Source: Nitrososphaerota archaeon
GTDB taxonomy: Archaea; Thermoproteota; Nitrososphaeria; Nitrososphaerales; Gagatemarchaeaceae
Assembly: GCA_027887045.1 (NCBI GenBank)
Contig: JAPCJH010000001.1
Location: forward strand, 1-64,000
Direction: 5' to 3'
DNA: 64,000 nt
Positions 1 through 64,000 of this stretch are shown here, in pieces. The notes under the pieces are model-generated. The model was given only the letters and a program-made list of their open reading frames with translations, was not told where the DNA came from and searched no databases. Positions within the stretch are counted from its first letter, which is position 1. Every line of letters starts with the position of its first letter. The position numbers and the translations under genes are program-made.

Positions 1-3000
1 AATCGTGTAGGGCCCCGCCGGGGCTGTCGGAGTCCACATGAACGTGCAGGAGCCTCCGCTCAGAGTGCAACTAGGGGGGAATCCGCCAGGGGCACCAGTA
101 AATGCCACAGTTCCTGATGGAGGACCATAACCAGTCACTTTTACGGTACAAGAAGTGGGCATTCCTACGGTTACCAGACTCGAGCACGATAAGGTCGTGG
201 TCGTCGAGGCTTTGCTGACCGTCACTGGCGAAGTCCCCGAGCTCACGGCATTGTTGGTGTCACCAGGATATGTGGCTGTGATAGTCTGTGGCGAACCCGA
301 AACGCTAGTTGGAGTGAAGTGAACTGTGCAAGACACTGGAGAGAGGGCACAGCTAGTGAAGTCAAAGGTGCCAGAGCCAGATGCGAAGGATACCGTTTCA
401 CCGCTGATTGACCCGGACGCACCAGATACGGTAGCAGTACATGTGGAGGGTGTTCCGACGGTCACCGGACTAGAGCACGATAGGGCCGTAGTCGTTGGAG
501 CTTTGCTGACGACGAGACTCTTCGTACCAAAACTACTCAGATGTGTCGCGTCTCCTCCATATGTAGCGGTGATCGTGTAGCTCCCACCCGAGCCTGCTGC
601 CGGAGTCCACATGAAGGTGCAGGAGCCTCCGCTCAGAGGGCAGCTACCGGGGAATCCGACAGGGACGCCAGTGAAGGTGACCGTCCCTGTCGCAGCCGCG
701 GCGTAACCCGAATCGACGTTCGTAACCGCGACAGTGCATGATTCTGGCACGCCGACGGTGGCTGGAGTTAGACAAATGGTGACGGTCGTAAGAGTGGTCG
801 TCTGGATGTTAAGCGAGAATATGCCGCTGAGAAGGCTGGCGGCGTGGGTGGGGTCCCCTCCGTACGTCGCTTGAATCGAGTGGGGTCCTTCGGTGTTCGT
901 TACGGGAGTCCATATGGCAGAACAAGTGTTGCTCGTGCCGGCTCCGGCGATTAGGGTACATGTTGAAGGCATTCCGGTTGGAAGCGAACCGCTGAAGGTG
1001 ACAGTGCCGGTAGCTTTGGCGTTATACAACGAATCGCCGTTGGCAACGGTCGCGGTGCAAGACTCTGACACGCTTACGGCGCCAGGGGATGGGAAACAAA
1101 CGACCGAGTCCGAGGTCGTGGACTGTACATTCAGCGCCGTCGGTGAAACAGTAGCGCTTAGGGCATGCGTCGTGTCGCCAGCATAAGATGCAGTAACAGA
1201 AAAGCTCCCTTCAGTGTTCGTGGCTGGTGTCCAAGTGGAGAGGCAGGTGTTGCTTGTTCCAACCCCGGCGATCAGCGCACAAGTCGTCGGCATTCCTGGG
1301 GGAAGTGAACCACTGAATGTCACCGTACCGGTGGCCTTCGTGTTAAACAAAGAATCGCCATTCGTGATTGTCGCGGTACAAGTTTCGGAAACGGCGATGG
1401 CAGCGGTCAGAGGGGAGCAGGAGACGAGGGTTGAGGTACTTGTCTGGACGTTCAGCGCGAGCGCGCCGCTGAGAGGGCTGGCGAGGTGGGTCGAATCCGC
1501 ACCATATGACGCCTTGATCGAAAATGTTCCCTCAGTGTTAGCCGCGGGAGTCCAGGTGGCAGAACAACTGTTGGTTGTCCCGACCCCACCGACTAGAGCG
1601 CATGTGGTCGGCATCCCCGTAGGTAGCGTCCCGCTGAAGGTTACGGTGCCGCTAGGCTTTGCCGTGTACGTCACATCGGTGTCCGTGACCGTCGCGGCGC
1701 AGGATTCGGATACGCCGATAGTGGCAGTCGCTGGAGAGCAGATTACGGAGGTCGAGGTAGCCGTCTCAGCCGTGAGAGAGAATCCGGAAGAAGTGCTCAG
1801 GGTATGGTCCGTGTCCCCGGCATACATCACGATGATCCCAATCGGACCCTCCTTTCCGGCGCCGGGTGTGAAAGTTACACTGCAGGCGCCAGCCGCGGTA
1901 GTGCAGATGGCCGGGGTGAACGAGCCGCTCCCGACTGGACTCTGGGAGAATGTCACGGTGCCTCCAGCGGGAGTTATAGTCGGCCCTGAACCTGAGTCAG
2001 CGACGGTTGCCGTGCACGTTGTCGGCGCGTTGACCGCGATTGGGTTTGGTGAACAAGATACAACAGAAGTTGATCCGCGTTTGTTTACCGTGAGTGAGAA
2101 GTATTGTGCTCCCGAAGTGCTGCTCGCGGAGTGATCGGCCTCCCCTCCGTACGACGCGCTGATGAGGTTGGTCCCCTCGCCACCGGATGATTGGGTGAAG
2201 GTCACTGCGCAGGAGCCTGCCGAGAGGGTGCAACCGCCGGAGAAGCTTCCTGCCCGGGAACTGCTGAAAGTCACCGTCCCGCCCGGTGTCGCCGTCGTGC
2301 CCGGACTCACGTCGGAGACAGAAGCAGTGCACGTGGTTGGCTGATTCACGGTAACGGAAGAGGGGCTGCAAGTCACTGACGTTGACGTCGCCCTCTGGGA
2401 TACTGTTAGTGAGAAGGGTCCCGAACTCGGGGAATGGTCGGCGTCGCCACCGTATGAAGCAGTAATCATCGAGGCTCCTTCGCTGCCCAATCCGGGTGTG
2501 TATGTCAAGGAACAGGTGCCGCTCACAAGGGTGCAAGATCCCGAATTGGAGAATGTGCCCGAACTCGCGCTCGCGAAACTTACGGTTCCTGTGGGGTTAA
2601 TCGTGGTCCCGGAGTCGGTGTCGGCGACAGTCGCAATGCACGTGCTGGGGGCGTTGACCACAATCGGATTAGGAGTGCAGTTCACTGATGAGGAGGTCGT
2701 TCTTGTGCCCGTCGATACGGAGGCTGATGCGCTGTTGGCGGCGTGGTCAGTGTCTCCGCCCCAGTTGCCGCTGATAGTAATGCTTCCGGTGCTCCCGGTG
2801 TTGGGAGTGAAAGTGAGGGAACAGCCGACGCTCGCACCGCCCCCGCTCAAGGTGCAGGTCCCCGATGAGGAGAATATTCCAGGCTTGCTTGAAGTAAAAC
2901 TGACTGACCCAGATGGGGTGATCGCCGTGCCGCTGTTCGCATCTGAAACCGTTGCCGCGCATGTGGTTGCGCTGTTCACCTGGACAGAACCAGGTACGCA

Positions 3001-3660
3001 CAAAATTGACACTGTGGTCGAACGTTGCCCAACCCCGACTGGGATCGATTGTGCGCCCGAGCTAACCGAAGTCGAATGGGCCGCGTCGCCAGCGTACGAT
3101 GCTCCGATTGTGTGCGAACCCTCGCTTCCGGGATTTGGCGTGTAGTTGACCGAGCAAGCGCCGGCGGACAGGAGGCACGTCGGAGAGTTGAAGCTTCCGC
3201 TCCCTGTCGTCGAGAAAGTGATTGTGCCAGTCGCCGTTATTGGAGTGCCACCGCTCGTGTCGCTGACCCGCGCCGTACAGCTGGACGAAGCACTGACTGC
3301 CATGACAGCGGGATTGCAGGTCACACCTACCGAGGTTGAGCGCCTTGATGCCGTCGACGCAGAAGTGCTCGAGCTGCTCAAAGAGTTGTGGCTGGTCAAA
3401 GTGCTCGAGGTGGTCAGTTGGGTAATGTCGGTAGGATTAATTGGCGTAGGCGTAGCTAGCAGGAAGTAGATAATGCCAGCGCCCGCGACCACAACGATGA
3501 CGATGAAAAATATGGTTGCAAGGGTGGATAGTCCCCGCCGACGAACGGAAACGGGCGGTTTTTCGGTTGCCTTGAGTGAGAGAGGGAGCGGGAGGATTAG
3601 CGCGCGACCAAACGTTTCAAGCATGAGACCCTCTATTATTTCTCGAGCGTCGGGCTTCAT
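1..3660 (-). CDS. Giant membrane-anchored Ig-like repeat protein (partial, C-terminus outside window)
   Basis: The frame is open from the ATG at 3660 to the window edge, about 1,220 codons, with no stop. Residues 1-45 are a basic cytoplasmic start. Residues about 49-69 are one hydrophobic segment (FIVIVVVAGAGIIYF), followed by a Ser/Thr-rich linker and then tandem Ig-like domains of the bacterial Big_3 type. Each repeat ends in a motif like ASYGGD or ASYAGD. I count ten such motifs (plus-strand positions near 3085, 2749, 2443, 2139, 1813, 1493, 1171, 851, 547 and 257), spaced 290-336 bases, and an eleventh repeat is cut at the edge. Each repeat carries a recurring set of cysteines (TCxP, TCxATV, TCxLxxGxC) that could form disulphides outside the cell. 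Likely an extracellular stalk or adhesin with an N-terminal membrane anchor. The role is inferred from architecture only. Confidence 0.85.
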   Translation of the reverse strand, partial: MKPDAREIIEGLMLETFGRALILPLPLSLKATEKPPVSVRRRGLSTLATIFFIVIVVVAGAGIIYFLLATPTPINPTDITQLTTSSTLTSHNSLSSSSTSASTASRRSTSVGVTCNPAVMAVSASSSCTARVSDTSGGTPITATGTITFSTTGSGSFNSPTCLLSAGACSVNYTPNPGSEGSHTIGASYAGDAAHSTSVSSGAQSIPVGVGQRSTTVSILCVPGSVQVNSATTCAATVSDANSGTAITPSGSVSFTSSKPGIFSSSGTCTLSGGGASVGCSLTFTPNTGSTGSITISGNWGGDTDHAANSASASVSTGTRTTSSSVNCTPNPIVVNAPSTCIATVADTDSGTTINPTGTVSFASASSGTFSNSGSCTLVSGTCSLTYTPGLGSEGASMITASYGGDADHSPSSGPFSLTVSQRATSTSVTCSPSSVTVNQPTTCTASVSDVSPGTTATPGGTVTFSSSRAGSFSGGCTLSAGSCAVTFTQSSGGEGTNLISASYGGEADHSASSTSGAQYFSLTVNKRGSTSVVSCSPNPIAVNAPTTCTATVADSGSGPTITPAGGTVTFSQSPVGSGSFTPAICTTAAGACSVTFTPGAGKEGPIGIIVMYAGDTDHTLSTSSGFSLTAETATSTSVICSPATATIGVSESCAATVTDTDVTYTAKPSGTVTFSGTLPTGMPTTCALVGGVGTTNSCSATWTPAANTEGTFSIKASYGADSTHLASPLSGALALNVQTSTSTLVSCSPLTAAIAVSETCTATITNGDSLFNTKATGTVTFSGSLPPGMPTTCALIAGVGTSNTCLSTWTPATNTEGSFSVTASYAGDTTHALSATVSPTALNVQSTTSDSVVCFPSPGAVSVSESCTATVANGDSLYNAKATGTVTFSGSLPTGMPSTCTLIAGAGTSNTCSAIWTPVTNTEGPHSIQATYGGDPTHAASLLSGIFSLNIQTTTLTTVTICLTPATVGVPESCTVAVTNVDSGYAAAATGTVTFTGVPVGFPGSCPLSGGSCTFMWTPAAGSGGSYTITATYGGDATHLSSFGTKSLVVSKAPTTTALSCSSPVTVGTPSTCTATVSGASGSISGETVSFASGSGTFDFTSCALSPVSCTVHFTPTSVSGSPQTITATYPGDTNNAVSSGTSPVTVSKASTTTTLSCSSLVTVGMPTSCTVKVTGYGPPSGTVAFTGAPGGFPPSCTLSGGSCTFMWTPTAPAGPYTI

Positions 3661-3749
3661 ATAAGTTAGGATATGATGATATGAACCCGTGAAGCGAAGA
3701 CGACACACAATTGTTATATCCCGACTGGCATCACCTCCCTACGACCGCA

Positions 3750-4007
3750 TTGGCAAACGACAGAGCAGTTGGCGGGGCGATCTTCGCCGGGAGCGTGTTA
3801 GGAATAGCTGTCTATGGTCTGCTTCTCTTCTACGAGGTGGTGCTCACACTCGAGGTCACAGCCTTCATCGCCGTTGCCTTGATCCTTGGAATCCTCTCCT
3901 GGATCGGTTACACGATGGCGACGACGCCCTCTCCGGAGCCGATTTCTGATATTCCGGAGGTCACAGCTGAGCCCAAGACCGAGGCTGTCGAGAAAAAGAC
4001 CGCATAA
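3750..4007 (+). CDS. Small two-TM membrane protein
   Basis: About 85 residues. Two hydrophobic segments (about residues 8-27 and 33-53) are followed by a polar, acidic, Pro/Glu-rich tail, presumably cytoplasmic. I chose the TTG at 3750 (LANDRAVGGAIF) because a TATA-like stretch (TTGTTATATCC, 3711-3721) lies about 30 bases upstream, and the 13 codons before it (from a TTG at 3711) look non-coding. It resembles short conserved archaeal membrane proteins of unknown function that I recall only loosely. It is divergent from the giant Ig-repeat gene, and the two share the intergenic promoter region. No function assigned. Confidence 0.65.
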   Translation: MANDRAVGGAIFAGSVLGIAVYGLLLFYEVVLTLEVTAFIAVALILGILSWIGYTMATTPSPEPISDIPEVTAEPKTEAVEKKTA

Positions 4008-4150
4008 CACAGTGGCTACTGAAGAAGAAGCTGATTTCTGAGCCCAGCCAAGATACGCTCCTGTCGACAAGGGTCGTTGTTTCAAAGTTGCAACCGGGCC
4101 CGACATGATCCATCCCTGAATAAGTTCGAGGAAGAGATTCCAATTGAAGA

Positions 4151-4202
4151 GGGCCCCCTTGAGTAGCCCGGCTAGGGGGTGAACTCATATGGGTTCGAAT
4201 CC
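4151..4202 (+). repeat. tRNA-like palindromic repeat, copy 1
   Basis: The stretch starts with GGGCCCC, continues with GTAGCCCGGCTAGG (like a tRNA D arm), then GAACTCATATGGGTTCGAAT. That last part holds a near-perfect palindrome (GAACTCAT/ATGGGTTC) and a T-loop-like GGTTCGAATCC. There is no anticodon arm, so it is not a functional tRNA. It is closely similar to the copy at 11300-11356. The rest of the 4008-4415 gap shows no convincing gene. Confidence 0.6.
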
Positions 4203-4415
4203 TTCTCCTGCGCGGAAGTCATTGGCCGGGACTTTTCGGATAGGCGGCCCTATGAGCTGACGGTCTTGGCTGGATTCGACCTTATCTTCCCGGTTCGCAT
4301 CCCTGCCTCCGCACAGAATCCTGCCTGGAGGTTGCGCTTCCTCTCTCGGGTCCTCGCAAGGCGGTAGTTTACGACCGCTCAGGCTGGTTATTCATACCTG
4401 ATGTCCGCGCCGCTG

Positions 4416-5654
4416 TCAGTCCTTCGCAGGTATCAGCCTCAGAATCACTAGCGTGGTCAGGGCCTCCCCCCCCATCCCGATGGATATGGGCACGTAGTAG
4501 CCATATGCGCTGTATAACAGGCCCCCGAGGAAAGGCGCAGGGACCGCTATGAGGCCCCTGAAGGCCGCAAGTTTGCCGCTGATTCCGCCCCTTTCTTCTA
4601 CGGGCGCGGCCCTCATGAACAGGGCCGAGATGGCCGGGACCCAGAGGGCCACCGAGATCCCGAAGATTACTGAGAGCAGGACGTATACCTGAAGCGAGTT
4701 GGTAACGAGCCAGCCGAACATGATGGCCACAGTCAGGGCTTCTGAAAGAGCGAGTGTCCTCCTGGTCCCGACCCTCAGGAGGAGTTTGGTGGCCGGGTAC
4801 TGGCTCAGGACTATGGAAAAGGATAGGGTGCCGAAGATCAGCCCGATATCCCCGGCGGTGAAGCCGAACTGTTTCGCCCAGACGCCGTAGATGATCGCGC
4901 CCCCGACCCCGTAGAAGAAAGCGTCCATGGCAAAAGGGACGAAAAGTCTGACAAGGCCGCGCGGAGGAAGTATGGCCCGGCTGAAGGAGAATCTCCTCCT
5001 AGGCGTCTGCTTCCCCCCGGAGGCAGGGCCAGTGCGCGTCTCCCTGAGCTGGGGTATCATCACCAGTAGGTTCACGGACTCTAGGAACGCTGCCACAGCG
5101 AAGAGGAGAACGAAGCCGAATGTCTGGACGAGATACCCAGCGGCGAAGGGGATGACTGCCCCCGGGAGGGCAGTGAAGAAGAATACCAAGCTGAAGGCGA
5201 CGTTGAGCCTGCTTGGGTCCATTTCCACTGTCTCGGCTATCATCGCCTGAGTGGCAGGGTTGCCGAGTATGGAAAGGCCGAGTAATACGTATCCGAATGA
5301 AAGCGAAGACAGGTCGTGGGTCACTGCGGCGATTAGGAAGGAAGCCATCGAGCAAATTCCCACCGCGCTTCCGATTGCGATCAGGAGCTTTCTTCCCAAG
5401 GTGTCTGACAGGTATCCTGTGAAGGGTTGGACGATGGAGCTCGCGAGCCCGAGAGGCCTGCTACCGATTGAGACCAGTATGCCGAGGATCGTCACGCTGA
5501 AACCGAGGTCGCTGACCACGAATGGTTGCAGAATCGTCCCGAGGAGGCTCAGGTAGACCCCGGTCGTCATGCTGGTCAGGGCAAGGATTTTCATGTTGCC
5601 GAGTCGGAGGAGGCCTTTGCTCACCGTGATGATGCTCGCTCTGGTCTCAGTCAT
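4416..5654 (-). CDS. Major facilitator superfamily transporter
   Basis: About 412 residues with some 12 hydrophobic segments. The loop after TM2 carries the MFS-type motif GYLSDTLGRK, corresponding to the conserved GxxxDRxGRR signature between TM2 and TM3. I chose the ATG at 5654 (MTETRASIITVSKG) because the upstream in-frame extension is Arg/Pro-rich and unlike a transporter N-terminus. It probably exports or imports a small solute using an ion gradient, and the substrate cannot be told from sequence. It stands alone, with no partner gene in the same orientation. Confidence 0.85.
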   Translation of the reverse strand: MTETRASIITVSKGLLRLGNMKILALTSMTTGVYLSLLGTILQPFVVSDLGFSVTILGILVSIGSRPLGLASSIVQPFTGYLSDTLGRKLLIAIGSAVGICSMASFLIAAVTHDLSSLSFGYVLLGLSILGNPATQAMIAETVEMDPSRLNVAFSLVFFFTALPGAVIPFAAGYLVQTFGFVLLFAVAAFLESVNLLVMIPQLRETRTGPASGGKQTPRRRFSFSRAILPPRGLVRLFVPFAMDAFFYGVGGAIIYGVWAKQFGFTAGDIGLIFGTLSFSIVLSQYPATKLLLRVGTRRTLALSEALTVAIMFGWLVTNSLQVYVLLSVIFGISVALWVPAISALFMRAAPVEERGGISGKLAAFRGLIAVPAPFLGGLLYSAYGYYVPISIGMGGEALTTLVILRLIPAKD

Positions 5655-5785
5655 TTGCCGCCCACCAGGCCGGTGTGGAAGCTGGGTTTTCACCTTTGGC
5701 TGTTGGACAAGGCAATGGGCGGTCCGTTCTGAAACCGGAAAAGCACGTGCCAGTGGCAGGAGCACGTGGAGAGGGATGGAGAGGG

Positions 5786-5935
5786 ATGGCTTCGGAGGAG
5801 CTCGCCATGCTGGTTCAGAAAGCTAACATCGGATCGAATGATCTCGTGGATAAGGCCGAGAAGCAGAAGGACCTAGACGAAATCGAGAAGGGAATGGTCC
5901 CACCCATATGGGTTCGAATCCATTGCAGCCTGTAA
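5786..5935 (+). CDS. Possible small protein running into a repeat
   Basis: A 49-codon frame begins MASEELAMLVQKANIGSN after a purine-rich GAGAGGG. It is predicted helical and charged. Its last 12 or so codons lie inside the tRNA-like repeat at 5896-5926, so the 3' end may be a secondary fusion of an older gene to the repeat. I do not recognise it. It could be a truncated gene or chance. Confidence 0.25.
   Translation: MASEELAMLVQKANIGSNDLVDKAEKQKDLDEIEKGMVPPIWVRIHCSL
5896..5926 (+). repeat. tRNA-like palindromic repeat, short copy
   Basis: GGTCCCACCCATATGGGTTCGAATCC. The core ACCCATATGGGT is a perfect 12-base palindrome followed by the T-loop-like GGTTCGAATCC, as in the copies at 4151 and 11300. 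The D-arm-like half is missing. The remaining 5655-6072 interval holds only the doubtful small frame described separately. Confidence 0.5.
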
Positions 5936-6072
5936 GAAGGTTACAGCCCGGAGGTGTCAGCCCGCAAGCCACTTCAAGAAAGAGGCGCCCTGGCCGGGAC
6001 TAGTCATCCTATGCAGGCGCCCCAACTTGCGACGGAATGAAGAGATGTAGTGGGATTGCCCGTCGTTTGTGT

Positions 6073-6306
6073 TCAAAGAAGTGCCGCGGTGACCATAAGC
6101 GTGAAAGTGAGGAGCAACAGAGCTAGAATCAAAGCTCCTCCCAGCACCAGCTGTTTCATTTGAGGAAAGGAACCCTGTTCGACTTCGACGGGAATAGCGC
6201 CCAGAAGAGGGAAATGGACGGGGGCCTCATAGAAGACCCCGCCAATCCACCCAGCAACTCCAAGAATATGGACCCAAGTCAGGAGCGAGACTATGGGTGG
6301 TGCCAA
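6073..6306 (-). CDS. Small two-TM protein resembling a CopD-type N-terminus
   Basis: 77 residues. The first segment (LLTWVHILGVAGWIGGVFYE) resembles the opening helix of CopD/DUF2269-like membrane proteins, with the WxHxxG...WxGG pattern, and a second hydrophobic segment lies near residues 54-76. CopD-like families normally have four to eight helices, so this is either a short relative or a truncated copy. The start codon overlaps the end of the upstream GYD-domain gene by 16 bases, so the two are probably cotranscribed. Function unknown. Confidence 0.55.
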   Translation of the reverse strand: MAPPIVSLLTWVHILGVAGWIGGVFYEAPVHFPLLGAIPVEVEQGSFPQMKQLVLGGALILALLLLTFTLMVTAALL

Positions 6307-6605
6307 GGCGAGGCATTCCCTGTCTGCGGCACCCGCTCAAGCGTCTTGTCCACTTCCGCTTCTGTGAATGCTCCCAGCGTTGTGGTCTTGACACCTCGCA
6401 CCTTCCCGACGATGAGCAAGAGAGTCTGGAGTATCTCGTCGCTTGGAGCTTCTAAAATCCATGCAGAATCATATGGGCCCCAAGTATGGTAGATTCCGTG
6501 GATCTTAACGCCAGCCTTTTCGACCAGCGCCTTCTCCCCCGTCCTTCTCTTCGTACTCTCTTTGATGTTCCTCTTCAACTCCGCGTTCTTGGAGGAATCC
6601 GCCAT
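6291..6605 (-). CDS. GYD-domain protein
   Basis: 104 residues. Residues about 30-92 fit the GYD family: a beta-strand ending in YHTWGPYDSAWILEAPSDE, a helix (ILQTLLLIVGKVRG) and a strand with an AFTEAEVDKTL ending. GYD proteins are small ferredoxin-like alpha/beta folds, often dimeric, with no established general function. The N-terminus (MADSSKNAELKRN) is a basic helical extension not usual for the family. It overlaps the start of the small membrane protein gene downstream, suggesting a two-gene operon. Confidence 0.7.
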   Translation of the reverse strand: MADSSKNAELKRNIKESTKRRTGEKALVEKAGVKIHGIYHTWGPYDSAWILEAPSDEILQTLLLIVGKVRGVKTTTLGAFTEAEVDKTLERVPQTGNASPWHHP

Positions 6606-6677
6606 CCGTGCGAGGGCACCTATGGCCGGCTTTACGGATTGGGAGCAACGCGCACGTCGGGCACGGTGTGGAGCGCG

Positions 6678-7421
6678 TCAGCTTCTTTGGCCGTTCATTG
6701 ATAACGAGAGCCTGACTACATCGTTTGCCAAGAGAAGCGTGGGGTCTATCAAATGCTTTCCTGACACGTCCACGCGGACCATCGACAATTCTGTGCATGC
6801 CAGCAACACGGTTTCCGACTTCAACTCTGATATTAGGGTCTGCAAATTCCTTCTTACGGAAGGGGCGTCAGACCCTAGACGTTTTATCTGCAATATCAAT
6901 TTATTTGTCTGGGCTATTCGATTAGTGGGCCTTTCGATCTCCACAAGACTTTGTAATGCGGCGTAAGGCGACCACTTTCCGAGTTCCATAACACTTCGTG
7001 ACCCCAATATTGCCACTTTTGGAATTTCGTTATCCCTAACGTATCTTGTTACTGAATCTACCATAGACACGTATCTAGATGGAAGCTCCAGTTTGATTAT
7101 GTCATCGCTGAAGTAGTGCAATGTGTGGCAAGCGATGCAAAAGAGGTCAGTTCTCGGCGCCAAGTCACGCGCAGCGGCTTCGAGGAAGTTCCAGACCGAC
7201 TTCTCATTCCTCTTCAGGTCCATTGATAATCCGAGTTCTGGGATGGAATCGACACTTACTTCAGGTGCTTCCAAATCTCCATGGAATTGCTTACCGCGTT
7301 GCTTCTTGTTCGCATCGAGCATCTTCTTCCAAAGGTCAATTCCCGCTTCTGGACCTGAACCAGATATGATGCCAATCCTGCCTCCATTTGGTCGTCGGCG
7401 TTTCAGAAGCGCGTCGCCCAT
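6678..7421 (-). CDS. Aspartate/glutamate racemase family protein
   Basis: About 247 residues from the ATG at 7421 (an alternative in-frame ATG lies at 7454). The N-terminal strand and loop GIISGSGPEAG match the GGMGPxAT motif of Asp/Glu racemases. Both catalytic cysteines of the family are visible: CIACHT in the first domain (usually CNTAH) and ACTELSM in the second (usually ACTEL). I prefer 7421 because TTAATATATG at 7449-7458 looks like its TATA box and would overlap a start at 7454. It should interconvert the enantiomers of an acidic amino acid or act on a related substrate. The His replacing Asn after the first Cys is unusual and may change specificity. Confidence 0.8.
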   Translation of the reverse strand: MGDALLKRRRPNGGRIGIISGSGPEAGIDLWKKMLDANKKQRGKQFHGDLEAPEVSVDSIPELGLSMDLKRNEKSVWNFLEAAARDLAPRTDLFCIACHTLHYFSDDIIKLELPSRYVSMVDSVTRYVRDNEIPKVAILGSRSVMELGKWSPYAALQSLVEIERPTNRIAQTNKLILQIKRLGSDAPSVRRNLQTLISELKSETVLLACTELSMVRVDVSGKHLIDPTLLLANDVVRLSLSMNGQRS

Positions 7422-7448
7422 TGTTGTAACAATTCCCGTAGCATCGGC

Positions 7449-7458
7449 ACGCATATAT
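7449..7458 (-). promoter_or_regulatory. TATA-like box of the racemase gene
   Basis: Read on the minus strand this is TTAATATATG, about 30 bases before the ATG at 7421. The spacing suits an almost leaderless archaeal transcript. Confidence 0.4.
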
Positions 7459-7755
7459 TAACGACCCCGAAGCCACCCACACTTCGTTCGTCTGAAGAGG
7501 CGTACGTCGGACTCGTTGGCCGCAAGTAGTCCTTTTCCACGGGTAACTGTTGTGCTGATCCTGTTTTTCAACAGCTATTTACTAACGACTCTTGTCTAGG
7601 CAAAAGAGTATCTCGGTCGCCGGGCTATCTGAAACAAGCAAGAATGGGCGTTGTTTGCTAATCTGAGCAATAAGCAAGGTATTCTATCATGCGGTTCTGC
7701 AGTTCGAATCCTACGACGGATTTATCTCCACTGAGTTCGAAGACGTTTGCATCAC

Positions 7756-9684
7756 ATGTCCGAAGATACCCGCAGGCTCGCTGCCATCATGTACACCGAC
7801 ATGGTGGGCTACACTGCCCTGGGCCAAAGGGATGAATCTCTGTCGCTGGCCGCGGTTGAGGCACAGCAGAATCTTCTGAGACCGGTGCTGGCAAGGCATG
7901 GCGGCAGGGAGGTCAAGACCATGGGCGATGCATTCCTGGTCGAATTCGCCAGCGCCCTCGAAGCCGTGAGATGCGCCTATGACATACAGAGGTCAGTGAG
8001 GGAGTTCAACCTCGCCCTGCCGAGCGACAAGCGGCTGCACATTAGGATCGGAGTACATCTTGGCGAGGTAGTTGAGAAACAGGGGGACATCTTGGGCGAC
8101 GCCGTAAACGTCGCGTCGCGGATTGAGCCCCTCGCTGACGACGGGGGGGTGTGCTTGACCCAGCAGGTGCACGACCACGTTCACAACAAACTCGAACTCC
8201 CGCTGCAAAGCATTGGGAGCAGGCTGCTGAAGAACGTCAGCTCACCGGTGGAGGTCTACAAGATTGTGATGCCCTGGAGCGAAGCGAAAACGGCTTCGCC
8301 GGGCCAAGCAGACAAGAAGAGAGTGGCCGTCCTTCCACTTGTCAATATGAGCGGCGACCCAAACGATGAGTTCTTCGCAGACGGCATGACGGAAGAGATG
8401 ATATCGACGCTCTCGAACATCAGCGGTCTCACAGTAATCTCGCGCACATCGACCATGCAGTACAAGGGAGCCAAGAAGAACCTGGTCGACATAGGCAGGG
8501 AACTTGGAGCAGGAACCCTTCTGGAAGGAAGCGTCAGGAAGGCGGGGAACCGCGTCAGGATAACCGTCCAGCTGTTGGATGCGGCGGAGGACAAGCACCT
8601 ATGGGCTCAGAACTACGACAGGGATCTCCAGGACATCTTCGCAGTGCAATCCGACGTTGCGGCCAACATAGCCGACGCACTGAAGGTCAGGCTGTTCGAA
8701 AGTGAGGCCGCCCAAATCAGCAAGAAGCCCACCGAAAACACGGAGGCGTACATGCTCTACCTGAAAGGCAGGCAGTACTGGAACATGAGGTCTAAGGAAG
8801 CAGTCTACAAGGCGATGGAATACTTTCAGCTTGCCATTGACGGTGATCCAAACTTCGCACTTGCTTACGCGGGAATCGCAGATTGCTGGAACGTCATCGA
8901 AAACTGGGGATACGCTTCGACCGCAGAAGCTGTCCCTAGAATGAAGCAGGCCCTGCTAAAGGCTCTGAAGATGGACAACAAGCTCGCTGAGGCCCACACG
9001 ACGTACGCCATGGAGCTTGGTTGGCACGAGTGGAGATGGGATGAGGCAGAACTGGAGTTCAAGAGAGCGATCGAGCTAAACCCCAACTACGCCACAGCTC
9101 ACCAGTGGTATGCCTGGTCCGTCCTTCGCATGAACCGACGGCTGGAAGAGGAGCTCAGGGAGGCGTCCAAGGCATTGGAACTCGATCCGCTCGCGCCGAT
9201 AATGAACCACAACATGGGACAGACCTACTACTACAGGGAGGAATATGACGAGGCAATCAAGCATTTCGAAAAGGCGCTTGCGATCAATCCCGCCTTTCTG
9301 GCTGACTACCTGAAACTGGCCTTCTGTTACGTCGCGAGCTCCAGATACGACAAAGGTATCGAACTGCTCGAAATGCACATGCCGAAGTTCAACTCTGAGA
9401 AGGTGACGAAGCTTATGCTGGTCTGGGCCTATGGGACAGCCGGACGGATTGAAGAGGCTAGGAGACTCTTCGCGGAGGTGGAAGGCAAGGAGCGAGTCCA
9501 TCCCGTCGATTACGCGTGGGCATACTTCGGTCTGGGCGACTCTGACAAGATGTTCGAATATTTGGATATGGCCATGATTGAGAGAGGACGTGACGGTCCG
9601 TTCGCACTAATCGACCCCATCTTCCTCAAGCGCTACAGGTCAGACCCTCGCTTCTTAGCGCTCAAGAACAAGGTCGGCATCTAG
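7756..9684 (+). CDS. Class III adenylyl cyclase-domain protein with TolB-like and TPR regions
   Basis: About 642 residues. Residues 1-170 form a class III nucleotide cyclase domain with a complete catalytic set: metal-binding D15 (YTDMVGYT) and D58 (TMGDAFL), purine-specifying K54 and D111, and transition-state N118 and R122 (NVASR). By family rules this set predicts ATP as substrate and cAMP as product. Residues about 190-310 match the TolB/FlgO-like domain found in bacterial CHD-TPR proteins (VAVLPLVNMSGDPNDEFFADG). From about 330 to 600 there are TPR repeats, for example EAELEFKRAIELNPNYATAH. No membrane segment, so probably cytoplasmic. I start at the ATG at 7756; a TTG lies three codons upstream. 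A degenerate paralogue lies at 12639-14666. The combination is common in bacteria, so horizontal origin is possible. Confidence 0.9.
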   Translation: MSEDTRRLAAIMYTDMVGYTALGQRDESLSLAAVEAQQNLLRPVLARHGGREVKTMGDAFLVEFASALEAVRCAYDIQRSVREFNLALPSDKRLHIRIGVHLGEVVEKQGDILGDAVNVASRIEPLADDGGVCLTQQVHDHVHNKLELPLQSIGSRLLKNVSSPVEVYKIVMPWSEAKTASPGQADKKRVAVLPLVNMSGDPNDEFFADGMTEEMISTLSNISGLTVISRTSTMQYKGAKKNLVDIGRELGAGTLLEGSVRKAGNRVRITVQLLDAAEDKHLWAQNYDRDLQDIFAVQSDVAANIADALKVRLFESEAAQISKKPTENTEAYMLYLKGRQYWNMRSKEAVYKAMEYFQLAIDGDPNFALAYAGIADCWNVIENWGYASTAEAVPRMKQALLKALKMDNKLAEAHTTYAMELGWHEWRWDEAELEFKRAIELNPNYATAHQWYAWSVLRMNRRLEEELREASKALELDPLAPIMNHNMGQTYYYREEYDEAIKHFEKALAINPAFLADYLKLAFCYVASSRYDKGIELLEMHMPKFNSEKVTKLMLVWAYGTAGRIEEARRLFAEVEGKERVHPVDYAWAYFGLGDSDKMFEYLDMAMIERGRDGPFALIDPIFLKRYRSDPRFLALKNKVGI

Positions 9685-10235
9685 ATTCTATCGACGTTTG
9701 ATGGTGGATATCTCCGCCTGGTGTGATTCCAGGGTGGCTCCGGAAATCATGACAAGGACCCGAAGGAAGTAGACGCGCTTGGCGGCTCGAGAGATCAGAG
9801 GCCTGCTCTCCGCAGAGCTTTGCCTCACCGCAATGAAATCTTGTCGACTCTATCCGTATCGAGTCCCCTCTTCCTACAGATGTATTTGAAGAAAGTGTAC
9901 GTCAGTCACCCGCCAAAAGCGACCATGCTACCAACCCCGAGTTGCGTAACATGCTTCCAGTTGTACCTCCCCCCCAAGTTCCTAATCGCTTCCTTTGCGA
10001 CGTGCTTGTATGAGGCATAGTACATAGAGAGCTGGGAATTGTCGAGTGTCAGCCGGCGGGGCGAGGCACGGAATGGGAGGAGTCCGTATGAATAAGGCGA
10101 ACCTAAGAAGCTACGGCTACGCTATTTCCTGTTTTGTTTCACTTGCGGTCGTTCCTGATGGATTCTTCCCAACGCGGTCGTCGACTCGGCCATGAATAAT
10201 CGACATCCGCTCCGGAACTGTGAGGAGCGCGGGGG
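9685..10235. other. Intergenic region without a convincing gene
   Basis: A minus-strand frame of about 39 codons from the ATG at 10025 (MYYASYKHVAKEAIRNLGG) ends in TGA, and protein-like sequence continues after the stop. It may be a gene remnant, which I could not identify. A plus-strand 34-codon frame at about 10088 (MNKANLRSYGYAISC) follows a GGGAGGAG stretch but is too short to judge. Confidence 0.3.
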
Positions 10236-10952
10236 CTACTTTGCCGATCCTAGCCTGAATAGCTTGACGCCCACGGCTGCGCTGAAAGCCGCAATCAAGA
10301 CGACCAAGGCGACGTAGCCGATGAACCCTACAAATCCCGCAGCTGGGAACGGACCCGATGCGACCAGTACGGATACCACGACGAACACCGCGAATCCCAG
10401 GTAGGCCACGCCCTTGCTGAAGACCCCCTTCAGCATCACCCAGCTCACTATAAGGGCAAAGACACCAAGGAGGACGAAAGATACTCCACCAATTGCACTA
10501 CTCGCCTGGGAAATCGTTTCGTAGGCAGCCACGAAAGCTGCCTTGTCTCCCGCAGTTGCCGCGGAAGAGGCGTATGAGTCATACAGAGCCGGAGTAGCCA
10601 AGGTCATTGCCGTGCTCACCAAAGTGACCGTGAACGCGGCCGCGCCAAACACAGTCCCGACGAGAGAGAAGCCAGGGTTTGTCTCCCTTAGGGAGGCATA
10701 CAGACCCACGACCCCCACGAAGCCTAACACGCCTATCAGTACGCCCATTGCGTTGGTGGCGAAAAAGAGCGCAGCTTGACTAGGATAGGATGTCAGAGCC
10801 TTTTCGGGAGAGAAGGGAGTCGACGGCGTGGCGAACGCAATTACCGTGCTTATAGCAACAACAACCGCAATTAGAATAAGTGAAATGCCGCTTGCTCGGT
10901 AGAGCCCCTTCGGAGAACCTCCGCCGCTCACACTTCCTATGTGGAAGGGCAT
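10236..10952 (-). CDS. Polytopic membrane protein, DUF4386-like
   Basis: 238 residues with about six to seven hydrophobic helices. The pattern of an N-terminal helix, a short loop with an SYPSQAALFFATN segment, then paired helices rich in Gly, Ala and Val resembles the DUF4386 family of small integral membrane proteins of unknown function. The ATG at 10952 gives a short polar N-terminus before the first helix. It stands alone between accessory genes. Function unknown; the DUF assignment is from general resemblance. Confidence 0.65.
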   Translation of the reverse strand: MPFHIGSVSGGGSPKGLYRASGISLILIAVVVAISTVIAFATPSTPFSPEKALTSYPSQAALFFATNAMGVLIGVLGFVGVVGLYASLRETNPGFSLVGTVFGAAAFTVTLVSTAMTLATPALYDSYASSAATAGDKAAFVAAYETISQASSAIGGVSFVLLGVFALIVSWVMLKGVFSKGVAYLGFAVFVVVSVLVASGPFPAAGFVGFIGYVALVVLIAAFSAAVGVKLFRLGSAK

Positions 10953-11120
10953 CTATTAAGGCTGAGCAGCGGATTTGTTCGGGAACCGAATGCGTCACCC
11001 TTTTTTGCGGATGAAGAGAAAAGTGCTCACATTCTCCGCCGCCGAACAAGCTGAAACAACCAGACGAGCCAACCGAAGACGAAAGAACCCCATTTCCGCA
11101 TTTCTCCTCCCGAGTGATGC

Positions 11121-11168
11121 CAGGTGGGGACCGCCCCCAAAAGAGGTTCGGAAACTAGATTCCTTGAT
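11121..11168. repeat. Copy of a GC-rich intergenic repeat
   Basis: GGTGGGGACCGCCCCCAAA followed by a GTTCGGAAACTAGATTCC stretch. It is similar base for base, with gaps, to 12452-12500 (GGTGGGGTCCGCCCCTAATC, then TTCCAGAATTGGATTCC). Each contains the self-complementary GGGG(A/T)CCGCCCC. Origin unclear. Confidence 0.4.
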
Positions 11169-11224
11169 ATTTCGGGACTCCCGGTGAAGTGAGCGCCCAA
11201 CAGACAAGCGGATGAAGTTACATC

Positions 11225-11238
11225 GCGGGCCCGGTGGG
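11225..11238 (-). repeat. tRNA 3'-end-like fragment
   Basis: Plus-strand GCGGGCCCGGTGGG. The complement reads CCCACCGGGCCCGC, like the T stem plus 3' acceptor strand of an archaeal tRNA. The same 14-mer, with small changes, recurs at 12443, 14743, 16276 and 22085, always in this orientation. No matching 5' half is found nearby. Confidence 0.45.
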
Positions 11239-11299
11239 AGTCGCCTGATGTATCAACGACTCCTGAGGCTCTTAAGACAGATTTCGACGCCTTTCTCTA

Positions 11300-11356
11300 G
11301 GGCCCCAATAGTTGTAGTAGCCCGGCTGGGGGGTGAACCCATAATGGGTTCGAATC
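11300..11356 (+). repeat. tRNA-like palindromic repeat, copy 2
   Basis: GGGCCCC, then GTAGTAGCCCGGCTGGGG, then GAACCCATAATGGGTTC, a perfect palindrome with 8-base arms around one base, which continues into CGAATC. This is the best-preserved copy of the family seen at 4151 and 5896. A D-arm-like and a T-arm-like half are joined with no anticodon arm. The rest of the 10953-11494 gap has no convincing gene. Confidence 0.6.
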
Positions 11357-11494
11357 TCCTCGGGCTGAGGGATTCCAAACGGAATCAATCGAACAAATAA
11401 CAGTGGTCCGCCTTCTAACGTTGAATGGCTCGGAAGGTAGAACGCCAAAGCGAATGTCTTGTACTCACCGACATCAGTCAGGTCTAAGGCCCGC

Positions 11495-12040
11495 TCATGC
11501 TATTCCGGGCCCCTTTTGCAGTCGGTCGTACAGCTTTTCCATCCACACGTAGTAGTCCTCCGAGCTGTATCTCTCTCTCGTCCCTTTGACGAATGGTTCC
11601 AACCTCTGCCATGCCAGCCGAGTGGCGAACATCTCGTCTGCCAGCTCCTCCTTCACGAACCCCTTCCCCACCAGGAGGCCGACGGACTCGAAGAGAGAGG
11701 CAATCTGTTGGAACGCGAGCTTGTCTTCCTTGGAGAGCTTCTCGAACTCCTCGTAGGACGATATCTTGGTGTTGACCACGGTGAACCACGACCTCTGGAC
11801 CTCGAGGCTGTTCGCGAATTCGTACAACTTCGTTATGAGGTCTACGGTCGCGAGTTCGTTGTTCTGCCTCAGCTGCAGAGCCGCCGTGTTGGCCTGCTTG
11901 AACGACGCCTCTACCAGCCTCCTGTTGTCCCTCATCTCTATGACCACAAAAATGGTGCCTAGAATGATCGCCGCAGACGCCAGGAGGGCCGCGTCGGTTG
12001 AAACGGTGTTGAGGTCGATCTGGAGGGGCAACTCAATCAT
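11495..12040 (-). CDS. Membrane-anchored DUF4760-like protein
   Basis: 181 residues. One N-terminal transmembrane helix (about residues 16-35, LLASAAIILGTIFVVIEM) is followed by a long helical, charged cytoplasmic part (NRRLVEASFKQANTAALQL) typical of DUF4760-like proteins. The family has no established function. No signal peptidase site is evident, so the helix is a signal anchor. A fragment of dihydrolipoamide dehydrogenase on the other strand begins about 90 bases upstream, so no operon partner is seen. Confidence 0.6.
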   Translation of the reverse strand: MIELPLQIDLNTVSTDAALLASAAIILGTIFVVIEMRDNRRLVEASFKQANTAALQLRQNNELATVDLITKLYEFANSLEVQRSWFTVVNTKISSYEEFEKLSKEDKLAFQQIASLFESVGLLVGKGFVKEELADEMFATRLAWQRLEPFVKGTRERYSSEDYYVWMEKLYDRLQKGPGIA

Positions 12041-12133
12041 GACGGGCGGCTCGCTCCGGGCTGTACTGTTCTCTCACGTCTTCCCCAGGCCGTCAGTTCT
12101 TATTCAATTTGTGGTTTCCGCTGGACGGATTGA

Positions 12134-12349
12134 GCAAGCCGAGGCGAGCACATAATCGGACCCTACGCCTCAATCCTGATCCAAGAGATCATCGACCTGA
12201 TGTACACGGAGAAGCAGGATGCCCGACCGCTAATGGAGTCTATGCACATCCATCCGTCGATGAGCGAGGTCGTGGATCGCGCCTTCGGTTCGCTGATTGA
12301 GCCGCGGGAGTATCATCCCATGACGAAGCACGAACACCTGTCTGACTGA
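12134..12349 (+). pseudogene. C-terminal remnant of dihydrolipoamide dehydrogenase
   Basis: A frame of about 71 codons without a start codon. Its sequence (GEHIIGPYASILIQEIIDL, then MHIHPSMSEVVDRAFGSL) is the dimerisation-domain C-terminus of pyridine nucleotide-disulphide oxidoreductases of the dihydrolipoamide dehydrogenase group, including the HxHPSxSE segment that holds the active-site His and Glu. The frame is closed upstream by a TGA at 12131, and no FAD or NAD domain precedes it, so some 400 codons are missing. It cannot be a working enzyme. The ending YHPMTKHEHLSD looks like a natural C-terminus. Confidence 0.75.
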
Positions 12350-12442
12350 TGTGGCCGCTCGTGCGGACCCCCCACTCAATGCGGGGGGCTTCAATGCAAA
12401 CTACCAGTTCCCACCCTGATAACATTGTCCTTCTCACCGGTA

Positions 12443-12500
12443 GCGGGCCCGGTGGGGTCCGCCCCTAATCAGCTTCCAGAATTGGATTCCAAGGGTCCAT
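12443..12500. repeat. tRNA 3'-end-like fragment fused to the GC-rich repeat
   Basis: GCGGGCCCGGTGGGG runs directly into GTCCGCCCCTAATC and on to AATTGGATTCC. It links the GCGGGCCCGGTGGG family with the element at 11121, suggesting both are parts of one longer repeat. Apart from this, the dihydrolipoamide dehydrogenase remnant is the only recognisable content of 12041-12638. Confidence 0.45.
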
Positions 12501-12638
12501 AGTGTCGTTCTGATGTGCGTGGCCTCCTGCTCGGCCTATGTCAGTCCAGATAGGCGCCCCAACAGAGGAGACGAAGGGATATCATGCCCATGGTTCCGAA
12601 TCTTCCTCGAATTACAACAATTGCACTCATTGCCGCTG

Positions 12639-14666
12639 CTACTCCAAACCAATCTTCTGAAGAAGACTGTGAAAACGTGGGTCAGCCCTGAGACGGTCAA
12701 ACATTGGATCGCTAATGGAAGAGATAAGTGTGCTTGTCCGCTCGTCTGCCGCCTTGTCCAACCATTCGAAAGCAAGGTTTTCCAAACCTAGAACCGCGTA
12801 GACTTCTGCGAATAATGTGGCTGGAACGTATTGCCCGTTCGAAGCCTCTCTGAGTTCCTTTAGTACTCCTTCTGCTTCGGATTTCCTCCCCGCCGCTACA
12901 TATGCGTATGCTATGGGTGGCTTGAAAAATATCTCCTCCGGCCTAATTTGCAAAGCCCTCTGAATCTCTGCGGTGCCCTCCTCGATGGAAGACAAAGAGA
13001 CCAGAAATGTTCCTAGGTTGACGTGGGCGTACGCTGAATTCGGATCCATTTCAAGTACGTGTCTAAGTTGATTTATTCCTTCTTGGTGTTGACCCGCATA
13101 AAACAGTGTATTTCCCACGTTCGCGGCTATTATTGAGGAAAAGGGATCGAGTTTCTCTGCTTCCCGCATCTCTTTGATTGCTTCGTTCCACCTTCTCAGA
13201 GGAACAAGCAAGTGTATCGCATACCAATGGTGTGCAGTTGAGTAACTCGGGTTTAGTGCCAGCGATCGTCTGTATTCCCGTTCGGCACCCTTCCAGTCCC
13301 ATTTCTGGTTTGACAAAGCCACGGCCATTGAAGTATGCGCCTCCGCTAGAGTCTCATCCAATTCGAGCGCCTTCATGGCATATTCTATGCCTTTCTGAAC
13401 CGCGACTTGAGGTTGCAAGAAACCCCAGTTTCCCAAGAGTTGGTAGCAGTCTGCAAGTCCGGCGTAGGCCGCCGCGTAGCTGGGGTCTCTTTTGGCGGCC
13501 TCCTCAAAATAGCCAATGGCCTTGTAGAACGCCTCTTTCGGGGATTGAAGAGTCGCTCTTTCATTGACGAAATGACGTCCCTTCAAACACAGTGTGTAAG
13601 CCTCCGTGTTGGTAGTCGGAACGCTCTGGAGTCTCTGTTTTTCGCTTGAAAGAAGTTCTACCTTCAAGGCCTCCGCAACCTGCTGTGCAATTTCGCTCTG
13701 AATCGCAAAGATGTCGTCAAGGTTCCTGTCATAGTTCTGAGACCATAGATGACGATCACTTTCAACATTGATCAGTTGCGCTGTTATTCGTACCCTGTTG
13801 CCAGACTTTCGGATGCTGCCCTCGAGAACAGTCCCGACATTGAGTTCCTGTCCAATCTGTCCAAGCGGGGTGCTCGATTCCCTGTACCTCATGACAGAAG
13901 TCCGAGAGATGACGCTAAGCTCCCTTATCTTCGAGACAGTCGAAATCAGTTCTTCCGTCATTCCGTCGGTGAAGTACTTGTCATCCGGGTCGGCGCTCAT
14001 ATTGACGAAAGGTAGGATTGCTAGTCTCCTTTCGTCCAGAGATTGATTCTCGGGTAGTGAGAGTCTCTGCGTGGGCAATACGACCTTGTAGAGTTCTAGC
14101 GTAGAACGGATGTCCTTGACCTGATGTCTGCCAATTCTGACCAATTGCACCTCGACCGTGCCTCGGATCTGGTCATGGACCTGCTGGGTTACGCATATCC
14201 CTTCAGGCTCAGCGAGTGGTGCTACCCTCGACGCGACTGCCACTGCCTCTCCAGATACTTCTCCTCCCCTTTCTGTCACGTCCCCGACATGTATGCCTAT
14301 CCTGACGTAGATGTCCTGGTTGCTCGGGGCTTCGCGATTGTACTCTCTCAGCATCCGTTGAATTTCGATGGCGCATCGAATCGCGTCAAGCGCACTTCCG
14401 AAAAGGACGAGAGACTCTTGCGACTGGAGCTTCGTCTGAGTCTTGCCACCTGGCCCTCTGATCCAGCTCTTGAGACCTGTTTCTGCGCCCGCGGAGAGAT
14501 TCCCTCCGGAGTCTTTTCCTCCGTGAGGCGATAAAGCCTGCCAAATGATTGACCTCTGCTTATCCAGAAGACGCTTAGCTAGAGATTCGTCTTGTTTGAG
14601 GGCGTCCTGGTAACCTACCATCTCCGTGAACATAATCGCTGCGAGGCGATGCTCTGCTTCAGGCAA
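12639..14666 (-). CDS. Degenerate cyclase-domain protein with TolB-like and TPR regions
   Basis: 675 residues, a paralogue of the protein at 7756-9684 with the same order: cyclase-like domain (1-200), TolB/FlgO-like domain (about 215-340, LAILPFVNMSADPDDKYFTDG) and TPR repeats (about 360-660). The catalytic set is broken. The first metal Asp is Glu (FTEMVGY, residue 15), the second metal Asp is Gln (QSQESL, 83) and the transition-state Asn is Ala (VAVASR, 143). K79 and R147 remain. An extra 25-30 residues with Gly/Ser-rich sequence (KDSGGNLSAGAETG) sit before the second metal site. It probably does not make a cyclic nucleotide and may act as a regulatory or heterodimer partner. Start is TTG at 14666. 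Confidence 0.85.
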   Translation of the reverse strand: MPEAEHRLAAIMFTEMVGYQDALKQDESLAKRLLDKQRSIIWQALSPHGGKDSGGNLSAGAETGLKSWIRGPGGKTQTKLQSQESLVLFGSALDAIRCAIEIQRMLREYNREAPSNQDIYVRIGIHVGDVTERGGEVSGEAVAVASRVAPLAEPEGICVTQQVHDQIRGTVEVQLVRIGRHQVKDIRSTLELYKVVLPTQRLSLPENQSLDERRLAILPFVNMSADPDDKYFTDGMTEELISTVSKIRELSVISRTSVMRYRESSTPLGQIGQELNVGTVLEGSIRKSGNRVRITAQLINVESDRHLWSQNYDRNLDDIFAIQSEIAQQVAEALKVELLSSEKQRLQSVPTTNTEAYTLCLKGRHFVNERATLQSPKEAFYKAIGYFEEAAKRDPSYAAAYAGLADCYQLLGNWGFLQPQVAVQKGIEYAMKALELDETLAEAHTSMAVALSNQKWDWKGAEREYRRSLALNPSYSTAHHWYAIHLLVPLRRWNEAIKEMREAEKLDPFSSIIAANVGNTLFYAGQHQEGINQLRHVLEMDPNSAYAHVNLGTFLVSLSSIEEGTAEIQRALQIRPEEIFFKPPIAYAYVAAGRKSEAEGVLKELREASNGQYVPATLFAEVYAVLGLENLAFEWLDKAADERTSTLISSISDPMFDRLRADPRFHSLLQKIGLE

Positions 14667-14742
14667 TGTGTTACGCTGGTTCGCGTGATTCTTCTAGAGA
14701 TAAAACCGTTTGGCGAGTAGTCAAAGAGACTTGAGAAAGGGG

Positions 14743-14764
14743 GCGGGCTCGGTGGGTTCAAACA
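14743..14764 (-). repeat. tRNA 3'-end-like fragment
   Basis: Plus-strand GCGGGCTCGGTGGGTTCAAACA. The complement reads like a tRNA T arm plus 3' acceptor strand (GTTTGAACCCACCGAGCCCGC). No anticodon arm or 5' acceptor strand can be found next to it, so it is not a whole tRNA gene. Confidence 0.45.
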
Positions 14765-14788
14765 CCAACAAGTGCGAAATCCCCTTCC

Positions 14789-14797
14789 GTTAAATAT
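14789..14797 (+). promoter_or_regulatory. TATA-like box upstream of the NUDIX gene
   Basis: GTTAAATAT lies about 65 bases before the ATG at 14859. Transcription would start near 14820, giving a leader of roughly 40 bases that holds a tRNA-like GATTCGAACATACAGG stretch. Confidence 0.35.
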
Positions 14798-14858
14798 GGT
14801 CCGCCTCGGAGAAACCAAGATGGCGATTCGAACATACAGGAATCGAACTTAGAACTCC

Positions 14859-15377
14859 ATGCCAGGCGAACTCTTTGATGTTGTCGACGAAAGCGATAAC
14901 GTAGTAGGTCGCGAGCTCGGCAGCGTGAGTCTGCAGAAGGGGCTCCTCCACAGGGCCATAGCCACCCTGCTGTTCGACTCGCACGGTAGACTCTACATTC
15001 AGAAGAGGGCAGGGGACATGACTTTCTACCCAGGTCACTGGTCTATTTCTTGCACAGGTCATGTTTCCGCGGGGGAAACCTACTCCGAAGCCGCAAGGAG
15101 GGAGATGAAAGAGGAATTGGACCTTGATTGCGATCTTGTCGAAGTGACCAAGTTCCAGACTCCCAAGTGGGATGTGGGAGGCCTAGTCGAATGGGAGTAC
15201 ATCGTGGTATTCGAGGGCCATTCAGAAAATCCGGAAGTCTCCCTCAGCGATGAGACAACAGAAGGTAAATTTGTGCCACTCGAGGAGTTCAAGAGGTTGT
15301 TGAGGTCCCTGCCAGAGAAATTCACCCCAGACTCTCTCCTGGCCTTTGAGCACTATACCGTGGCCAAAGCCCGTTAG
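14859..15377 (+). CDS. NUDIX hydrolase, YfcD/IPP-isomerase-like group
   Basis: 172 residues. The Nudix box is GHVSAGETYSEAARREMKEEL (residues about 69-89), matching GX5EX7REUXEEXG with Asp in place of the last Gly. The N-terminus (ELFDVVDESDNVVGRE) and the segment LLHRAIATLLFDSHGRLYIQ match the YfcD-like branch related to type 1 isopentenyl-diphosphate isomerase. Enzymes of this kind cleave nucleoside diphosphates linked to another group, or act on prenyl diphosphates. The box shows it can bind the catalytic Mg2+, but the substrate cannot be told. The next gene on the same strand is a winged-helix protein 96 bases downstream. Confidence 0.85.
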   Translation: MPGELFDVVDESDNVVGRELGSVSLQKGLLHRAIATLLFDSHGRLYIQKRAGDMTFYPGHWSISCTGHVSAGETYSEAARREMKEELDLDCDLVEVTKFQTPKWDVGGLVEWEYIVVFEGHSENPEVSLSDETTEGKFVPLEEFKRLLRSLPEKFTPDSLLAFEHYTVAKAR

Positions 15378-15473
15378 ACTTCGGGGCCCATTCGCCCGAC
15401 CGGTGTCGGGTAGTATGATCATGTGACCACGAGACTAAATAACGAATAGGACGCACTCATCGGTGGCTTAGAG

Positions 15474-16184
15474 TTGGCTATTGAGGACCTAATGAATAGA
15501 AACGCCTTCCCGGACGAGCCTCTCGACGCGAATGACCGCCAAATAATCCAGATTTTATACGCACAAGGTCCGAAGGGTATGGGATTCAACAAGCTAGTTG
15601 CGAACGTCGCACCGTCCGTGTCAAGAAGCACTTTGGCATTGAGGGTAAGGCGGCTTGCAAGGCTGGGCTACGTCGAGAGGATTCCGACCAGAAGAGCGGG
15701 CCAGGTGAAACCTGTGAGAATCTCGTTCAAATGTCATTCTCTGATGTCGACGCTCAAGAAGCTGAAAACGCAGTCTGAAGAGCTTTCGCAGGACCTCGCG
15801 AAGCTCGATTCGATGGGAAAGTCTCGAGAGCATGGCGGACTTGAGTCAAAAGCTAATTCATTCCGGAAGTGGTACGACGAGTATCTCAGCAAGTTTAACG
15901 GGCTCTTTGGCATGACCGGCTCCGTCGCGGTCCTGTATGGGACGGCAGCAGCCGGCGACCTCTTCCTGCCTTTGATTGTCGAGGACTATAGGCGACTTTG
16001 GACGCAATTCATGGCAGTCATGAGGAATAACCCAGACCTCATGACCGTCGCTAAGAATGCCATCAACACACAACTGGAGACTGGGGGAACCAATATCGAA
16101 GAGATCAAACGGGAAATCAAGAAGGAAGCGAAGGAGTGGTCACGGGAACTCGCTCCACGTAGCCGCTCTAAGAGTGGGATTTGA
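15474..16184 (+). CDS. Winged-helix DNA-binding protein
   Basis: 236 residues. Residues about 18-85 form a MarR/PadR-like winged helix: helix ANDRQIIQILYAQ, then recognition region SRSTLALRVRRLARLGYVERI, and a basic wing RRAGQVKPVRISF. The C-terminal 130 residues are helical and charged (KKLKTQSEELSQDLAKLD), suited to dimer formation or effector binding, with no recognisable domain. The start is TTG at 15474 (an ATG follows six codons later). It may regulate itself or its neighbours; no operator is evident. Targets unknown. Confidence 0.7.
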   Translation: MAIEDLMNRNAFPDEPLDANDRQIIQILYAQGPKGMGFNKLVANVAPSVSRSTLALRVRRLARLGYVERIPTRRAGQVKPVRISFKCHSLMSTLKKLKTQSEELSQDLAKLDSMGKSREHGGLESKANSFRKWYDEYLSKFNGLFGMTGSVAVLYGTAAAGDLFLPLIVEDYRRLWTQFMAVMRNNPDLMTVAKNAINTQLETGGTNIEEIKREIKKEAKEWSRELAPRSRSKSGI

Positions 16185-16615
16185 TTACTGTCAGCTAGCT
16201 AAAGGTTAGATCAATGGTGCCCCACAAACCCGCCAACCCAAAGAAAGAGCGAAAGGACTTGACACCAAAAAGGTGACGGGCCCGGTGGGATTTGAACTTG
16301 AAGTTGAATTCGCACCCCCGCACCAGATTCTTGTTGTGGGCCGATGGGATTCGCCTACTCTACTGGATTTCCGTGAATCGTGGAATTGGATTGGGAGGAG
16401 TCCACGTAAATAATCATCTGGAACTTGGAGCGAATGTCAATTTGGAGGGCGTCCCTGGCCTCCGTAAGTAGTTGCTACCGAGGCGCAGCTCGTCGGAACC
16501 AGCCCGCCGAGAAGAGCGGCGACGCTAATCCCAACTAGCAATCGCCGCTTTAGGCGATTCACGAACGCCCTGGCTGAATAAGGTGATATACCTATACCTG
16601 CAGTAATGGACCTTC
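16185..16615. other. Intergenic region with a tRNA-like fragment and a possible gene remnant
   Basis: Besides the tRNA-like fragment at 16276, a plus-strand frame near 16337-16471 reads GIGLGGVHVNNHLELGANVN and ends in TAG without an upstream start. It could be the tail of a lost gene, which I could not name. TATA-like GATATACCTATAC near 16583-16595 probably serves the next gene. Confidence 0.3.
16276..16298 (-). repeat. tRNA 3'-end-like fragment
   Basis: Plus-strand GACGGGCCCGGTGGGATTTGAAC. The complement, GTTCAAATCCCACCGGGCCC, is a textbook T arm plus 3' acceptor strand. The expected 5' acceptor strand and D arm are not found on the appropriate side, so this is a fragment and not a gene. 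Confidence 0.5.
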
Positions 16616-17269
16616 GTGGCCAAGAAAGAGGGTTGGAGAGGGAAACCCCAGCCTGAAATGAGGTGTAAGGACAAGCTCGCCGAGGTCGCCTACTTTCGCC
16701 ACGAGTTGAACGGCCATTCCGATAATTTGAACGAAGTTGGTTACTATCTCGACGCGTTCCTAAGCGCGAGCTACAGCGTCATGGAATTGATGTTGTACGA
16801 TTTCGCCGAGAGCAGGGATATTGGATTCACGCGAGATGAGGAGCTGTGGCCCAGAGACCTTGAGGTCGCAAGCCGGATTGGTGAAAAACAGATTGGATTG
16901 GCCTTCGTCAAGTGGTGGCACACGAAAATTGCCAACTTGAACTCTAACCCCCTTTGGCCGAGGCGCCAAAAGGTCATTCGCAGGGGAAAACTCTCACCCG
17001 GTAGCAGCTTTTCTTTCACGGTCTCGGGGTGGAGCCCCAGCCTGAGCTCGGTTATAGTAGGCGGCGTCATACTCGCAGGATCAATTCCAGTCAAGGGTCA
17101 TTCGGTGATAGTGGCAGCTGGTAGACCCCCTCCACAACTCGCCGACACAGAACACATTTTTCTGCAGGACACTCCAGATGAGGACATTAGGAAGCAGTGT
17201 GCGGAACTTTTCTTGCGACTCTCTGAGATAGTTGAGGAGGCAGAAAAGAAGTTCTTGATGACGCAATAG
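16616..17269 (+). CDS. Hypothetical protein
   Basis: 217 residues from the GTG at 16616 (first residues AKKEGWRGKPQPEMRC), with a TATA-like GATATACCTATAC about 27 bases upstream, suggesting a nearly leaderless message. Residues 18-75 are helical with LNEVGYYLDAFLSASYSVME. The middle has beta-rich Gly/Ser sequence (SSVIVGGVILAGSIPVKGHS), and the C-terminus is a charged helix (LRLSEIVEEAEKKFLMTQ). No transmembrane segment is certain. I do not recognise a family. Codon use looks like its neighbours, so it is probably real. Confidence 0.6.
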   Translation: MAKKEGWRGKPQPEMRCKDKLAEVAYFRHELNGHSDNLNEVGYYLDAFLSASYSVMELMLYDFAESRDIGFTRDEELWPRDLEVASRIGEKQIGLAFVKWWHTKIANLNSNPLWPRRQKVIRRGKLSPGSSFSFTVSGWSPSLSSVIVGGVILAGSIPVKGHSVIVAAGRPPPQLADTEHIFLQDTPDEDIRKQCAELFLRLSEIVEEAEKKFLMTQ

Positions 17270-17324
17270 TACAATCCACAAAACCCTCTCCCTAGAGCGC
17301 GAACTCCTTCGCAGGATCTCGATG

Positions 17325-17531
17325 CTAGCTTATCAGAACTATGTGTTTCCCGCGTTGAAGCGCCTTGGATCTGACGACGCATTCCCCCTCCTCGAAGCAG
17401 ATTTCAAGGGTTGGTGCCTTCTCCCTCGCGATCTCTCTGATCTGATCCTGAGTTAGACCGGACTGGAGTAGGTATCGGATGTAGTTTACGTCGTTCCTGA
17501 CGGCTTCGTCGTCTTCAGACACCAAAATCAC
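17325..17531 (-). CDS. Small hypothetical protein
   Basis: 68 residues from a GTG at 17531 (VILVSEDDEAVRNDVNYIR). A helical region (YLLQSGLTQDQIREIARE) is followed by a beta-hairpin-like tail (LEICFEEGECVVRSKALQ). The same frame stays open and protein-like for about 40 codons upstream of the GTG, overlapping the end of the next gene, but has no start codon there, so the true N-terminus is uncertain. No family recognised. Confidence 0.45.
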   Translation of the reverse strand: MILVSEDDEAVRNDVNYIRYLLQSGLTQDQIREIAREKAPTLEICFEEGECVVRSKALQRGKHIVLIS

Positions 17532-17599
17532 TGCTGTTGTGGGAGATTGGTCGTCATAAGGCCTCGCTACTTCCTGCTCGGCAATAGCTGGGATTTGCG

Positions 17600-18007
17600 T
17601 TACCCATTCCTGCTCGGAGAGGAGACTTGTCGAAATGTGTAGCTTCTGTAACAGAGCACGATTAGGACCACTGACAATGCGACGTCAATTGCTTGAAATG
17701 TAGTAACGCCAAGTGGTGGAGGCTGACCTGGTACCACGAACCCCAACTGGTCTAACAATATCCCGGTATCGTTGAGAATCGCTGCCAAAATACCAACGAG
17801 GGACCCTATTTTGGGCCTCTTCCAAATCAAGGGGATTGCTAGTATGATGAAGACAAGGGCGACACCGTACGGGACGCTAGAAAGCAGAGACTCTGCCGAC
17901 AAAGAGCGTGTTTCTAGTCCAAATGGGGCCGGGAAGAAGGCATCGACTGTGGCAAGCAGAATTATCAAAACGACTAGTGTCTGTTTGACCGGTGCCGCGA
18001 GCCCCAT
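17600..18007 (-). CDS. Four-TM membrane protein
   Basis: 135 residues starting MGLAAPVKQTLVVLIILLAT, with four hydrophobic helices (about 8-26, 40-58, 66-86 and 105-125). I chose the ATG at 18007 because GGGAGGATG, a good Shine-Dalgarno sequence, lies 12 or so bases upstream and the longer in-frame extension is Arg/Cys-rich and non-coding in style. It lies downstream of another membrane protein gene and a KaiC-like ATPase gene on the same strand. The group could be one transcript, although 158 bases separate it from the next gene. No family recognised. Confidence 0.65.
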   Translation of the reverse strand: MGLAAPVKQTLVVLIILLATVDAFFPAPFGLETRSLSAESLLSSVPYGVALVFIILAIPLIWKRPKIGSLVGILAAILNDTGILLDQLGFVVPGQPPPLGVTTFQAIDVALSVVLIVLCYRSYTFRQVSSPSRNG

Positions 18008-18165
18008 TGTTAATACATCCTCCCGAGTACACATAAGGGCAAAAAGGTTCGCGGAGCTACGCTTTGACAGGGGCCCCTTTGGACCTGAGGAGCCCCCCCC
18101 CCGGCGGGGCTTTACATTTGGGCCGCTGAGTATCTGCGGGTGCGAACGTACTACTCCTTTTCGGA

Positions 18166-18885
18166 TCATGAAAGCCTGTTCAGCGGTGCGAGTGACTTGG
18201 CGCTTCTGTAGAGAGAATATCCCGCAACGAGCATGGTGACGAAAGCAGCCTCGAAATACAGAATGACGAAGGGTGTAAAGCTGTTTGTACCAAAATTGAT
18301 GGGCGGCTCGGGGGCCGATACAATCACGAAAAGAAGTAGGAACACAGCAAACGTCCCGAACCATTTGAAGTGCCCGCGTAGGGTTGCGTCCCTTGATCTC
18401 AAGGCCGCGACTGGGAGTGCCACGAGACCCGCGCCGAGCCCCACAAAGTAAGGCGAACCGATGAGCAAGAATTCTACAAGAGATGGGCTGGGAACAGTGA
18501 TGGATTCCACGCCCGAAACAACAACCAAGCCAGCGAGCACTGGCCAGAGGAGCAGCCGGAGGCGAGTCCAATGACACGAATCTCTGAGCAAAGGATCCGA
18601 CCGCTTGGCTGCAAGGACGGAGGAATCAATGAAATAGAAAGTGGTCAGAATCGCCAGCAGAGCGAATGGCGTTATGAGGGCTTGGTTGCCAGTCACGTCG
18701 GCAGCTACAACGGAAATGGCCAATGCCATAACCGCTGCAACCAGGCCAGCTCCAAAGGCCTGGTTTCGGTAGAGCCTCCCGACTAGAGCGTGCCTAATGT
18801 CGTATGCCCAGAAGGATGCGTAGGCGAAGATTGCGATAATGATGAGGTACTCAGCGTAAGCGATAAAGACGAAGTTATCGAGCGT
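18166..18885 (-). CDS. Polytopic membrane protein with apparent ACG start
   Basis: About 239 residues with six to seven hydrophobic helices. The frame is open from 18891, just after a TGA, but has no ATG, GTG or TTG before the ATG at 18729. The upstream part is clearly coding (LDNFVFIAYAEYLIIIAIF, then ASFWAYDIRHALVGRLYRNQ) and supplies a whole first helix. A perfect Shine-Dalgarno sequence GGAGGTGA sits six bases before an ACG codon at 18885, exactly where a start is expected. Either ACG is used, or the genome or assembly carries a T-to-C change in an ATG. The 5' end overlaps the KaiC-like gene by 11 bases, so the two genes are coupled. Function unknown. Confidence 0.65.
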   Translation of the reverse strand, partial: TLDNFVFIAYAEYLIIIAIFAYASFWAYDIRHALVGRLYRNQAFGAGLVAAVMALAISVVAADVTGNQALITPFALLAILTTFYFIDSSVLAAKRSDPLLRDSCHWTRLRLLLWPVLAGLVVVSGVESITVPSPSLVEFLLIGSPYFVGLGAGLVALPVAALRSRDATLRGHFKWFGTFAVFLLLFVIVSAPEPPINFGTNSFTPFVILYFEAAFVTMLVAGYSLYRSAKSLAPLNRLS

Positions 18886-19543
18886 ATGGACTCACCTCCA
18901 TCCCAGTTCGTGTGAAGGAGAAGTTGTAGTAACCGGGCTGCGGCGGGACTCCCCTCATCTTTCTCACCCGAAGCAGCGGGAGTACTTTGAGGCCCTCTTC
19001 GTAGAGCCTTAGTTCCACGACGCCGTCGAACAGCTGTTGCATCGCGGCGAGAACTTCAGGCTTGTGCATCCCCTCCTCCAGGGTGGCCAAGACAACCGCA
19101 TCGTACTGCTTGACGTCGGCAAGGAGCTGCGTCAGCAATCGGTAAATCGTCTCCGGCAGATTCAGCATCAAGAGCGACGAAACGACATCGATGACGATCC
19201 TGACCCTGCGACCTGCGTTTTGCTTCAATACATCTTTGATGTTGTATGAGAGGCCCGCCAAGTCGTTAACATCATACTTGACTTGACCGCCTTCGGTCGC
19301 CAACCAGAGCGGCACTTTTTGTTGAGTATCGATTCCGAACCCCCTCTCATCCTGCAACACTTCCTTTACCGAAAGTCTCGTCACATAGAGACAGAAGTCA
19401 CCCTGGACGAGACCTGCATGGGTGAACCAGTAACCCAGAGCCTCCTTTCCGATTCCTGGGGGACCGACGACCAATATCGCTGACTTGTCGGGGTATCCGT
19501 CTCCCAACAGCGGGTCTAGGGCCACAATCCCGCTAGATACCAA
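18875..19543 (-). CDS. KaiC/RecA-like ATPase
   Basis: 222 residues. Walker A is GPPGIGKEA (residues 27-35), with Glu where Thr or Ser normally coordinates Mg2+. Walker B is RIVIDVVSSLL (near 115). The fold, with LVSSGIVALDPLLGDGYPDK at the start, is that of single-domain archaeal KaiC-like proteins, relatives of FlaH and GvpD, usually involved in signalling or in regulating a membrane complex. The altered Walker A suggests binding without normal hydrolysis. Start is a TTG at 19543. It overlaps the following membrane protein gene, suggesting the two products work together at the membrane. Confidence 0.75.
   Translation of the reverse strand: MVSSGIVALDPLLGDGYPDKSAILVVGPPGIGKEALGYWFTHAGLVQGDFCLYVTRLSVKEVLQDERGFGIDTQQKVPLWLATEGGQVKYDVNDLAGLSYNIKDVLKQNAGRRVRIVIDVVSSLLMLNLPETIYRLLTQLLADVKQYDAVVLATLEEGMHKPEVLAAMQQLFDGVVELRLYEEGLKVLPLLRVRKMRGVPPQPGYYNFSFTRTGMEVSPYAR
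18892..18899 (-). promoter_or_regulatory. Perfect Shine-Dalgarno sequence before an ACG codon
   Basis: The minus strand reads GGAGGTGA, the exact complement of the archaeal 16S rRNA tail core (TCACCTCC). It lies inside the end of the KaiC-like gene and six bases before the ACG proposed as start of the downstream membrane protein. This decides the start over the distant ATG at 18729. Confidence 0.6.
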
Positions 19544-20007
19544 GCGCTCAGTCAGCCCCTAGGTTGCGAGTTAAACCTATGTCGCAAAGATTGTACGCCA
19601 CCAAAGTTCTCGACTAATTCCATTCAAGCACACCGGCTCGGTAAAAATGCAAAGACCGAGTTCACTAAGCCGAACAGAACCTATTCAATTGCCATTTCGA
19701 TAGCCCGGCTAGGGTTCGCTCCTGTTTAGGAGCTTTGAGAGACCGAGATTGTTCGGAGGCACCTCGGCATTGTCGAACTAATCTCCATCTTTTTCGAGCT
19801 CAACGCCCGACTTCATCGAATCGGGGGGAGGACCCTGCCCCGGGGACCGCCGTAATCGGGACAAGATTTCATGTCGTAGGAGACGAATCCCCCAAAAAAC
19901 GAGCGCATTAGAAGCGATACCTCAGGCCGCCCTAGTAGGAGTACAAAATGACTAATCTGTTCAAATGGACAACGGGTTAAATCCGAGCTGTTCCCTTCGG
20001 CAGCCGA
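19544..20007. other. Intergenic region with one tRNA-like repeat
   Basis: Apart from the repeat at 19701-19734 I see no gene. The stretch 19800-20000 includes short G and A runs but no frame with protein-like sequence. Confidence 0.4.
19701..19734 (+). repeat. tRNA-like repeat, hairpin form, copy 1
   Basis: TAGCCCGGCTAGGGTTCGCTCCTGTTTAGGAGC. The first half is the same D-arm-like TAGCCCGGCTAGG as in the 4151 and 11300 copies. The second half is a perfect hairpin (GCTCCT, loop GTTT, AGGAGC) in place of the GAACCCAT palindrome. A sister copy lies at 22027. Confidence 0.55.
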
Positions 20008-20412
20008 TTGACAAGAAAAGTCATCCGTCATCTGGATTTCCCCACGCTCGTGCTCATCAACAGGGAGGTTGTCTCCCTTACCGGAGAGAAACATGAGTAT
20101 GACCAAGAGGACGAGAGTCGAATCAAATCCCTTGCTGAGGAAATCGTAAGGGAATACAACCAGGAGGAATTCAGAGAATCTATTGTCCGGAAAACATCTC
20201 TGCTCGTTTTCAGGATAGCCACCGGGCAGCACTTCCACGAAGGCAACAAGCGGACTGCTTTGGTGGCTGCCTCTGCTTTCCTGAGAATGAATGGATGTTC
20301 GGTCAACATCAAAGATGAAGGTTTCGTTTCTGTGGTAGACAGGGCAGGTATTGCGGCGGCAAACTTAAATGAAATAGAGAGCGTATTGAGGAGGCTGGTC
20401 AGGAGTGAGTGA
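20008..20412 (+). CDS. Doc/Fic-family toxin-like protein
   Basis: 134 residues. The Fic/Doc catalytic motif is HFHEGNKRT at residues 75-83, matching HxFx(D/E)GNKRT of the Doc branch, with the active-site His present. Doc-type proteins transfer a phosphate or nucleotide to a target such as EF-Tu; in archaea the target would be elongation factor 1A or another protein. Length fits Doc (about 126 residues). Start is TTG at 20008. No Phd-type antitoxin precedes it; instead a 33-codon frame overlaps its 3' end. It may belong to a toxin-antitoxin pair or to a solitary Fic regulator. Confidence 0.8.
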   Translation: MTRKVIRHLDFPTLVLINREVVSLTGEKHEYDQEDESRIKSLAEEIVREYNQEEFRESIVRKTSLLVFRIATGQHFHEGNKRTALVAASAFLRMNGCSVNIKDEGFVSVVDRAGIAAANLNEIESVLRRLVRSE

Positions 20413-20506
20413 GAAGGACCGAAGGCAGTGGGAGAAGACAGTCAAGGACATCGTGAAGTCCAACCGAGAGTTCCTGATTTACATCGCCTCCGAGAAACGA
20501 AACTAG
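20405..20506 (+). CDS. Small protein overlapping the doc-like gene
   Basis: 33 residues from a GTG at 20405 (MSEKDRRQWEKTVKDIVKSN) to a TAG at 20504-20506. The start overlaps the stop of the doc-like gene by eight bases, which suggests translational coupling. The product is a highly charged amphipathic helix. It could be an antitoxin or a chance frame. I do not recognise it. Confidence 0.4.
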   Translation: MSEKDRRQWEKTVKDIVKSNREFLIYIASEKRN

Positions 20507-20757
20507 GATTCCAAAGGCACGTCGGCATAAGGTGGGCTGATTTCCCCGGACCTCTCGTGAACCTTTCCTGAAGGGCCGGCCTCTACGGTCCTCGAGGGAG
20601 CTCGATAATGGGCTTGCCCTGAGGGAATCGGGGCATCCATAACTTCGTCTGGTCCTCGCTCTACACAAATTTGCACGCTCGTCGGGATTAGGGCCACGAA
20701 CTTTTCGGTATGTACCAGCTAGAGCGATTCCCGTCTTCGCAGAGCAAACTGCGGTGT

Positions 20758-21090
20758 TTACATCATCTTTCTGGCTTGCTCGAATGAGGCCTTGTCCTGA
20801 TCCACAGCTGATCTGTAGGATTGAAGCGGTACGACCGTCCACTTCAGAGCCCCCCAGAAGGGCAGACTTCGGAGAAAGGCGCCGACCTCCTCGTTGGACG
20901 AAGCTTCCATGATCATAACGCCCTCCCTAACGCCCGCGATAACTCCTCCAGTCAGCTTCTTCTCTCTAACTGCCTTTTCGAGCATCTCCAGGCTTGGATG
21001 GATAATAGTTTCTATCCATTTGATTACCTCCGGAAGAGGCTTTCCTGCAGTGTTCGCTTCCACAAATTCTCCTCTTATCAGGTATTGCAT
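20758..21090 (-). CDS. Muconolactone delta-isomerase-like protein
   Basis: 110 residues of the ferredoxin-like alpha/beta fold related to muconolactone isomerase (MIase) and YCII domains: helix LPEVIKWIETIIHPSLEMLEKAVR, then GGVIAGVREGVMIMEASSNEEVGAFLRSLPFWGALKWTVVPL. The segment with SLPFW is the family's conserved helix end. A paralogue lies at 24929-25270. True isomerase activity on muconolactone is unlikely without the beta-ketoadipate pathway, which is not seen here. Probably a small-molecule binding protein. It stands alone. Confidence 0.7.
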   Translation of the reverse strand: MQYLIRGEFVEANTAGKPLPEVIKWIETIIHPSLEMLEKAVREKKLTGGVIAGVREGVMIMEASSNEEVGAFLRSLPFWGALKWTVVPLQSYRSAVDQDKASFEQARKMM

Positions 21091-21238
21091 GAACCAGGTG
21101 AAGCTCTTCGCTGTCTTTTATGGGTTTCAGATCACACAAAGCTCGGAGAAGCGGATTAGAAAGAGGTCCTGGCAGGGTTCGGACCCATTTGGGTTCAGGC
21201 CGCTGCACAACACTTGCCACCTGGGCGACAAGCAGACT

Positions 21239-21664
21239 TCAAGTAGGTCCGAGAAAGATGACATCGTCAAGTCCTCTGAAGTGAGGATCGGCTGTTACGA
21301 CGCTGGCCGAGCGCGACCTTGCAGTCGCGTAGATGATGGAGTCCGCCAAGGGCCATCCTCTGATTCTCTTCTTCATCAGGAAATCAATCTCTCCAGCCCT
21401 TCGAGCCAGATTGGCGTCGAGAGGGACAATCTCAGTCGCGGCCTCAACGTACGAAAGTCCAAGCTCCATGGCACGTTCCGTCTGCCTATGCTCGTCTATC
21501 TCCCTAATGTACCATTTGCAGAGCTCGAGGAGCGCGACCGAAGGAGTGAAAGCACCCGAAGTCTCAATATATTCCTTGACCTTTGTCCCAACTCTTGAGC
21601 CCAACAGGTACTCAACCCACGCGAAAGTATCAATAACCGACCTAGAGCTCGTGCTCTTCCTCAC
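21239..21664 (-). CDS. vapC: VapC-type PIN-domain ribonuclease toxin
   Basis: 141 residues with the four acidic residues of the PIN active site: D12 (VIDTFAWVEYL), E47 (LLELCKW), D108 (LADSIIYATA) and D126 (VVTADPHF). These bind Mg2+ and cut RNA, in known VapC toxins usually tRNA or rRNA. The gene overlaps the end of the upstream antitoxin gene by 23 bases, the standard antitoxin-toxin order. The target is unknown. Confidence 0.88.
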   Translation of the reverse strand: MRKSTSSRSVIDTFAWVEYLLGSRVGTKVKEYIETSGAFTPSVALLELCKWYIREIDEHRQTERAMELGLSYVEAATEIVPLDANLARRAGEIDFLMKKRIRGWPLADSIIYATARSRSASVVTADPHFRGLDDVIFLGPT

Positions 21665-21839
21665 TTTCCCTTTCGAAACTTCGCGACCCCTTGGCAGACC
21701 CGAACAAGGACTTGGGCAGTGCGGCCTTGGACACTATGAGCCAGCGAATGACCTCGTCGTAGCTTGCGAGTCCTTTCTCATGCTTGAGCCTCTCGAGCAG
21801 CCTGCGCGTGTCGTCGTCTACCTGGACCGTGGTAGGCAT
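21642..21839 (-). CDS. vapB: VapB-type antitoxin
   Basis: 65 residues. The N-terminus (MPTTVQVDDDTRRLLERLKH) is a ribbon-helix-helix DNA-binding fold, followed by SYDEVIRWLI (second helix), and an acidic tail (SFERESEEEHEL) of the kind that wraps the toxin. It should neutralise the VapC encoded directly downstream and repress the shared promoter. A TATA box lies 25-33 bases before the ATG, so the message is leaderless. Confidence 0.85.
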   Translation of the reverse strand: MPTTVQVDDDTRRLLERLKHEKGLASYDEVIRWLIVSKAALPKSLFGSAKGSRSFERESEEEHEL

Positions 21840-21842
21840 TTC

Positions 21843-21872
21843 TATAGGACCATAGCTATTGAACTATAAAAG
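21843..21872 (-). promoter_or_regulatory. Promoter and possible operator of vapBC
   Basis: Minus strand: TATA-like CTTTTATAG at 21864-21872, centred about 29 bases before the ATG at 21839. Between box and start lie two self-complementary stretches, ATAGCTAT and CCTATAGG-like, good candidates for VapB binding. The operator role is inferred. Confidence 0.5.
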
Positions 21873-22026
21873 AGGCACGGTCGCCGCTTCAATTAGGACG
21901 TGGCAATCTGAGCTGCCGGTTCGCGTGGGCTGATTGCAAGTGAAATCCGACTTGACCTTCGAACGGGTTAAATCGCCCGATTTGTGCTTTTTTAGCTCGA
22001 GCCCAGCCTGTAATGTGCTTATTTCA

Positions 22027-22066
22027 GTAGCCCGGCTAGGCTTCACTCCTGTTTAGGGGCTCTTAG
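22027..22066 (+). repeat. tRNA-like repeat, hairpin form, copy 2
   Basis: GTAGCCCGGCTAGGCTTCA followed by CTCCTGTTTAGGGGCTCTT. Nearly identical to 19701-19734, with the hairpin weakened to CTCCT/AGGGG (G-U pairs). It lies between the vapBC and relE-type modules, 19 bases from a tRNA 3'-end-like fragment in the opposite sense. Confidence 0.55.
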
Positions 22067-22084
22067 ACCCGTGTGGTAGATGGA

Positions 22085-22114
22085 GCGAGCCCGGTGGGCC
22101 CGACGAGAGTCGAA
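22085..22114 (-). repeat. tRNA 3'-end-like fragment
   Basis: Plus-strand GCGAGCCCGGTGGGCCCGA followed by CGAGAGTCGAAC. On the complement it has GTTCGACT, like a T loop, and ends CCCACCGGGCTCGC, like a 3' acceptor strand. It is the only copy with extra bases between the two parts. Confidence 0.4.
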
Positions 22115-22137
22115 CGGACAACCATGTTAGAATCGGG

Positions 22138-22389
22138 TCATTGGTCGACTTTGCTTCGATGCCCAATCCTCAGCACAAGGATAGCGCCGGCTACAACCGT
22201 GTAGATTACACGGTAATCGCCGATGCGCACTTTGAACAGACCTTTGAATTCTCCCGACAGAGTTTCGCCCGCACTGGGGTTATCGCCAATTTTCTCCGTT
22301 ATCTCGCGAAGTATCCTCTCCGCGTCCTTGGGATTGATCTTCTTGAGGTCGTGCCTGACCGAAGATTTGTAGAGAATCTTACCGGCCAA
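22138..22389 (-). CDS. RelE/ParE-family toxin
   Basis: 83 residues with the RelE/ParE layout: KILYKSSVRHDLKKINPKDA (strand then two helices), a Gly/Leu strand (LSGEFKGLFKVRIGDYRVIY) and a terminal strand ending in HRSKVDQ. The pattern RIGDYRVIY...IGHRS holds the Arg/Tyr/His residues expected for ribosome-dependent mRNA cleavage by RelE homologues. The start overlaps the end of the antitoxin gene by 11 bases. The fold is clear; whether it acts like RelE (ribonuclease) or ParE (gyrase) is less so. Confidence 0.85.
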   Translation of the reverse strand: MAGKILYKSSVRHDLKKINPKDAERILREITEKIGDNPSAGETLSGEFKGLFKVRIGDYRVIYTVVAGAILVLRIGHRSKVDQ

Positions 22390-22594
22390 GCTTGACGAGT
22401 TCTTTCTCTGACACTACACGGTCGTCCTTGTCGTTCAGCCTGTGCATCGCTATCAGATAGTCCTCGTATTCTGCCAGATATTCGCGCAATGCCTTGGTGA
22501 CGATGTAGGTCTTTGGACGGTCAAGCGATTTAGCCAGATAGTCCAGTTGTTTAGCAACGTCTTCGGGCAACCTAACAGACACAGCTTCGCTCAT
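22379..22594 (-). CDS. Ribbon-helix-helix antitoxin of the RelE-type module
   Basis: 71 residues. MSEAVSVRLPEDVAKQLDYL followed by SLDRPKTYIVTKALREYLAE is a classical CopG/RelB-type ribbon-helix-helix, and the C-terminal third (DKDDRVVSEKELVKLGR) is charged, for toxin binding. It precedes and overlaps the toxin gene. A TATA box at 22618-22625 puts the ATG at a leaderless position, and the palindrome ACACGTGT between the two could be its own operator. Confidence 0.85.
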   Translation of the reverse strand: MSEAVSVRLPEDVAKQLDYLAKSLDRPKTYIVTKALREYLAEYEDYLIAMHRLNDKDDRVVSEKELVKLGR

Positions 22595-22595
22595 T

Positions 22596-22625
22596 ACACG
22601 TGTGACATGAATGACAAGTATTTAT
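22596..22625 (-). promoter_or_regulatory. Promoter and palindromic operator candidate of the RelE-type module
   Basis: Minus strand: ATAAATAC (22618-22625) centred about 27 bases before the ATG at 22594. The eight-base palindrome ACACGTGT (22596-22603) lies immediately before the start, where a bound repressor would block transcription initiation. Confidence 0.5.
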
Positions 22626-22819
22626 GGGATTCGTTTCCTCGGTTCCTGCCAATTGAAACCGATGCAGTCTATCGCCCGTCGGGAATCGCACTCGAATTTG
22701 TCGACTTCGAATGCCTAACGTAGGCGGATGGGTTGGCAGAGGGAATGGTAAGAAACGTATCCGAAGCGAAACCGCGATCTCCGTAGCAGTCCGAGGTCCG
22801 TCCAAGCGTCAATTCAACC

Positions 22820-22840
22820 CACGTAATGATTTAATACGTG
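22820..22840 (+). promoter_or_regulatory. Inverted repeat around a TATA-like box
   Basis: CACGTA-ATGATTTAA-TACGTG: perfect six-base arms around an AT-rich spacer holding TTTAA. It lies 29 bases before the ATG at 22869. A dimeric regulator bound here would cover the TATA box. The operator role is inferred. Confidence 0.45.
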
Positions 22841-22868
22841 CCCATAAGGACCACAGACCCTATCGGCG

Positions 22869-23249
22869 ATGAAAGCTGCGGCGATTCTCTTCCATGCGAC
22901 TGCGGCGATAATCTTTTTCCAGTTGGTTCTCGGGGCTTTGTTCGTGTTCGGCTTCTTGGATTCGGCAGTGCACGTCATTGATGGAATAATTGTCTTTGGG
23001 CTAGCAGTTTCGAACTTGGTTGCCACCGTCTTTTCCAAGCCACGATTCCGGCCGACACTCGTCACCTCAGCAGTGCTGGTTGCCTTGATATTCTTGCAGG
23101 GGTTCCTGGGATTTGCCGCATTCGAAAGCAACGCAGTCGTCGTGGTCCACTTTACGAACGCCATGATAATCTATGGTTTGGCTGTTCTCGGGGTCTTCTA
23201 CGCGCGAGCGTGGAACAAGCTGACCGTTGGGTCAGTCACGCCAAGTTAA
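22869..23249 (+). CDS. Four-TM membrane protein
   Basis: 126 residues, four hydrophobic helices (about 5-28, 34-54, 64-84 and 92-113). Two of them carry a His near a helix end (VIDGIIVFGLAVSN after SAVHV, and VVVHFTNAMIIYGLAV), a pattern like haem-ligating four-helix proteins or the half-unit of CtaA/COX15-type proteins. That is only a suggestion. The two halves look like a duplicated two-helix unit. It has its own promoter, with an inverted repeat around the TATA-like box. No operon partner. Confidence 0.65.
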   Translation: MKAAAILFHATAAIIFFQLVLGALFVFGFLDSAVHVIDGIIVFGLAVSNLVATVFSKPRFRPTLVTSAVLVALIFLQGFLGFAAFESNAVVVVHFTNAMIIYGLAVLGVFYARAWNKLTVGSVTPS

Positions 23250-23381
23250 GACGCCTAGGTAATCCTTCTCTCCAATTATTGAAGCATCGTCTGCGAACAT
23301 GACTACTCTGGTCGCAACAGAGTAACAACGATATCCGCGCCACAGACTAGGCTGCTAAGCGTAGCACGGCGAGTCCTCACT

Positions 23382-24245
23382 TTAACTTACTGTCGCAGCT
23401 TTCTTAGCAGCGTGAAGGTCCTTCCTTGCCACGAAGACCAATTGTTCGGCCTTCGGCTTCTTGGTCGGCCTTATTCTCCAGTCTGGATAACACTCGATGT
23501 TCCCGAAACCCGCTGCCCTGAGATAGTGGACCATGTCCCAGTAGGTGAGGAGCCGCGCCCTTTCCTGGTCCCGAAACACGTGCTGACCATCGGGTGCCTC
23601 AATGAAGGTGGTCCAGTTGATCCAGACTACCCCTTTCACCGGGTCGTAATCGCGGGTCGACTGAATCTCGGTGATACGCATCCCCGGTGCAGTCTGCTCT
23701 TCGTTGAGGGTCTCGTTCCTAGCACCCGCGAGTATCCAGTTCTTGCCAGTTGTGAACGGGTTGTAGAGGCTGCAGATGACGATGCCTCCGTCTCTGAGTG
23801 CTTTGTACGCTCCAGACAGGCATTTCTCAATGTCGCCGTCGTTGGGAAGGAGGAACAGGATGTAGCATGCCAGAACCGCATCGAAATTCTTGTCGAATTT
23901 CATTTTTGTCGCATCGCCGACGGCCAGTTTCACCCGAACCTTCATTCTGCTCGCCCGGGCTTTCGCGGCACGGATCCTCTGTGGTGTGAAATCGTAGCCC
24001 ACGCAGTTGTATCCACGCTTGGCCAGCGCAACAACGTGCCGACCGCCTCCGCAAGCGACATCCAGCACGTCTCTTACCCTGCGCTTGGCATTTCTTGAGA
24101 AGGCTGACTCAATGAAGCGCATTTCTTTATCCGTGTCGGGGTCCTTTCCCTTCAGTTGGTCAAAGAGGTCTCGGTATCTTGCACGGTGAGAGTAGTAGCT
24201 CCTAGATGACTTCAGAACCTGTTCGCGAGAAGTTCGCCCGGGCAA
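23382..24245 (-). CDS. Class I SAM-dependent methyltransferase
   Basis: 287 residues. Motif I is VLDVACGGGRH (residues about 60-70), followed by the acidic strand end GYDFTPQRIRAAKARA, and motif II/III region VGDATKMKFDKNFDAVLACYILFLLP. Together these fit a Methyltransf_25-type Rossmann fold binding S-adenosylmethionine. The substrate cannot be told. The start is TTG at 24245; TTTTATAAT at 24269-24277 lies 28 bases upstream, so the TTG is the first codon of a leaderless message. Residues 1-45 are basic and helical (SYYSHRARYRDLFDQLKG). Confidence 0.82.
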   Translation of the reverse strand: MPGRTSREQVLKSSRSYYSHRARYRDLFDQLKGKDPDTDKEMRFIESAFSRNAKRRVRDVLDVACGGGRHVVALAKRGYNCVGYDFTPQRIRAAKARASRMKVRVKLAVGDATKMKFDKNFDAVLACYILFLLPNDGDIEKCLSGAYKALRDGGIVICSLYNPFTTGKNWILAGARNETLNEEQTAPGMRITEIQSTRDYDPVKGVVWINWTTFIEAPDGQHVFRDQERARLLTYWDMVHYLRAAGFGNIECYPDWRIRPTKKPKAEQLVFVARKDLHAAKKAATVS

Positions 24246-24268
24246 TCGCAGGATCTACCGGCCCAACA

Positions 24269-24277
24269 TTATAAAAG
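24269..24277 (-). promoter_or_regulatory. TATA box of the methyltransferase gene
   Basis: Minus strand TTTTATAAT, centred 28 bases before the TTG start at 24245. It supports a leaderless transcript beginning with TTG. Confidence 0.55.
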
Positions 24278-24317
24278 GCCGATTCGTTGCGGGGATTAAA
24301 CATTAGAGACCTCGATG

Positions 24318-24866
24318 CTAGAATGGTTTGAAGAGAGCGAGCCAAAGAATCAAGAAGAGACCGATAAGTCCGATTGCTGCGGCCAATCTGAACATCCCGG
24401 GCTCAAGTGGAGTCCCCTCCCCCAGCGACTTGAGGGTCCTGTCGAATTGACTCCTTCCAAGAAAGGACATCGAAAAGGTTATGATTATTGCCGACGCTAA
24501 CGTCGCCCAAATCCAGCCTCTGCTCCAATATCCGCCAAAGAACCCCATCGAGATGCCCGTCGATAGCACCAGGCCCAGGGTTGCGCCCATCGAGAGGACG
24601 ACGAGCCTGTCACGAGCAAGATTGACGTACAGTCTTGTGGTTTCCAAGGTTGTCGATGAAAGTCTTAGTGATACGATGGCAGGGGCACCGTGAGAAAGCA
24701 TGAAACCGAGCAGGCTACCGATGTGGACCAAAAGGAACCACCTGAAGACGTCCGCTACGAATCCATACATCATGGCAACATATCCTATTGCCAGGGGGAC
24801 GATCAGCACCGTCAGGTATAGAGCCGCCGCTTGTTTTGGAGGGAGTACTTGAGCAGAGGCAGTCAA
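24318..24866 (-). CDS. DUF2269-like membrane protein
   Basis: About 182 residues from a TTG at 24866 (LTASAQVLPPKQAAALYLTV). The long upstream extension of the frame is polar and overlaps the next gene, so I excluded it. There are four to five hydrophobic helices. The segment FRWFLLVHIGSLLGFMLSHG carries the His-Ile-Gly pattern typical of DUF2269/CopD-like integral membrane proteins. Function unknown. It follows the MIase-like gene on the same strand with about 60 bases between them and may be cotranscribed. Confidence 0.65.
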   Translation of the reverse strand: MTASAQVLPPKQAAALYLTVLIVPLAIGYVAMMYGFVADVFRWFLLVHIGSLLGFMLSHGAPAIVSLRLSSTTLETTRLYVNLARDRLVVLSMGATLGLVLSTGISMGFFGGYWSRGWIWATLASAIIITFSMSFLGRSQFDRTLKSLGEGTPLEPGMFRLAAAIGLIGLFLILWLALFKPF

Positions 24867-24928
24867 GACTGTAACGCCTAACTCGTCTGCTTGACAGATT
24901 TGGTGGCTCGCATTAATTGATTTCTTAT

Positions 24929-25270
24929 TCAGGGCATGCTGGAAGCCATTGCCTTCAATCTGTTCGCTTGTTCCCTCGCCCGTTCCTGAACGAAACTGAA
25001 GGATAGCAGGGACCGGACATCCCACTTCGTGACTGCCCACAAAGGTAGACTACTGAGCATCTTGGTCAATTCCTCGGCCGAAGACGCTTCCATTATGAAG
25101 GCACCCGCCCGTTGTGCAGCGAAACCTCCACCTGTTACCTTTCCCTCTTTTTCCCATTTTTCGAACATCTGGAAGCTCGGAATGACCACGTTCTCAATGA
25201 AGGCGACAGCGTCCTTTGGACTGACTGGCCCTCCATAATCCACACTCTCAGCAGAAACTAGGAATCTCAT
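24929..25270 (-). CDS. Muconolactone delta-isomerase-like protein, paralogue
   Basis: About 113 residues from the ATG at 25270 (MRFLVSAESVDYGGPVSP). It aligns end to end with the protein at 20758-21090: KDAVAFIENVVIPSFQMFEKW, then EGKVTGGGFAAQRAGAFIMEASSAEEL, then SLPLWAVTKWDVRSLLSF. Same small alpha/beta fold, probably a dimeric ligand-binding or isomerase-like protein of unknown substrate. The longer frame (to 25324) adds 18 polar residues that look non-coding. It may share a transcript with the DUF2269-like gene downstream. Confidence 0.7.
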   Translation of the reverse strand: MRFLVSAESVDYGGPVSPKDAVAFIENVVIPSFQMFEKWEKEGKVTGGGFAAQRAGAFIMEASSAEELTKMLSSLPLWAVTKWDVRSLLSFSFVQERAREQANRLKAMASSMP

Positions 25271-25513
25271 GCGATGGGATGAAACTTGCGGATTATTTAG
25301 GCGCTTCTCCTCGGCACTGGTCAAGATTTTGTAATTGTTCGATGCGAGTTAGAATAAGGAGATTTCTAGTATTTGGGATGCGAGCTACCCAACCCCGCCT
25401 GAGATCGAAGACGGTCGGATTGAAAGTTCGATGCTTTTGAATCCCACGGTCCAAAAACCAGCATTCGACCCGACGACCAAGGCGATAATGGAACTTCTCG
25501 GCGCGAATTGGGG

Positions 25514-26112
25514 CTAAGAGATCTCGCTGACAACAGGTCGGTACTTGGCGGCTGGTCGGCTTCATCCCACAATTCGAATTCTATCCAAGAGGTGCCAGGA
25601 AGCAAAGCTGCAACGTGGGCCCTGACCCTTGCAACTAACTCGGGGGATCGTAGCGCTCTCTGAGCCTTATTATCACCTTGTCACGAGTCTTCTGGACAAC
25701 CTGAACGTCACGGATTCCTACTAAGGTCTCCAAATCGTCGCAAACCATTCAAGCGGGAATCCTGGTTCCATCGGGCAGAAGCAGACCCTCACTCCGTCTG
25801 CCGTATATCGTGCGCAAACGAGGGAAAGACGATCCGCACCCGCAGCGCGCATCTTGTTCAGGAACGGCGACGTCGCCGATGTCATAACGGATCAGTGGCA
25901 TCGCCTCGTTCTCGAGACTCGTGAAGACTAGTTCCCCCGTCTCTCCCGGAGACGCTGCTTCCCCGTCCCGGAGGACTTCGCAGATGAAAAAATCCGAAAT
26001 GATGTGAAAGCCAGAGTGTTCAGGGCATTCGAAGCCGACCCCACCCAACTCCGCCGTGCCGTAGTGGACAAAAATCTCGGTTCGGAAGAGCTCGTGGAGG
26101 TCTCGACGCGGA
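25514..26112 (-). pseudogene. C-terminal remnant of a phenylacetate-CoA ligase-like (PaaK/CapK) enzyme
   Basis: Reading down the minus strand, FRTEIFVHYGTAELGGVGFE, then PGETGELVFTSLENEAMPLI, then RYDIGDVAVP, then YGRRSEGLLLPDGTRIPA is the C-terminal half of an adenylate-forming enzyme of the PaaK/CapK group (YGxxE motif, RYxxGD motif, hinge region). An in-frame TGA at 25749-25751 interrupts it, and homology continues as DLETLVGIRDVQVVQKT. It then shifts frame to ELVARVRAHVAALLPGTSWI and again to KYRPVVSEIS, which ends in TAG at 25514-25516. The N-terminal half is missing and replaced by the neighbouring membrane gene. One stop plus two shifts make it a pseudogene. Confidence 0.75.
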
Positions 26113-26124
26113 AACAGAACCGAA

Positions 26125-26724
26125 TTAGATTCCTGAAAGGAGAACAACCCCCAGGGCAAGCAGGAACACTCCCGATGCCATTTTGAGATACCTGAACTTT
26201 CCCGCAAGGAACCTCTCAAGTTTCTTTCGTAAGAGTGCTGCGACCGAGACGCTTGTGACAACACCAATGGTTGCAGCAGTGGATGCCTCCAGGGAGTGGG
26301 AGGCAAGTATGAGAGGCACGATTATCAGAAAGATTTCGAGCTCTTCGATTGAAACCAACTGGAGTAGGACAATGAACGACCTCGATTTTGGCTTGCCATC
26401 GGATATATTCCTCCTCGCCTCCTCCGCCACGGATTCGTCCTCAGGTCTGAAAAGCGAAGAACCTAGCCAGAATATTCCTATTGCGCCCAGGAGAATGGCA
26501 GACAGCTTCGTGATTGTGTCAACATAAGTCAGAAGAAGAGACGCCGAATAGTAAATGAGAAGTGATGCCGAAACGACAATAATTGTCGATGCGGCGATTA
26601 GTGCATAAACGAGGTTGCGCCATCCAAACATGTGCCCGTAGATCAGGTTGACGAGCAAGTCCTCCACCATCTCCGACATTAGTGCCCACAAAGCTGCGAC
26701 GAAGACTACAATGCTGAAGGCCAA
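26125..26724 (-). CDS. Six-TM membrane protein with paired acidic motifs
   Basis: 199 residues from a TTG at 26724, six hydrophobic helices in two similar halves. Each half holds a Glu-rich turn in a helix: MSEMVEDLLVNL near the start and LVSIEELEIFLIIVPL after the central polar loop (about residues 94-113). Two-fold ExxE-type motifs recall the GDT1/UPF0016 and COG4280 groups of predicted cation transporters. I recall the resemblance but cannot confirm it. The gene ends right at the broken edge of the PaaK-like remnant and is divergent from the ECF S-component gene. Confidence 0.6.
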   Translation of the reverse strand: MAFSIVVFVAALWALMSEMVEDLLVNLIYGHMFGWRNLVYALIAASTIIVVSASLLIYYSASLLLTYVDTITKLSAILLGAIGIFWLGSSLFRPEDESVAEEARRNISDGKPKSRSFIVLLQLVSIEELEIFLIIVPLILASHSLEASTAATIGVVTSVSVAALLRKKLERFLAGKFRYLKMASGVFLLALGVVLLSGI

Positions 26725-26833
26725 TTATCGAAATACCGACCGTTTTGGCAAGACGAGGTCCTATGTAGTTCTTACGGGTTTTACCGATCTATTTGATCTC
26801 AGGTACGCTATGCTTTTCGCACAAGATGATGAA

Positions 26834-27481
26834 ATGAAGAATTCACCTTCCAGGTCCTGGCTTCTAACGCCGAAAGAGCTGGTCATCGTAGGTGTGATAG
26901 GAGTGTTGACGTCATTGGTGGACCACGAGCTCGAACAATTCCTGCTTCCATACTTTGCGAACCTGCAGAATCAGATTCACTTGTTCGATTATACTGGAGG
27001 GCCGGTCGTAGGTGACCTGCTTCTGGTTTGGCTTCAGTACGGCGGCGTGCTCGCTGCATTCCTCATCAGGAAGCCGGGCGCCGGCACGATAGCAATGACG
27101 GTCAATGGATTCATCCAGGTTTACGTCAATGGAATTCATCAACCACACCTTCTCTACGGAGTCACAGGATTGGGTGCGGATTTGGTCTTCGCGGTCTTTC
27201 GATACAGGAGATACGACCTGTGGGTCGCGGGGCTCGCGGGGACCGCAAGCGAGGTCTTCTGGTACCCAATCGTGTATCTCACCCACGGAGTGTATCTCTA
27301 CCCTGTCACCCTCATAATCACGGATCTCGTCGTTCGAATCTTTGCGAGCTTCGTCGGAAACGGTTTACTGGGGGCTGTCATTGGTTTCATCATCCTGAGC
27401 CTTTTCAGTAGTGCTAAAGCCAGAGCACCCAAAAATGGTTTCGGATCTGCGGAGCATCTCAATGTGGAAAGAACGATCTGA
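26834..27481 (+). CDS. ECF transporter S component, YkoE-like (thiamine/HMP)
   Basis: About 215 residues from the ATG at 26834 (MKNSPSRSWLLTPKELVIVG); an in-frame ATG eight codons upstream is possible. Five to six helices. The segments GDLLLVWLQYGGVLAAFLIRKPG, LLYGVTGLGADLVFAVFRYRRY and SFVGNGLLGAVIGF match the YkoE family, the substrate-binding subunit of an energy-coupling-factor importer for hydroxymethylpyrimidine or thiamine. No EcfA ATPase or EcfT gene is in the window, so it must use shared modules elsewhere. I see no TPP riboswitch upstream. Confidence 0.8.
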   Translation: MKNSPSRSWLLTPKELVIVGVIGVLTSLVDHELEQFLLPYFANLQNQIHLFDYTGGPVVGDLLLVWLQYGGVLAAFLIRKPGAGTIAMTVNGFIQVYVNGIHQPHLLYGVTGLGADLVFAVFRYRRYDLWVAGLAGTASEVFWYPIVYLTHGVYLYPVTLIITDLVVRIFASFVGNGLLGAVIGFIILSLFSSAKARAPKNGFGSAEHLNVERTI

Positions 27482-27552
27482 AGCTTCGCGCAACAAGGAC
27501 TAGGGACGGAAAGGGCCTAACCACCCCTGGTGTGAAGCTTGCTCTGAGTTCT

Positions 27553-27744
27553 CTACTTCGGCGTTGCAGGGGTCATGACAGGCTTCTTCTCCATGCGAGT
27601 CATCGCAACCCCACCGAGAATCAGGAGGACCCCAAGCCCTACCCCACCGAGGCCAATTGTTCGATGGTAGTCAATCGCGTACATCGCACCGCCCACGACG
27701 AGCGCTAAGACTCCGAGCCCAAGGACGAGAAGTGAATTCTTCAT
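27553..27744 (-). CDS. Small two-TM membrane protein
   Basis: 63 residues. Two hydrophobic helices (about 4-23 and 30-49, rich in Gly, Leu and Val) with a short loop (YAIDYHRT) and a basic, Pro/Thr-rich tail (MEKKPVMTPATPK). A TATA box at 27769-27777 is centred 28 bases before the ATG, giving a leaderless message. It resembles many short archaeal membrane proteins of unknown role. Confidence 0.7.
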   Translation of the reverse strand: MKNSLLVLGLGVLALVVGGAMYAIDYHRTIGLGGVGLGVLLILGGVAMTRMEKKPVMTPATPK

Positions 27745-27768
27745 CTCTTGTACTAACCAGTTGACCCG

Positions 27769-27777
27769 TATTTAATT
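27769..27777 (-). promoter_or_regulatory. TATA box of the small membrane protein gene
   Basis: Minus strand AATTAAATA, centred about 28 bases before the ATG at 27744, a leaderless arrangement. Confidence 0.55.
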
Positions 27778-27959
27778 GTCGCTCCAGGAACCGACTTCCC
27801 TCTTCGGCGCCGGAGACAATTCGAACCCGTCCCTATGGAGGCGAAATTCACATGACTGAAGCCCAAATTCATGTGTTTTTCAGGAGGTACAAAAAAGGCA
27901 AGGGTGAAGTTTGGCGGAGGAACCGAGTGCTTCCTTGGGGCGCGAGTCCACTCGGGATA

Positions 27960-28403
27960 CTATTGGAACCTTCGGTTGGCTAGCAACAATATATTGAGAG
28001 TTGCGAAACTCAAAGCAAAGAAGACCCCTTCGTGAAATGTGACGGGGATGAATGAGAGGACTGAAAGCAGCTCCCAATACACCGAAGCGAGGTAAACGCT
28101 CATAGTGCAGAGCAATACGAATCTTGTAACCGGAAGCTTGTGCTTCCTAAACACTGCGAACCCGAAGCCCGCGAGACTCAGCGAAAGGAAGACCTGTAAC
28201 GGCTTCGCTATTGCGAGAAGGGACGAATTGGTCGATACTCCCAGTACCCCCGCCGGAAGCCATCCTCCCATCACGATCGATGCGTTGACGCCCGCGAGTG
28301 TGAGCGAGAGCCAGTTCGCAACCTCGTAAACCCATAAGGAGAGATAAACGACCGCCGCTGCGAGAAGAGCGTCAACAAGATTTCTCCCCTTGGGTGAGTG
28401 CAT
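27960..28403 (-). CDS. Four-TM membrane protein
   Basis: About 147 residues from the ATG at 28403 (MHSPKGRNLVDALLAAAVVY); a TTG at 28448 would add 15 polar residues. Four hydrophobic helices, with VYEVANWLSLTLAGVNASIV and a basic loop FRKHKLPVTRF. I do not recognise a family. It precedes the glycan locus on the same strand and could be its first or last accessory gene, but nothing shows this directly. Confidence 0.6.
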   Translation of the reverse strand: MHSPKGRNLVDALLAAAVVYLSLWVYEVANWLSLTLAGVNASIVMGGWLPAGVLGVSTNSSLLAIAKPLQVFLSLSLAGFGFAVFRKHKLPVTRFVLLCTMSVYLASVYWELLSVLSFIPVTFHEGVFFALSFATLNILLLANRRFQ

Positions 28404-28534
28404 CAATCGTCGCGTAGGATTCGACGAAGTTATGCTCTTAGGCACCAAATCGCAATAATATCAATCTTGAGTTTGCTATTCCTTACGTCTGCTACCAGAA
28501 ACTCGGTCCTCGTACCCTCCAGGGTCTAGCGACT

Positions 28535-29353
28535 TCATCTAAACGACAGAGGCCTCTCCCCCTTGACGAGGCGCTCTAGAAGCCCAAGGAGAACGAATCC
28601 GCAGAAGACTAAATTATTGAGAGACGGTCTTCGGGAGTCTCCCAAGGGGAATCCGATCTTGACCACGTCCTTAACCATGAGTAAGGGTATCTTCTTCGGC
28701 TTAATCCAAGGGTACCCAAGTCTTGCGTACCTCAATGCATGGTACCAATGCTCCTGCATCGTTATGAGATGGCGGCAGTAGAACTCATTTTGAATCAACC
28801 AGTTGAACCCCAACTTCTCCAGCCTCTTCCCGGTTCTGCCGTCTTCTCCCCACGGGATGCCCGGGATACGGCATCGTCTTAGAGCGGAAGTCCTGAGAAG
28901 AACAAATCCGAAGGTGAGGTAATTTGGTCGGTTGGGACGCTCTGTGGGCTTGCGAAGCCGCGAGTCCGCCGGTATCATTGCGTTGGTTACCGCGGCGACG
29001 AAAACATCACGCGATAACATCTGAACGGACTTGAGAAACGACTGCCGATTGACTACGACATCTGAGTCCACGAACGCGAAGGTCTCTGTATGAATCAGAT
29101 CCAGAGCATAATCTCTTGCCTGACCGACGTTCAGACTTGGAAGAACTTGGACAGCTGGAGTACGTCCTGAGGCTATCGCTAGCGTCTTGTCTTCGCTCCC
29201 GCCGTCAATAATGATGAGTGAACTCAGATTGACAGAACGTTCTATTGCATCGAGGCACAGGGCGAGGGTTTTCTCGCTGTTCTTCGTGAGAACAACCACG
29301 TCTACGGCTTGAACATCTTGCGTGTGGATTGGTGCTTCATCTGCTAACCGCAT
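28535..29353 (-). CDS. Glycosyltransferase family 2
   Basis: 272 residues. The GT-A fold is clear: VDVVVLTKNSEKTLALCLDA, then LIIIDGGSEDKTLAIA, and the DxD motif VDSDVVV near residue 95. A GEDGRTGKRLEKLG segment, equivalent to the catalytic ED, lies near 170. The C-terminus has a hydrophobic stretch (NLVFCGFVLLGLLERLV) that probably anchors it to the membrane. It should transfer a sugar from a nucleotide-sugar donor to a lipid-linked or protein acceptor. It is the outermost member of the minus-strand glycan locus. Confidence 0.85.
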   Translation of the reverse strand: MRLADEAPIHTQDVQAVDVVVLTKNSEKTLALCLDAIERSVNLSSLIIIDGGSEDKTLAIASGRTPAVQVLPSLNVGQARDYALDLIHTETFAFVDSDVVVNRQSFLKSVQMLSRDVFVAAVTNAMIPADSRLRKPTERPNRPNYLTFGFVLLRTSALRRCRIPGIPWGEDGRTGKRLEKLGFNWLIQNEFYCRHLITMQEHWYHALRYARLGYPWIKPKKIPLLMVKDVVKIGFPLGDSRRPSLNNLVFCGFVLLGLLERLVKGERPLSFR

Positions 29354-29618
29354 AAAGAAGCGCGACCCTCCCGAATTCGTTCATGTTCTTTTTCAGTCCA
29401 TTAATGTCCAAACACTAAAACCTAAGAGAACAATCGAATTCAGTTATCCCGATGATTCCCGCCCTGCAACATTGTTCGCTAACTCGAATGAGCGTGACCG
29501 CGCCGGGGCTCGGACATGGAATCAGGAGGCGGCAAGTGTGAAGGTGGCTCTTTCGCTGAGGAGGTCATTTCGGCTGCAATGCTTGAAACGCCGCGAGGAT
29601 TAGTTTGCGGGACTGTTT

Positions 29619-30923
29619 TTAGCGTCCTCTTCCCACCCCTCTGTAGGCAAAGCCAGCTCTAATGGCGTCCCCCGGGTCCACCAGGTTGCGGCCATCGACC
29701 AGGACCCTGCTCCTCATCTGTTTTGCTAGGATCTGCAAGTTCAGAGACTTGAACTCTTTGTGCCCGGTCGCGATTATGACGCAATCGGCTCCCACCACGG
29801 CCCCGTCTATGCTCTTCACCTTTGTCCCGAACACCATCTCTCCCTCGTACATCGGGTCGTGAATCGATATTTCCCCTCCCATTTCGGTAATCCTCTTGAA
29901 TATTTCCTCGGCGGGGGTTAGCTGCACGTCCTTGATGTTGGGTTTGTACGCCACGCCCAGGAGGGCAATCCTTGAGCCCCTGACTGTCTTTCCGACCTCG
30001 TTCAGGGCCTCTGAAACCAATTCCACGACGTGGTCGGGCATCCTGTCATTGATTTCCCTCGCCATTCTGATAAGGTATGGAATGTTGCCGGCCCTGACCC
30101 CCTCGCTGATCAGATAGTATGAATTGCTCGTCAGACATGGGCCCCCCACCCCGGCCCCGGGATAGTGAGGCAGGAAGTTGTACTTCGTAGCACATCCGTT
30201 GATTACTTCGATTGCGTCGATACCGAGCTTCTCAAAAAGGAGGCTGAACTCGTTTGCAAACGCGATGTTTACATCCCTGAACAGGTTTTCGGTTAGCTTG
30301 ATCGCGTTCGCGGTCTTCGGGTTTCGGGCTTGAATCACGTTGACGCCCAGAGCGGTTCGGTAAAGCGCCGAGATGATTCTTAAAGTTCGAGGATCGGTTG
30401 CCCCGACAACTCTTGGGACCGTCGCCATGTTGCCCAAAATGTTTCCCGGGTCGGAGCGCTCCGGGGCGCTCGCAAGCCCAAAATCTTTCCCAGCTTTCAA
30501 CCCGGATTCCGCCTCAAGAATCGGCTGAATCAGGTTCTCCACTGTCCCTGGACCGACAGTGCTCTCGACGACCACGACGCTTCCCTTTCTGAGACTGTGC
30601 CCTATCGTTGCTGAGGCGGCCTTCACAGCCGTGTAGTCAGGGGTCTTCCTGTCGTCTACGGGCGTTGGGACACTGATAATGCTGATGTCTGAGCGTGAGA
30701 CTGCTCTTCTGACGTCGGTCGTTGCCTGCAACCTTCCCGCCTTGACCTGGTCTCGTACCATCTGGGGAAGGCCCGGTTCGTCAACAAACTTGCATCTCCC
30801 TCGGTTCACGGACGACACGACTTCTTCATTAATGTCAGCTCCTAGAACGAGTGCACCAGCCTTGGAGAGGATTGCGGCCGTTGGCAATCCGATTCTCCCG
30901 AGTCCAACCACGGCGATCGTCAT
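29619..30923 (-). CDS. UDP-N-acetyl-D-mannosamine dehydrogenase-type enzyme
   Basis: 434 residues from the ATG at 30923 (MTIAVVGLGRIGLPTAAILS), which puts the NAD-binding GxGxxG at the usual place; an ATG at 30992 is less likely. Domains: NAD-binding Rossmann (1-190), central dimerisation domain with the catalytic Cys in GVGGPCLTSNSYYL, and C-terminal UDP-binding domain (GVAYKPNIKDVQLTPAEEI). The GPC(L/I) form of the active site is typical of the WecC branch, which oxidises the C6 hydroxyl of UDP-ManNAc to a carboxylate with two NAD+. Precise substrate is not proven. It supplies an acidic sugar for the nearby glycosyltransferases. Confidence 0.87.
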   Translation of the reverse strand: MTIAVVGLGRIGLPTAAILSKAGALVLGADINEEVVSSVNRGRCKFVDEPGLPQMVRDQVKAGRLQATTDVRRAVSRSDISIISVPTPVDDRKTPDYTAVKAASATIGHSLRKGSVVVVESTVGPGTVENLIQPILEAESGLKAGKDFGLASAPERSDPGNILGNMATVPRVVGATDPRTLRIISALYRTALGVNVIQARNPKTANAIKLTENLFRDVNIAFANEFSLLFEKLGIDAIEVINGCATKYNFLPHYPGAGVGGPCLTSNSYYLISEGVRAGNIPYLIRMAREINDRMPDHVVELVSEALNEVGKTVRGSRIALLGVAYKPNIKDVQLTPAEEIFKRITEMGGEISIHDPMYEGEMVFGTKVKSIDGAVVGADCVIIATGHKEFKSLNLQILAKQMRSRVLVDGRNLVDPGDAIRAGFAYRGVGRGR

Positions 30924-31018
30924 TTTCCCCTGCCTCAGAAGAGAGGGTACTCTGGACGGGGAAAAGGACAGTAGGGTGTGGGGTGCTCTCATGGGTCGGT
31001 CATGGCGGGAGTCGTATA

Positions 31019-31609
31019 TTAGCGGTTTGAAAAGTTGAGAAGCCGGGGCGGGAACCTTGTCAGGACTCCGGCCATCGCCGCGAGGACAAACGCGGCCAAA
31101 TAGAGCCAAGGATAGGTCGAGCCGAGCTGGAAATAGTGCAGGGAGAACGGGTACAGGAGAGGAAAGACGCCACTGTCGGTGGCGATATGCCCCAGGAATG
31201 CTGCCCCGATTAGCGCAGCGGTTCCGAGTGGCTTCCTCAGGATTACCAACTCAGCGAGGATTACAATCCCTAGAAATAGTAGGGAGTGGGCAGGCCTTAT
31301 CGGCTGGGCAATCCCGACGGCCGAGGGAAGGTGGTCCAGGTCGAACAAGAGCGTGAGGACTATCGAGAGCAGGATGAGCTTCAGGCTGAATCGCATCGAA
31401 AACAGACAGGCCACAATTCCAACGGCAAGGCCCACGCCAGCGAGCGCGGCTAGGTGTGGGGGGATCGCGGAAAGGGGGCGGAAGATTCCTATCTTGAAGT
31501 GGATATCGCTGGTAAGGACGGAGACCATTGTGAAGGCCAAAGCCACAGCGATGAAGACGGCGGTGACCTGCAGGGCTTCGCGGATTGCGCCAGTTACTGC
31601 GTTCTTCAT
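31019..31609 (-). CDS. YdjM-like (DUF457) membrane-bound predicted hydrolase
   Basis: 196 residues with four to five helices. It carries the family's conserved polar residues in membrane-near segments: FDLDHLP (about 90-96), RPAHSLLFL and GHIATDSGVFPLLYP. These His and Asp residues define the LexA-binding/YdjM group annotated as predicted metal-dependent hydrolases. It lies between the two UDP-sugar dehydrogenase genes on the same strand, so it may act on a lipid-linked intermediate of the glycan pathway. That is a guess from position. Confidence 0.7.
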   Translation of the reverse strand: MKNAVTGAIREALQVTAVFIAVALAFTMVSVLTSDIHFKIGIFRPLSAIPPHLAALAGVGLAVGIVACLFSMRFSLKLILLSIVLTLLFDLDHLPSAVGIAQPIRPAHSLLFLGIVILAELVILRKPLGTAALIGAAFLGHIATDSGVFPLLYPFSLHYFQLGSTYPWLYLAAFVLAAMAGVLTRFPPRLLNFSNR

Positions 31610-31655
31610 GAGTATGTCAACTCACCAAGCGATGGAAGCTCAGACATTCCCGGCT

Positions 31656-32999
31656 CTAGTCCGAGCTTCCGATTCTCGCGTAGGCTACGCCCGCCCGTGC
31701 AAAAGAGGACGGGGTATAGATCCGCCTGCCGTCGACAACCAGGGGCGTCGTCATGAGCCTCTTGTAGTCTCTGGCGGTGAGTCTTCTGAACTCCTGCCAG
31801 TCTGTTCCGACAATGCAACATTCCGCCTTCTCGAGTGACGCCTTGGCGGAGCTCGCATACCTTACCCGCGATCCCAGCACGTCTCTCGCTTTCGTCATCG
31901 CTTCTGGGTCGTAGACCGTGAGAACCGCTCCTTCCTGAATCAGCTTCTCGGCGATGCGCATGGCTCTCGACTCCCTCAAATCGTCGCTGTTTGCCTTGAA
32001 TGACAGGCCAAGCAACGTCACCCTCTTCCCCCTTATGGAACCCCCCAGGCGTTCCGCAAGCTCCACCGTCCTGTCCGGCTGCCTCTCGTTAACGCGCAAC
32101 GCCGCTTTGAGAAGTTCCGCGTCCTCCCCCAACTCGTGAGCTCGGGCGATTAGGGCCCTTGAGTCCTTCGTAAGGCAACTCCCGCCGAAGCCGATTCCCG
32201 CTCTTGAGTACCTTTTGTCAAGCTTGGCGATCTCGACGAGCCCGCGGGAAACTGACCCGATGTCTCCTCCCCGCGTGCTGGAACAGAGGTTGGCAATCGT
32301 GTTCAGAAAACTTAGGGTAACAGCTCGGTACGAGTTCACGGCATACTTGACGAACTCGGCATTCGTCGCAGAGGTGACCAGTGTGTGAGACCCTCCGAGA
32401 TGCAGGTGACTGTAGAATCCCCTGAGCAGTTCAATCGATCCCGCGTCTGAGGATCCGATAAGCACGGTCGATTGATGGAGCGAGTCCCAGATTGCGCTAC
32501 CTTCCCTGAGGAATTCCGGATTGACGCACAACCCGAATCCGGTCCCGGCCTTCTTTCCCGAGTTCTTCTCAAGGAGGGCCTTGACGGTGCCATCTGTCGT
32601 GCCAGGCACGACCGTGCTCTTGACGATAACAAGACTATGATCGAGGGCTCTCAACGACTTTCCGATGCTCGCGGCGGCGGCCTTGACGAACCGGAGATCA
32701 ATTGCGCCGTTGGGGCGACTCGGCGTCCCCACGGTGATGAAAACCATTTCCGAGTCGCGGAGAGCTTCATCATAATTGGACGTAAGCGAAAGTGACCCTC
32801 GCTTCAGGGTCCTCTTGAGCAGTCTTGCGAGGGCCGGCTCGTGGATGGGCGGGTCCCCGCGACTGATCCTTCTCAACCTCGCGTTGTCGATCTCAAGCCC
32901 TTTTACACGGGCTCCTCTGTCCGCGAAGACTACGGCACTGCAGAGCCCTACGTAACCGAGCCCTACCACTGCGACGCTGTGCTTCGGATTCTTCGCCAA
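31656..32999 (-). CDS. UDP-glucose 6-dehydrogenase
   Basis: 447 residues, standard length. N-terminal NAD-binding motif GLGYVGLCSAVVFAD (13-27), catalytic Cys C275 in GFGGSCLTKD (the family usually reads GFGGSCFPKD), and C-terminal UDP-binding GLSFKANSDDLRESRAM. It oxidises UDP-glucose to UDP-glucuronate with two NAD+, feeding acidic-sugar transfer. Start is TTG at 32999. The change of Phe-Pro to Leu-Thr next to the active Cys is mild. The same family as haloarchaeal AglM, which acts in N-glycosylation. The gene faces a GT2 gene across a 150-base divergent promoter region. Confidence 0.88.
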   Translation of the reverse strand: MAKNPKHSVAVVGLGYVGLCSAVVFADRGARVKGLEIDNARLRRISRGDPPIHEPALARLLKRTLKRGSLSLTSNYDEALRDSEMVFITVGTPSRPNGAIDLRFVKAAAASIGKSLRALDHSLVIVKSTVVPGTTDGTVKALLEKNSGKKAGTGFGLCVNPEFLREGSAIWDSLHQSTVLIGSSDAGSIELLRGFYSHLHLGGSHTLVTSATNAEFVKYAVNSYRAVTLSFLNTIANLCSSTRGGDIGSVSRGLVEIAKLDKRYSRAGIGFGGSCLTKDSRALIARAHELGEDAELLKAALRVNERQPDRTVELAERLGGSIRGKRVTLLGLSFKANSDDLRESRAMRIAEKLIQEGAVLTVYDPEAMTKARDVLGSRVRYASSAKASLEKAECCIVGTDWQEFRRLTARDYKRLMTTPLVVDGRRIYTPSSFARAGVAYARIGSSD

Positions 33000-33152
33000 C
33001 GCTATGCCCGAGACGCCTCAGACAATCGATTCTTAAGAGGATACGACAGATGTTTATGGCGTCTCGAAGGGAATTCAAGGCCCTGAGGCCCGCTGACCAC
33101 CGAGGCTCGGCTAGCTAAGGAATAAGAGCCACGCGCGGGGTTCCCCGGCTCG

Positions 33153-34055
33153 ATGGCGAACAAGCCTAGGGTCACGGTGATCATGCCCAACTTCAACGAG
33201 TCCGAGTTCCTGGGGAAGGCGATCGAGAGCGTCATAGGGCAAACAATGACCGACCTGGAGTTGATCATCGTGGACGGGCACTCCACGGACGACTCGGTCA
33301 AAATCGCCCGGTCATACGCTGAGGGGGACGCGAGGGTCCGAGTCATTGCTGTAGAGGCTAGGAAAGGAGTTTCAGCCTCCAGGAATATCGGGATCCGGGA
33401 AGCAAAGGGGGAAGCAATTGCATTCCTCGATTCAGACGACCTCTACTCTCGCGACAAGCTCGAGAAGCAGTGGGCGATTCTCAGGGCCCAGTCTGATCCG
33501 GTCGTCGTTTATTGCGACCGATGGAAGCTGGACATCGACGGGAAGACGATTCCCCCAGGTAGCCTGCAGCGGCGCGCCGGGAGCGGCATGATTTTTGGAG
33601 ACTTCATCACGCGAGCCTTCGGGCACATTCACACAGTCCTTGTGCCGCGAGAGTGTCTCGGTCGAGTGGGACTGTTCGACGAGTCCCTGAGCTGGGCTGA
33701 GGACTACGACCTGCTCTTGCGGCTCGCGCGTGCTTATCGGTTCGAATATGTTGATGAGAAGCTCTACGGGTACAGAAAGCATCCCGGGAATACTCAAAAC
33801 GTCCTCGACAGGAGAAGCCGGTTGCTCAGCCAAGCTGCAGTGCTCGAGAGGCATTTCCGGGAAGGAAGTAGTCTGCTGAGAGATGATCAGCGTAGTCAAG
33901 TCGTTAAGGAGTTGCTCAGATTGTATTCGGAAACCGGGCAACGGGAGAAACAGCTGAAGCTGGGTCTGAAAAGCTCCTCCGGCATGAAAATCGTCGCGCG
34001 GAACGCCGCAAGAGCGACCCTAGGGCCGTTCCGAAGAAAAGCCAGCAAAGACTGA
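33153..34055 (+). CDS. Glycosyltransferase family 2
   Basis: 300 residues. RVTVIMPNFNESEFLGKAIE starts the GT-A fold, DGHSTDDSVKIA holds the first donor-binding Asp, and FLDSDDLYSRDKLEKQW is the DxD metal motif (near 93-95). LSWAEDYDLLLRLARAY (near 192) supplies the catalytic ED. The C-terminal third is basic and helical. It is very similar in layout to the protein at 48660-49574, suggesting duplication. It is one of only two plus-strand genes in the locus. Confidence 0.88.
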   Translation: MANKPRVTVIMPNFNESEFLGKAIESVIGQTMTDLELIIVDGHSTDDSVKIARSYAEGDARVRVIAVEARKGVSASRNIGIREAKGEAIAFLDSDDLYSRDKLEKQWAILRAQSDPVVVYCDRWKLDIDGKTIPPGSLQRRAGSGMIFGDFITRAFGHIHTVLVPRECLGRVGLFDESLSWAEDYDLLLRLARAYRFEYVDEKLYGYRKHPGNTQNVLDRRSRLLSQAAVLERHFREGSSLLRDDQRSQVVKELLRLYSETGQREKQLKLGLKSSSGMKIVARNAARATLGPFRRKASKD

Positions 34056-34116
34056 AAACGGATTGTCCTTCACGGGCGGCATCGGCGCGTGGTGTCGTGT
34101 CTCTTCGTACCCGTGC

Positions 34117-35271
34117 CTATGATAATACTCTCAACACGGCATCCTCCAAGTCCGCAGCACTGTAGTTCAAAGGCGCATTGATCCTGAATAGCCTCGCCCT
34201 GCTGACCCCGTTCTCAAGGACGTCAACAATCTTCTTGTGGTGGAGTGCCTCTTCGGCAATGAAATCGTTGCCCAACGCAGCGGAGGAACAGTAGACATAT
34301 TGACTATGTCGCCACGGGGCTGCGGCGAATTCCCAGAAGAGCTCGACGCCAAGAACTCTTACGAGGTCGTTTCTGTCCAATTCTTCCACAGAAAAATCGT
34401 TCCCGACGCCCTTTCTGACGAGGATGACGGTGCGGAGGGGGCAGCGATCCCCGATTTTCGCACCTTCCAATATTTCGCTCAGCGCGCGGCGAGGATGGAG
34501 GTCGAGGAGCTCGCTTCGGGGGAGCTTCCCCGCCAGCTCCGGGAACGCCTTGAGATGTTGCGATTGCAGTTTTATGGGCTTGGGGTACGATAGAAGACTT
34601 CCGTCTTTCGCCAATATTGATAGGTCGTCGCCGAAGTAGAGGAACCCCCTCCTGACCAACTGAAAGGCAAGGGTCGTCTTCCCCACCCGGGCGGAACCTA
34701 CTATTAGCAGACCGGAGCCCTCCGAAGAGAGCGCCGAGGCGTGAACTAGGGAGCAGCTTCTGGCGGGCAGTCGGTAGTAGAGGAACGGCTCCAGGATCGC
34801 CAACGAGATGCTCTCGGCTTGGTGTTCCAAGCGCTCCTGTTCGAACAGCGGGCTGCCTGTCAGGGCCAGTAGACTTCGGCTCCAGTGGCGACGGGCGAGC
34901 TCCTTCAGGAGACGACGCAATCCGCCTTCCGTCGGAGGAAGAGTCGGTACGCAGACTTCCACGGCTTCTGCAGCGTCCTTCACCTCCCCAGTAATTACAT
35001 ATTCTACCTCGTCCTTCTTTGGCCGGATCCCGAGGCCCCGCCTGAAAACAGAGGTCTGTTTCATCTTGGCGTCGTATAACAGTCTGTCACCAACAGTCGC
35101 TCCTTGTGGCTCCCAGGCGAGCGAGGGATAAGAGCCGAGCTTGAATGAGATGTCGGCACCAGCTCCCCCCGCTTTGAACGGATTCAGCGTCCTGTCCAGA
35201 ACATCGCCTAGTTTGGAATTTGGACCTTGAACGTCAACGGTCAACAAGCCATGAATGTCGTAGTGTGACAT
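34117..35271 (-). CDS. HprK-like P-loop ATPase/kinase
   Basis: About 384 residues from the ATG at 35271 (MSHYDIHGLLTVDVQGPNSK). The C-terminal half resembles the HPr kinase/phosphorylase catalytic domain: LVHASALSSEGSGLLIVGSA leads into Walker A GSARVGKTT (192-200), followed by RRGFLYFGDDLSIL, matching the acidic loop of HprK. The N-terminal half (1-150) is not recognised. No HPr or PTS gene is present. HprK-like proteins occur in archaeal and bacterial glycan or peptide-modification clusters, where they may phosphorylate a sugar or protein. Substrate unknown. It ends about 60 bases from the convergent GT2 gene. Confidence 0.7.
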   Translation of the reverse strand: MSHYDIHGLLTVDVQGPNSKLGDVLDRTLNPFKAGGAGADISFKLGSYPSLAWEPQGATVGDRLLYDAKMKQTSVFRRGLGIRPKKDEVEYVITGEVKDAAEAVEVCVPTLPPTEGGLRRLLKELARRHWSRSLLALTGSPLFEQERLEHQAESISLAILEPFLYYRLPARSCSLVHASALSSEGSGLLIVGSARVGKTTLAFQLVRRGFLYFGDDLSILAKDGSLLSYPKPIKLQSQHLKAFPELAGKLPRSELLDLHPRRALSEILEGAKIGDRCPLRTVILVRKGVGNDFSVEELDRNDLVRVLGVELFWEFAAAPWRHSQYVYCSSAALGNDFIAEEALHHKKIVDVLENGVSRARLFRINAPLNYSAADLEDAVLRVLS

Positions 35272-35337
35272 GTGCTCTAACCTCTCCGCCCGTTCCCAAA
35301 GTGGTTTACTAACAAGTCTGTGGGGCACCGATATGTC

Positions 35338-36330
35338 TTATGGAGACGGGGCATCAAGGAAAGTTGATGCGCTCGCCCGGGTGATTTTCATATGCCAGAC
35401 TCCGCGTAAGAAGACAATTCCTTCAACGGCAGTGAGAGCCACGATTGCATAGAAAGGTATCCAGGTGTAATCGAAATAGCTTGTCTCGATTCCGGAAGTC
35501 TCTACCATGGTGAGGAAACTGGACGCCAACCCATCGTACAGAAGGATTGCGTTGCCTGCGACGAGGGTCGCTGTGGTTAGAATTGAGAACTTGCGAAGTT
35601 GACTTCGGTTTGCGATCAAGAAGAGGGGAAGTGCATAGAGGCCGAATCTGGGATCGAAGAAAGCGAGCCCACATAGAAACCCAGCGAGGTAGGGTCGGCG
35701 ATTTTTGGCAAAGTGGTAAGATGCAATCACCAGGAATGTGACAAAGACTTTTGATTGACCTTCAACCCACTGCCAGTGGTAGCTTTGTGAGGCGTAAAAA
35801 TGTCCCAAATTTATCGTGAATTGAGGAGGGAAGGGAAGGGGTTGAAGGAGGACAATCCACAACACTCCAAGAATCGCCAATATGTTGACCTGTTTCAGGG
35901 ACCTGTAAAGAAGCAGAGCAATAATCGGCAAGAGTAGAAACTGAAAGGCGTTCCACGTGACCAACGCCGGGATGTAGGCAATGAGAAGAAGGGGCAGCAT
36001 GAAGAAGGAAAAGTAAGGCAAATACTTGAATTGAGTCGGGTCTTTGCCCAACGAATAGTCGCCGTTTACGGCGCCGTGGGTATAGATTTGGGCGGGATTG
36101 TGTACGAGCCGCCAAGCCGCTGTGTAGTAGGATCCGAAATCGAGGGAATAAGTTTCCTCCGGCAATGCGCCCGCAGACATCAACGGATAAGCTGAGAGGA
36201 AGATGCGAAGATTCAGTGTCAGGAGCGCGAGGACAGAAAGGGCGATGAGTAACCTCTTGAATCTCGGGTCCAGTTTCCCTGCAACAAACCAGGGCTGACG
36301 AAGACTATCAAGCAGCCCCTTCATTGACAT
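35338..36330 (-). CDS. Multispan membrane glycosyltransferase, GT87/DUF2029-like
   Basis: 330 residues with eight or more hydrophobic helices. The first extracytoplasmic loop, between TM1 and TM2, contains LDFGSYYTAAWRLVHNP, the DFxxYYxAA-type motif seen in polyprenyl-phosphate-mannose-dependent GT-C enzymes of the GT87/DUF2029 group. Such enzymes use lipid-linked sugars on the outer face of the membrane. FKYLPYFSFFMLPLLLI is the usual second conserved loop. It is likely to add a sugar to the exported glycan. The ATG at 36330 is followed by a second ATG two codons later. Confidence 0.72.
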   Translation of the reverse strand: MSMKGLLDSLRQPWFVAGKLDPRFKRLLIALSVLALLTLNLRIFLSAYPLMSAGALPEETYSLDFGSYYTAAWRLVHNPAQIYTHGAVNGDYSLGKDPTQFKYLPYFSFFMLPLLLIAYIPALVTWNAFQFLLLPIIALLLYRSLKQVNILAILGVLWIVLLQPLPFPPQFTINLGHFYASQSYHWQWVEGQSKVFVTFLVIASYHFAKNRRPYLAGFLCGLAFFDPRFGLYALPLFLIANRSQLRKFSILTTATLVAGNAILLYDGLASSFLTMVETSGIETSYFDYTWIPFYAIVALTAVEGIVFLRGVWHMKITRASASTFLDAPSP

Positions 36331-36462
36331 GGTTTGGTCCCCACCTGAGGTCCAAGCCGCGGCTCCGTTCGTATCATTGGTGTGACTCCCATCCTTTGGT
36401 GAAATGGGGGCCTCGTCTGGCTTGTTCCCGAATAATGGGTCCGGCGTACTGCACTCAAGATT

Positions 36463-37650
36463 TCAGCTCAGAGTCTCCAACACCCGATCTACGATACGGG
36501 GAATTGTCGATTCGACAGCGAACTCGTACATGTGGAGCGCTTGTTCTCTCGCATCGGCACGGAGCACGTCCCACGTTTCAAAGGCAAGCCTAATGCTGTT
36601 TTCGAAGTCCTCCAGGCTCGAGCCCGTCCACACTACCCCGCGGAGGTTTTTGAAATCAAGGTCTGCGGTTGCTGTCCGCGTGGCAATCACTGGTCTTCCT
36701 ACCGCCAAGGCCTCGGTTATCTTGAGCCATGCGCTGTGGCGCGAAAACCTCGACTTGGTGCTCGATGGACAGAGCAGGACGTCGCACGCGGCCAGATACC
36801 TAGGAAGTTCATCGTAAGGAACCAATCCCACATAGCCAAACGCAGATTCTGGCGCCTCTTTATGGAGTCGGGCGAACTCGCTCTTTAGCGGCCCCTTCCC
36901 CCCGATGACCAGATAGCCCATGGGGACAAGACTTCCCATCTCTTTGGCAAGCGGGACAAGTACTTCTCTGATAAGTCGATGCGGTTGCATGATTCCGAAC
37001 CACCCAACCACGAACTTCCCTTCCAACCCGAGACGTTTTCTAGTTGCACCTCCGTCAACGTCCAACCTGAATAGTTTGGTATCTACACCCCTGAAATACC
37101 CAGCAATTTTTTTCGCGGGAAAGCCTTCCTCGATGAGTCGTCTTGCGTACGCCTGGGAAGGCAGGATCAGCAGGCTTGAAAGTGAGACCATTGCTTTCTC
37201 TTCAAGAGCGGTAATCCTTTGTTCAGCACTCCCCTCCCTCATTCTTCCCTCTGCGACCTCGAAGTCGGTATACGGATCCCTCTGGTCTATTACGACGCTG
37301 ATCCCCGCAGCTCTCAATACGAGCTCAGTTGCCAGTCTTCGAAAAGGGGCATGACGGAAAAAGAGCCACTCATCAACGTACACCAACCGGACCCCGCTCC
37401 GCAAGCAGTACGCGAGTATTCGGGCCGCGGAGAGAAGAGTCGTTGCGACTCTAACGGTGGGAACTCCGAGGGTCACAAAAAGGATGCCATCCCCCCGGGA
37501 AACTGCATCTTGTCTTCCCAACTGAATCCAGCTCACGCCTATCCCCCGTCGCATGATCTCCCTTGAAACGTAGTAGCCCTTGACGTTGTCAAAGGTCGGG
37601 GGGAACTGAGCCTCACGGTCGAAGAGAAGAGCGACCCTCAAGGTTCTCAC
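36463..37650 (-). CDS. Glycosyltransferase family 4
   Basis: 395 residues, GT-B fold. The N-terminal domain starts RTLRVALLFDREAQFPPTFD. The C-terminal donor-binding domain has VVGWFGIMQPHRLIREVLVP, GGKGPLKSEFARLHKEAPES, FGYVGLVPYDELPRYLAACD and SAWLKITEALAVGRPVIATR (Glu of the donor site). It should be a retaining transferase. The GTG start overlaps the stop of the upstream GT4 gene by four bases (GTGA), so the pair is translationally coupled. Confidence 0.83.
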   Translation of the reverse strand: MRTLRVALLFDREAQFPPTFDNVKGYYVSREIMRRGIGVSWIQLGRQDAVSRGDGILFVTLGVPTVRVATTLLSAARILAYCLRSGVRLVYVDEWLFFRHAPFRRLATELVLRAAGISVVIDQRDPYTDFEVAEGRMREGSAEQRITALEEKAMVSLSSLLILPSQAYARRLIEEGFPAKKIAGYFRGVDTKLFRLDVDGGATRKRLGLEGKFVVGWFGIMQPHRLIREVLVPLAKEMGSLVPMGYLVIGGKGPLKSEFARLHKEAPESAFGYVGLVPYDELPRYLAACDVLLCPSSTKSRFSRHSAWLKITEALAVGRPVIATRTATADLDFKNLRGVVWTGSSLEDFENSIRLAFETWDVLRADAREQALHMYEFAVESTIPRIVDRVLETLS

Positions 37651-38852
37651 TTCGTCGGCGCACTCACAGGTCCGTAATTAAGAACGGAAAGGGAGATTTC
37701 AGCCGATTCCTTCTCCACCACCCTCTCCCAATCGAATCGCTGGACATACGCATTGGCGCGCGCACCAAACTTTGCTCGTCTCTCATCGTCACCGAGTACT
37801 GACAGAACTGTGTCCGCCAGCTCATCTGGTCTCTCGGGGGGGACGAACAACGCGACGTCATCGTAGACATCCCTGAGAGAGGGGATGTCTGAAAGCACGC
37901 AGCAGAGTCCGCACCCCATTGCTTGTGAAACCGCTTGTGCGAATCCCTCCCTTCTCGACGGAAAGACGAAAACCTTCGAACTGTTCAGGAGTTCGACGAG
38001 TTCCTTATCCCCCACGAATCCCCTGAAAATCACTGCGTCGGCGATTCCGAGGTCTTTAGCCATCGCCTGATACTTCTGTTGATCGGACCGATCTCCTCCT
38101 CCCATTAGGAGCAGCTTGGCTTGGGGGAGTTTCCCATGAACGATGGACCAGCTCTTGAGAAGGATGTCAATCCCCTTTTGAGGGACGAGGCGTCCCAAGA
38201 AGACTGCGTCGTAAACTTGGTCACGCTTCTTGGTTCTAAACTTCTCGCGGTCGAGCCCGTTCCCGACCACTACGCAGTCCTGAACTCCCAACGACTTGAC
38301 GACATCCGTCTTTGTGGCCTCCGAGAGGGCAAGATGCGCGTCCGCACGAATCGCAGAGAACCTGTTCGCCGCCGGTACGATGCTACGCCAGATAGAGTTG
38401 AACAAGCCGTATTTCCTCTGTCTCCTTGATGCAAAACCATCCCGGAAAGATGCGAAGGTATCTTCTGATAGGTGGTGATAAACGATTACAAGAGGCCTGC
38501 GCAATATGACTTTGAGGAGATAGCCGCTGACCACATTCTCCGGGTCCTGGTTGTAGGCATAAATCGCAGATGGTCTTTCCAGACCAACAAACGCAAGTCG
38601 AGGAACGGACCTAACGAGAAGAGCCGCCATGTCAAGCGGACTCCGAAGAGGAAGGCGACAGTCTCGAATTTCAAAAGAGACGTAGGCGTTTTCCTTCGCG
38701 TCGCGCTGGAAGGATGGGTGCATCTCCACCGTAAGTAGGCTTACGCGCCTAGCCTTGTACACTTTGGCCTTTTCAAGAAAACCCCTCTCATCTCCACGTA
38801 TCTGCCTACCCCAACGATACCTATGGACGAAGAGGCAGATCATCGATTTCAC
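37647..38852 (-). CDS. Glycosyltransferase family 4
   Basis: 401 residues. C-terminal domain: DAVFLGRLVPQKGIDILLKS, LLLMGGGDRSDQQKYQAMAK, ADAVIFRGFVGDKELVELLN and FPSRREGFAQAVSQAMGCGL (EGF...Q motif for the donor). The N-terminal acceptor domain begins ICLFVHRYRWGRQIRGDERG. It is a retaining GT-B enzyme. The second Glu of the E-x7-E motif is Gln here, which is tolerated in some members. It overlaps the next GT4 gene by four bases. Confidence 0.83.
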   Translation of the reverse strand: MKSMICLFVHRYRWGRQIRGDERGFLEKAKVYKARRVSLLTVEMHPSFQRDAKENAYVSFEIRDCRLPLRSPLDMAALLVRSVPRLAFVGLERPSAIYAYNQDPENVVSGYLLKVILRRPLVIVYHHLSEDTFASFRDGFASRRQRKYGLFNSIWRSIVPAANRFSAIRADAHLALSEATKTDVVKSLGVQDCVVVGNGLDREKFRTKKRDQVYDAVFLGRLVPQKGIDILLKSWSIVHGKLPQAKLLLMGGGDRSDQQKYQAMAKDLGIADAVIFRGFVGDKELVELLNSSKVFVFPSRREGFAQAVSQAMGCGLCCVLSDIPSLRDVYDDVALFVPPERPDELADTVLSVLGDDERRAKFGARANAYVQRFDWERVVEKESAEISLSVLNYGPVSAPTK

Positions 38853-38867
38853 TGGGCCCTGATCCTC

Positions 38868-40031
38868 CTATTCCCTTATTGCCTTCTCGAGCGCGTCTAT
38901 GGCCCTGTCGAGGCTAAATTGAGTCGCCGCCCGGTCGCGGGCTCTCGCCCCGAGCCTTTGCCGTAGCTCTTGGTCGGTTAAGATCCTCCGAAGGGCACCT
39001 GCAAGGGCGCGTGGGTCGTCTTCTGGCACAAGCAGCCCCGTCTCTTCATCTAGTATCGCCTCGGGGATGCCACCAGTTCTAGTCGCAACTGATGGCTTGC
39101 CGAATAGCCCCGCTTCGAGAAAGACGGTCCCGAATCCTTCAACATCTACTTTCGTCGTCCTCGAAGGCATCACCAGGACGTCTGACAGGACGAACAAATC
39201 ATACAACGGTGTCCCGACAAGGGCACCGTGGAAGCTGACTTTGTCCTGGACGTCAAGCTTCCTGGCAAGATCCCTAAGGGAGCCGGACTCGGGTCCGTCC
39301 CCCACAATGTCGAGCTTAGCCCTGGGGATTTGAGTGACCAGATCTCCGAACACCTTCAATAGCAGGTCTGCGCCCTTCCTTTCGACCAGGCGACCCACGA
39401 AGAGGATCCTCACCGAGTCATCGTTCAGTCGGGTGGCCGTGGTCATGTCAAGGATCCGAGGATCTACGGCCGGGAACACGAGCAAGTACTTTCCCCCCTT
39501 CGGGAGAAGACCCGAGGTGAACCTCGAATTAGTCGCGACGTTGTCTGCCAATCTTAGAGCAAAGAGAAGAAGCACGCGTCCAATCACGCTATTCCGTGCA
39601 ACCAAGATGTCGCGTCCGTAGAGGAATGCGACAGTGTGTCGCCCGCTCATCCGGCAGAATGCCATGAGAGTCAGCCCGAATACCGTCAGAGAACCGCTAA
39701 CCAATAGAACAGTGGTGAGGGCGTCGCGGGTGACAATCCTGATCGTGGTGGCCAAGGAAGACGGCGCTTGTAATGTGGATGAATTGAGCCGCGTCGTGAC
39801 GCCTGGCTCGGTCAGGGCGCGGGTCGGGGGGTAGCTTGGGGATAGGCTCATCACATCAACGAAATACCCTCTCCGCCTCAGCTCCCGCGCGTAGTTCTTT
39901 GACCTCCCCTCAATTCCACCGATGTTCTCGGGTGGGTCGAAAGTCACAAGCAATATTCTTTCCAGGATGGTTTGACCTTGCGCCTGCCTCAAGTGGCGTG
40001 ATGTAAAGCCTGCTGGTTCAGACTCGGGCAC
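38868..40031 (-). CDS. Glycosyltransferase family 4
   Basis: 387 residues as the frame starts with GTG at 40031; the family pattern would begin near ILLVTFDPPENIGGIEGRSK at about residue 26, so a shorter protein is possible. The donor domain shows ILFVGRLVERKGADLLLKVF, LDIVGDGPESGSLRDLARKL, and E-x7-E in DVEGFGTVFLEAGLFGKPSV. Classic PimA/WbpX-type GT4, retaining. It precedes two further GT4 genes on the same strand with gaps of only 15 and -4 bases, forming a three-gene block. Confidence 0.85.
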   Translation of the reverse strand: MPESEPAGFTSRHLRQAQGQTILERILLVTFDPPENIGGIEGRSKNYARELRRRGYFVDVMSLSPSYPPTRALTEPGVTTRLNSSTLQAPSSLATTIRIVTRDALTTVLLVSGSLTVFGLTLMAFCRMSGRHTVAFLYGRDILVARNSVIGRVLLLFALRLADNVATNSRFTSGLLPKGGKYLLVFPAVDPRILDMTTATRLNDDSVRILFVGRLVERKGADLLLKVFGDLVTQIPRAKLDIVGDGPESGSLRDLARKLDVQDKVSFHGALVGTPLYDLFVLSDVLVMPSRTTKVDVEGFGTVFLEAGLFGKPSVATRTGGIPEAILDEETGLLVPEDDPRALAGALRRILTDQELRQRLGARARDRAATQFSLDRAIDALEKAIRE

Positions 40032-40065
40032 AGCGCTTGTTGGGCGTGGAGGTTTCGTTGTCGAT

Positions 40066-43000
40066 TCAGACGAATGACCGGAGGAATGACGAGAAATCTT
40101 GTTCCTTCATTCGGTTCCTTAGCTTACGGAATAGGGCGAAGGCTCCGCCAGAGGCCATAAGCACAAGGAGCGCGGCGAGGGGAAAACTGAGTGCTACTGT
40201 AACATTCAATGTATCTCCCCCAGAATTCTGGACAACATCGTACGAGAGTCCCAGGTAATCGACGTGTGCGGTGAAAGGACCCTGCGGAAATTGAGGGAAA
40301 TGCGCGACTCCATCGCCGTCCGAGTGGGAAGTTATGCTGCGTCCATCTCCCGTGGTAATTGAAACCGCGGCGCCCATCAAGGGCTCACCGAAGATGTCAG
40401 TTATCCTCACCTGGACTCCATGGACGGGGAGGGGGACGGTATAAGTTCCAGGAGATGCTGTAACGATGATGTTTCCCGCCGCGACACTAGGGGCTACCGT
40501 AATCCCCGATAGTGAGACGCTTTGGATCAAATAATGCCCCCACGACACGAGCCAGAGTTGGCTGGTTCCGAGAACTGTGAGGGTCCCCGAGGGCCCGAGA
40601 AGCGTCACATTCTGGGGGTAAAGTTGGTTCCCCCGCGAATCTACGAACAGCAGCTTCGTCAGCAGCAGAGCCTGATAGTTGGCGACGATGTACATCCCGG
40701 GACTTGCCGCTAAACTGAGTGTCTCCGAGCTGGACTGAACGGATCCAGTCCATCCCTGAAACTGTCCTCGCACTTCAGAATTCGAGATCGATGAGGCCGA
40801 GATATTGTGGCGAGAACCCGTCGGCCACGAGAACGCGGCCGGGAGAGAGTAGCTTTTACCATCAACTAGAATCGCCGGAGCGCTCACTCCGCGAGCCTGG
40901 AAGGTCACATCAGCAGCCGGCTGTGTACTGACGTTCTGTGGGCTGAAGATAGCGGCCAGGACAGAGTTATTGCGGCCGACGTTGACTATGATTAGTGGGG
41001 AGTTTCCAAGAGAGTTGCCATCGAGCGCCCAGTGATCAAATGCGAAACCTGTGGCAGGGTAAGCGATTGCCAACAAGGTGGCGTTGGGCGCGAATTCGTA
41101 GCTGTTCGGCGATGGGCTCGTCGTCCCCCCGTCGGGCGGGAGAGCGGTCACCAGAAGAGTCTCATGTGAGTGGCTCGCTGAGAGGGACAGGGCATATGAA
41201 GCGGTACTCGTAAGTCCACCGGAGGAGGCGCGAATCGTAATGTAGTAAGTGCCTGAAGAAACGCTCGGAGAGACCTGAACCTGCATAATTGATGTGAAAC
41301 TTGAGCCGCCCTGTGGAGGGGAGAAGCTCACGCTGATGCCCGGAGGCAGGTTTGCGGCAGAAAGCGTGGCTTCTTGACCTGTACCCCCGACGGACACTAG
41401 CAGGCTGGTCGAGATAGCTCCTCCTCGGCCCACTGTTCCGAAAGATGGCGACACCGAGAGGCCGACGAACGGCACTCCAGAAGTCGAGCTAGCGCTTGTG
41501 CTGCTGGTGAAGGTTGTCGAACTGGTCGAAGTTGTCGAGCTCGGCGTGGATGTAGTGCTTGTGCTGGATGTCGTCGTCATCGTGGTCGTTGGCGTGGATG
41601 GCATCAAACTCTTTTCGACTTGGAATATCGTTTTCCCCTGATACGGCCCTGAACTCGAAGTTGTCATTGTGTTTGTATCCCATTGACCCTGCACCCCCAG
41701 GTAGAGATAGGAATAGCCGTATTGATTTTGGTTCATCGTTATTGTCGTTATGGAATTAGCTACGGTGTCGTATGGCTGAACATAGAAGGCGGTCGCTTGA
41801 TTCGGGAAGTCTATCTGCCCAATTACATACTGGATGTTGCTCTCACTTTTGACGCCGTTGAGCTGGGCAACGATAGGTGTGTAGCCTTGTTTGCCCGAGA
41901 AGCAAATCATCGCCCAGGATGCTAGCCCAAAGGAGGAAGAGTAGTCCCCACACTCGTTCAATCCAAAGCCTTTCCAACCTTGATTCAAAAGACCCTGAAG
42001 AACTTGCTGTTGGACGCTTGAAGTGTGTGTTTTCCAGAATCCGCCCCAATCGTCTAGAGAAACGTATTGGAAGCCAAGACTCAGCAGGTTTGAAGATGCA
42101 GATGACATCGTGCCCGCGTCGTAGTCATTGAGGCTTATTCGAGGAGTTATGATACAACCACCACAAGCCTGCCCAGATGCTGCCAAAAACTGTGAAACAG
42201 TCATAGGTGCACAACTCCCACAAACCGGAACTAACGCATTCGGATTTTGTGCATCATTGATATATCTATCAAGAGTAAAACCTGATCGTCCTCCATACGC
42301 GTCACTTATCATGCTCAAAACCTGTTGGGCGTTGTAACTTGTCATAACCCATTCTGAATTTGTGTCAAGCGCTCTTATTCGAAGGAAGGCTCTATTGCCA
42401 CCAGTGTTCACGGTTGAAGACGAAGATGAAGTTGCCGAGGTCGTGGTGGACGTGGTGGTCGACGTGGTGGACGTGGTGGTCGACGTGGTGGACGTGGTGG
42501 TCGACGTGGAAGACGAAATCGAAGAACTTGTCTGAGTCGCGCTGTTGCTGGTGAGGAAGGTATTCGGGTTACTGGCGATCCAGTTTGCTACCTCCTGTCT
42601 GAAGGCGGCTTGGTCCCAGAGAAAGCGGGTCGTCAATCCAGAGACTCCGGTGAAAAGTTGGATGTGGCCCCCTCCAGCGTCGAATGTGCTTCCCAGATTG
42701 CCCGCCAGGATGAAGCAGTACCGTCTGTTCGGTTGCGGGTTCGCAGCGTCCTTGTCTAAGACCTGCTTGATTGTAGGGGGTGTGCCGCACAGTGTCGTGG
42801 TGCTCCAGCCTGGAGAGACAATGGTGCTGTACACACTGATGTCGGCGCAACTCGTAGGAGGAAACGGCTGCTGTGCGTCGAGACCAGTGTCAATGCCGAC
42901 GGTGTATGGGTCGCCAACCCCCAAGTCTAGAGCGGAAGAAAAGTCACCGTGAGGGTAGTTCGTGACTGCCAGCCACTTGAGATTATTGTTGGACGTTCCC

Positions 43001-43668
43001 TCGTATCCCTGCGAATAGATGTTGACGGCTTCGAAACCCCTCTGATTTATCCAGGTCTGAGCCTGCGCGTAGTATTGGTCCTCTTGACTCGGGGAGGGCT
43101 GGGGATGATCGGTGACGATGTTGATGTGCTCGGCGTCAAGACCCACAAGCCCGATTGCGTTTTTCCCGGGACTGGCTGCAAGGGTGTCGAGGAACGTGCT
43201 GAATGCGTTCCACGAGGCTGAGTTGCCCAGGTCGAAGAAGATGATGAGATCCAGCTTTATGTTGGGATAAGGCTGAGCCTGTTGCATCACGGAGAGAAGA
43301 AAGTTCACGTTGTTCGGGTCTTGAAATTCCAGTGTCACCCCGTCCCCGAGTGCGCCTAGCTGGAATTGAGCCGTCGAGGGATATGGTGGCGTCAGGAACA
43401 TGGCGTTAAAGAAAGTCGTTGCGTCGTAGAACTGCCTCACCGCCCCGATGTTCAGGTAGCCAAAGCCGAACCTTCTTTCGGTAGAGGAAGCGGGCGACGA
43501 TGCCCCAAGGGATTGCGGGCCGGCGCCCAGGCCGATGCTGCTCCGAATGCCAGAAGCTAAGGAGGGGAAGGTGAAGACGGTAGAAAAAATGAACAGGCTC
43601 AGAACGAACCCCGTAGACAGGATCCTCTGGAGACTAGAATGATCCCTTCTCCGGGTAAGATATGCCAA
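40066..43668 (-). CDS. Large secreted, membrane-anchored surface protein with RRFGFGY domain
   Basis: 1,200 residues. Signal sequence at about 15-39 (ILSTGFVLSLFIFSTVF). Residues about 65-380 are domain A, starting RRFGFGYLNIGAVRQF and with repeated beta/alpha sequence suggesting a TIM-barrel-like fold (KLDLIIFFDLGN, IGLVGLDAEHINIV). Then a Ser/Thr-rich linker (about 385-420), a second barrel-like domain B (about 425-690; DYDAGTMSSASSNLLSLGFQ), another Ser/Thr linker, two or three Ig-like or carboxypeptidase-regulatory-like beta domains, and a C-terminal TM helix (LAALLVLMASGGAFALF) with basic tail. Domain A is shared with the protein at 45843-47306. Probably cell-surface displayed; the linkers are good O-glycosylation sites. 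Function unknown. Start is TTG. Confidence 0.82.
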   Translation of the reverse strand: MAYLTRRRDHSSLQRILSTGFVLSLFIFSTVFTFPSLASGIRSSIGLGAGPQSLGASSPASSTERRFGFGYLNIGAVRQFYDATTFFNAMFLTPPYPSTAQFQLGALGDGVTLEFQDPNNVNFLLSVMQQAQPYPNIKLDLIIFFDLGNSASWNAFSTFLDTLAASPGKNAIGLVGLDAEHINIVTDHPQPSPSQEDQYYAQAQTWINQRGFEAVNIYSQGYEGTSNNNLKWLAVTNYPHGDFSSALDLGVGDPYTVGIDTGLDAQQPFPPTSCADISVYSTIVSPGWSTTTLCGTPPTIKQVLDKDAANPQPNRRYCFILAGNLGSTFDAGGGHIQLFTGVSGLTTRFLWDQAAFRQEVANWIASNPNTFLTSNSATQTSSSISSSTSTTTSTTSTTTSTTSTTTSTTTSATSSSSSTVNTGGNRAFLRIRALDTNSEWVMTSYNAQQVLSMISDAYGGRSGFTLDRYINDAQNPNALVPVCGSCAPMTVSQFLAASGQACGGCIITPRISLNDYDAGTMSSASSNLLSLGFQYVSLDDWGGFWKTHTSSVQQQVLQGLLNQGWKGFGLNECGDYSSSFGLASWAMICFSGKQGYTPIVAQLNGVKSESNIQYVIGQIDFPNQATAFYVQPYDTVANSITTITMNQNQYGYSYLYLGVQGQWDTNTMTTSSSGPYQGKTIFQVEKSLMPSTPTTTMTTTSSTSTTSTPSSTTSTSSTTFTSSTSASSTSGVPFVGLSVSPSFGTVGRGGAISTSLLVSVGGTGQEATLSAANLPPGISVSFSPPQGGSSFTSIMQVQVSPSVSSGTYYITIRASSGGLTSTASYALSLSASHSHETLLVTALPPDGGTTSPSPNSYEFAPNATLLAIAYPATGFAFDHWALDGNSLGNSPLIIVNVGRNNSVLAAIFSPQNVSTQPAADVTFQARGVSAPAILVDGKSYSLPAAFSWPTGSRHNISASSISNSEVRGQFQGWTGSVQSSSETLSLAASPGMYIVANYQALLLTKLLFVDSRGNQLYPQNVTLLGPSGTLTVLGTSQLWLVSWGHYLIQSVSLSGITVAPSVAAGNIIVTASPGTYTVPLPVHGVQVRITDIFGEPLMGAAVSITTGDGRSITSHSDGDGVAHFPQFPQGPFTAHVDYLGLSYDVVQNSGGDTLNVTVALSFPLAALLVLMASGGAFALFRKLRNRMKEQDFSSFLRSFV
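42443..42505 (-). repeat. Three perfect 21-bp tandem repeats in a Ser/Thr linker
   Basis: The plus-strand unit GTGGTGGACGTGGTGGTCGAC occurs three times without change, encoding seven-residue Thr/Ser units on the minus strand. Because 21 is a multiple of three, gain or loss of units changes linker length without breaking the frame. Confidence 0.75.
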
Positions 43669-43914
43669 ACGGAACCCGAATCAGAGCTCCCCGCGGCCCA
43701 TATCATTCTTATGAAGGAAAAGCATAGATTTAACATATGTAATTCAAATTGCGCATGGGAATCTCCATTTCCATGCAAAATATTCAATTTATGTAAGATT
43801 TCCAACCCCGTTCACTAGCCATTGAGAGTAGATATCGGGCCATCTTCAGCTGCCTATAACTTTCTTGGCGATAAGGCCCTGATGAATTAAGCAGAGGCCT
43901 TGAATCCCATGTCT

Positions 43915-45642
43915 TTACGAACCATTCTTCTCGAGCAGGAAGTTCCCCAAAGCGAGCGCGTCCAAACCGGAATTCTTGAAGGTCCAAATGGCTTGCGCAG
44001 GCGTCAGAACCATTGTGTGTCCGTGCAGATTGAAGGATGTGTTCAAGAGTCCTCCAAACCCGGTAATCTTTTCATATTCGCTCAATAGCCTGTAGTAGGC
44101 CTCATTCCACTTCCTATCTAGAGTCTGGGGGCGACACGTGAGGTCGTAAGGATGAATTGCAGCCTCAATCTCTCGCCGCTTCTCAGTCGTGTCAAAACTG
44201 AGGACCATGTATGGAGCACTACAACCGTCGACAAGGTATTCATCTGACCTTCGCTCAAGGATTGTTGGCGCGAAAGGCATCCACCAAGTCCGCTGCTTCA
44301 CTTTCTCGTTAATCCTCTTGATCATGTGATGGTCATCGGCCCTCGCCAGGATTGATCTGTTCCCAAGGGCTCGTGGGCCCAATTCCTCTCTCCCTCGGAA
44401 TCGCCCGACGACTTTTCCCTTCGCCACTAGCTCTGCCGCGTCGGCATCAATGTCGTCTAGGTGCTTGGCACTTCCCTCAAGCCCTTCGCTCCGAAGTGCT
44501 TGCGCTATCTGCTCATCGCTATACTCAGGCCCCAGGTACAGGTCAGAAACCGGAGTGTATGTCGGCTTCAGACCATCTCTCTCACAAAACCATCGATATC
44601 CTTCGAGGGCGGCGCCGATTGCGCCTCCCGAATCAGTCGAGACGGGATAAACGAATAGGTCGTCAACACTCCCAAGCTGCTTTATTGCCTGGTTCATCTT
44701 GACGTTGAGGAACACACCCCCCGCGCCTGCCACTCGAGAAATCCCGGTATGCTTGACGCAGTTTTCCACCCAATTACATGCCAAACGCTCCAAAAGACTC
44801 TGAACCCCTGCGGCGATGTTGTCAAATCGTTCCCCCGCCAACCTTCGTCGCAGAAACTCCGTGTGAATCTCACGGCCTTCCCCTTTCATGAGACTCCCGC
44901 CTTCGAAACTGAGGCCACCTTTAGGTAATTCGATGATGCCTTCAAGAAGCTTGAAGACCGAATCAGGCCTCCCATACGGCGCCAGTCCCATGACCTTGTA
45001 CTCGTCTTCCTCTGGCTTCAGGCCAAGCATTTTCGTGACTCGCGTGTACAGGAGACCCAAACTTGCATCGCCTTTGCTGCTCGCAACGCGGGTGAGGTTA
45101 CCGCCGCGACCGACATTCACCGAGGCGCAAAGGCCGTCTCCGTACATGTCCAGTGTGAGCACAAGAGTGTCTTCTTGCCAAGGCTTCGTGCAATACGCCG
45201 TCATCGCATGCGCATGGTGATGCTCCACAAGAACGATCTTGTCCTTGAAACGCTGGAGCGCCGGCTCGAGTTCGGATAAGTGTGACAAAGGCTTCCCCAT
45301 CATCTTGGCGGCAGCCCTAAGGAGGAAGTGAAGCGCCGCATTGTCGTTCCAATTCCGTGCCATTTTCCCAAGGATGGAGAGTGCGGCTTGCCCCTCGACC
45401 GAGGCGGGGTAGAGTCTTCTTGCTTCCCGAAAAGCATACAGGATTAACCCGTCTATCGCGACGAGGTCAATTTCGTCTGGATCAGTTAAGCTCAGCACAT
45501 AATTCAGCGAGTTAATGGGCGGCCCCTTGTAATGTTTGACATCAACAAATCTCTCTTCCTCAACTGCACCAATCACCCTTCCGTCCTCGACCAGTGCTGC
45601 TGAACTATCATGACCTACATTCACTCCAAGAACTGTGACCAA
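43915..45642 (-). CDS. Carbamoyltransferase, NodU/TobZ family
   Basis: 575 residues, full family length. The N-terminal Kae1/YrdC-like part starts VTVLGVNVGHDSSAALVEDG and contains the metal-binding HHHAHAMTAY segment (near 137). The C-terminal half carries GRFRGREELGPRALGNRSIL and LLNTSFNLHGHTMV, which match the NodU/TobZ carbamoyl-adenylate domain. Enzymes of this kind put an O-carbamoyl group on a sugar or other small molecule from carbamoyl phosphate and ATP. Here the acceptor is likely a sugar of the surface glycan. Start is TTG at 45642. It sits between the two RRFGFGY surface-protein genes. Confidence 0.9.
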   Translation of the reverse strand: MVTVLGVNVGHDSSAALVEDGRVIGAVEEERFVDVKHYKGPPINSLNYVLSLTDPDEIDLVAIDGLILYAFREARRLYPASVEGQAALSILGKMARNWNDNAALHFLLRAAAKMMGKPLSHLSELEPALQRFKDKIVLVEHHHAHAMTAYCTKPWQEDTLVLTLDMYGDGLCASVNVGRGGNLTRVASSKGDASLGLLYTRVTKMLGLKPEEDEYKVMGLAPYGRPDSVFKLLEGIIELPKGGLSFEGGSLMKGEGREIHTEFLRRRLAGERFDNIAAGVQSLLERLACNWVENCVKHTGISRVAGAGGVFLNVKMNQAIKQLGSVDDLFVYPVSTDSGGAIGAALEGYRWFCERDGLKPTYTPVSDLYLGPEYSDEQIAQALRSEGLEGSAKHLDDIDADAAELVAKGKVVGRFRGREELGPRALGNRSILARADDHHMIKRINEKVKQRTWWMPFAPTILERRSDEYLVDGCSAPYMVLSFDTTEKRREIEAAIHPYDLTCRPQTLDRKWNEAYYRLLSEYEKITGFGGLLNTSFNLHGHTMVLTPAQAIWTFKNSGLDALALGNFLLEKNGS

Positions 45643-45842
45643 CTAGACTATCCCTCGAGGGCGAAGAGAATGAACTCAGAGGTTCGGTTACGAAGGCCTG
45701 CGCTGTTCCGCCCTTGTCGATTTGGCGACACGTTGGATTGAGAACTATTGTTCCAGATCAATGAATTACCTAACTCCTGTGCGAACGGAAGACAGCAAAT
45801 CCTGCGTTCTGCAGAACTCTCCGGGATTCTGGGATAATTGTA

Positions 45843-47306
45843 TCATCGTTTCGGCTTTCCCCGAAGAAGCCAAACTGGAACGGCAACGAGCCAAACAAGC
45901 ACTGCAGAGGCTCCGCCCAATACTGCCCCGATCGTGAGAGGATTGTCCCCTCGCGACCCCCCGCTGGAACTCTGGTTTCTAGTCGAGGAGGTTGTTTGGC
46001 CTGTGCTGCTGAAGGTTGTGCTTACGGTTGCGCTGCTTGATGAGCTTCTTATCGTGTGCGAAGTTGAACTAGTCCGGGCGATCGAGCTGGTTGAGCTTGA
46101 ACTTTGCGATGTGGTGCTGTTGGTTTGTGTGGAAGCGGAGGAAGTGGTCGAAATGCTGGAATTCGTCGATGAGCTGCTTGACAAGGTTGAGGTCGACGGC
46201 GGCGCTTCATTACCCAGCAAGTAGAATCCAGGGTTCGCCTGAATCCATTCCGTCACATCATGCCTGAACACGGGACTATCCCAGAGTGCGAAAGTCGTCT
46301 GATTGGAAACGCCAAGAAATGTGGCTGGCTTTATGGAACCGTTGACCGGTCCCAAGAACTCGCTTCCTGAGTTCCCGGCGTTGAGAAATATCCACTGGCC
46401 ATTCTGAAGCGGAACTTGACCTTCGATAGAGAGCGCCTGGTCGATGGTAGCCGGATACCCATGGTGCGTTACGACATTAGAACATGGTACGGAGTCGTTG
46501 TAGCCAGCGCCGGCGAATCCTTCAGCATAGGGGATCGTCGACCAACCTGGGTAAGACCCGCCATAAGCCCCTGTGCAACCCGGACTTGGGAAGGGTTGAT
46601 AACTGTCTAGACCCACAGCCTCGCCCACAGTATAAGAAGTCCCGGAGCCGAGGCCAAGAGCCGCTTCATTGTCGCCTTGTGGATAGGTAGTCTCTTGCAA
46701 CCAAGACCCGATGTAAGGGACCCCAAGGGACAGTGCCTGTGGATAGAGGTTTACCATCGAGAACCCGTCGTTGTTTATCGCGGTCTGAAGCAGTGTAAGA
46801 TAATTCATCTCTTGCGAACTGTTTATCGGAGTCCCCCACGCGAAGTGCTCTATGTCGACACCCACGAATCCCACGGTTTGTTTGTAAGGGCTCGAGGACA
46901 TCGCAGTCAGAAAGGCGTTCACGTCGACCCAAGAAGACGACAGTGTTGGGTCGAAAGCAATTTCGTACCCAAGTTGGATGCTCGGATATTGAGACGACAG
47001 TTGCATCACTCTGCTAAGGAAAGAAATAACCGAGCCGCTCGCAAACTCGTCATTTGATACCATGATGAACATCACAGTGGATGGATACGGCGGAGTCAGG
47101 AACATGGCGTTGAAGAATGTATCAGCCGAGTAATGACTTGGGTAGTTTCCACATGACTCGAGACATGCGGGATCTACGTACCCAAAGCCAAATCTCCTAC
47201 TTGAAGGGGGGGACGCGGTGGCAGGTGTCGCGGCGGTGTCAATTATGGCTGCAAATATCAGAATAAGTAGCAAAGTAGTCCCAAGCAAGCTTCGCCTTTC
47301 AATCAA
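45843..47306 (-). CDS. Secreted, membrane-anchored surface protein with RRFGFGY domain
   Basis: 487 residues. Signal peptide 1-31 (SLLGTTLLLILIFAAIIDTA), then RRFGFGYVDPACLESCGNYP at 36, a domain of about 320 residues shared with domain A of the 1,200-residue protein, including DTFFNAMFLTPPYPSTVMFI and VGFVGVDIEHFAWG. A Ser/Thr linker of about 80 residues (roughly 366-450) precedes a C-terminal TM helix (LTIGAVLGGASAVLVWLVAV) and a short basic tail. It looks like the minimal form of its larger paralogue. Probably surface-exposed and glycosylated. No catalytic motif recognised. Start is TTG. Confidence 0.8.
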   Translation of the reverse strand: MIERRSLLGTTLLLILIFAAIIDTAATPATASPPSSRRFGFGYVDPACLESCGNYPSHYSADTFFNAMFLTPPYPSTVMFIMVSNDEFASGSVISFLSRVMQLSSQYPSIQLGYEIAFDPTLSSSWVDVNAFLTAMSSSPYKQTVGFVGVDIEHFAWGTPINSSQEMNYLTLLQTAINNDGFSMVNLYPQALSLGVPYIGSWLQETTYPQGDNEAALGLGSGTSYTVGEAVGLDSYQPFPSPGCTGAYGGSYPGWSTIPYAEGFAGAGYNDSVPCSNVVTHHGYPATIDQALSIEGQVPLQNGQWIFLNAGNSGSEFLGPVNGSIKPATFLGVSNQTTFALWDSPVFRHDVTEWIQANPGFYLLGNEAPPSTSTLSSSSSTNSSISTTSSASTQTNSTTSQSSSSTSSIARTSSTSHTIRSSSSSATVSTTFSSTGQTTSSTRNQSSSGGSRGDNPLTIGAVLGGASAVLVWLVAVPVWLLRGKPKR

Positions 47307-47434
47307 GGTCTCGGCGTCTCCAGCGGGAATCTAGTTAAAGACTGCCAAGATTCCGACCCCACGCCCCGGTGTTCTGACGGCCGGACGCCACAGAAGTTGT
47401 TTAAGGAGAACCGAGAAGCGGAGGACTGGGCGGT

Positions 47435-48493
47435 ATGAGGATAGCTTTCGTGAGCACTTACAAGCCGATAGGTGGGATCAGCGTGAACACTCGCCAGCTG
47501 TCGAAAGAGTTTCGGCGACAAGGTCACGAGGTTACTGTTATTCCTCTGGTCGATCAGTCCACGATCCCCGCGACGGGATACTACCTCGCCAAGCTGCTCA
47601 ACGGCTTTGACATTATTCACGTCCAAGGTCTGAAGAGTATTTCGTCTGTGATATCGGGTTTCTTGGCATCGCGCACCATCAGGGGTGCATGCGTGTGTAC
47701 GGCGCACGGTTTTACCCCGCCATATTGGTACAGCAGTCCTAGCAAGAGATATTTGATGAGACACGCCCTCCGTCATTACGACGCCCTGATATCTGTCTCC
47801 GATTTTGTTAGGCACAGGTTTTCGAAGTTCGTCGGCGAGAGGCCCTCGCGCCAGTACACGGTGTACAATGGCGTCGACATTGATTTCTTCAACCCCGCGA
47901 TCGATCCGACGCCGCTTAGGCGGAGATTGGGGCTTACGAACAAGAAAGTTGTTCTGTACGTGGGGCGTCTCGCGCCCAGAAAAGGGGTCCAACATCTTCT
48001 GGATGCGTTCGCTCTCGCCGTCAAGACCTTTCCAGAACTCGCCCTTGTCATTTGTGGACGGGGGGAGATGGAGGGAGGACTGAGATCTCAGACTCAGAAG
48101 CTAGAGCTCACCCAAAGAGTCGTCTTTCCCGGCTTGGTGCCTCAGGAGGACCTGCCGCTCTACTATGCACTAAGCGATGTTGTTGCAGTTCCCAGCACGT
48201 ATGAGCCGATGGGGATAGTGCCTCTTGAAGCAATGAGCGCGGGGCGCCCCGTTGTCGCCTCAAACACCGGAGGGATCCCAGAGGTTGTTGAAGATACGCG
48301 AACAGGATTGCTTGTTCCCCCTGGCGATGCTCCTGCGCTCGCTGAAGCTCTTTGCTCACTTTGTGCGGACGAAGATTTGGCTCGGAAGCTCGGGGAAAGG
48401 GGGAGAGCAGCCGTTGTTGGAAAGTACACATGGGAAAGAATCGCGGTTGCCACCCTACAAGCATATGGTGCTATTCCTAGTCACTCGCACTAA
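47435..48493 (+). CDS. Glycosyltransferase family 4
   Basis: 352 residues. N-terminal MRIAFVSTYKPIGGISVNTR with the glycine loop (KPIGGISVNT), donor domain VVLYVGRLAPRKGVQHLLDA, LVICGRGEMEGGLRSQTQKL, and E-x7-E in STYEPMGIVPLEAMSAGRPV. This is a textbook retaining GT4 (PimA/WbpY-like). It is divergent from the surface-protein gene at 45843, and a TTTAAGG stretch near 47400 may be part of its promoter. Confidence 0.9.
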   Translation: MRIAFVSTYKPIGGISVNTRQLSKEFRRQGHEVTVIPLVDQSTIPATGYYLAKLLNGFDIIHVQGLKSISSVISGFLASRTIRGACVCTAHGFTPPYWYSSPSKRYLMRHALRHYDALISVSDFVRHRFSKFVGERPSRQYTVYNGVDIDFFNPAIDPTPLRRRLGLTNKKVVLYVGRLAPRKGVQHLLDAFALAVKTFPELALVICGRGEMEGGLRSQTQKLELTQRVVFPGLVPQEDLPLYYALSDVVAVPSTYEPMGIVPLEAMSAGRPVVASNTGGIPEVVEDTRTGLLVPPGDAPALAEALCSLCADEDLARKLGERGRAAVVGKYTWERIAVATLQAYGAIPSHSH

Positions 48494-48659
48494 TTCACAA
48501 TCCCAAGGAATGATTTCTCTGAAGAAAGGGCAATTGCTGGAAGAACCTCTCACGCCTTCCTGAATCTAGCCAGCGTCTCCCTGGCTCGAGGATAATCCAA
48601 CTTACCTGCCGAACAACACTACTGACGACATTCAGCGGCTCTGTCATGGATGTGTCGCC

Positions 48660-49574
48660 TCAGTGCGGGCTGTTGGGGCTCTCACGTGAACCAAATACAG
48701 TCTGTACTTTTCGGCTACGCAATCCTAGCCTTGCCAGCTCGCTGATACCCAGCCTGCTCCCGAGCCCGTGACGAGCCAACTTCCTGTAGTTTCGGGCCGC
48801 TGCGTAAGCGCCTAGCATGTTTCGCATGATCTTGACTTTCGTTTGTGAATCAAAGACCGACTCGTTCTCGAGAAAGTTCCTTTCAACGACGCTCGCCCGT
48901 AGATTGTAACGCAGGCGTCTTGGGACCCTTTCGAGAGTGTTGCCCCCGTAGATGCGGTATCCGTACAAAGGACGGGGAACATATCTGAAGGGGAATTTCG
49001 CCGCGAGACGCAGGACCAGGTCATAATCTTCGTTGCACACCAACGACTCATCGTAGAATCCTACTGCCTTGAAACAAGAACTCGGAGCCATGATAAGGGC
49101 GTTGGCGTTGAAACTCCTAGTGAGCAGATCGCCCAATATCATTCCGTTCCTGTGCAAGTAGTCGTCGTGGGTCGCCCGCCTTACAATCCCTTCGCCATCC
49201 ATGCCCCACCAATCACAATAAACGACACATGGGTGTACTTCTCTCTGCAGAGCTGCCATCTGTTCGCTGAGCTTGTCCGGAGCGTACAAATCGTCAGAGT
49301 CCAAGAAGCTTATCACCTCAGATTTCGCTGCGCGCAACCCCTCGTTCCGCGAGCGTGCGGCTCCTAGATTACTCGCATGCTTGATCAGTTGAACACGTAC
49401 ATCTTTTTCGACATAGTCTTCTACAATCTTGAGAGACCCGTCAGTCGACCCGTCGTCCACGATGATCAGTTCTAAGTCGCCAAGAGTCTGCGATAGGACA
49501 CTATCTATCGCGGAGGACACATACCTTCCTTTGTTGAAGTTAGGCATTATTACGGAGATTTCAGGAATAGTCAA
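48660..49574 (-). CDS. Glycosyltransferase family 2
   Basis: 304 residues. ISVIMPNFNKGRYVSSAIDS, then DDGSTDGSLKIVEDYVEKDV, then DxD in FLDSDDLYAPDKLSEQMAAL, and ED in CNEDYDLVLRLAAKFPF. GT-A fold, inverting. Very close in architecture to the plus-strand GT2 at 33153-34055. It is followed on the same strand, upstream in the locus, by a PIG-L-type deacetylase. Confidence 0.88.
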   Translation of the reverse strand: MTIPEISVIMPNFNKGRYVSSAIDSVLSQTLGDLELIIVDDGSTDGSLKIVEDYVEKDVRVQLIKHASNLGAARSRNEGLRAAKSEVISFLDSDDLYAPDKLSEQMAALQREVHPCVVYCDWWGMDGEGIVRRATHDDYLHRNGMILGDLLTRSFNANALIMAPSSCFKAVGFYDESLVCNEDYDLVLRLAAKFPFRYVPRPLYGYRIYGGNTLERVPRRLRYNLRASVVERNFLENESVFDSQTKVKIMRNMLGAYAAARNYRKLARHGLGSRLGISELARLGLRSRKVQTVFGSRESPNSPH

Positions 49575-49642
49575 TCACCTCTCAAGGCCGCCGACTTGGC
49601 CCGGAGGTCCACGTTTTCGCCTGTCAATGATCTGGGTATGCG

Positions 49643-50344
49643 TCAAGAGGCGATGACCCACTCCCGTTCATGATAGTGGGGGCTCCCCTTCGTCTCTTCT
49701 TCAGCAAGCGTCCGAGCATAATCCTCTACCCTGGAAATGTTGCTTGACCTTAGTTGGGATTTGTAGATCTTGAGCGCCGAGATTTTCGAAGCGATTGTCT
49801 TCGTCACGTCAATCAATACGGGACCCATTTTCATAGAGAGCGCCTTCTCGATGCTTTTGACGCTGGGGGTCGTATCATAGAATGTCGAATAGGGTAAGTC
49901 CTCGTAGAACCTGCAAGTAGATGTCTTGACGACGCCTGCTAGCATGAGATCGACGATGGTGCGAGCTAGCGTGACGTGGTCCGGATGGTTGCCTACCCCG
50001 AGCGGGCAGAGAATGGTCTCGGGTCTATCGTTCGCTAGATGGCTAAGAAGTGTTTCCCTCACACCAGGCAGGTGATTTGAAGGGCCATTCCGATCAGCCG
50101 CCCTGGCTGAAGAGTCAGGGAAGGCGAAGTAGCGAACTTGGTAGCCAAGCACCAACGACGACATCCTTTCTTCAGTCCACCTGTAGGCGGTGACCGCTAC
50201 TCTGTTCCTGAACCTCCGAAAGCGGGTGAATCGCGATAAGCCAAAGATGATGTAGACAATGACTTTGTGGTTTGCCCCGAGGCGGGGTATCGTTCCCCCG
50301 ACGGAAAGTGGTGCATCATCCGAGTGGGGAGAAAGGACGACCAC
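49643..50344 (-). CDS. PIG-L/LmbE-family deacetylase
   Basis: 233 residues. The zinc-binding N-terminal motif is PHSDDAPLSVGGTI (usually PHPDDExxG) and the second is GVGNHPDHVTLARTIVD (HPDH). These hold the His, Asp, Asp and His of the active site. The usual Glu after the second Asp is Ala here, which might weaken catalysis. The family removes N-acetyl groups from GlcNAc-type sugars on lipids or glycoconjugates. Start is GTG at 50344, 28 bases after a GT4 gene. It probably creates a free amino sugar in the glycan. Confidence 0.85.
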   Translation of the reverse strand: MVVLSPHSDDAPLSVGGTIPRLGANHKVIVYIIFGLSRFTRFRRFRNRVAVTAYRWTEERMSSLVLGYQVRYFAFPDSSARAADRNGPSNHLPGVRETLLSHLANDRPETILCPLGVGNHPDHVTLARTIVDLMLAGVVKTSTCRFYEDLPYSTFYDTTPSVKSIEKALSMKMGPVLIDVTKTIASKISALKIYKSQLRSSNISRVEDYARTLAEEETKGSPHYHEREWVIAS

Positions 50345-50372
50345 TATGCCGGCCGAGGCTGGTTCAACCTGC

Positions 50373-51566
50373 CTACGGTCTTCGATGCGAGAGCTCGTCG
50401 TAGACGCCCGTCACCCTGTTTGCCACTTTATCCCAGGTGAACATGGCCTCTACCTTCTCCCTCCCCCGTCTGCCCATCTCCTTCGCCATTTTGCCATCCT
50501 GCATGATTGATATGATTGCTCTGGCGAGCTCGCTCGGTGATCCAAAATGGACGAGAATGCCGGACTGATTCTGGTCCACGACCTCGCGGAGTCCTCCGGC
50601 ATCTGTGGCCACGACCGGCTTGCCGCAAGCCATTGCCTCCACGGCGACCTTCGAGAAGGTCTCGTAATAGGAAGGCAGGGCGAAAACCTCCGAGGACGAG
50701 TAATAGTTGACAAGGTCGGGGTTGGGGACGGCGTCAAGAAAGGTCACAGAATCAACGACGCCGGCTGATTCAGCGGTCTTTCTCAGGATAGACAAATAGT
50801 CCATGCCTTTCAGCCATTTCGGCGCCCCTCCGATGCAAACGAGGTGGGCATCGGGGACTTCCTTCTTCACCATTGCCATTGCCCGCACCAGGAAGAAGAT
50901 TCCTTTCCTCAGGCCAAAGTGACCGGCGTAGAGGATAATCCTTTTCCCCTGAAGGTTAGCGATTCGCTCGGGCAGCACGGGGGGAATGCCGGGGTGGAAG
51001 AGGTCGGCGTCAACGCCGTTGTAGACGACTTTGACCATGCTCTCTGGGAGTCGGTAGAAGCCGGTGACGTCTTCTTTGGAGGCAGCACTGACGGTAAGCA
51101 CCCTGTCAGCGCTGGACCAGAAGATTCTTTCCCGGAACATGTGATAATTGACGGACAGCGAATCGTAGTCTACACTCAGCTCCCCGCTCTTAACCTTGAG
51201 CGGCGTGTGGTGGGAGCGCGAAGTACCGTGAACGTGGCACACGAGCGGGAAGCGTCTGATGTACTTGGACGCGGCAAGCGCGACTCCGCAGGTCGCGTGT
51301 GAATGGACCACCCACTCCGGGTCGGTCCCCACGATCTTTCGAATCATTCTTATTGAATTAACATTGAACGGGGCGGGGACACGGTGGACGTGCACCCCCC
51401 TGCATACTTCCTCTGACGGTTCTCCGTTCCTCAGGGCTATCACGTGCACTTCATACCCCTGCTTGACTTGGGCCTCGGAGAGACCCACGAACACCGGCTG
51501 GAGGCCGAAGGTCGATAGCCCTTTGTATGGATAGTCCCACGCCAGCCTGCAAACTTTTCTAATCAA
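50373..51566 (-). CDS. Glycosyltransferase family 4
   Basis: 397 residues. RKVCRLAWDYPYKGLSTFGL, then donor domain IILYAGHFGLRKGIFFLVRA, LVCIGGAPKWLKGMDYLSIL, and E-x7-E in YYETFSKVAVEAMACGKPVV. Retaining GT-B enzyme. Start is TTG at 51566. It lies just before the PIG-L-type gene on the same strand, so the pair may act in succession (transfer of an N-acetylated sugar, then removal of acetyl). This order is inferred from gene position. Confidence 0.88.
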   Translation of the reverse strand: MIRKVCRLAWDYPYKGLSTFGLQPVFVGLSEAQVKQGYEVHVIALRNGEPSEEVCRGVHVHRVPAPFNVNSIRMIRKIVGTDPEWVVHSHATCGVALAASKYIRRFPLVCHVHGTSRSHHTPLKVKSGELSVDYDSLSVNYHMFRERIFWSSADRVLTVSAASKEDVTGFYRLPESMVKVVYNGVDADLFHPGIPPVLPERIANLQGKRIILYAGHFGLRKGIFFLVRAMAMVKKEVPDAHLVCIGGAPKWLKGMDYLSILRKTAESAGVVDSVTFLDAVPNPDLVNYYSSSEVFALPSYYETFSKVAVEAMACGKPVVATDAGGLREVVDQNQSGILVHFGSPSELARAIISIMQDGKMAKEMGRRGREKVEAMFTWDKVANRVTGVYDELSHRRP

Positions 51567-51651
51567 TGGGCCTTGGCCTCGTTCTAAACGGACGCTCCGG
51601 GGACGGAAGCCGACTCTCTTTCATTGAGTCGAAATGCAATCGGTTCGTCAC

Positions 51652-52668
51652 TCAAAACCTGCCGAGGTCAGGATGACTAATCCCGCTCCTAGCTAGAGAG
51701 AGCACTATCAGCCCATAGACGACCCCGGAGCTGAAGGCTATCCTGGCCGTTAGCGCAATCGGTGCCGAAACAAGCGCGTCAACGAGGGAGCCGGAGTGGC
51801 TGCGATGTCTGGAGAGCGAAGCCAGGAGGTACCCTGCCGTGCCAAGTAGTATGAGAGCCAGAGAGTACACCAGGCCCGCGATTGGGATCGCCACGAGAAC
51901 CAGTAGCAGGAAAGCGAATGGCAGGAGGCTCTTCGTCAGGGAACTAAGGTCCTTTCTCTTGGCTTCGAACACAACTCGCCGTCGCCCGCTCGCGACCTCC
52001 TTCCGTATCAGCCTGGGGTATGTCCCGGGTTTTCGGTGGTACCAGTTGACGCCCCCCACGTAGGCTATTCTGTAGCCAGCCTTCTTGACCCTGCTGCAAA
52101 GGTCCTTGTCTTCGGCCTGGGCGAGGGTCTCGTCAAACCCTCCGACCTCTTCCAGGCACTTACGCCGGTAAACCCAGGCCCAGCCAGGGTCGGACTGCGA
52201 GTTCTGACGGAACCTCGCATCGGTCCCCCCGAAAGCCCTGTAATACCTCTGAAGGGCGGGGCTTCCCGAGGCCAACGCCGTCCCACCGAGACAGACCCCG
52301 CCCGCCTCCTCATCCGAGTCCAGTGAGGCGACAGCCCTGCTCAAGTATTCAGGTTCGTACGTGTCGTCTCCGTCGGCAAACATGATGATCTCGCTGTCGC
52401 AACCGCGCCAACCGATGTTTCTAGCTTGAGACCTTCCGACCCCCTCGCACTTTATCACTCTGCACGAAGGGAAAGAGAGGGCGAAGGACTCGACCACGTT
52501 CGCGGTGTTGTCGGAAGACGATGTATCCAGAACGATTACGATCTCTTTCTCTCGATAACTTTGCCTCGAGAGCGCCGAGAGACACTCCCCAAGAGCGTCG
52601 CCGTTGTTGTATGCAGTGATTATCACGCTGGCCCTGGGAGGGCCCGTTTTCCCCACGGGGGCTGGCAA
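51652..52668 (-). CDS. Glycosyltransferase family 2 with C-terminal membrane helices
   Basis: 338 residues. ASVIITAYNNGDALGECLSA, DxD in MFADGDDTYEPEYLSRAVAS, and ED in LAQAEDKDLCSRVKKAGYR. The C-terminal 100 residues contain four hydrophobic segments (LLPFAFLLLVLVAIPIAGLVYSLALILLG), so it is a processive or membrane-bound GT2. Start is TTG at 52668, two bases after the stop of the large bi-domain oxidoreductase gene, which suggests coupling. Confidence 0.86.
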   Translation of the reverse strand: MPAPVGKTGPPRASVIITAYNNGDALGECLSALSRQSYREKEIVIVLDTSSSDNTANVVESFALSFPSCRVIKCEGVGRSQARNIGWRGCDSEIIMFADGDDTYEPEYLSRAVASLDSDEEAGGVCLGGTALASGSPALQRYYRAFGGTDARFRQNSQSDPGWAWVYRRKCLEEVGGFDETLAQAEDKDLCSRVKKAGYRIAYVGGVNWYHRKPGTYPRLIRKEVASGRRRVVFEAKRKDLSSLTKSLLPFAFLLLVLVAIPIAGLVYSLALILLGTAGYLLASLSRHRSHSGSLVDALVSAPIALTARIAFSSGVVYGLIVLSLARSGISHPDLGRF

Positions 52669-52670
52669 GG

Positions 52671-54839
52671 CTAGTTGGCCGGAGCCTCGTTTGTCCGGCC
52701 GGTTTGACCCCTGGCCAACGCTTCCACGGTGAAAGTCAGTCGCGTGGATTCCACCGCCTCCTCGAAGGGAATCGCGCTCGACGGCTTCCCTCTCAAGAGC
52801 TTCTCAACCTCGACGAGTTCTGCGGCATGCCCTTTGTCGGGGGAACCTTTTGAGAACCTTCTGACCCCGGATGGCTCGAAAACTTCCAGGGTCTTGAAAT
52901 CGTCAAGAACGAAAGCCGTTCCCTGCCCGAAGACTTCCAACCGTTCCCTTTCCATGCTCCTGTTGCCCAAAGCCGAATATGTAAGAGAGGCGACCGACCC
53001 GTTCTGATACTTGAGGACGGCCACCAGGTTGTCTCGTGTCACCGTCGTTGAATCTGTCACCGACGTGGAGCTCACCTGGACTTCGGGGTTTCTGGAACGA
53101 AGAAGGAAGTTGAAGAGGTCGAAGAAGTGGCAGCACTCGGCGATGATCCTTCCTCCGCCTACCTCTGGGTCTTGGACCCACCGCGACGGAAGGATGTAGT
53201 CCGCATTGACCCTGTAATTGATCAGGAATGGCCCATCCAGTTTGTCCATTTCCTCTCTGAGCTTCAGTGCCAGAGGGGAGTATCTTCGGTTGAAACCCAC
53301 GATGATTGGAGTTCCCGTTTCATTCTGAACCTTCACGATGTCCGCAAGCTGTTCCTCGCTGATGCAGAGCGGTTTCTCCACAAACGCGGCCTTCCCTGCC
53401 TTAGCCGCGTCGACGAGCATCAAGTGGTGCATGTTGTTCGGGGTCGCGATGATGACAAGGTCGAGGTCGTCGTCCTTGAGCACTTCGAGATACTCCGTCC
53501 CGTATTTTTCGAATCGATATCTCTCTCCTAATCGCTTGGCATTGAGCGGGTTCGAAGACACAATCCATCTGAGGTTGAAAGCGGGGTTGCGCCTGAGGGC
53601 TGGTATCATGATTTCCTTTGCGAAGTTCCCTGGACCGACGAGGGCAACCTGGACCTGCGCTTTCGACTTCCTCTGGACTAGGACCCCCGACCGGGCGGGC
53701 TCCTCTCTTGCCGTAGCTTCTGGATATCTCAGGAGCACAGCCACTTTTGAGCTCCCCCTGAGCGACGAATACGCTGAACTTGCTTCCTCAACTGGATACA
53801 CTCCCGCGACGAGGTCCTTCACATTCACCTTCTTTTCAGCTAGCAGCATGAGAAAGCCTTCCACATTCCTCGCGAGGGTCCACCTGACGTACCCGACGGG
53901 GTAGTCAACTCCTTTCATCTCGTATGACGGGTCGTACCTTCCTGGACCTAGCGAACGGGACATCACTATGTCGAGTTCCTTCTGGAAGTAGTCCTTGCGT
54001 TCAAAATCCATTCCTACCCTTCCGACAACGGTGACACTGGCCCTGTCTCGGGCGAGTTTGGAAGCGAGGTTGACTGGGTCGCTCTTGTCCGTGGCGGCGC
54101 AGACGATAACGCTGTCAAGACCCTTCCCACCACTGAAGTTTAGAACGTGTTCGGCCAAACGCTGGTCCGATGACGGAATGGTCAGGTCAGCCCCTACATG
54201 TCGTGCAAGGTCCAGCCTGTCCTCCCTAGTGTCAATCGCGATGACTCTGCACCCGGCGGCTTTTGCTATCTGCACTATGAGGTTCCCCACCAGCCCAGCC
54301 CCGATGACTCCGACCGTCTCCCCAATCTGAGCTCCGCTTCGCCTAAACCCGTGAAGCGCGATGGCCCCGACCGTACCGAAGGCTGCGTCCTGGGTGTCGA
54401 CCCCGGCGGGAAGTTTGGCGAGAAGGTTTCGAGGGACGGCGACGAATTCCGCGTGGCAGGCCTTCCCCTCCCCCGCACACGCGACCGTGTCTCCGACGAC
54501 GACGTCGACTACGCTCTTACCGATTTGCACGACGACGCCAGAAACGCTGTACCCCAACGGGACCTGAGGGTTCCTGACGAACTTGACGTAGTCAGCCACG
54601 CCACCCAGCCCTTCCGTCTTCCAGACATTCGTGGTCAAGTCGACCGCCTTCCGAAGCTTCGACCGGTTTCCCACGAGTTGGCGGGTGTTAAGAGGCTCCG
54701 TTGCCTCAATCGTCCAGCTCTCAGTCCCAGTGCTGATCAATGAAAAGGAAGACTTGACTAGCACTTCACCGTCGCCGCAGGTCGGCGCTGGGACGTCAAC
54801 GACCGTGACCTTCCCCGCGCTCGCCACGACTTGCTTCAT
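52671..54839 (-). CDS. Bi-domain oxidoreductase: zinc-free alcohol dehydrogenase fused to GFO/IDH/MocA
   Basis: 722 residues. Residues 1-370 are an MDR/threonine-dehydrogenase-like fold (GVIGAGLVGNLIVQIAKAAG for NAD binding) in which the usual Zn ligands are absent: the CGTD position reads STGTE and the GHE position reads GYS. Residues about 395-700 are a GFO/IDH/MocA oxidoreductase (VQVALVGPGNFAKEIM, then AFVEKPLCISEE with the EKP motif). Such fusions occur in polysaccharide and heparinase-type clusters and are thought to remodel a nucleotide sugar or sugar acid by oxidation and reduction. Substrate unknown. The start ATG overlaps the stop of the GT2 gene upstream (ATGA). Confidence 0.85.
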   Translation of the reverse strand: MKQVVASAGKVTVVDVPAPTCGDGEVLVKSSFSLISTGTESWTIEATEPLNTRQLVGNRSKLRKAVDLTTNVWKTEGLGGVADYVKFVRNPQVPLGYSVSGVVVQIGKSVVDVVVGDTVACAGEGKACHAEFVAVPRNLLAKLPAGVDTQDAAFGTVGAIALHGFRRSGAQIGETVGVIGAGLVGNLIVQIAKAAGCRVIAIDTREDRLDLARHVGADLTIPSSDQRLAEHVLNFSGGKGLDSVIVCAATDKSDPVNLASKLARDRASVTVVGRVGMDFERKDYFQKELDIVMSRSLGPGRYDPSYEMKGVDYPVGYVRWTLARNVEGFLMLLAEKKVNVKDLVAGVYPVEEASSAYSSLRGSSKVAVLLRYPEATAREEPARSGVLVQRKSKAQVQVALVGPGNFAKEIMIPALRRNPAFNLRWIVSSNPLNAKRLGERYRFEKYGTEYLEVLKDDDLDLVIIATPNNMHHLMLVDAAKAGKAAFVEKPLCISEEQLADIVKVQNETGTPIIVGFNRRYSPLALKLREEMDKLDGPFLINYRVNADYILPSRWVQDPEVGGGRIIAECCHFFDLFNFLLRSRNPEVQVSSTSVTDSTTVTRDNLVAVLKYQNGSVASLTYSALGNRSMERERLEVFGQGTAFVLDDFKTLEVFEPSGVRRFSKGSPDKGHAAELVEVEKLLRGKPSSAIPFEEAVESTRLTFTVEALARGQTGRTNEAPAN

Positions 54840-55618
54840 GCGGCTTTCGCCTCGCGCTCTGTCAGAGTGTTTCGGTCGACGAAATGTCGCGATTCTGCGC
54901 AGTCGAACGTTTTGTTGAAGTCATTGGCGTAGGATTCGTAAAACGGTAGCGCCAGTCTAGCCAAGAGGAGAGCCGCTCTTTGCGTCGAGGTGACCTTTTC
55001 TTCCTTACTTAACACGTCTCTACCCAGTCTCAACTCGTCACGGTACTTTCCAAAACGGTACTTGAACTTCCCAGCTTTCGTTTGTCTTCTCTCGTGCTTG
55101 CTCGACCTGTCAACCAGAGGGAAAACCGTCCACGAGTACTTTCCAAACGCGGCCGCCCTACTCCAAACATCCCAGTCCTCTCCGTACTGCAAGTCTCTCC
55201 AGCCTCCAATCTCAGAGAGGACTGCTCGGGGAGCTACCGTGATGTTCGGGCCCCGCCCCCCCTCCCTCGGTATTACCGCCAAAACGTTCCCCTCGCACCG
55301 GTTGTGATAGAAAGTTAGGAAGCTTGCAAGAGTAGGCTTGAAGACCTCATCCATGTCCATGTTCGAAACCACGTAGTCTCCAACGGAGTTCAAGAAAGCG
55401 ATTTGCCTCCCTTTTCCCCGAGAGCACTTCGCGCTGATGAGCCTTATCGCCCCCATTTTCCCGTACTCCTCGAGGACAAGTTGGGAACCGTCGTTGCTCA
55501 TGTTGTCCACCACTACAACTTCGAAAGTGTCGTCCAGTTGATCGAGCAAGCTGTCGAGAGAACCCCTTACCGTCCCGTTGTTGTTATAGTGCGTTATGCA
55601 GATGCTGTACTTGATCAA
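54836..55618 (-). CDS. Glycosyltransferase family 2
   Basis: About 260 residues from the TTG at 55618 (LIKYSICITHYNNNGTVRGS); a longer frame to 55681 is polar and overlaps the permease gene. VVVVDNMSNDGSQLVLEEYG and SNMDMDEVFKPTLASFLTF (DxD) give the GT-A fold, and YGEDWDVWSRAAAFGKY the ED pair. The C-terminus is helical and positively charged. The 15-base gap to the ABC permease gene suggests cotranscription with the exporter. Confidence 0.82.
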   Translation of the reverse strand: MIKYSICITHYNNNGTVRGSLDSLLDQLDDTFEVVVVDNMSNDGSQLVLEEYGKMGAIRLISAKCSRGKGRQIAFLNSVGDYVVSNMDMDEVFKPTLASFLTFYHNRCEGNVLAVIPREGGRGPNITVAPRAVLSEIGGWRDLQYGEDWDVWSRAAAFGKYSWTVFPLVDRSSKHERRQTKAGKFKYRFGKYRDELRLGRDVLSKEEKVTSTQRAALLLARLALPFYESYANDFNKTFDCAESRHFVDRNTLTEREAKAA

Positions 55619-55632
55619 TATGCTTCTTGTCC

Positions 55633-56442
55633 CTAGAAGTGTCCCAGCGTGCCGTCCCTCTTCGCCCTGTTCAGCCCCCATCGAAAGACGTAGAAGGCCA
55701 GTGGAAGGAGTACCACTGCGAAGATCATCGCAATCAGGAAACTGATGGCGATGTTCGCATCAAGAATGGAGGCGTTCTCAAGAGTGGACAACCTGACTAT
55801 ATGGTACACCCAAGTCTGGGGGAGAAACCAAGAGACGGTCGAAAGACCTGGAACATAATCGTTCAGGTGTGATACGGGGAATGTCATCCCTGAGAAGAGC
55901 GATGCTGCAATGGCGAGAGACCAGCTTACTGGGTCGCTGGTCTTGGTCACGATTCTGAAAGCAGTGGATACCATTGCAATGGAGAAGACTATGGTCGTCG
56001 AGATCACCAGCGCCAGGACGAAACTGACCGGGTTGACGCTCAGTGTGGCGTGGAAGTACACAATCCCAACGACCAGCTGTGGGAGGAAGAGCACCACTGA
56101 TAGGATGTAAGGCCAAAGCACGGTTCCGAGGATGAAAGTGGGAGCTTTCAGCCCCGTCATCAAAATGGATTCTAGCGTGAATGGGCTCACGCTCCCTTGG
56201 ATTCCTTGGGAGAGTGGAAGAATCAGGCTTGAAATCAGTACCCCGACTATCAGGAACGAGACGTAGTTTGTGTTGTAATCTGGCACCAGCCGGTTCACGA
56301 ACGTGGCGTTTAGCCCCCAGCTAACTATGCCAAGGAGGCCTCCAAGAATACTCGTCGTCGCTTGCGTCTTATAGGTGGCCCACTTGTTCATGTCGCGCCT
56401 CGTCATCGCCCAGACCTTCCCCAATTCTACTGGGGATTCCAC
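55633..56442 (-). CDS. ABC-2 type transporter permease
   Basis: 269 residues, six helices, with the ABC-2 permease signature region before TM5 and a cytoplasmic N-terminus (WAMTRRDMNKWATYKTQATT). It pairs with the ATPase encoded immediately upstream: the GTG at 56440-56442 overlaps the ATPase stop TAG by one base. Such pairs export polysaccharide, lipid-linked glycan or small hydrophobic molecules. In this locus the glycan is the likely cargo, but the sequence alone cannot exclude a drug exporter. Confidence 0.88.
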   Translation of the reverse strand: MESPVELGKVWAMTRRDMNKWATYKTQATTSILGGLLGIVSWGLNATFVNRLVPDYNTNYVSFLIVGVLISSLILPLSQGIQGSVSPFTLESILMTGLKAPTFILGTVLWPYILSVVLFLPQLVVGIVYFHATLSVNPVSFVLALVISTTIVFSIAMVSTAFRIVTKTSDPVSWSLAIAASLFSGMTFPVSHLNDYVPGLSTVSWFLPQTWVYHIVRLSTLENASILDANIAISFLIAMIFAVVLLPLAFYVFRWGLNRAKRDGTLGHF

Positions 56443-57509
56443 TATGCGGCCGCCTCCAAGTTCAACTTCAAGAATGCGTCTTCAAGCGAGGGTTGAGACG
56501 ACTCGAGTGAGGTGACCTCAAGGTTGAGTGAGGAAAGTTTCTGGAAAATCACATTGTAGTTCAACCCTTTGACTCCCTCGATGTTGAGCCTAGTGCTTCC
56601 TTCGTGGTCCCGGTCCTCGAGAATCTCGATACCGAGGACTCCCCTGACGGCGAGGATTGCCTCGGTCACAGTCTTCGCCGCTTGCGGGGAGTAGTTCAGG
56701 ACAATCAAAGAAAGGTTCACGCGGTCGGAGACGTTCTTCTTGATTTCTTCAGGCGTCCCAACGGCGAGAATGCGACCTTTGCGGACCACGGCGATTCTGT
56801 CGCAGATCTGTTCAGCCTCCCACAAATTGTGAGTGGCGAGCAGAATCGTCTTCCCTTCCTTGTCGGCCAGGTCATGCCGGATAAGCTTCCTGAAATCGGC
56901 GGCCGCGATTGGATCAAGCGCGGCTGTGGGTTCGTCGAACAGTAGTACCGAAGCGTTCGAGAGCAGAGCACGGCAGACAAGGAGTCTTCGAGCCATCCCC
57001 GTTGAGTATCGCTGGAACATCACGTCGGCCCGGTCGGTCATCCCGGTGAAAGTAAGGAGTTCGTCAATTCTCGCCTTGGCCTGCTTTTTGGGGAGACCGA
57101 GCAGAGTGGCGAAGAACTCCAGGTTCTCTCTCCCAGTCAACCTCCTTTCGAAACCTTGGCTCTCGGCAAAAACCGACTGGAGACGCTTGACTGTTTCCCG
57201 CGGCCTTCTCGTTACGTCGATCCCCTCGACATAGGCCTTCCCGGAGTCGGGGAGAACAAGTGTGGAGAGTATCTTAAGCATCGTGGTCTTCCCCGCCCCG
57301 TTCGGCCCGAGCAATCCAAAGACTTCCCCTTTCTTAACGGAGAAAGACACCGAATCCAAAGCCACGGTCCTCTGGCCTCCAAGTCCGAACAAAATCCGGA
57401 AGAAATTGACGAATGACACAGTGGCTCCCGACCCTTCACGCAGGTTCCTGAACACCTTGTACGTCTTCCTTAAGTCCAGCAGCTGTATCGCCATAGGTTC
57501 GTCTACCAA
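56442..57509 (-). CDS. ABC transporter ATP-binding protein (ABC-2 exporter)
   Basis: 355 residues. Walker A GPNGAGKTT (68-76), signature YSTGMARRL (in place of LSGGQ), Walker B VLLFDEPTAALD and switch His LLATHNLWEAEQ. The C-terminal 90 residues (VNLSLIVLNYSPQAAKTVTE) are a regulatory extension of the DrrA/NodI/Wzt type. The frame starts at a TTG at 57509 (LVDEPMAIQLLDLRKTY); an ATG lies five codons further in. It energises the permease encoded next. A 17-base gap separates it from the upstream GT4 gene. Confidence 0.92.
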   Translation of the reverse strand: MVDEPMAIQLLDLRKTYKVFRNLREGSGATVSFVNFFRILFGLGGQRTVALDSVSFSVKKGEVFGLLGPNGAGKTTMLKILSTLVLPDSGKAYVEGIDVTRRPRETVKRLQSVFAESQGFERRLTGRENLEFFATLLGLPKKQAKARIDELLTFTGMTDRADVMFQRYSTGMARRLLVCRALLSNASVLLFDEPTAALDPIAAADFRKLIRHDLADKEGKTILLATHNLWEAEQICDRIAVVRKGRILAVGTPEEIKKNVSDRVNLSLIVLNYSPQAAKTVTEAILAVRGVLGIEILEDRDHEGSTRLNIEGVKGLNYNVIFQKLSSLNLEVTSLESSQPSLEDAFLKLNLEAAA

Positions 57510-57526
57510 GGGTGTCCCGACCTCAG

Positions 57527-58711
57527 TCAGCTGCGCTGCGAATTGACGCAGTCCTCGAGCAATACTTGTAGTCGGCTAGCGAATGATAGCCAGGAATATA
57601 GACGGACCTTTTCAAGACCTGCTCTGCCCATCTCGTCTCTCAATTCCGGGTTGTTCGCCAGCTCGGTTATCCTCGCCGCCAAGAGTTTTGGCTCTCCCTG
57701 GGGGAACAGAAATCCGGTCTCGCCGTCAACGACGATTTCAGCTACTTGGGGGAGGGAGCTTCCAACCACCGGCTTTCCGCACGCCATGTATTCCAGCACC
57801 TTAAGGGGGGACCCGATTCCTTTGTCCCGCCTCGATGAGTTCTGTATGTTGTAAGGCGCCACTGCAATGTCCGAGGCATTAACGTAGTCAGGGACCGACT
57901 CGTAGGGAACGGTTCCCGCGAAAATGAGGGACTCGGCGAGCTCCGAGTCTATCGAGGATTTAATATTCGCTGGGATAGGCCCGACAAACAGGAACTTGAA
58001 GCGGTGATTCGACCGAAGCAGGATTCTCGCCGCTTCGATTAGGTCGTCCAGCCCGTGCCACGATTGGAACGTTCCCACGTAACCTACTACGATCGACCCA
58101 TCGAGGCCGAGCCGCGCTCTGATGCTTTCCCGCGCTTTTTGGTCAGGTTTGAAGAGGTCTGGATTGACCGCCGCCTTGACAAAAACTGTCTTGCCCATCG
58201 CGCCATCTGGAATCATCTTTTCGTTGTAAGCCAGAACTTTCGAGCAGACCGTCGCAGACAACCGGCTGTATCTCGGACCTATCATCTCCAGAATCATCGG
58301 CTTGTGCGAGATGATGGAAGCGATTGCCCCCGCCCCGAATGCACTCTCCCTTTCGAGAATCACTTGCAAGTCGTGGTCTTTCGCCAGCCGCGAGGCAACT
58401 AGCCCCGCGAAGAGGGCGTAAGCGCTCCTGAGGTAGAGGTAGTAGGAGATGGCGCCCAGGCCTTGCGACTCGGAATCAATGCCCGCCCTGGGCCCCGACC
58501 TCGAGACAGGCCCCATCATGCCCCTATACACCCGGTGAAAGTGCACCCCGGAGATGGTTTCTTCGCTCTTCTGAGACGCTTCTCGTCTGCAGACGACGTG
58601 GACTTCGTCACCGAGCCGTCTAAGAGCTCGCGCAAGTTCAAAGACATGAGTCGAAGCCCCCCTAGTCTGCGGGATAGGCACATCTGGTGCAACGTAGCAA
58701 ACTCTTAGCAG
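57527..58711 (-). CDS. Glycosyltransferase family 4 with non-canonical CTG start
   Basis: About 394 residues. The first canonical start is GTG at 58681, but that would delete the first beta strand and put the start inside the acceptor loop. The frame upstream is open to a TGA at 58718-58720 and reads LLRVCYVAPDVPIPQTRGAS, a classic GT4 N-terminus, with CTG at 58711 the only NTG codon. GGATGA lies six bases before it. Donor domain: VVGYVGTFQSWHGLDDLIEA, FLFVGPIPANIKSSIDSELA and GSPLKVLEYMACGKPVVGSS (E of the donor motif). The start could also reflect a sequence change. Confidence 0.78.
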   Translation of the reverse strand: MLRVCYVAPDVPIPQTRGASTHVFELARALRRLGDEVHVVCRREASQKSEETISGVHFHRVYRGMMGPVSRSGPRAGIDSESQGLGAISYYLYLRSAYALFAGLVASRLAKDHDLQVILERESAFGAGAIASIISHKPMILEMIGPRYSRLSATVCSKVLAYNEKMIPDGAMGKTVFVKAAVNPDLFKPDQKARESIRARLGLDGSIVVGYVGTFQSWHGLDDLIEAARILLRSNHRFKFLFVGPIPANIKSSIDSELAESLIFAGTVPYESVPDYVNASDIAVAPYNIQNSSRRDKGIGSPLKVLEYMACGKPVVGSSLPQVAEIVVDGETGFLFPQGEPKLLAARITELANNPELRDEMGRAGLEKVRLYSWLSFASRLQVLLEDCVNSQRS

Positions 58712-58779
58712 GACGAATCATCCACGGACTGGTCGACACGACGGCGACCTTCTTGTTAAGTTGGCTTGCTCTTTGCCGC

Positions 58780-60843
58780 TCAAGTTATCAGCTTCCTCAG
58801 TCTCGCCTCGGCCAGGCTTGCGAGCAGAAAGAGACCGGCAAGGAAGAGGCCGAGGGCGATTCCCGGCAGCGCCGAGGCTAAAGACTCGATAGGGTTGAGG
58901 TCCGCGGTCCTGATGAATCCAACAGAGGCGGCGAAAGAAGAGAACAATAGCAGAAACGTGGAAGTCGTCTTCCCCACCCTAGAAAAGACTGCAAAGGGCA
59001 CTGCCGCAGCGTAGAACAAAACAGCTCCGTGGGACATTAAGTACAAGTTAGAAACGTTGTTGCCGAAGAAACTCATCGTCTGTCCAAGGAAGAGCCTTAT
59101 CGTCTCCTGCAAGACCAATCCAGAGGCTCCTCCTGACTCGCTCGTTGCTATGTTGAGGACCAGGCCATAGAAGATCTTGCCGAGAGTCAAGGGGTCTGTT
59201 GCGACGTAAACGACGAGCCCTGCGAAGGCGAGTACCCCCACCCGGTCGAGCTTCATCCTTCCGCCAGGGGCAGAGAGCACCCCAAAGATGAAACCGAGTA
59301 TTCCTGCCAGTTCCCTTGGTCTGGACCCGCCCCCGAACCCCAGCAAGCCGGTGGCACTCTCGACCGAACTTATCGCGGCGTGCAGGGCGACGGGAAGGCC
59401 AAACAGCACGCTAGTCTGGATGAAGACCGTCGTGGTGAAAAGGTAGACCAGGAAGGCGAGGACTACAGCTTCTGCCATGAAGACCCACCCTCTTGCTCCG
59501 CCCTCGACGATAGAGCGGGAGAGGAACGCCAACGCAAAAAATGTGATTACCAACGTAAGCACGGCCTCGATTCGAGCGACGTTGTCATACACCGCCAGGC
59601 TGATAGGAAGTCCGAGCCTGTTTGTGCTGAGGTAGATTCTCTGACTTGTCATTAGATCGGTTAACCTCTGGTCACTTGACACAGCTATGACGGTCGTGTT
59701 GCCGTACAGATCCGTTAGTTTGGCAAGATAGCTCTGGGGGACATAACTTGTCATCACGTAGATCCTGTAGCTGGAGTATAGCCCCAGCGAAGACTCTGCG
59801 ATGGGGTAGTCAGCGATGACGAACGCGTTGTAGTTGCCCAGTTCGCTCATCGCGTCGATCTGGTCCGCGGCGTCGAGCGGGGTGAGGTACTGGTACCCCG
59901 CTTTCACTATGTAAGGACCTACCACGGTAACAGTTTGGGGAGTCGCGGAAAAGTATACCCGCGGGACGGGAGGCGGCCCAACGGCCACCGATAGGCTGAT
60001 CATCAGAAGACAGCTTAGCGCGAAGAGGCCAAGCAATTTTTTAGGGCTCAGCGAAGACAGCGTGCGCCAGAAAAGAGGGAGAAGCCTTGGAAGTGGGTTC
60101 CCCAACCTAGGGCGAACTCTCCTCCAAGCCACAGGAAAGGCGAGGATGAAGGCAACTAATATCGCGAAGTAGTAAAAGAGAAAGAAGTCCCGAGAAGTAG
60201 TTTGATAGAGGAGGACAAGACTGCCGTACGTGTCGGGGAAATCCGCCAGGATGAACTGGGCGCCGCCGATGTTGATCTTCTCACTTATGACGGTCGAGTT
60301 GCCCTGAGCAAGAACGCGGCTTATCCCAGTCAGAGGAAAGATCGTGAAGATGTCGAGGCCAGGCAGGTCGGGCACCAGGAGCTTGTACGAAGTAGGAGAA
60401 AAGGGAGGGATGTTGAGTTCGATGCGTACACGGTTTACTGTGGCTGCGCTTCGGTAGAGCACACTGTAGTCTGAAGCCCTTCCCGCGACAGTCAGGTTGA
60501 ACTGGTTGTAGCTTGGCGGAATCACGACGGTCAGACTGCTCACGAATGGATGTTGGCTTTCGACGAACAGGGAGTAATTGGCACCCTGAGGGAGACCGTC
60601 GACGGATAGGAAGTCGAAGCTGAAAGTGAGGATCAAGACTGCCGGGATTTTGTGAGGGGGGACGATTGCGTCTATTGCTATCGAATAGCGTTGCGTTATC
60701 TGCGCGAGCAGCGAGTAATGCTGACTAAGACTGACTTCGAAGACGACGTTGAGATCACCTAGAGGCTGCGCGTGGGCGGGAAAAGAGGTGAGACCTCCGC
60801 TCAAGAGAAACCCCAGCGCTAGGGTGAGAAGAATCCGTCTCAA
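58780..60843 (-). CDS. Large multispan membrane protein with extracytoplasmic domain
   Basis: About 687 residues from the TTG at 60843 (LRRILLTLALGFLLSGGLTS), which gives a clean signal peptide (about residues 3-26, ending AHA); the longer frame upstream is non-coding in style. Residues about 30-230 are beta-rich and presumably outside. TM helix at about 235, another near 280 (LLGLFALSCLLMISLSVAVG), then a second outside domain with YSSYRIYVMTSYVPQSYLAK, and six or so helices from about 430 to the C-terminus. The start is two bases after the stop of the DUF2341 gene, so the genes are coupled. Function unknown. Confidence 0.72.
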   Translation of the reverse strand: MRRILLTLALGFLLSGGLTSFPAHAQPLGDLNVVFEVSLSQHYSLLAQITQRYSIAIDAIVPPHKIPAVLILTFSFDFLSVDGLPQGANYSLFVESQHPFVSSLTVVIPPSYNQFNLTVAGRASDYSVLYRSAATVNRVRIELNIPPFSPTSYKLLVPDLPGLDIFTIFPLTGISRVLAQGNSTVISEKINIGGAQFILADFPDTYGSLVLLYQTTSRDFFLFYYFAILVAFILAFPVAWRRVRPRLGNPLPRLLPLFWRTLSSLSPKKLLGLFALSCLLMISLSVAVGPPPVPRVYFSATPQTVTVVGPYIVKAGYQYLTPLDAADQIDAMSELGNYNAFVIADYPIAESSLGLYSSYRIYVMTSYVPQSYLAKLTDLYGNTTVIAVSSDQRLTDLMTSQRIYLSTNRLGLPISLAVYDNVARIEAVLTLVITFFALAFLSRSIVEGGARGWVFMAEAVVLAFLVYLFTTTVFIQTSVLFGLPVALHAAISSVESATGLLGFGGGSRPRELAGILGFIFGVLSAPGGRMKLDRVGVLAFAGLVVYVATDPLTLGKIFYGLVLNIATSESGGASGLVLQETIRLFLGQTMSFFGNNVSNLYLMSHGAVLFYAAAVPFAVFSRVGKTTSTFLLLFSSFAASVGFIRTADLNPIESLASALPGIALGLFLAGLFLLASLAEARLRKLIT

Positions 60844-60845
60844 CG

Positions 60846-63785
60846 CTAATACCGTGTGCGGTTTCTCCGCGCCCTCAGAAGTGTGTAGCCGGCGATGGAG
60901 ATGATCGCGAGCACGACTATCAGCACGATGACGGCCTCGTATATTCGGACGGGATAATACGACGACTTGAGCGTGATAGCCCCGTTGTTCACGGACACAA
61001 CTATGTCTCCACTGTAGTACGTTGAGCCGCTGGTGGAGACTGTGACGTGGAACGCGTTGTATCGAGCGGCTTGGAATGATAAGGTCCCCCTCGAATCTGT
61101 TACCCCCTGAGCAGCGGCGCTGTTCCCGCTCGTCACCGTTACGAGCACGTTTGGAAGTGGAGAGCCGAGCGCGTCCGTGACCACTAGGGTCGATCTGAAC
61201 ACGGTTGCTTTCATCGTCGTACTCGAGCTTTGGTTTAGCGTCAGCAACGTGGTTGCCACCACGGTTCCCTGATAGAGGGCAGTAACATTGTAGTCCCACG
61301 GAACGAGTTTGAACGAGGCCACCCCCTGACCGTTCGTGAGTGAGCTGTTTACTGCCTGAGGGAACCCCGCCAACACCGTAACGTTGACCCCCGCCACTGG
61401 ATCACCGTTAGTATCGAACAATGACACCGCTAACGGATAGCCTGCAAACCTTACTCCGAGAGAGTTCCCCTTCAGCAGGTTCGGCCACAATGGCGCAATC
61501 GCGCTCCCCGGGGCATATATGGAACCGTTGATCGCAGACGTCCCGGGGACCACGCTGCCTCCGACGAACATCGCGGGGGCGAGGGAGGAGTAATGCGAAG
61601 TAATCCTGATCCCCGATGAAGAAAACCCGAGGGTGACCCCGGTGTACGGCGTTGCGCTGGCGTTCAATTCCGCGGAAGTCGGCGCGTCGGTCTGAACCGC
61701 AAACGACTGGCCCCCGTTCTCCGGCATCTGCTTCTTCTGGACCGTAAGGAACGTGAGGTCGCCTTCGACGAGGGCACCCGTAGCAACTGAGGTGTAACCA
61801 CCAGCGACATCCAGCCGAAGAGTTGGATTAACCGGGTCCAGATTCGGAACAACCACCCCGGCGGCTGGAAGTGAGAGTGCGATTGTTGCCGTTGATAGGT
61901 CCAGTTCCATGTTCCCGACGAATGGAGTGTTGATTGAAGTGCAGAAGCGGACTTGGAATGCAAAGCCGGACGGGCCGGTCCATTGCGCGAGATCGACTCT
62001 CACCGTTCTCCAAGTTCCGTCGGCAATGAGGAAACCCGCATTGACGACTGCCTGAGGCAAAGGAGAAGCAGCCCCTGAGGGGCACCTAGCATTCGTTGTC
62101 GACGTTCCGATGAGGGGAAACAGCAGTGTCTGGTCTGTCTTCCCGCTAAACGTGTGGTCCAGGTCAATCGCAGCGAATAACGACTGCGCTGCGGTACTTC
62201 CTACCCCCGCGAAGTTTGCCCTGTACCGAAGAAGAAACTTCGGCGAGTTGTCCCCGAACACAACTTGTCGCGGAGACGTGAGATTCGAGGTTCCCGAGCT
62301 CAGAGTATTCAAAGAGCTTACACCCGCTCTGCCGATGTATTGCGAGTCAGAGACGGACCAGAATGAACCTGAAGCCCCTGCCGTGGCGTTTCCCTTCGTC
62401 TGGGCGCCCTCTATCCAGCCCCCTCCCGCCGAAGGGGCAAAACCTAGTGCCGGCAGGTAAGAGCTGAGAGTACCCGTGAACGTCGCTGAATCGGGAATCC
62501 ACGACCCGCCAGCAATCCTGAATGGATATGAGAGCCCGCCGGCTGGCATGGAGACGTTGTGCAGGGCGACGTCGTTGTGCCAGAATAGCTCCGCTTTCGG
62601 CAATAAAGTGGGAACCGTCTCCTCCGCCCCCACGGTGAACGTCGGTGAAAAGTGGACGGCTTGGAGCTTGCCCAGAAGGGAACTCGAGCTGGACGAAACC
62701 GTCCAAAGCGTCCGGAATTCCGTCGAGGCACCTGGTTGAAGGCTTCCGAGGTCCCACGAGAGGGCCCCGGCCACCTGACCGAATCCGGTCACCTGCGAAC
62801 CGAAGGTGTTGACTCGGGTCTCGTTCAGAACACGACCGCTGAGCCCAACGTCGTAGCCGTTGGGTTTCAAGCTGCCTTCGTATCCTACGAAGGCGCCTCC
62901 CACAGAGGTGATTAGGGCTCCGCTCGCCGTGTCAACTTGGGTTACAGCTGGAGAAAGCCCCGCAAGTTGCGAAGCGTTGAGCAACTCAGTCAAGTGAACG
63001 TGATCGAGTACAGATTGGCCGGAGTTCTGCAGAAGGTTAACCGTGAGAATTCCTCCGTCGGAAAGAACTGAGATCCGATTAAGCCGGATGTTCGGACTGA
63101 CCGAGGTCGAAGCAGCCGCCGTTAAGGTCGAGGAGAGGTTTGCGACTTCCCGCCAAGTCGAAAGCTGCAAAAGGGGAGCCCTGGATACCTCGATCGTGCC
63201 GTAGTCCCCGGAGGCTGCGCCGGCGTACGAAATCTTCGGTAGAACTGATTCGATGTATGTGTTCCCATAGGATAGTTCATAGGCTGTGGAACCAGGTCTC
63301 ACGGATAACTGGCTTATCGAATGCAATCCAGCGCTGACCACGGGGATTGCGGGCTGAGCGCGGTAGGTTTGGGCTTTCGCAAGGGCGTTGCCGTAGTATA
63401 GCTCGAAGCTCGTGCTGGAGCTGGCAGGAAGGCTGGTCACGACCATGAGCAAGGCTGACTGAACGAAACCCTGGGACCTAATTTCATCAATGACGAAGAG
63501 AGCGGCCTCTGTTCCGTTGGCGTTGAAGAATCGCAGTTCCGTACTCGCGTCTACAAGATGGGTCGGGGGAAAATTCAGGTTGATGAAGAAAGGTTGGTTC
63601 ACCAGGGGCTGCGCCGACGGATTGGACAAGGTCAGACTCCTTCTGAAGGAGTAGTCCGTGTCCCACCATCCGCTCGCGCCTAGGGAGGCCTGGGGGGCGC
63701 TCGTGGCTATGTTCGGATTCGATAGTACGAGCAGGCAGAGGATTGCGAGTACGACCAGATTTCTTCGTGCGAGCAAGGTTGTCAA
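60846..63785 (-). CDS. DUF2341-domain surface protein
   Basis: 979 residues. Signal peptide 1-30 (LVVLAILCLLVLSNPNIATS). WWDTDYSFRRSLTLSNPSAQ followed by TELRFFNANGTEAALFVIDE and SFELYYGNALAK (about 38-145) is a DUF2341 domain, a beta-sandwich found in secreted archaeal and bacterial surface proteins. Beta-rich sequence continues to about 780, then carboxypeptidase-regulatory-like Ig domains (DTNGDPVAGVNVTVLAGFPQ, then DALGSPLPNVLVTVTSGNSA), and a C-terminal TM helix (IYEAVIVLIVVLAIISIAGY) with an Arg-rich tail. An exported, membrane-anchored protein; ligand unknown. Start is TTG at 63785, one base after a winged-helix gene stop. Confidence 0.82.
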   Translation of the reverse strand: MTTLLARRNLVVLAILCLLVLSNPNIATSAPQASLGASGWWDTDYSFRRSLTLSNPSAQPLVNQPFFINLNFPPTHLVDASTELRFFNANGTEAALFVIDEIRSQGFVQSALLMVVTSLPASSSTSFELYYGNALAKAQTYRAQPAIPVVSAGLHSISQLSVRPGSTAYELSYGNTYIESVLPKISYAGAASGDYGTIEVSRAPLLQLSTWREVANLSSTLTAAASTSVSPNIRLNRISVLSDGGILTVNLLQNSGQSVLDHVHLTELLNASQLAGLSPAVTQVDTASGALITSVGGAFVGYEGSLKPNGYDVGLSGRVLNETRVNTFGSQVTGFGQVAGALSWDLGSLQPGASTEFRTLWTVSSSSSSLLGKLQAVHFSPTFTVGAEETVPTLLPKAELFWHNDVALHNVSMPAGGLSYPFRIAGGSWIPDSATFTGTLSSYLPALGFAPSAGGGWIEGAQTKGNATAGASGSFWSVSDSQYIGRAGVSSLNTLSSGTSNLTSPRQVVFGDNSPKFLLRYRANFAGVGSTAAQSLFAAIDLDHTFSGKTDQTLLFPLIGTSTTNARCPSGAASPLPQAVVNAGFLIADGTWRTVRVDLAQWTGPSGFAFQVRFCTSINTPFVGNMELDLSTATIALSLPAAGVVVPNLDPVNPTLRLDVAGGYTSVATGALVEGDLTFLTVQKKQMPENGGQSFAVQTDAPTSAELNASATPYTGVTLGFSSSGIRITSHYSSLAPAMFVGGSVVPGTSAINGSIYAPGSAIAPLWPNLLKGNSLGVRFAGYPLAVSLFDTNGDPVAGVNVTVLAGFPQAVNSSLTNGQGVASFKLVPWDYNVTALYQGTVVATTLLTLNQSSSTTMKATVFRSTLVVTDALGSPLPNVLVTVTSGNSAAAQGVTDSRGTLSFQAARYNAFHVTVSTSGSTYYSGDIVVSVNNGAITLKSSYYPVRIYEAVIVLIVVLAIISIAGYTLLRARRNRTRY

Positions 63786-63786
63786 T

Positions 63787-64000
63787 TTAGATCACCGTGG
63801 AGTACCAGAACATGCTCGGAATCCCTCCTCGAACCCTTACTCGTTGTTCCACGAGTCCCAGGGCGGCAAACCGTCTGAGAATGACAAGGAAAACGTTCCA
63901 GTTCCCTACACCGTGCGTTTCTCCGACTGTTTCGAGAAGTTCTGAGCCGGTGTGTGGTCCCTTAACGGTAGATAGGGAAGCGAGAATGGAAAATTGTCCG
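63787..64000 (-). CDS. Winged-helix DNA-binding protein (partial, N-terminus outside window)
   Basis: About 70 residues of open frame from the window edge to a TAA at 63787-63789. GQFSILASLSTVKGPHTGSE, then WNVFLVILRRFAALGLVEQR and a basic wing VRVRGGIPSMFWYSTVI fit a winged-helix fold. The start lies beyond the window. Its stop is one base before the TTG of the DUF2341 gene, so it is probably the first known gene of this operon and may regulate it. Confidence 0.6.
   Translation of the reverse strand, partial: GQFSILASLSTVKGPHTGSELLETVGETHGVGNWNVFLVILRRFAALGLVEQRVRVRGGIPSMFWYSTVI

Follow-up and report, generated by a model that had tools for sequence, protein, structure and literature searches.

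In bacteria, exopolysaccharide (EPS) loci commonly include a gene for a hydrolase by which the polymer made there is processed (PMC9075953, PMC9894940, PMC5933820). Secreted Pel arises through the hydrolase activity of PelA (PMC9894940); other hydrolases encoded in EPS loci include PgaB and PslG (PMC5933820, PMC9075953). The two soil thaumarchaeal proteins described here, P1 and P2, resemble these in that a glycan-active protein, in our case a putative one, has its gene within the locus that makes the polymer on which it would act. They differ in that PelA, PgaB and PslG are bacterial and belong to other sequence families, whereas P1 and P2 are archaeal and combine two paralogous heads with membrane anchors and mucin-like linkers, their activity being putative. 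A second comparison is with GH135 (Spherulin-4, Sph3), a secreted glycosidase family with a barrel fold. The gain of GH135 in the topsoil genus has been read as potential fungal-wall degradation (PMC10640624). The third comparison, with the carbamoyltransferases TobZ and NodU, concerns the gene that separates P1 from P2.

Two tethered proteins in an exopolysaccharide locus

The window, that is the whole stretch of 64,000 nucleotides analysed, comes from a genome assembly of 1.195 Mb in 3 contigs that is 55.6% complete. Its relevant features are as follows (a block of genes is given without a strand for the whole).

29619–32999, minus strand: two UDP-sugar dehydrogenase genes (29619–31109 and 31656–32999), conserved in the G029 locus
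33153–40031, block: a GT2 gene (plus strand), an HPr-kinase-like protein, a GT87 membrane protein and three GT4 genes, adjoining P1
40066–43668, minus strand: P1, 1200 aa, secreted, membrane-anchored, multidomain
40099–41439, minus strand: stalk and transmembrane segment of P1, conserved and beta-rich, common to surface proteins of relatives
41440–41634, minus strand: Ser/Thr-rich linker 2 of P1, residues 679–743
41599–42402, minus strand: domain 2 of P1, barrel-type, unrelated to domain 1 and absent from the G029 orthologue
42376–42582, minus strand: Ser/Thr-rich linker 1 of P1, residues 363–431
42544–43479, minus strand: RRFGFGY domain (domain 1) of P1
43915–45642, minus strand: NodU/TobZ-type O-carbamoyltransferase, lying exactly between P1 and P2 but not conserved as their partner
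45843–47306, minus strand: P2, 487 aa, secreted, membrane-anchored (signal, RRFGFGY domain, Ser/Thr linker, transmembrane segment, basic tail)
45861–45935, minus strand: C-terminal transmembrane segment of P2 and basic tail, from hydropathy
45948–46220, minus strand: Ser/Thr-rich linker of P2, residues 363–453
46209–47204, minus strand: RRFGFGY domain (domain 1) of P2, a predicted (beta/alpha) barrel
47435–58681, block: glycosyltransferases, a PIG-L deacetylase, a fused ADH/GFO-IDH-MocA oxidoreductase and ABC-2 exporter genes

P1 and P2 are real open reading frames, and both lie where the sequence-only reading had placed them. Each begins with a hydrophobic, signal-like segment and ends with a hydrophobic segment followed by basic residues, so that by hydropathy both have the marks of exported, C-terminally anchored proteins. 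The Ser/Thr-rich linkers (stretches in which S+T make up at least 60% of 30 aa) and anchors that had been reported for the pair are present in both, by composition and hydropathy. P1 is the more elaborate, running from the signal through domain 1, a linker, domain 2 and a second linker to a beta-rich stalk and the transmembrane segment; its second barrel-type domain (41599–42402) and its stalk (40099–41439), both on the minus strand, had been missed.

The locus is rich in glycosyltransferases, as had been claimed, with many GT2 and GT4 genes around P1 and P2, a GT87 gene, the sugar dehydrogenases and the exporter. This arrangement is mirrored in a second genome, G029, which is 94% complete and belongs to another genus. 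On its contig C13, 16 genes are reciprocal best hits of genes in the locus (35–85% identity), P1 and P2 included, and of the genes between 33153 and 40031 all except that for GT87 are conserved there. P1 and P2 thus lie inside a locus for polysaccharide synthesis and export, and their position in it is kept in G029, where P2' and P1' are direct neighbours.

Some further genes of the window deserve mention. The HPr-kinase-C-like protein (34117–35328, minus strand), whose PF07475 match is below the cut-off, pairs with a gene of the G029 EPS locus by reciprocal best hit, and the locus of a third genome, G014, encodes a protein that looks similar. The fusion of a zinc-binding alcohol dehydrogenase with a GFO/IDH/MocA oxidoreductase (52671–54839, minus strand) recurs at 52–74% in several relatives and is a useful marker of the EPS locus. 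Finally, two large, partly overlapping ORFs of 839 and 979 aa occupy 58780–63785 (minus strand), neither with a counterpart on G029 contig C13. Since it has CarboxypepD_reg and Ig-like matches, the 979-aa ORF probably encodes a surface protein.

The RRFGFGY domain and its relatives

As the sequence-only reading had it, P1 and P2 share a domain. It measures ∼330 aa, with 44% identity (E 6.5e-52; 45% in the alignment), far above chance. Profile and sequence searches of Pfam, NCBIfam, PHROGs and PDB sequences gave no match to domain 1, plasmids and viral contigs contained nothing, and no glycosidase family matched in sequence. In particular, P1, P2 and the five copies of the domain gave no match to the GH135/Spherulin-4 profile PF12138 (cut-off 30.2 bits), even at E 1–10. 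The description of the domain as uncharacterised was therefore borne out by the profile search. Domain 1 is a real new family, one for which none of the libraries searched has a model, and the arrangement in which it occurs is of a known kind.

An AlphaFold2 model built from the five sequences (pTM 0.72, mean pLDDT 63) shows beta/alpha alternation, with residues 1–154 mostly well predicted and residues 155–252 and 279–292 below pLDDT 50. The best Foldseek matches to this model are (beta/alpha)8 barrels. They include many glycoside hydrolases (GH29, GH18, GH27-type, GH5, GH10), as well as sugar 3-epimerases and other non-glycosidases, and their best TM-scores are about 0.2–0.45. The alternation and the Foldseek barrels make a (beta/alpha) barrel likely; the low confidence in the second half of the model and the low TM-scores mean that the fold is not secured. 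The barrel-like character proposed earlier thus agrees with the structure prediction, as a predicted fold.

In all five copies the carboxylates E53, E119, D178 and D309 (numbering of the P2 domain) are invariant, and position 200 is always D or E. Only two conserved carboxylates are placed at predicted strand ends: by our count of the strands, E119 follows directly after predicted strand 4, and D/E200 directly after predicted strand 6, with the model uncertain around residue 200. On this model E119 and D/E200 would be the candidate acid pair. Strand 4 is followed by a D-x-E whose D is not conserved in G029.

Across genome searches that together covered 1,805 genome slots, which overlap and several of which were run with other queries, domain 1 was found in only two genomes, both from soil Thaumarchaeota: the window genome and, with three copies, G029. 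Scanning the genome contigs of GTDB 220 returned a sole match, JAPCJK010000011.1 of isolate SubAcS15-57, a contig equal in length to that of G029. Weak genome matches outside the family (E 0.003–0.3, about 10–17 bits) were short, some of them interrupted by stops, and we attribute them to chance. All five domain-1 proteins examined have the linker and the C-terminal hydrophobic segment.

G014, from the same family, encodes three proteins (L107:10649–16562, contig C1) with a domain that we call RLGFW near a homologous EPS locus, one of them on the stalk of P1. The RLGFW domain aligns with domain 1 at an hhalign E of 0.001, a score reached by none of 300 column shuffles; once the first 45 columns are removed, 65 of 300 shuffles reach the score. 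The signal thus comes mostly from the N-terminal motif, for which reason we regard the G014 domain as only a probable diverged form of the RRFGFGY domain. A MAFFT alignment that includes the G014 copies looks wrong in its middle, and a search with it recovers these copies because they were already in the alignment. Every copy of domain 1, and likewise the probable G014 form, lies within or next to an EPS locus of this kind. Recurrence in other archaeal glycan loci, on which the sequence-only reading had staked the domain, is thus seen in the G029 locus.

Varying heads on P1-type stalks

The stalk of P1 recurs in relatives at about 30–46% identity, and what it carries varies. In G007 a stalk of the P1 type (32% identity, E 1e-54) bears a Spherulin-4/GH135 domain (PF12138, 1.2e-40) with the same kind of Ser/Thr linker as lies behind domain 1 of P1, so that domain 1 occupies a slot that can be filled by a glycosidase. 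This common slot is the best indirect hint that domain 1 may be glycan-active. It is no proof of enzymatic activity, since in G017 and G021 the N-terminal parts on P1-type stalks are different and do not look like barrels. In G014 such a stalk bears the RLGFW domain. The two heads also differ in where they occur: genera g2 and g6 have many Spherulin-4 genes, whereas neither the window genome nor the g7 genomes listed yielded any.

Domain 2 of P1 gave a more confident AlphaFold2 model (mean pLDDT 86, pTM 0.86), again with beta/alpha alternation and with barrels returned by Foldseek. Its aspartates D117 and D198 are invariant and follow predicted strands. It has no Pfam family. A relationship between the two domains of P1 was rejected (hhalign E 0.33), and none was detected between domain 2 and the RLGFW form of G014. 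Stand-alone secreted relatives of domain 2, at 30–42% identity, occur in G007, G021, G108 and G076, two of them with weak matches to Tat-signal-type profiles, and the G029 counterpart of P1 aligns solely outside domain 2. In G007 (contig C145) the domain-2 protein adjoins a Spherulin-4 gene, a neighbourhood which suggests a common glycan-related function.

Possible roles of P1 and P2

We propose that P1 and P2 are membrane-tethered, glycan-active and probably hydrolytic barrels that act on the polysaccharide of their own locus, a proposal whose chances we regard as evenly balanced and in which catalysis and substrate are putative. Both proteins would be exported and tethered to the membrane as part of a locus for EPS biosynthesis and export. 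Domain 1, predicted to be a (beta/alpha) barrel of an undescribed family, would act on the polysaccharide leaving the ABC exporter, probably by cleaving or trimming it, with the Ser/Thr linkers and the stalk keeping the barrel at a distance from the membrane. The carbamoyltransferase may decorate the same glycan, independently and facultatively. The suggestion of the sequence-only reading that the domain is a glycan-active enzyme or binding module stands as the leading hypothesis, on the barrel prediction and the glycan loci; its catalytic part is something that we infer. The kinship of the domains, the build of the two proteins, their setting in the locus and its synteny with G029 are shown by the data, whereas the fold is a prediction. 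Stated more broadly, domain 1 probably cuts or binds the outer sugar coat.

The main rival takes the second of these verbs: domain 1 would be a non-catalytic barrel whose binding of the cell's own polysaccharide fastens the polymer to the membrane, with two to three copies per genome giving avidity. This is unlikely but to be taken seriously. It suits the several copies, the linker and hydrophobic segment common to all five proteins, the small number of conserved carboxylates, the absence of any further domain from P2 and the fact that no other polymer anchor was recognised in the locus. However, invariant acids near predicted strand ends, and a slot that is common with GH135, fit an enzyme at least equally well.

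It is improbable that the barrels are instead surface hydrolases for foreign glycans, such as fungal or plant polymers in soil, which would serve in feeding and lie in the EPS locus incidentally. Secreted GH135 of the same archaeal family has been interpreted as acting on fungal wall polymers (PMC10640624), and the Spherulin-4 gene beside a domain-2 relative in G007 would fit such a role. Against this, P1 and P2 are kept inside a biosynthetic locus in two genera, and we identified no sugar-uptake or other degradation genes beside them.

The gene between P1 and P2 bears on a further idea. It matches Carbam_trans_N (5.9e-49) and Carbam_trans_C (2e-57) above the cut-offs and over the full profile lengths, so that the placing of a NodU/TobZ-type carbamoyltransferase gene exactly between the two was correct. 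It also aligns with TobZ (E 7e-65) through the HHxxAHA stretch and looks intact. In contrast to its likeness to TobZ, it falls below the cut-off of the NodU equivalog NF041651 (159 bits against 1000), and it is not a regular neighbour of domain 1. The sequence-only reading had joined it with P1 and P2 into one unit, in which the Ser/Thr linkers would carry the carbamoylated glycan; the gene order, the intact-looking enzyme and the mucin-like linkers are as that idea would have them. The functional unit is not supported by comparison with other genomes, and we consider it very unlikely. No homologue of the enzyme was found in the 94%-complete G029, where P1' and P2' adjoin, and a conserved pairing of the enzyme with domain 1 was rejected on these grounds; conversely, G035 and G011, which have homologues among glycan genes (judged by eye), are not among the genomes with a domain-1 match. 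Nor was a PMT gene (PF02366) found in the window genome, at its completeness of only about 56%. In view of G029, G035 and G011, the carbamoyltransferase is best seen as an independent, facultative decorator of the locus glycan rather than as a regular partner of domain 1.

That P1 and P2 are S-layer-like or adhesin-like envelope parts with a purely structural head is least credible of all, for whilst the Ser/Thr linkers, the anchor and an InlB-like repeat (PF18998) in the stalk of a relative would suit such a role, the family is rare, has two to three copies, lies within a biosynthetic locus and is not conserved across the lineage.

Returning to the proposal of barrels that process the polysaccharide of their own locus, a bolder form of it is possible, though we hold it only tentatively: domain 1 would found a new family of glycoside hydrolases or lyases which, in subsoil Thaumarchaeota, heads a modular, membrane-tethered polysaccharide-processing protein in place of GH135. 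In the window organism it would be fused to domain 2, the representative of another new barrel family. If this is true, two new candidate enzyme families would be added, and archaea, like bacteria and fungi, would have dedicated glycan-processing barrels within their exopolysaccharide loci, the archaeal ones differing by their tethering on a mucin-like stalk and by their exchangeable heads. It would also provide a concrete test of the role of GH135-type proteins in uncultured soil Thaumarchaeota, between feeding on fungi and maturation of the cell's own coat.
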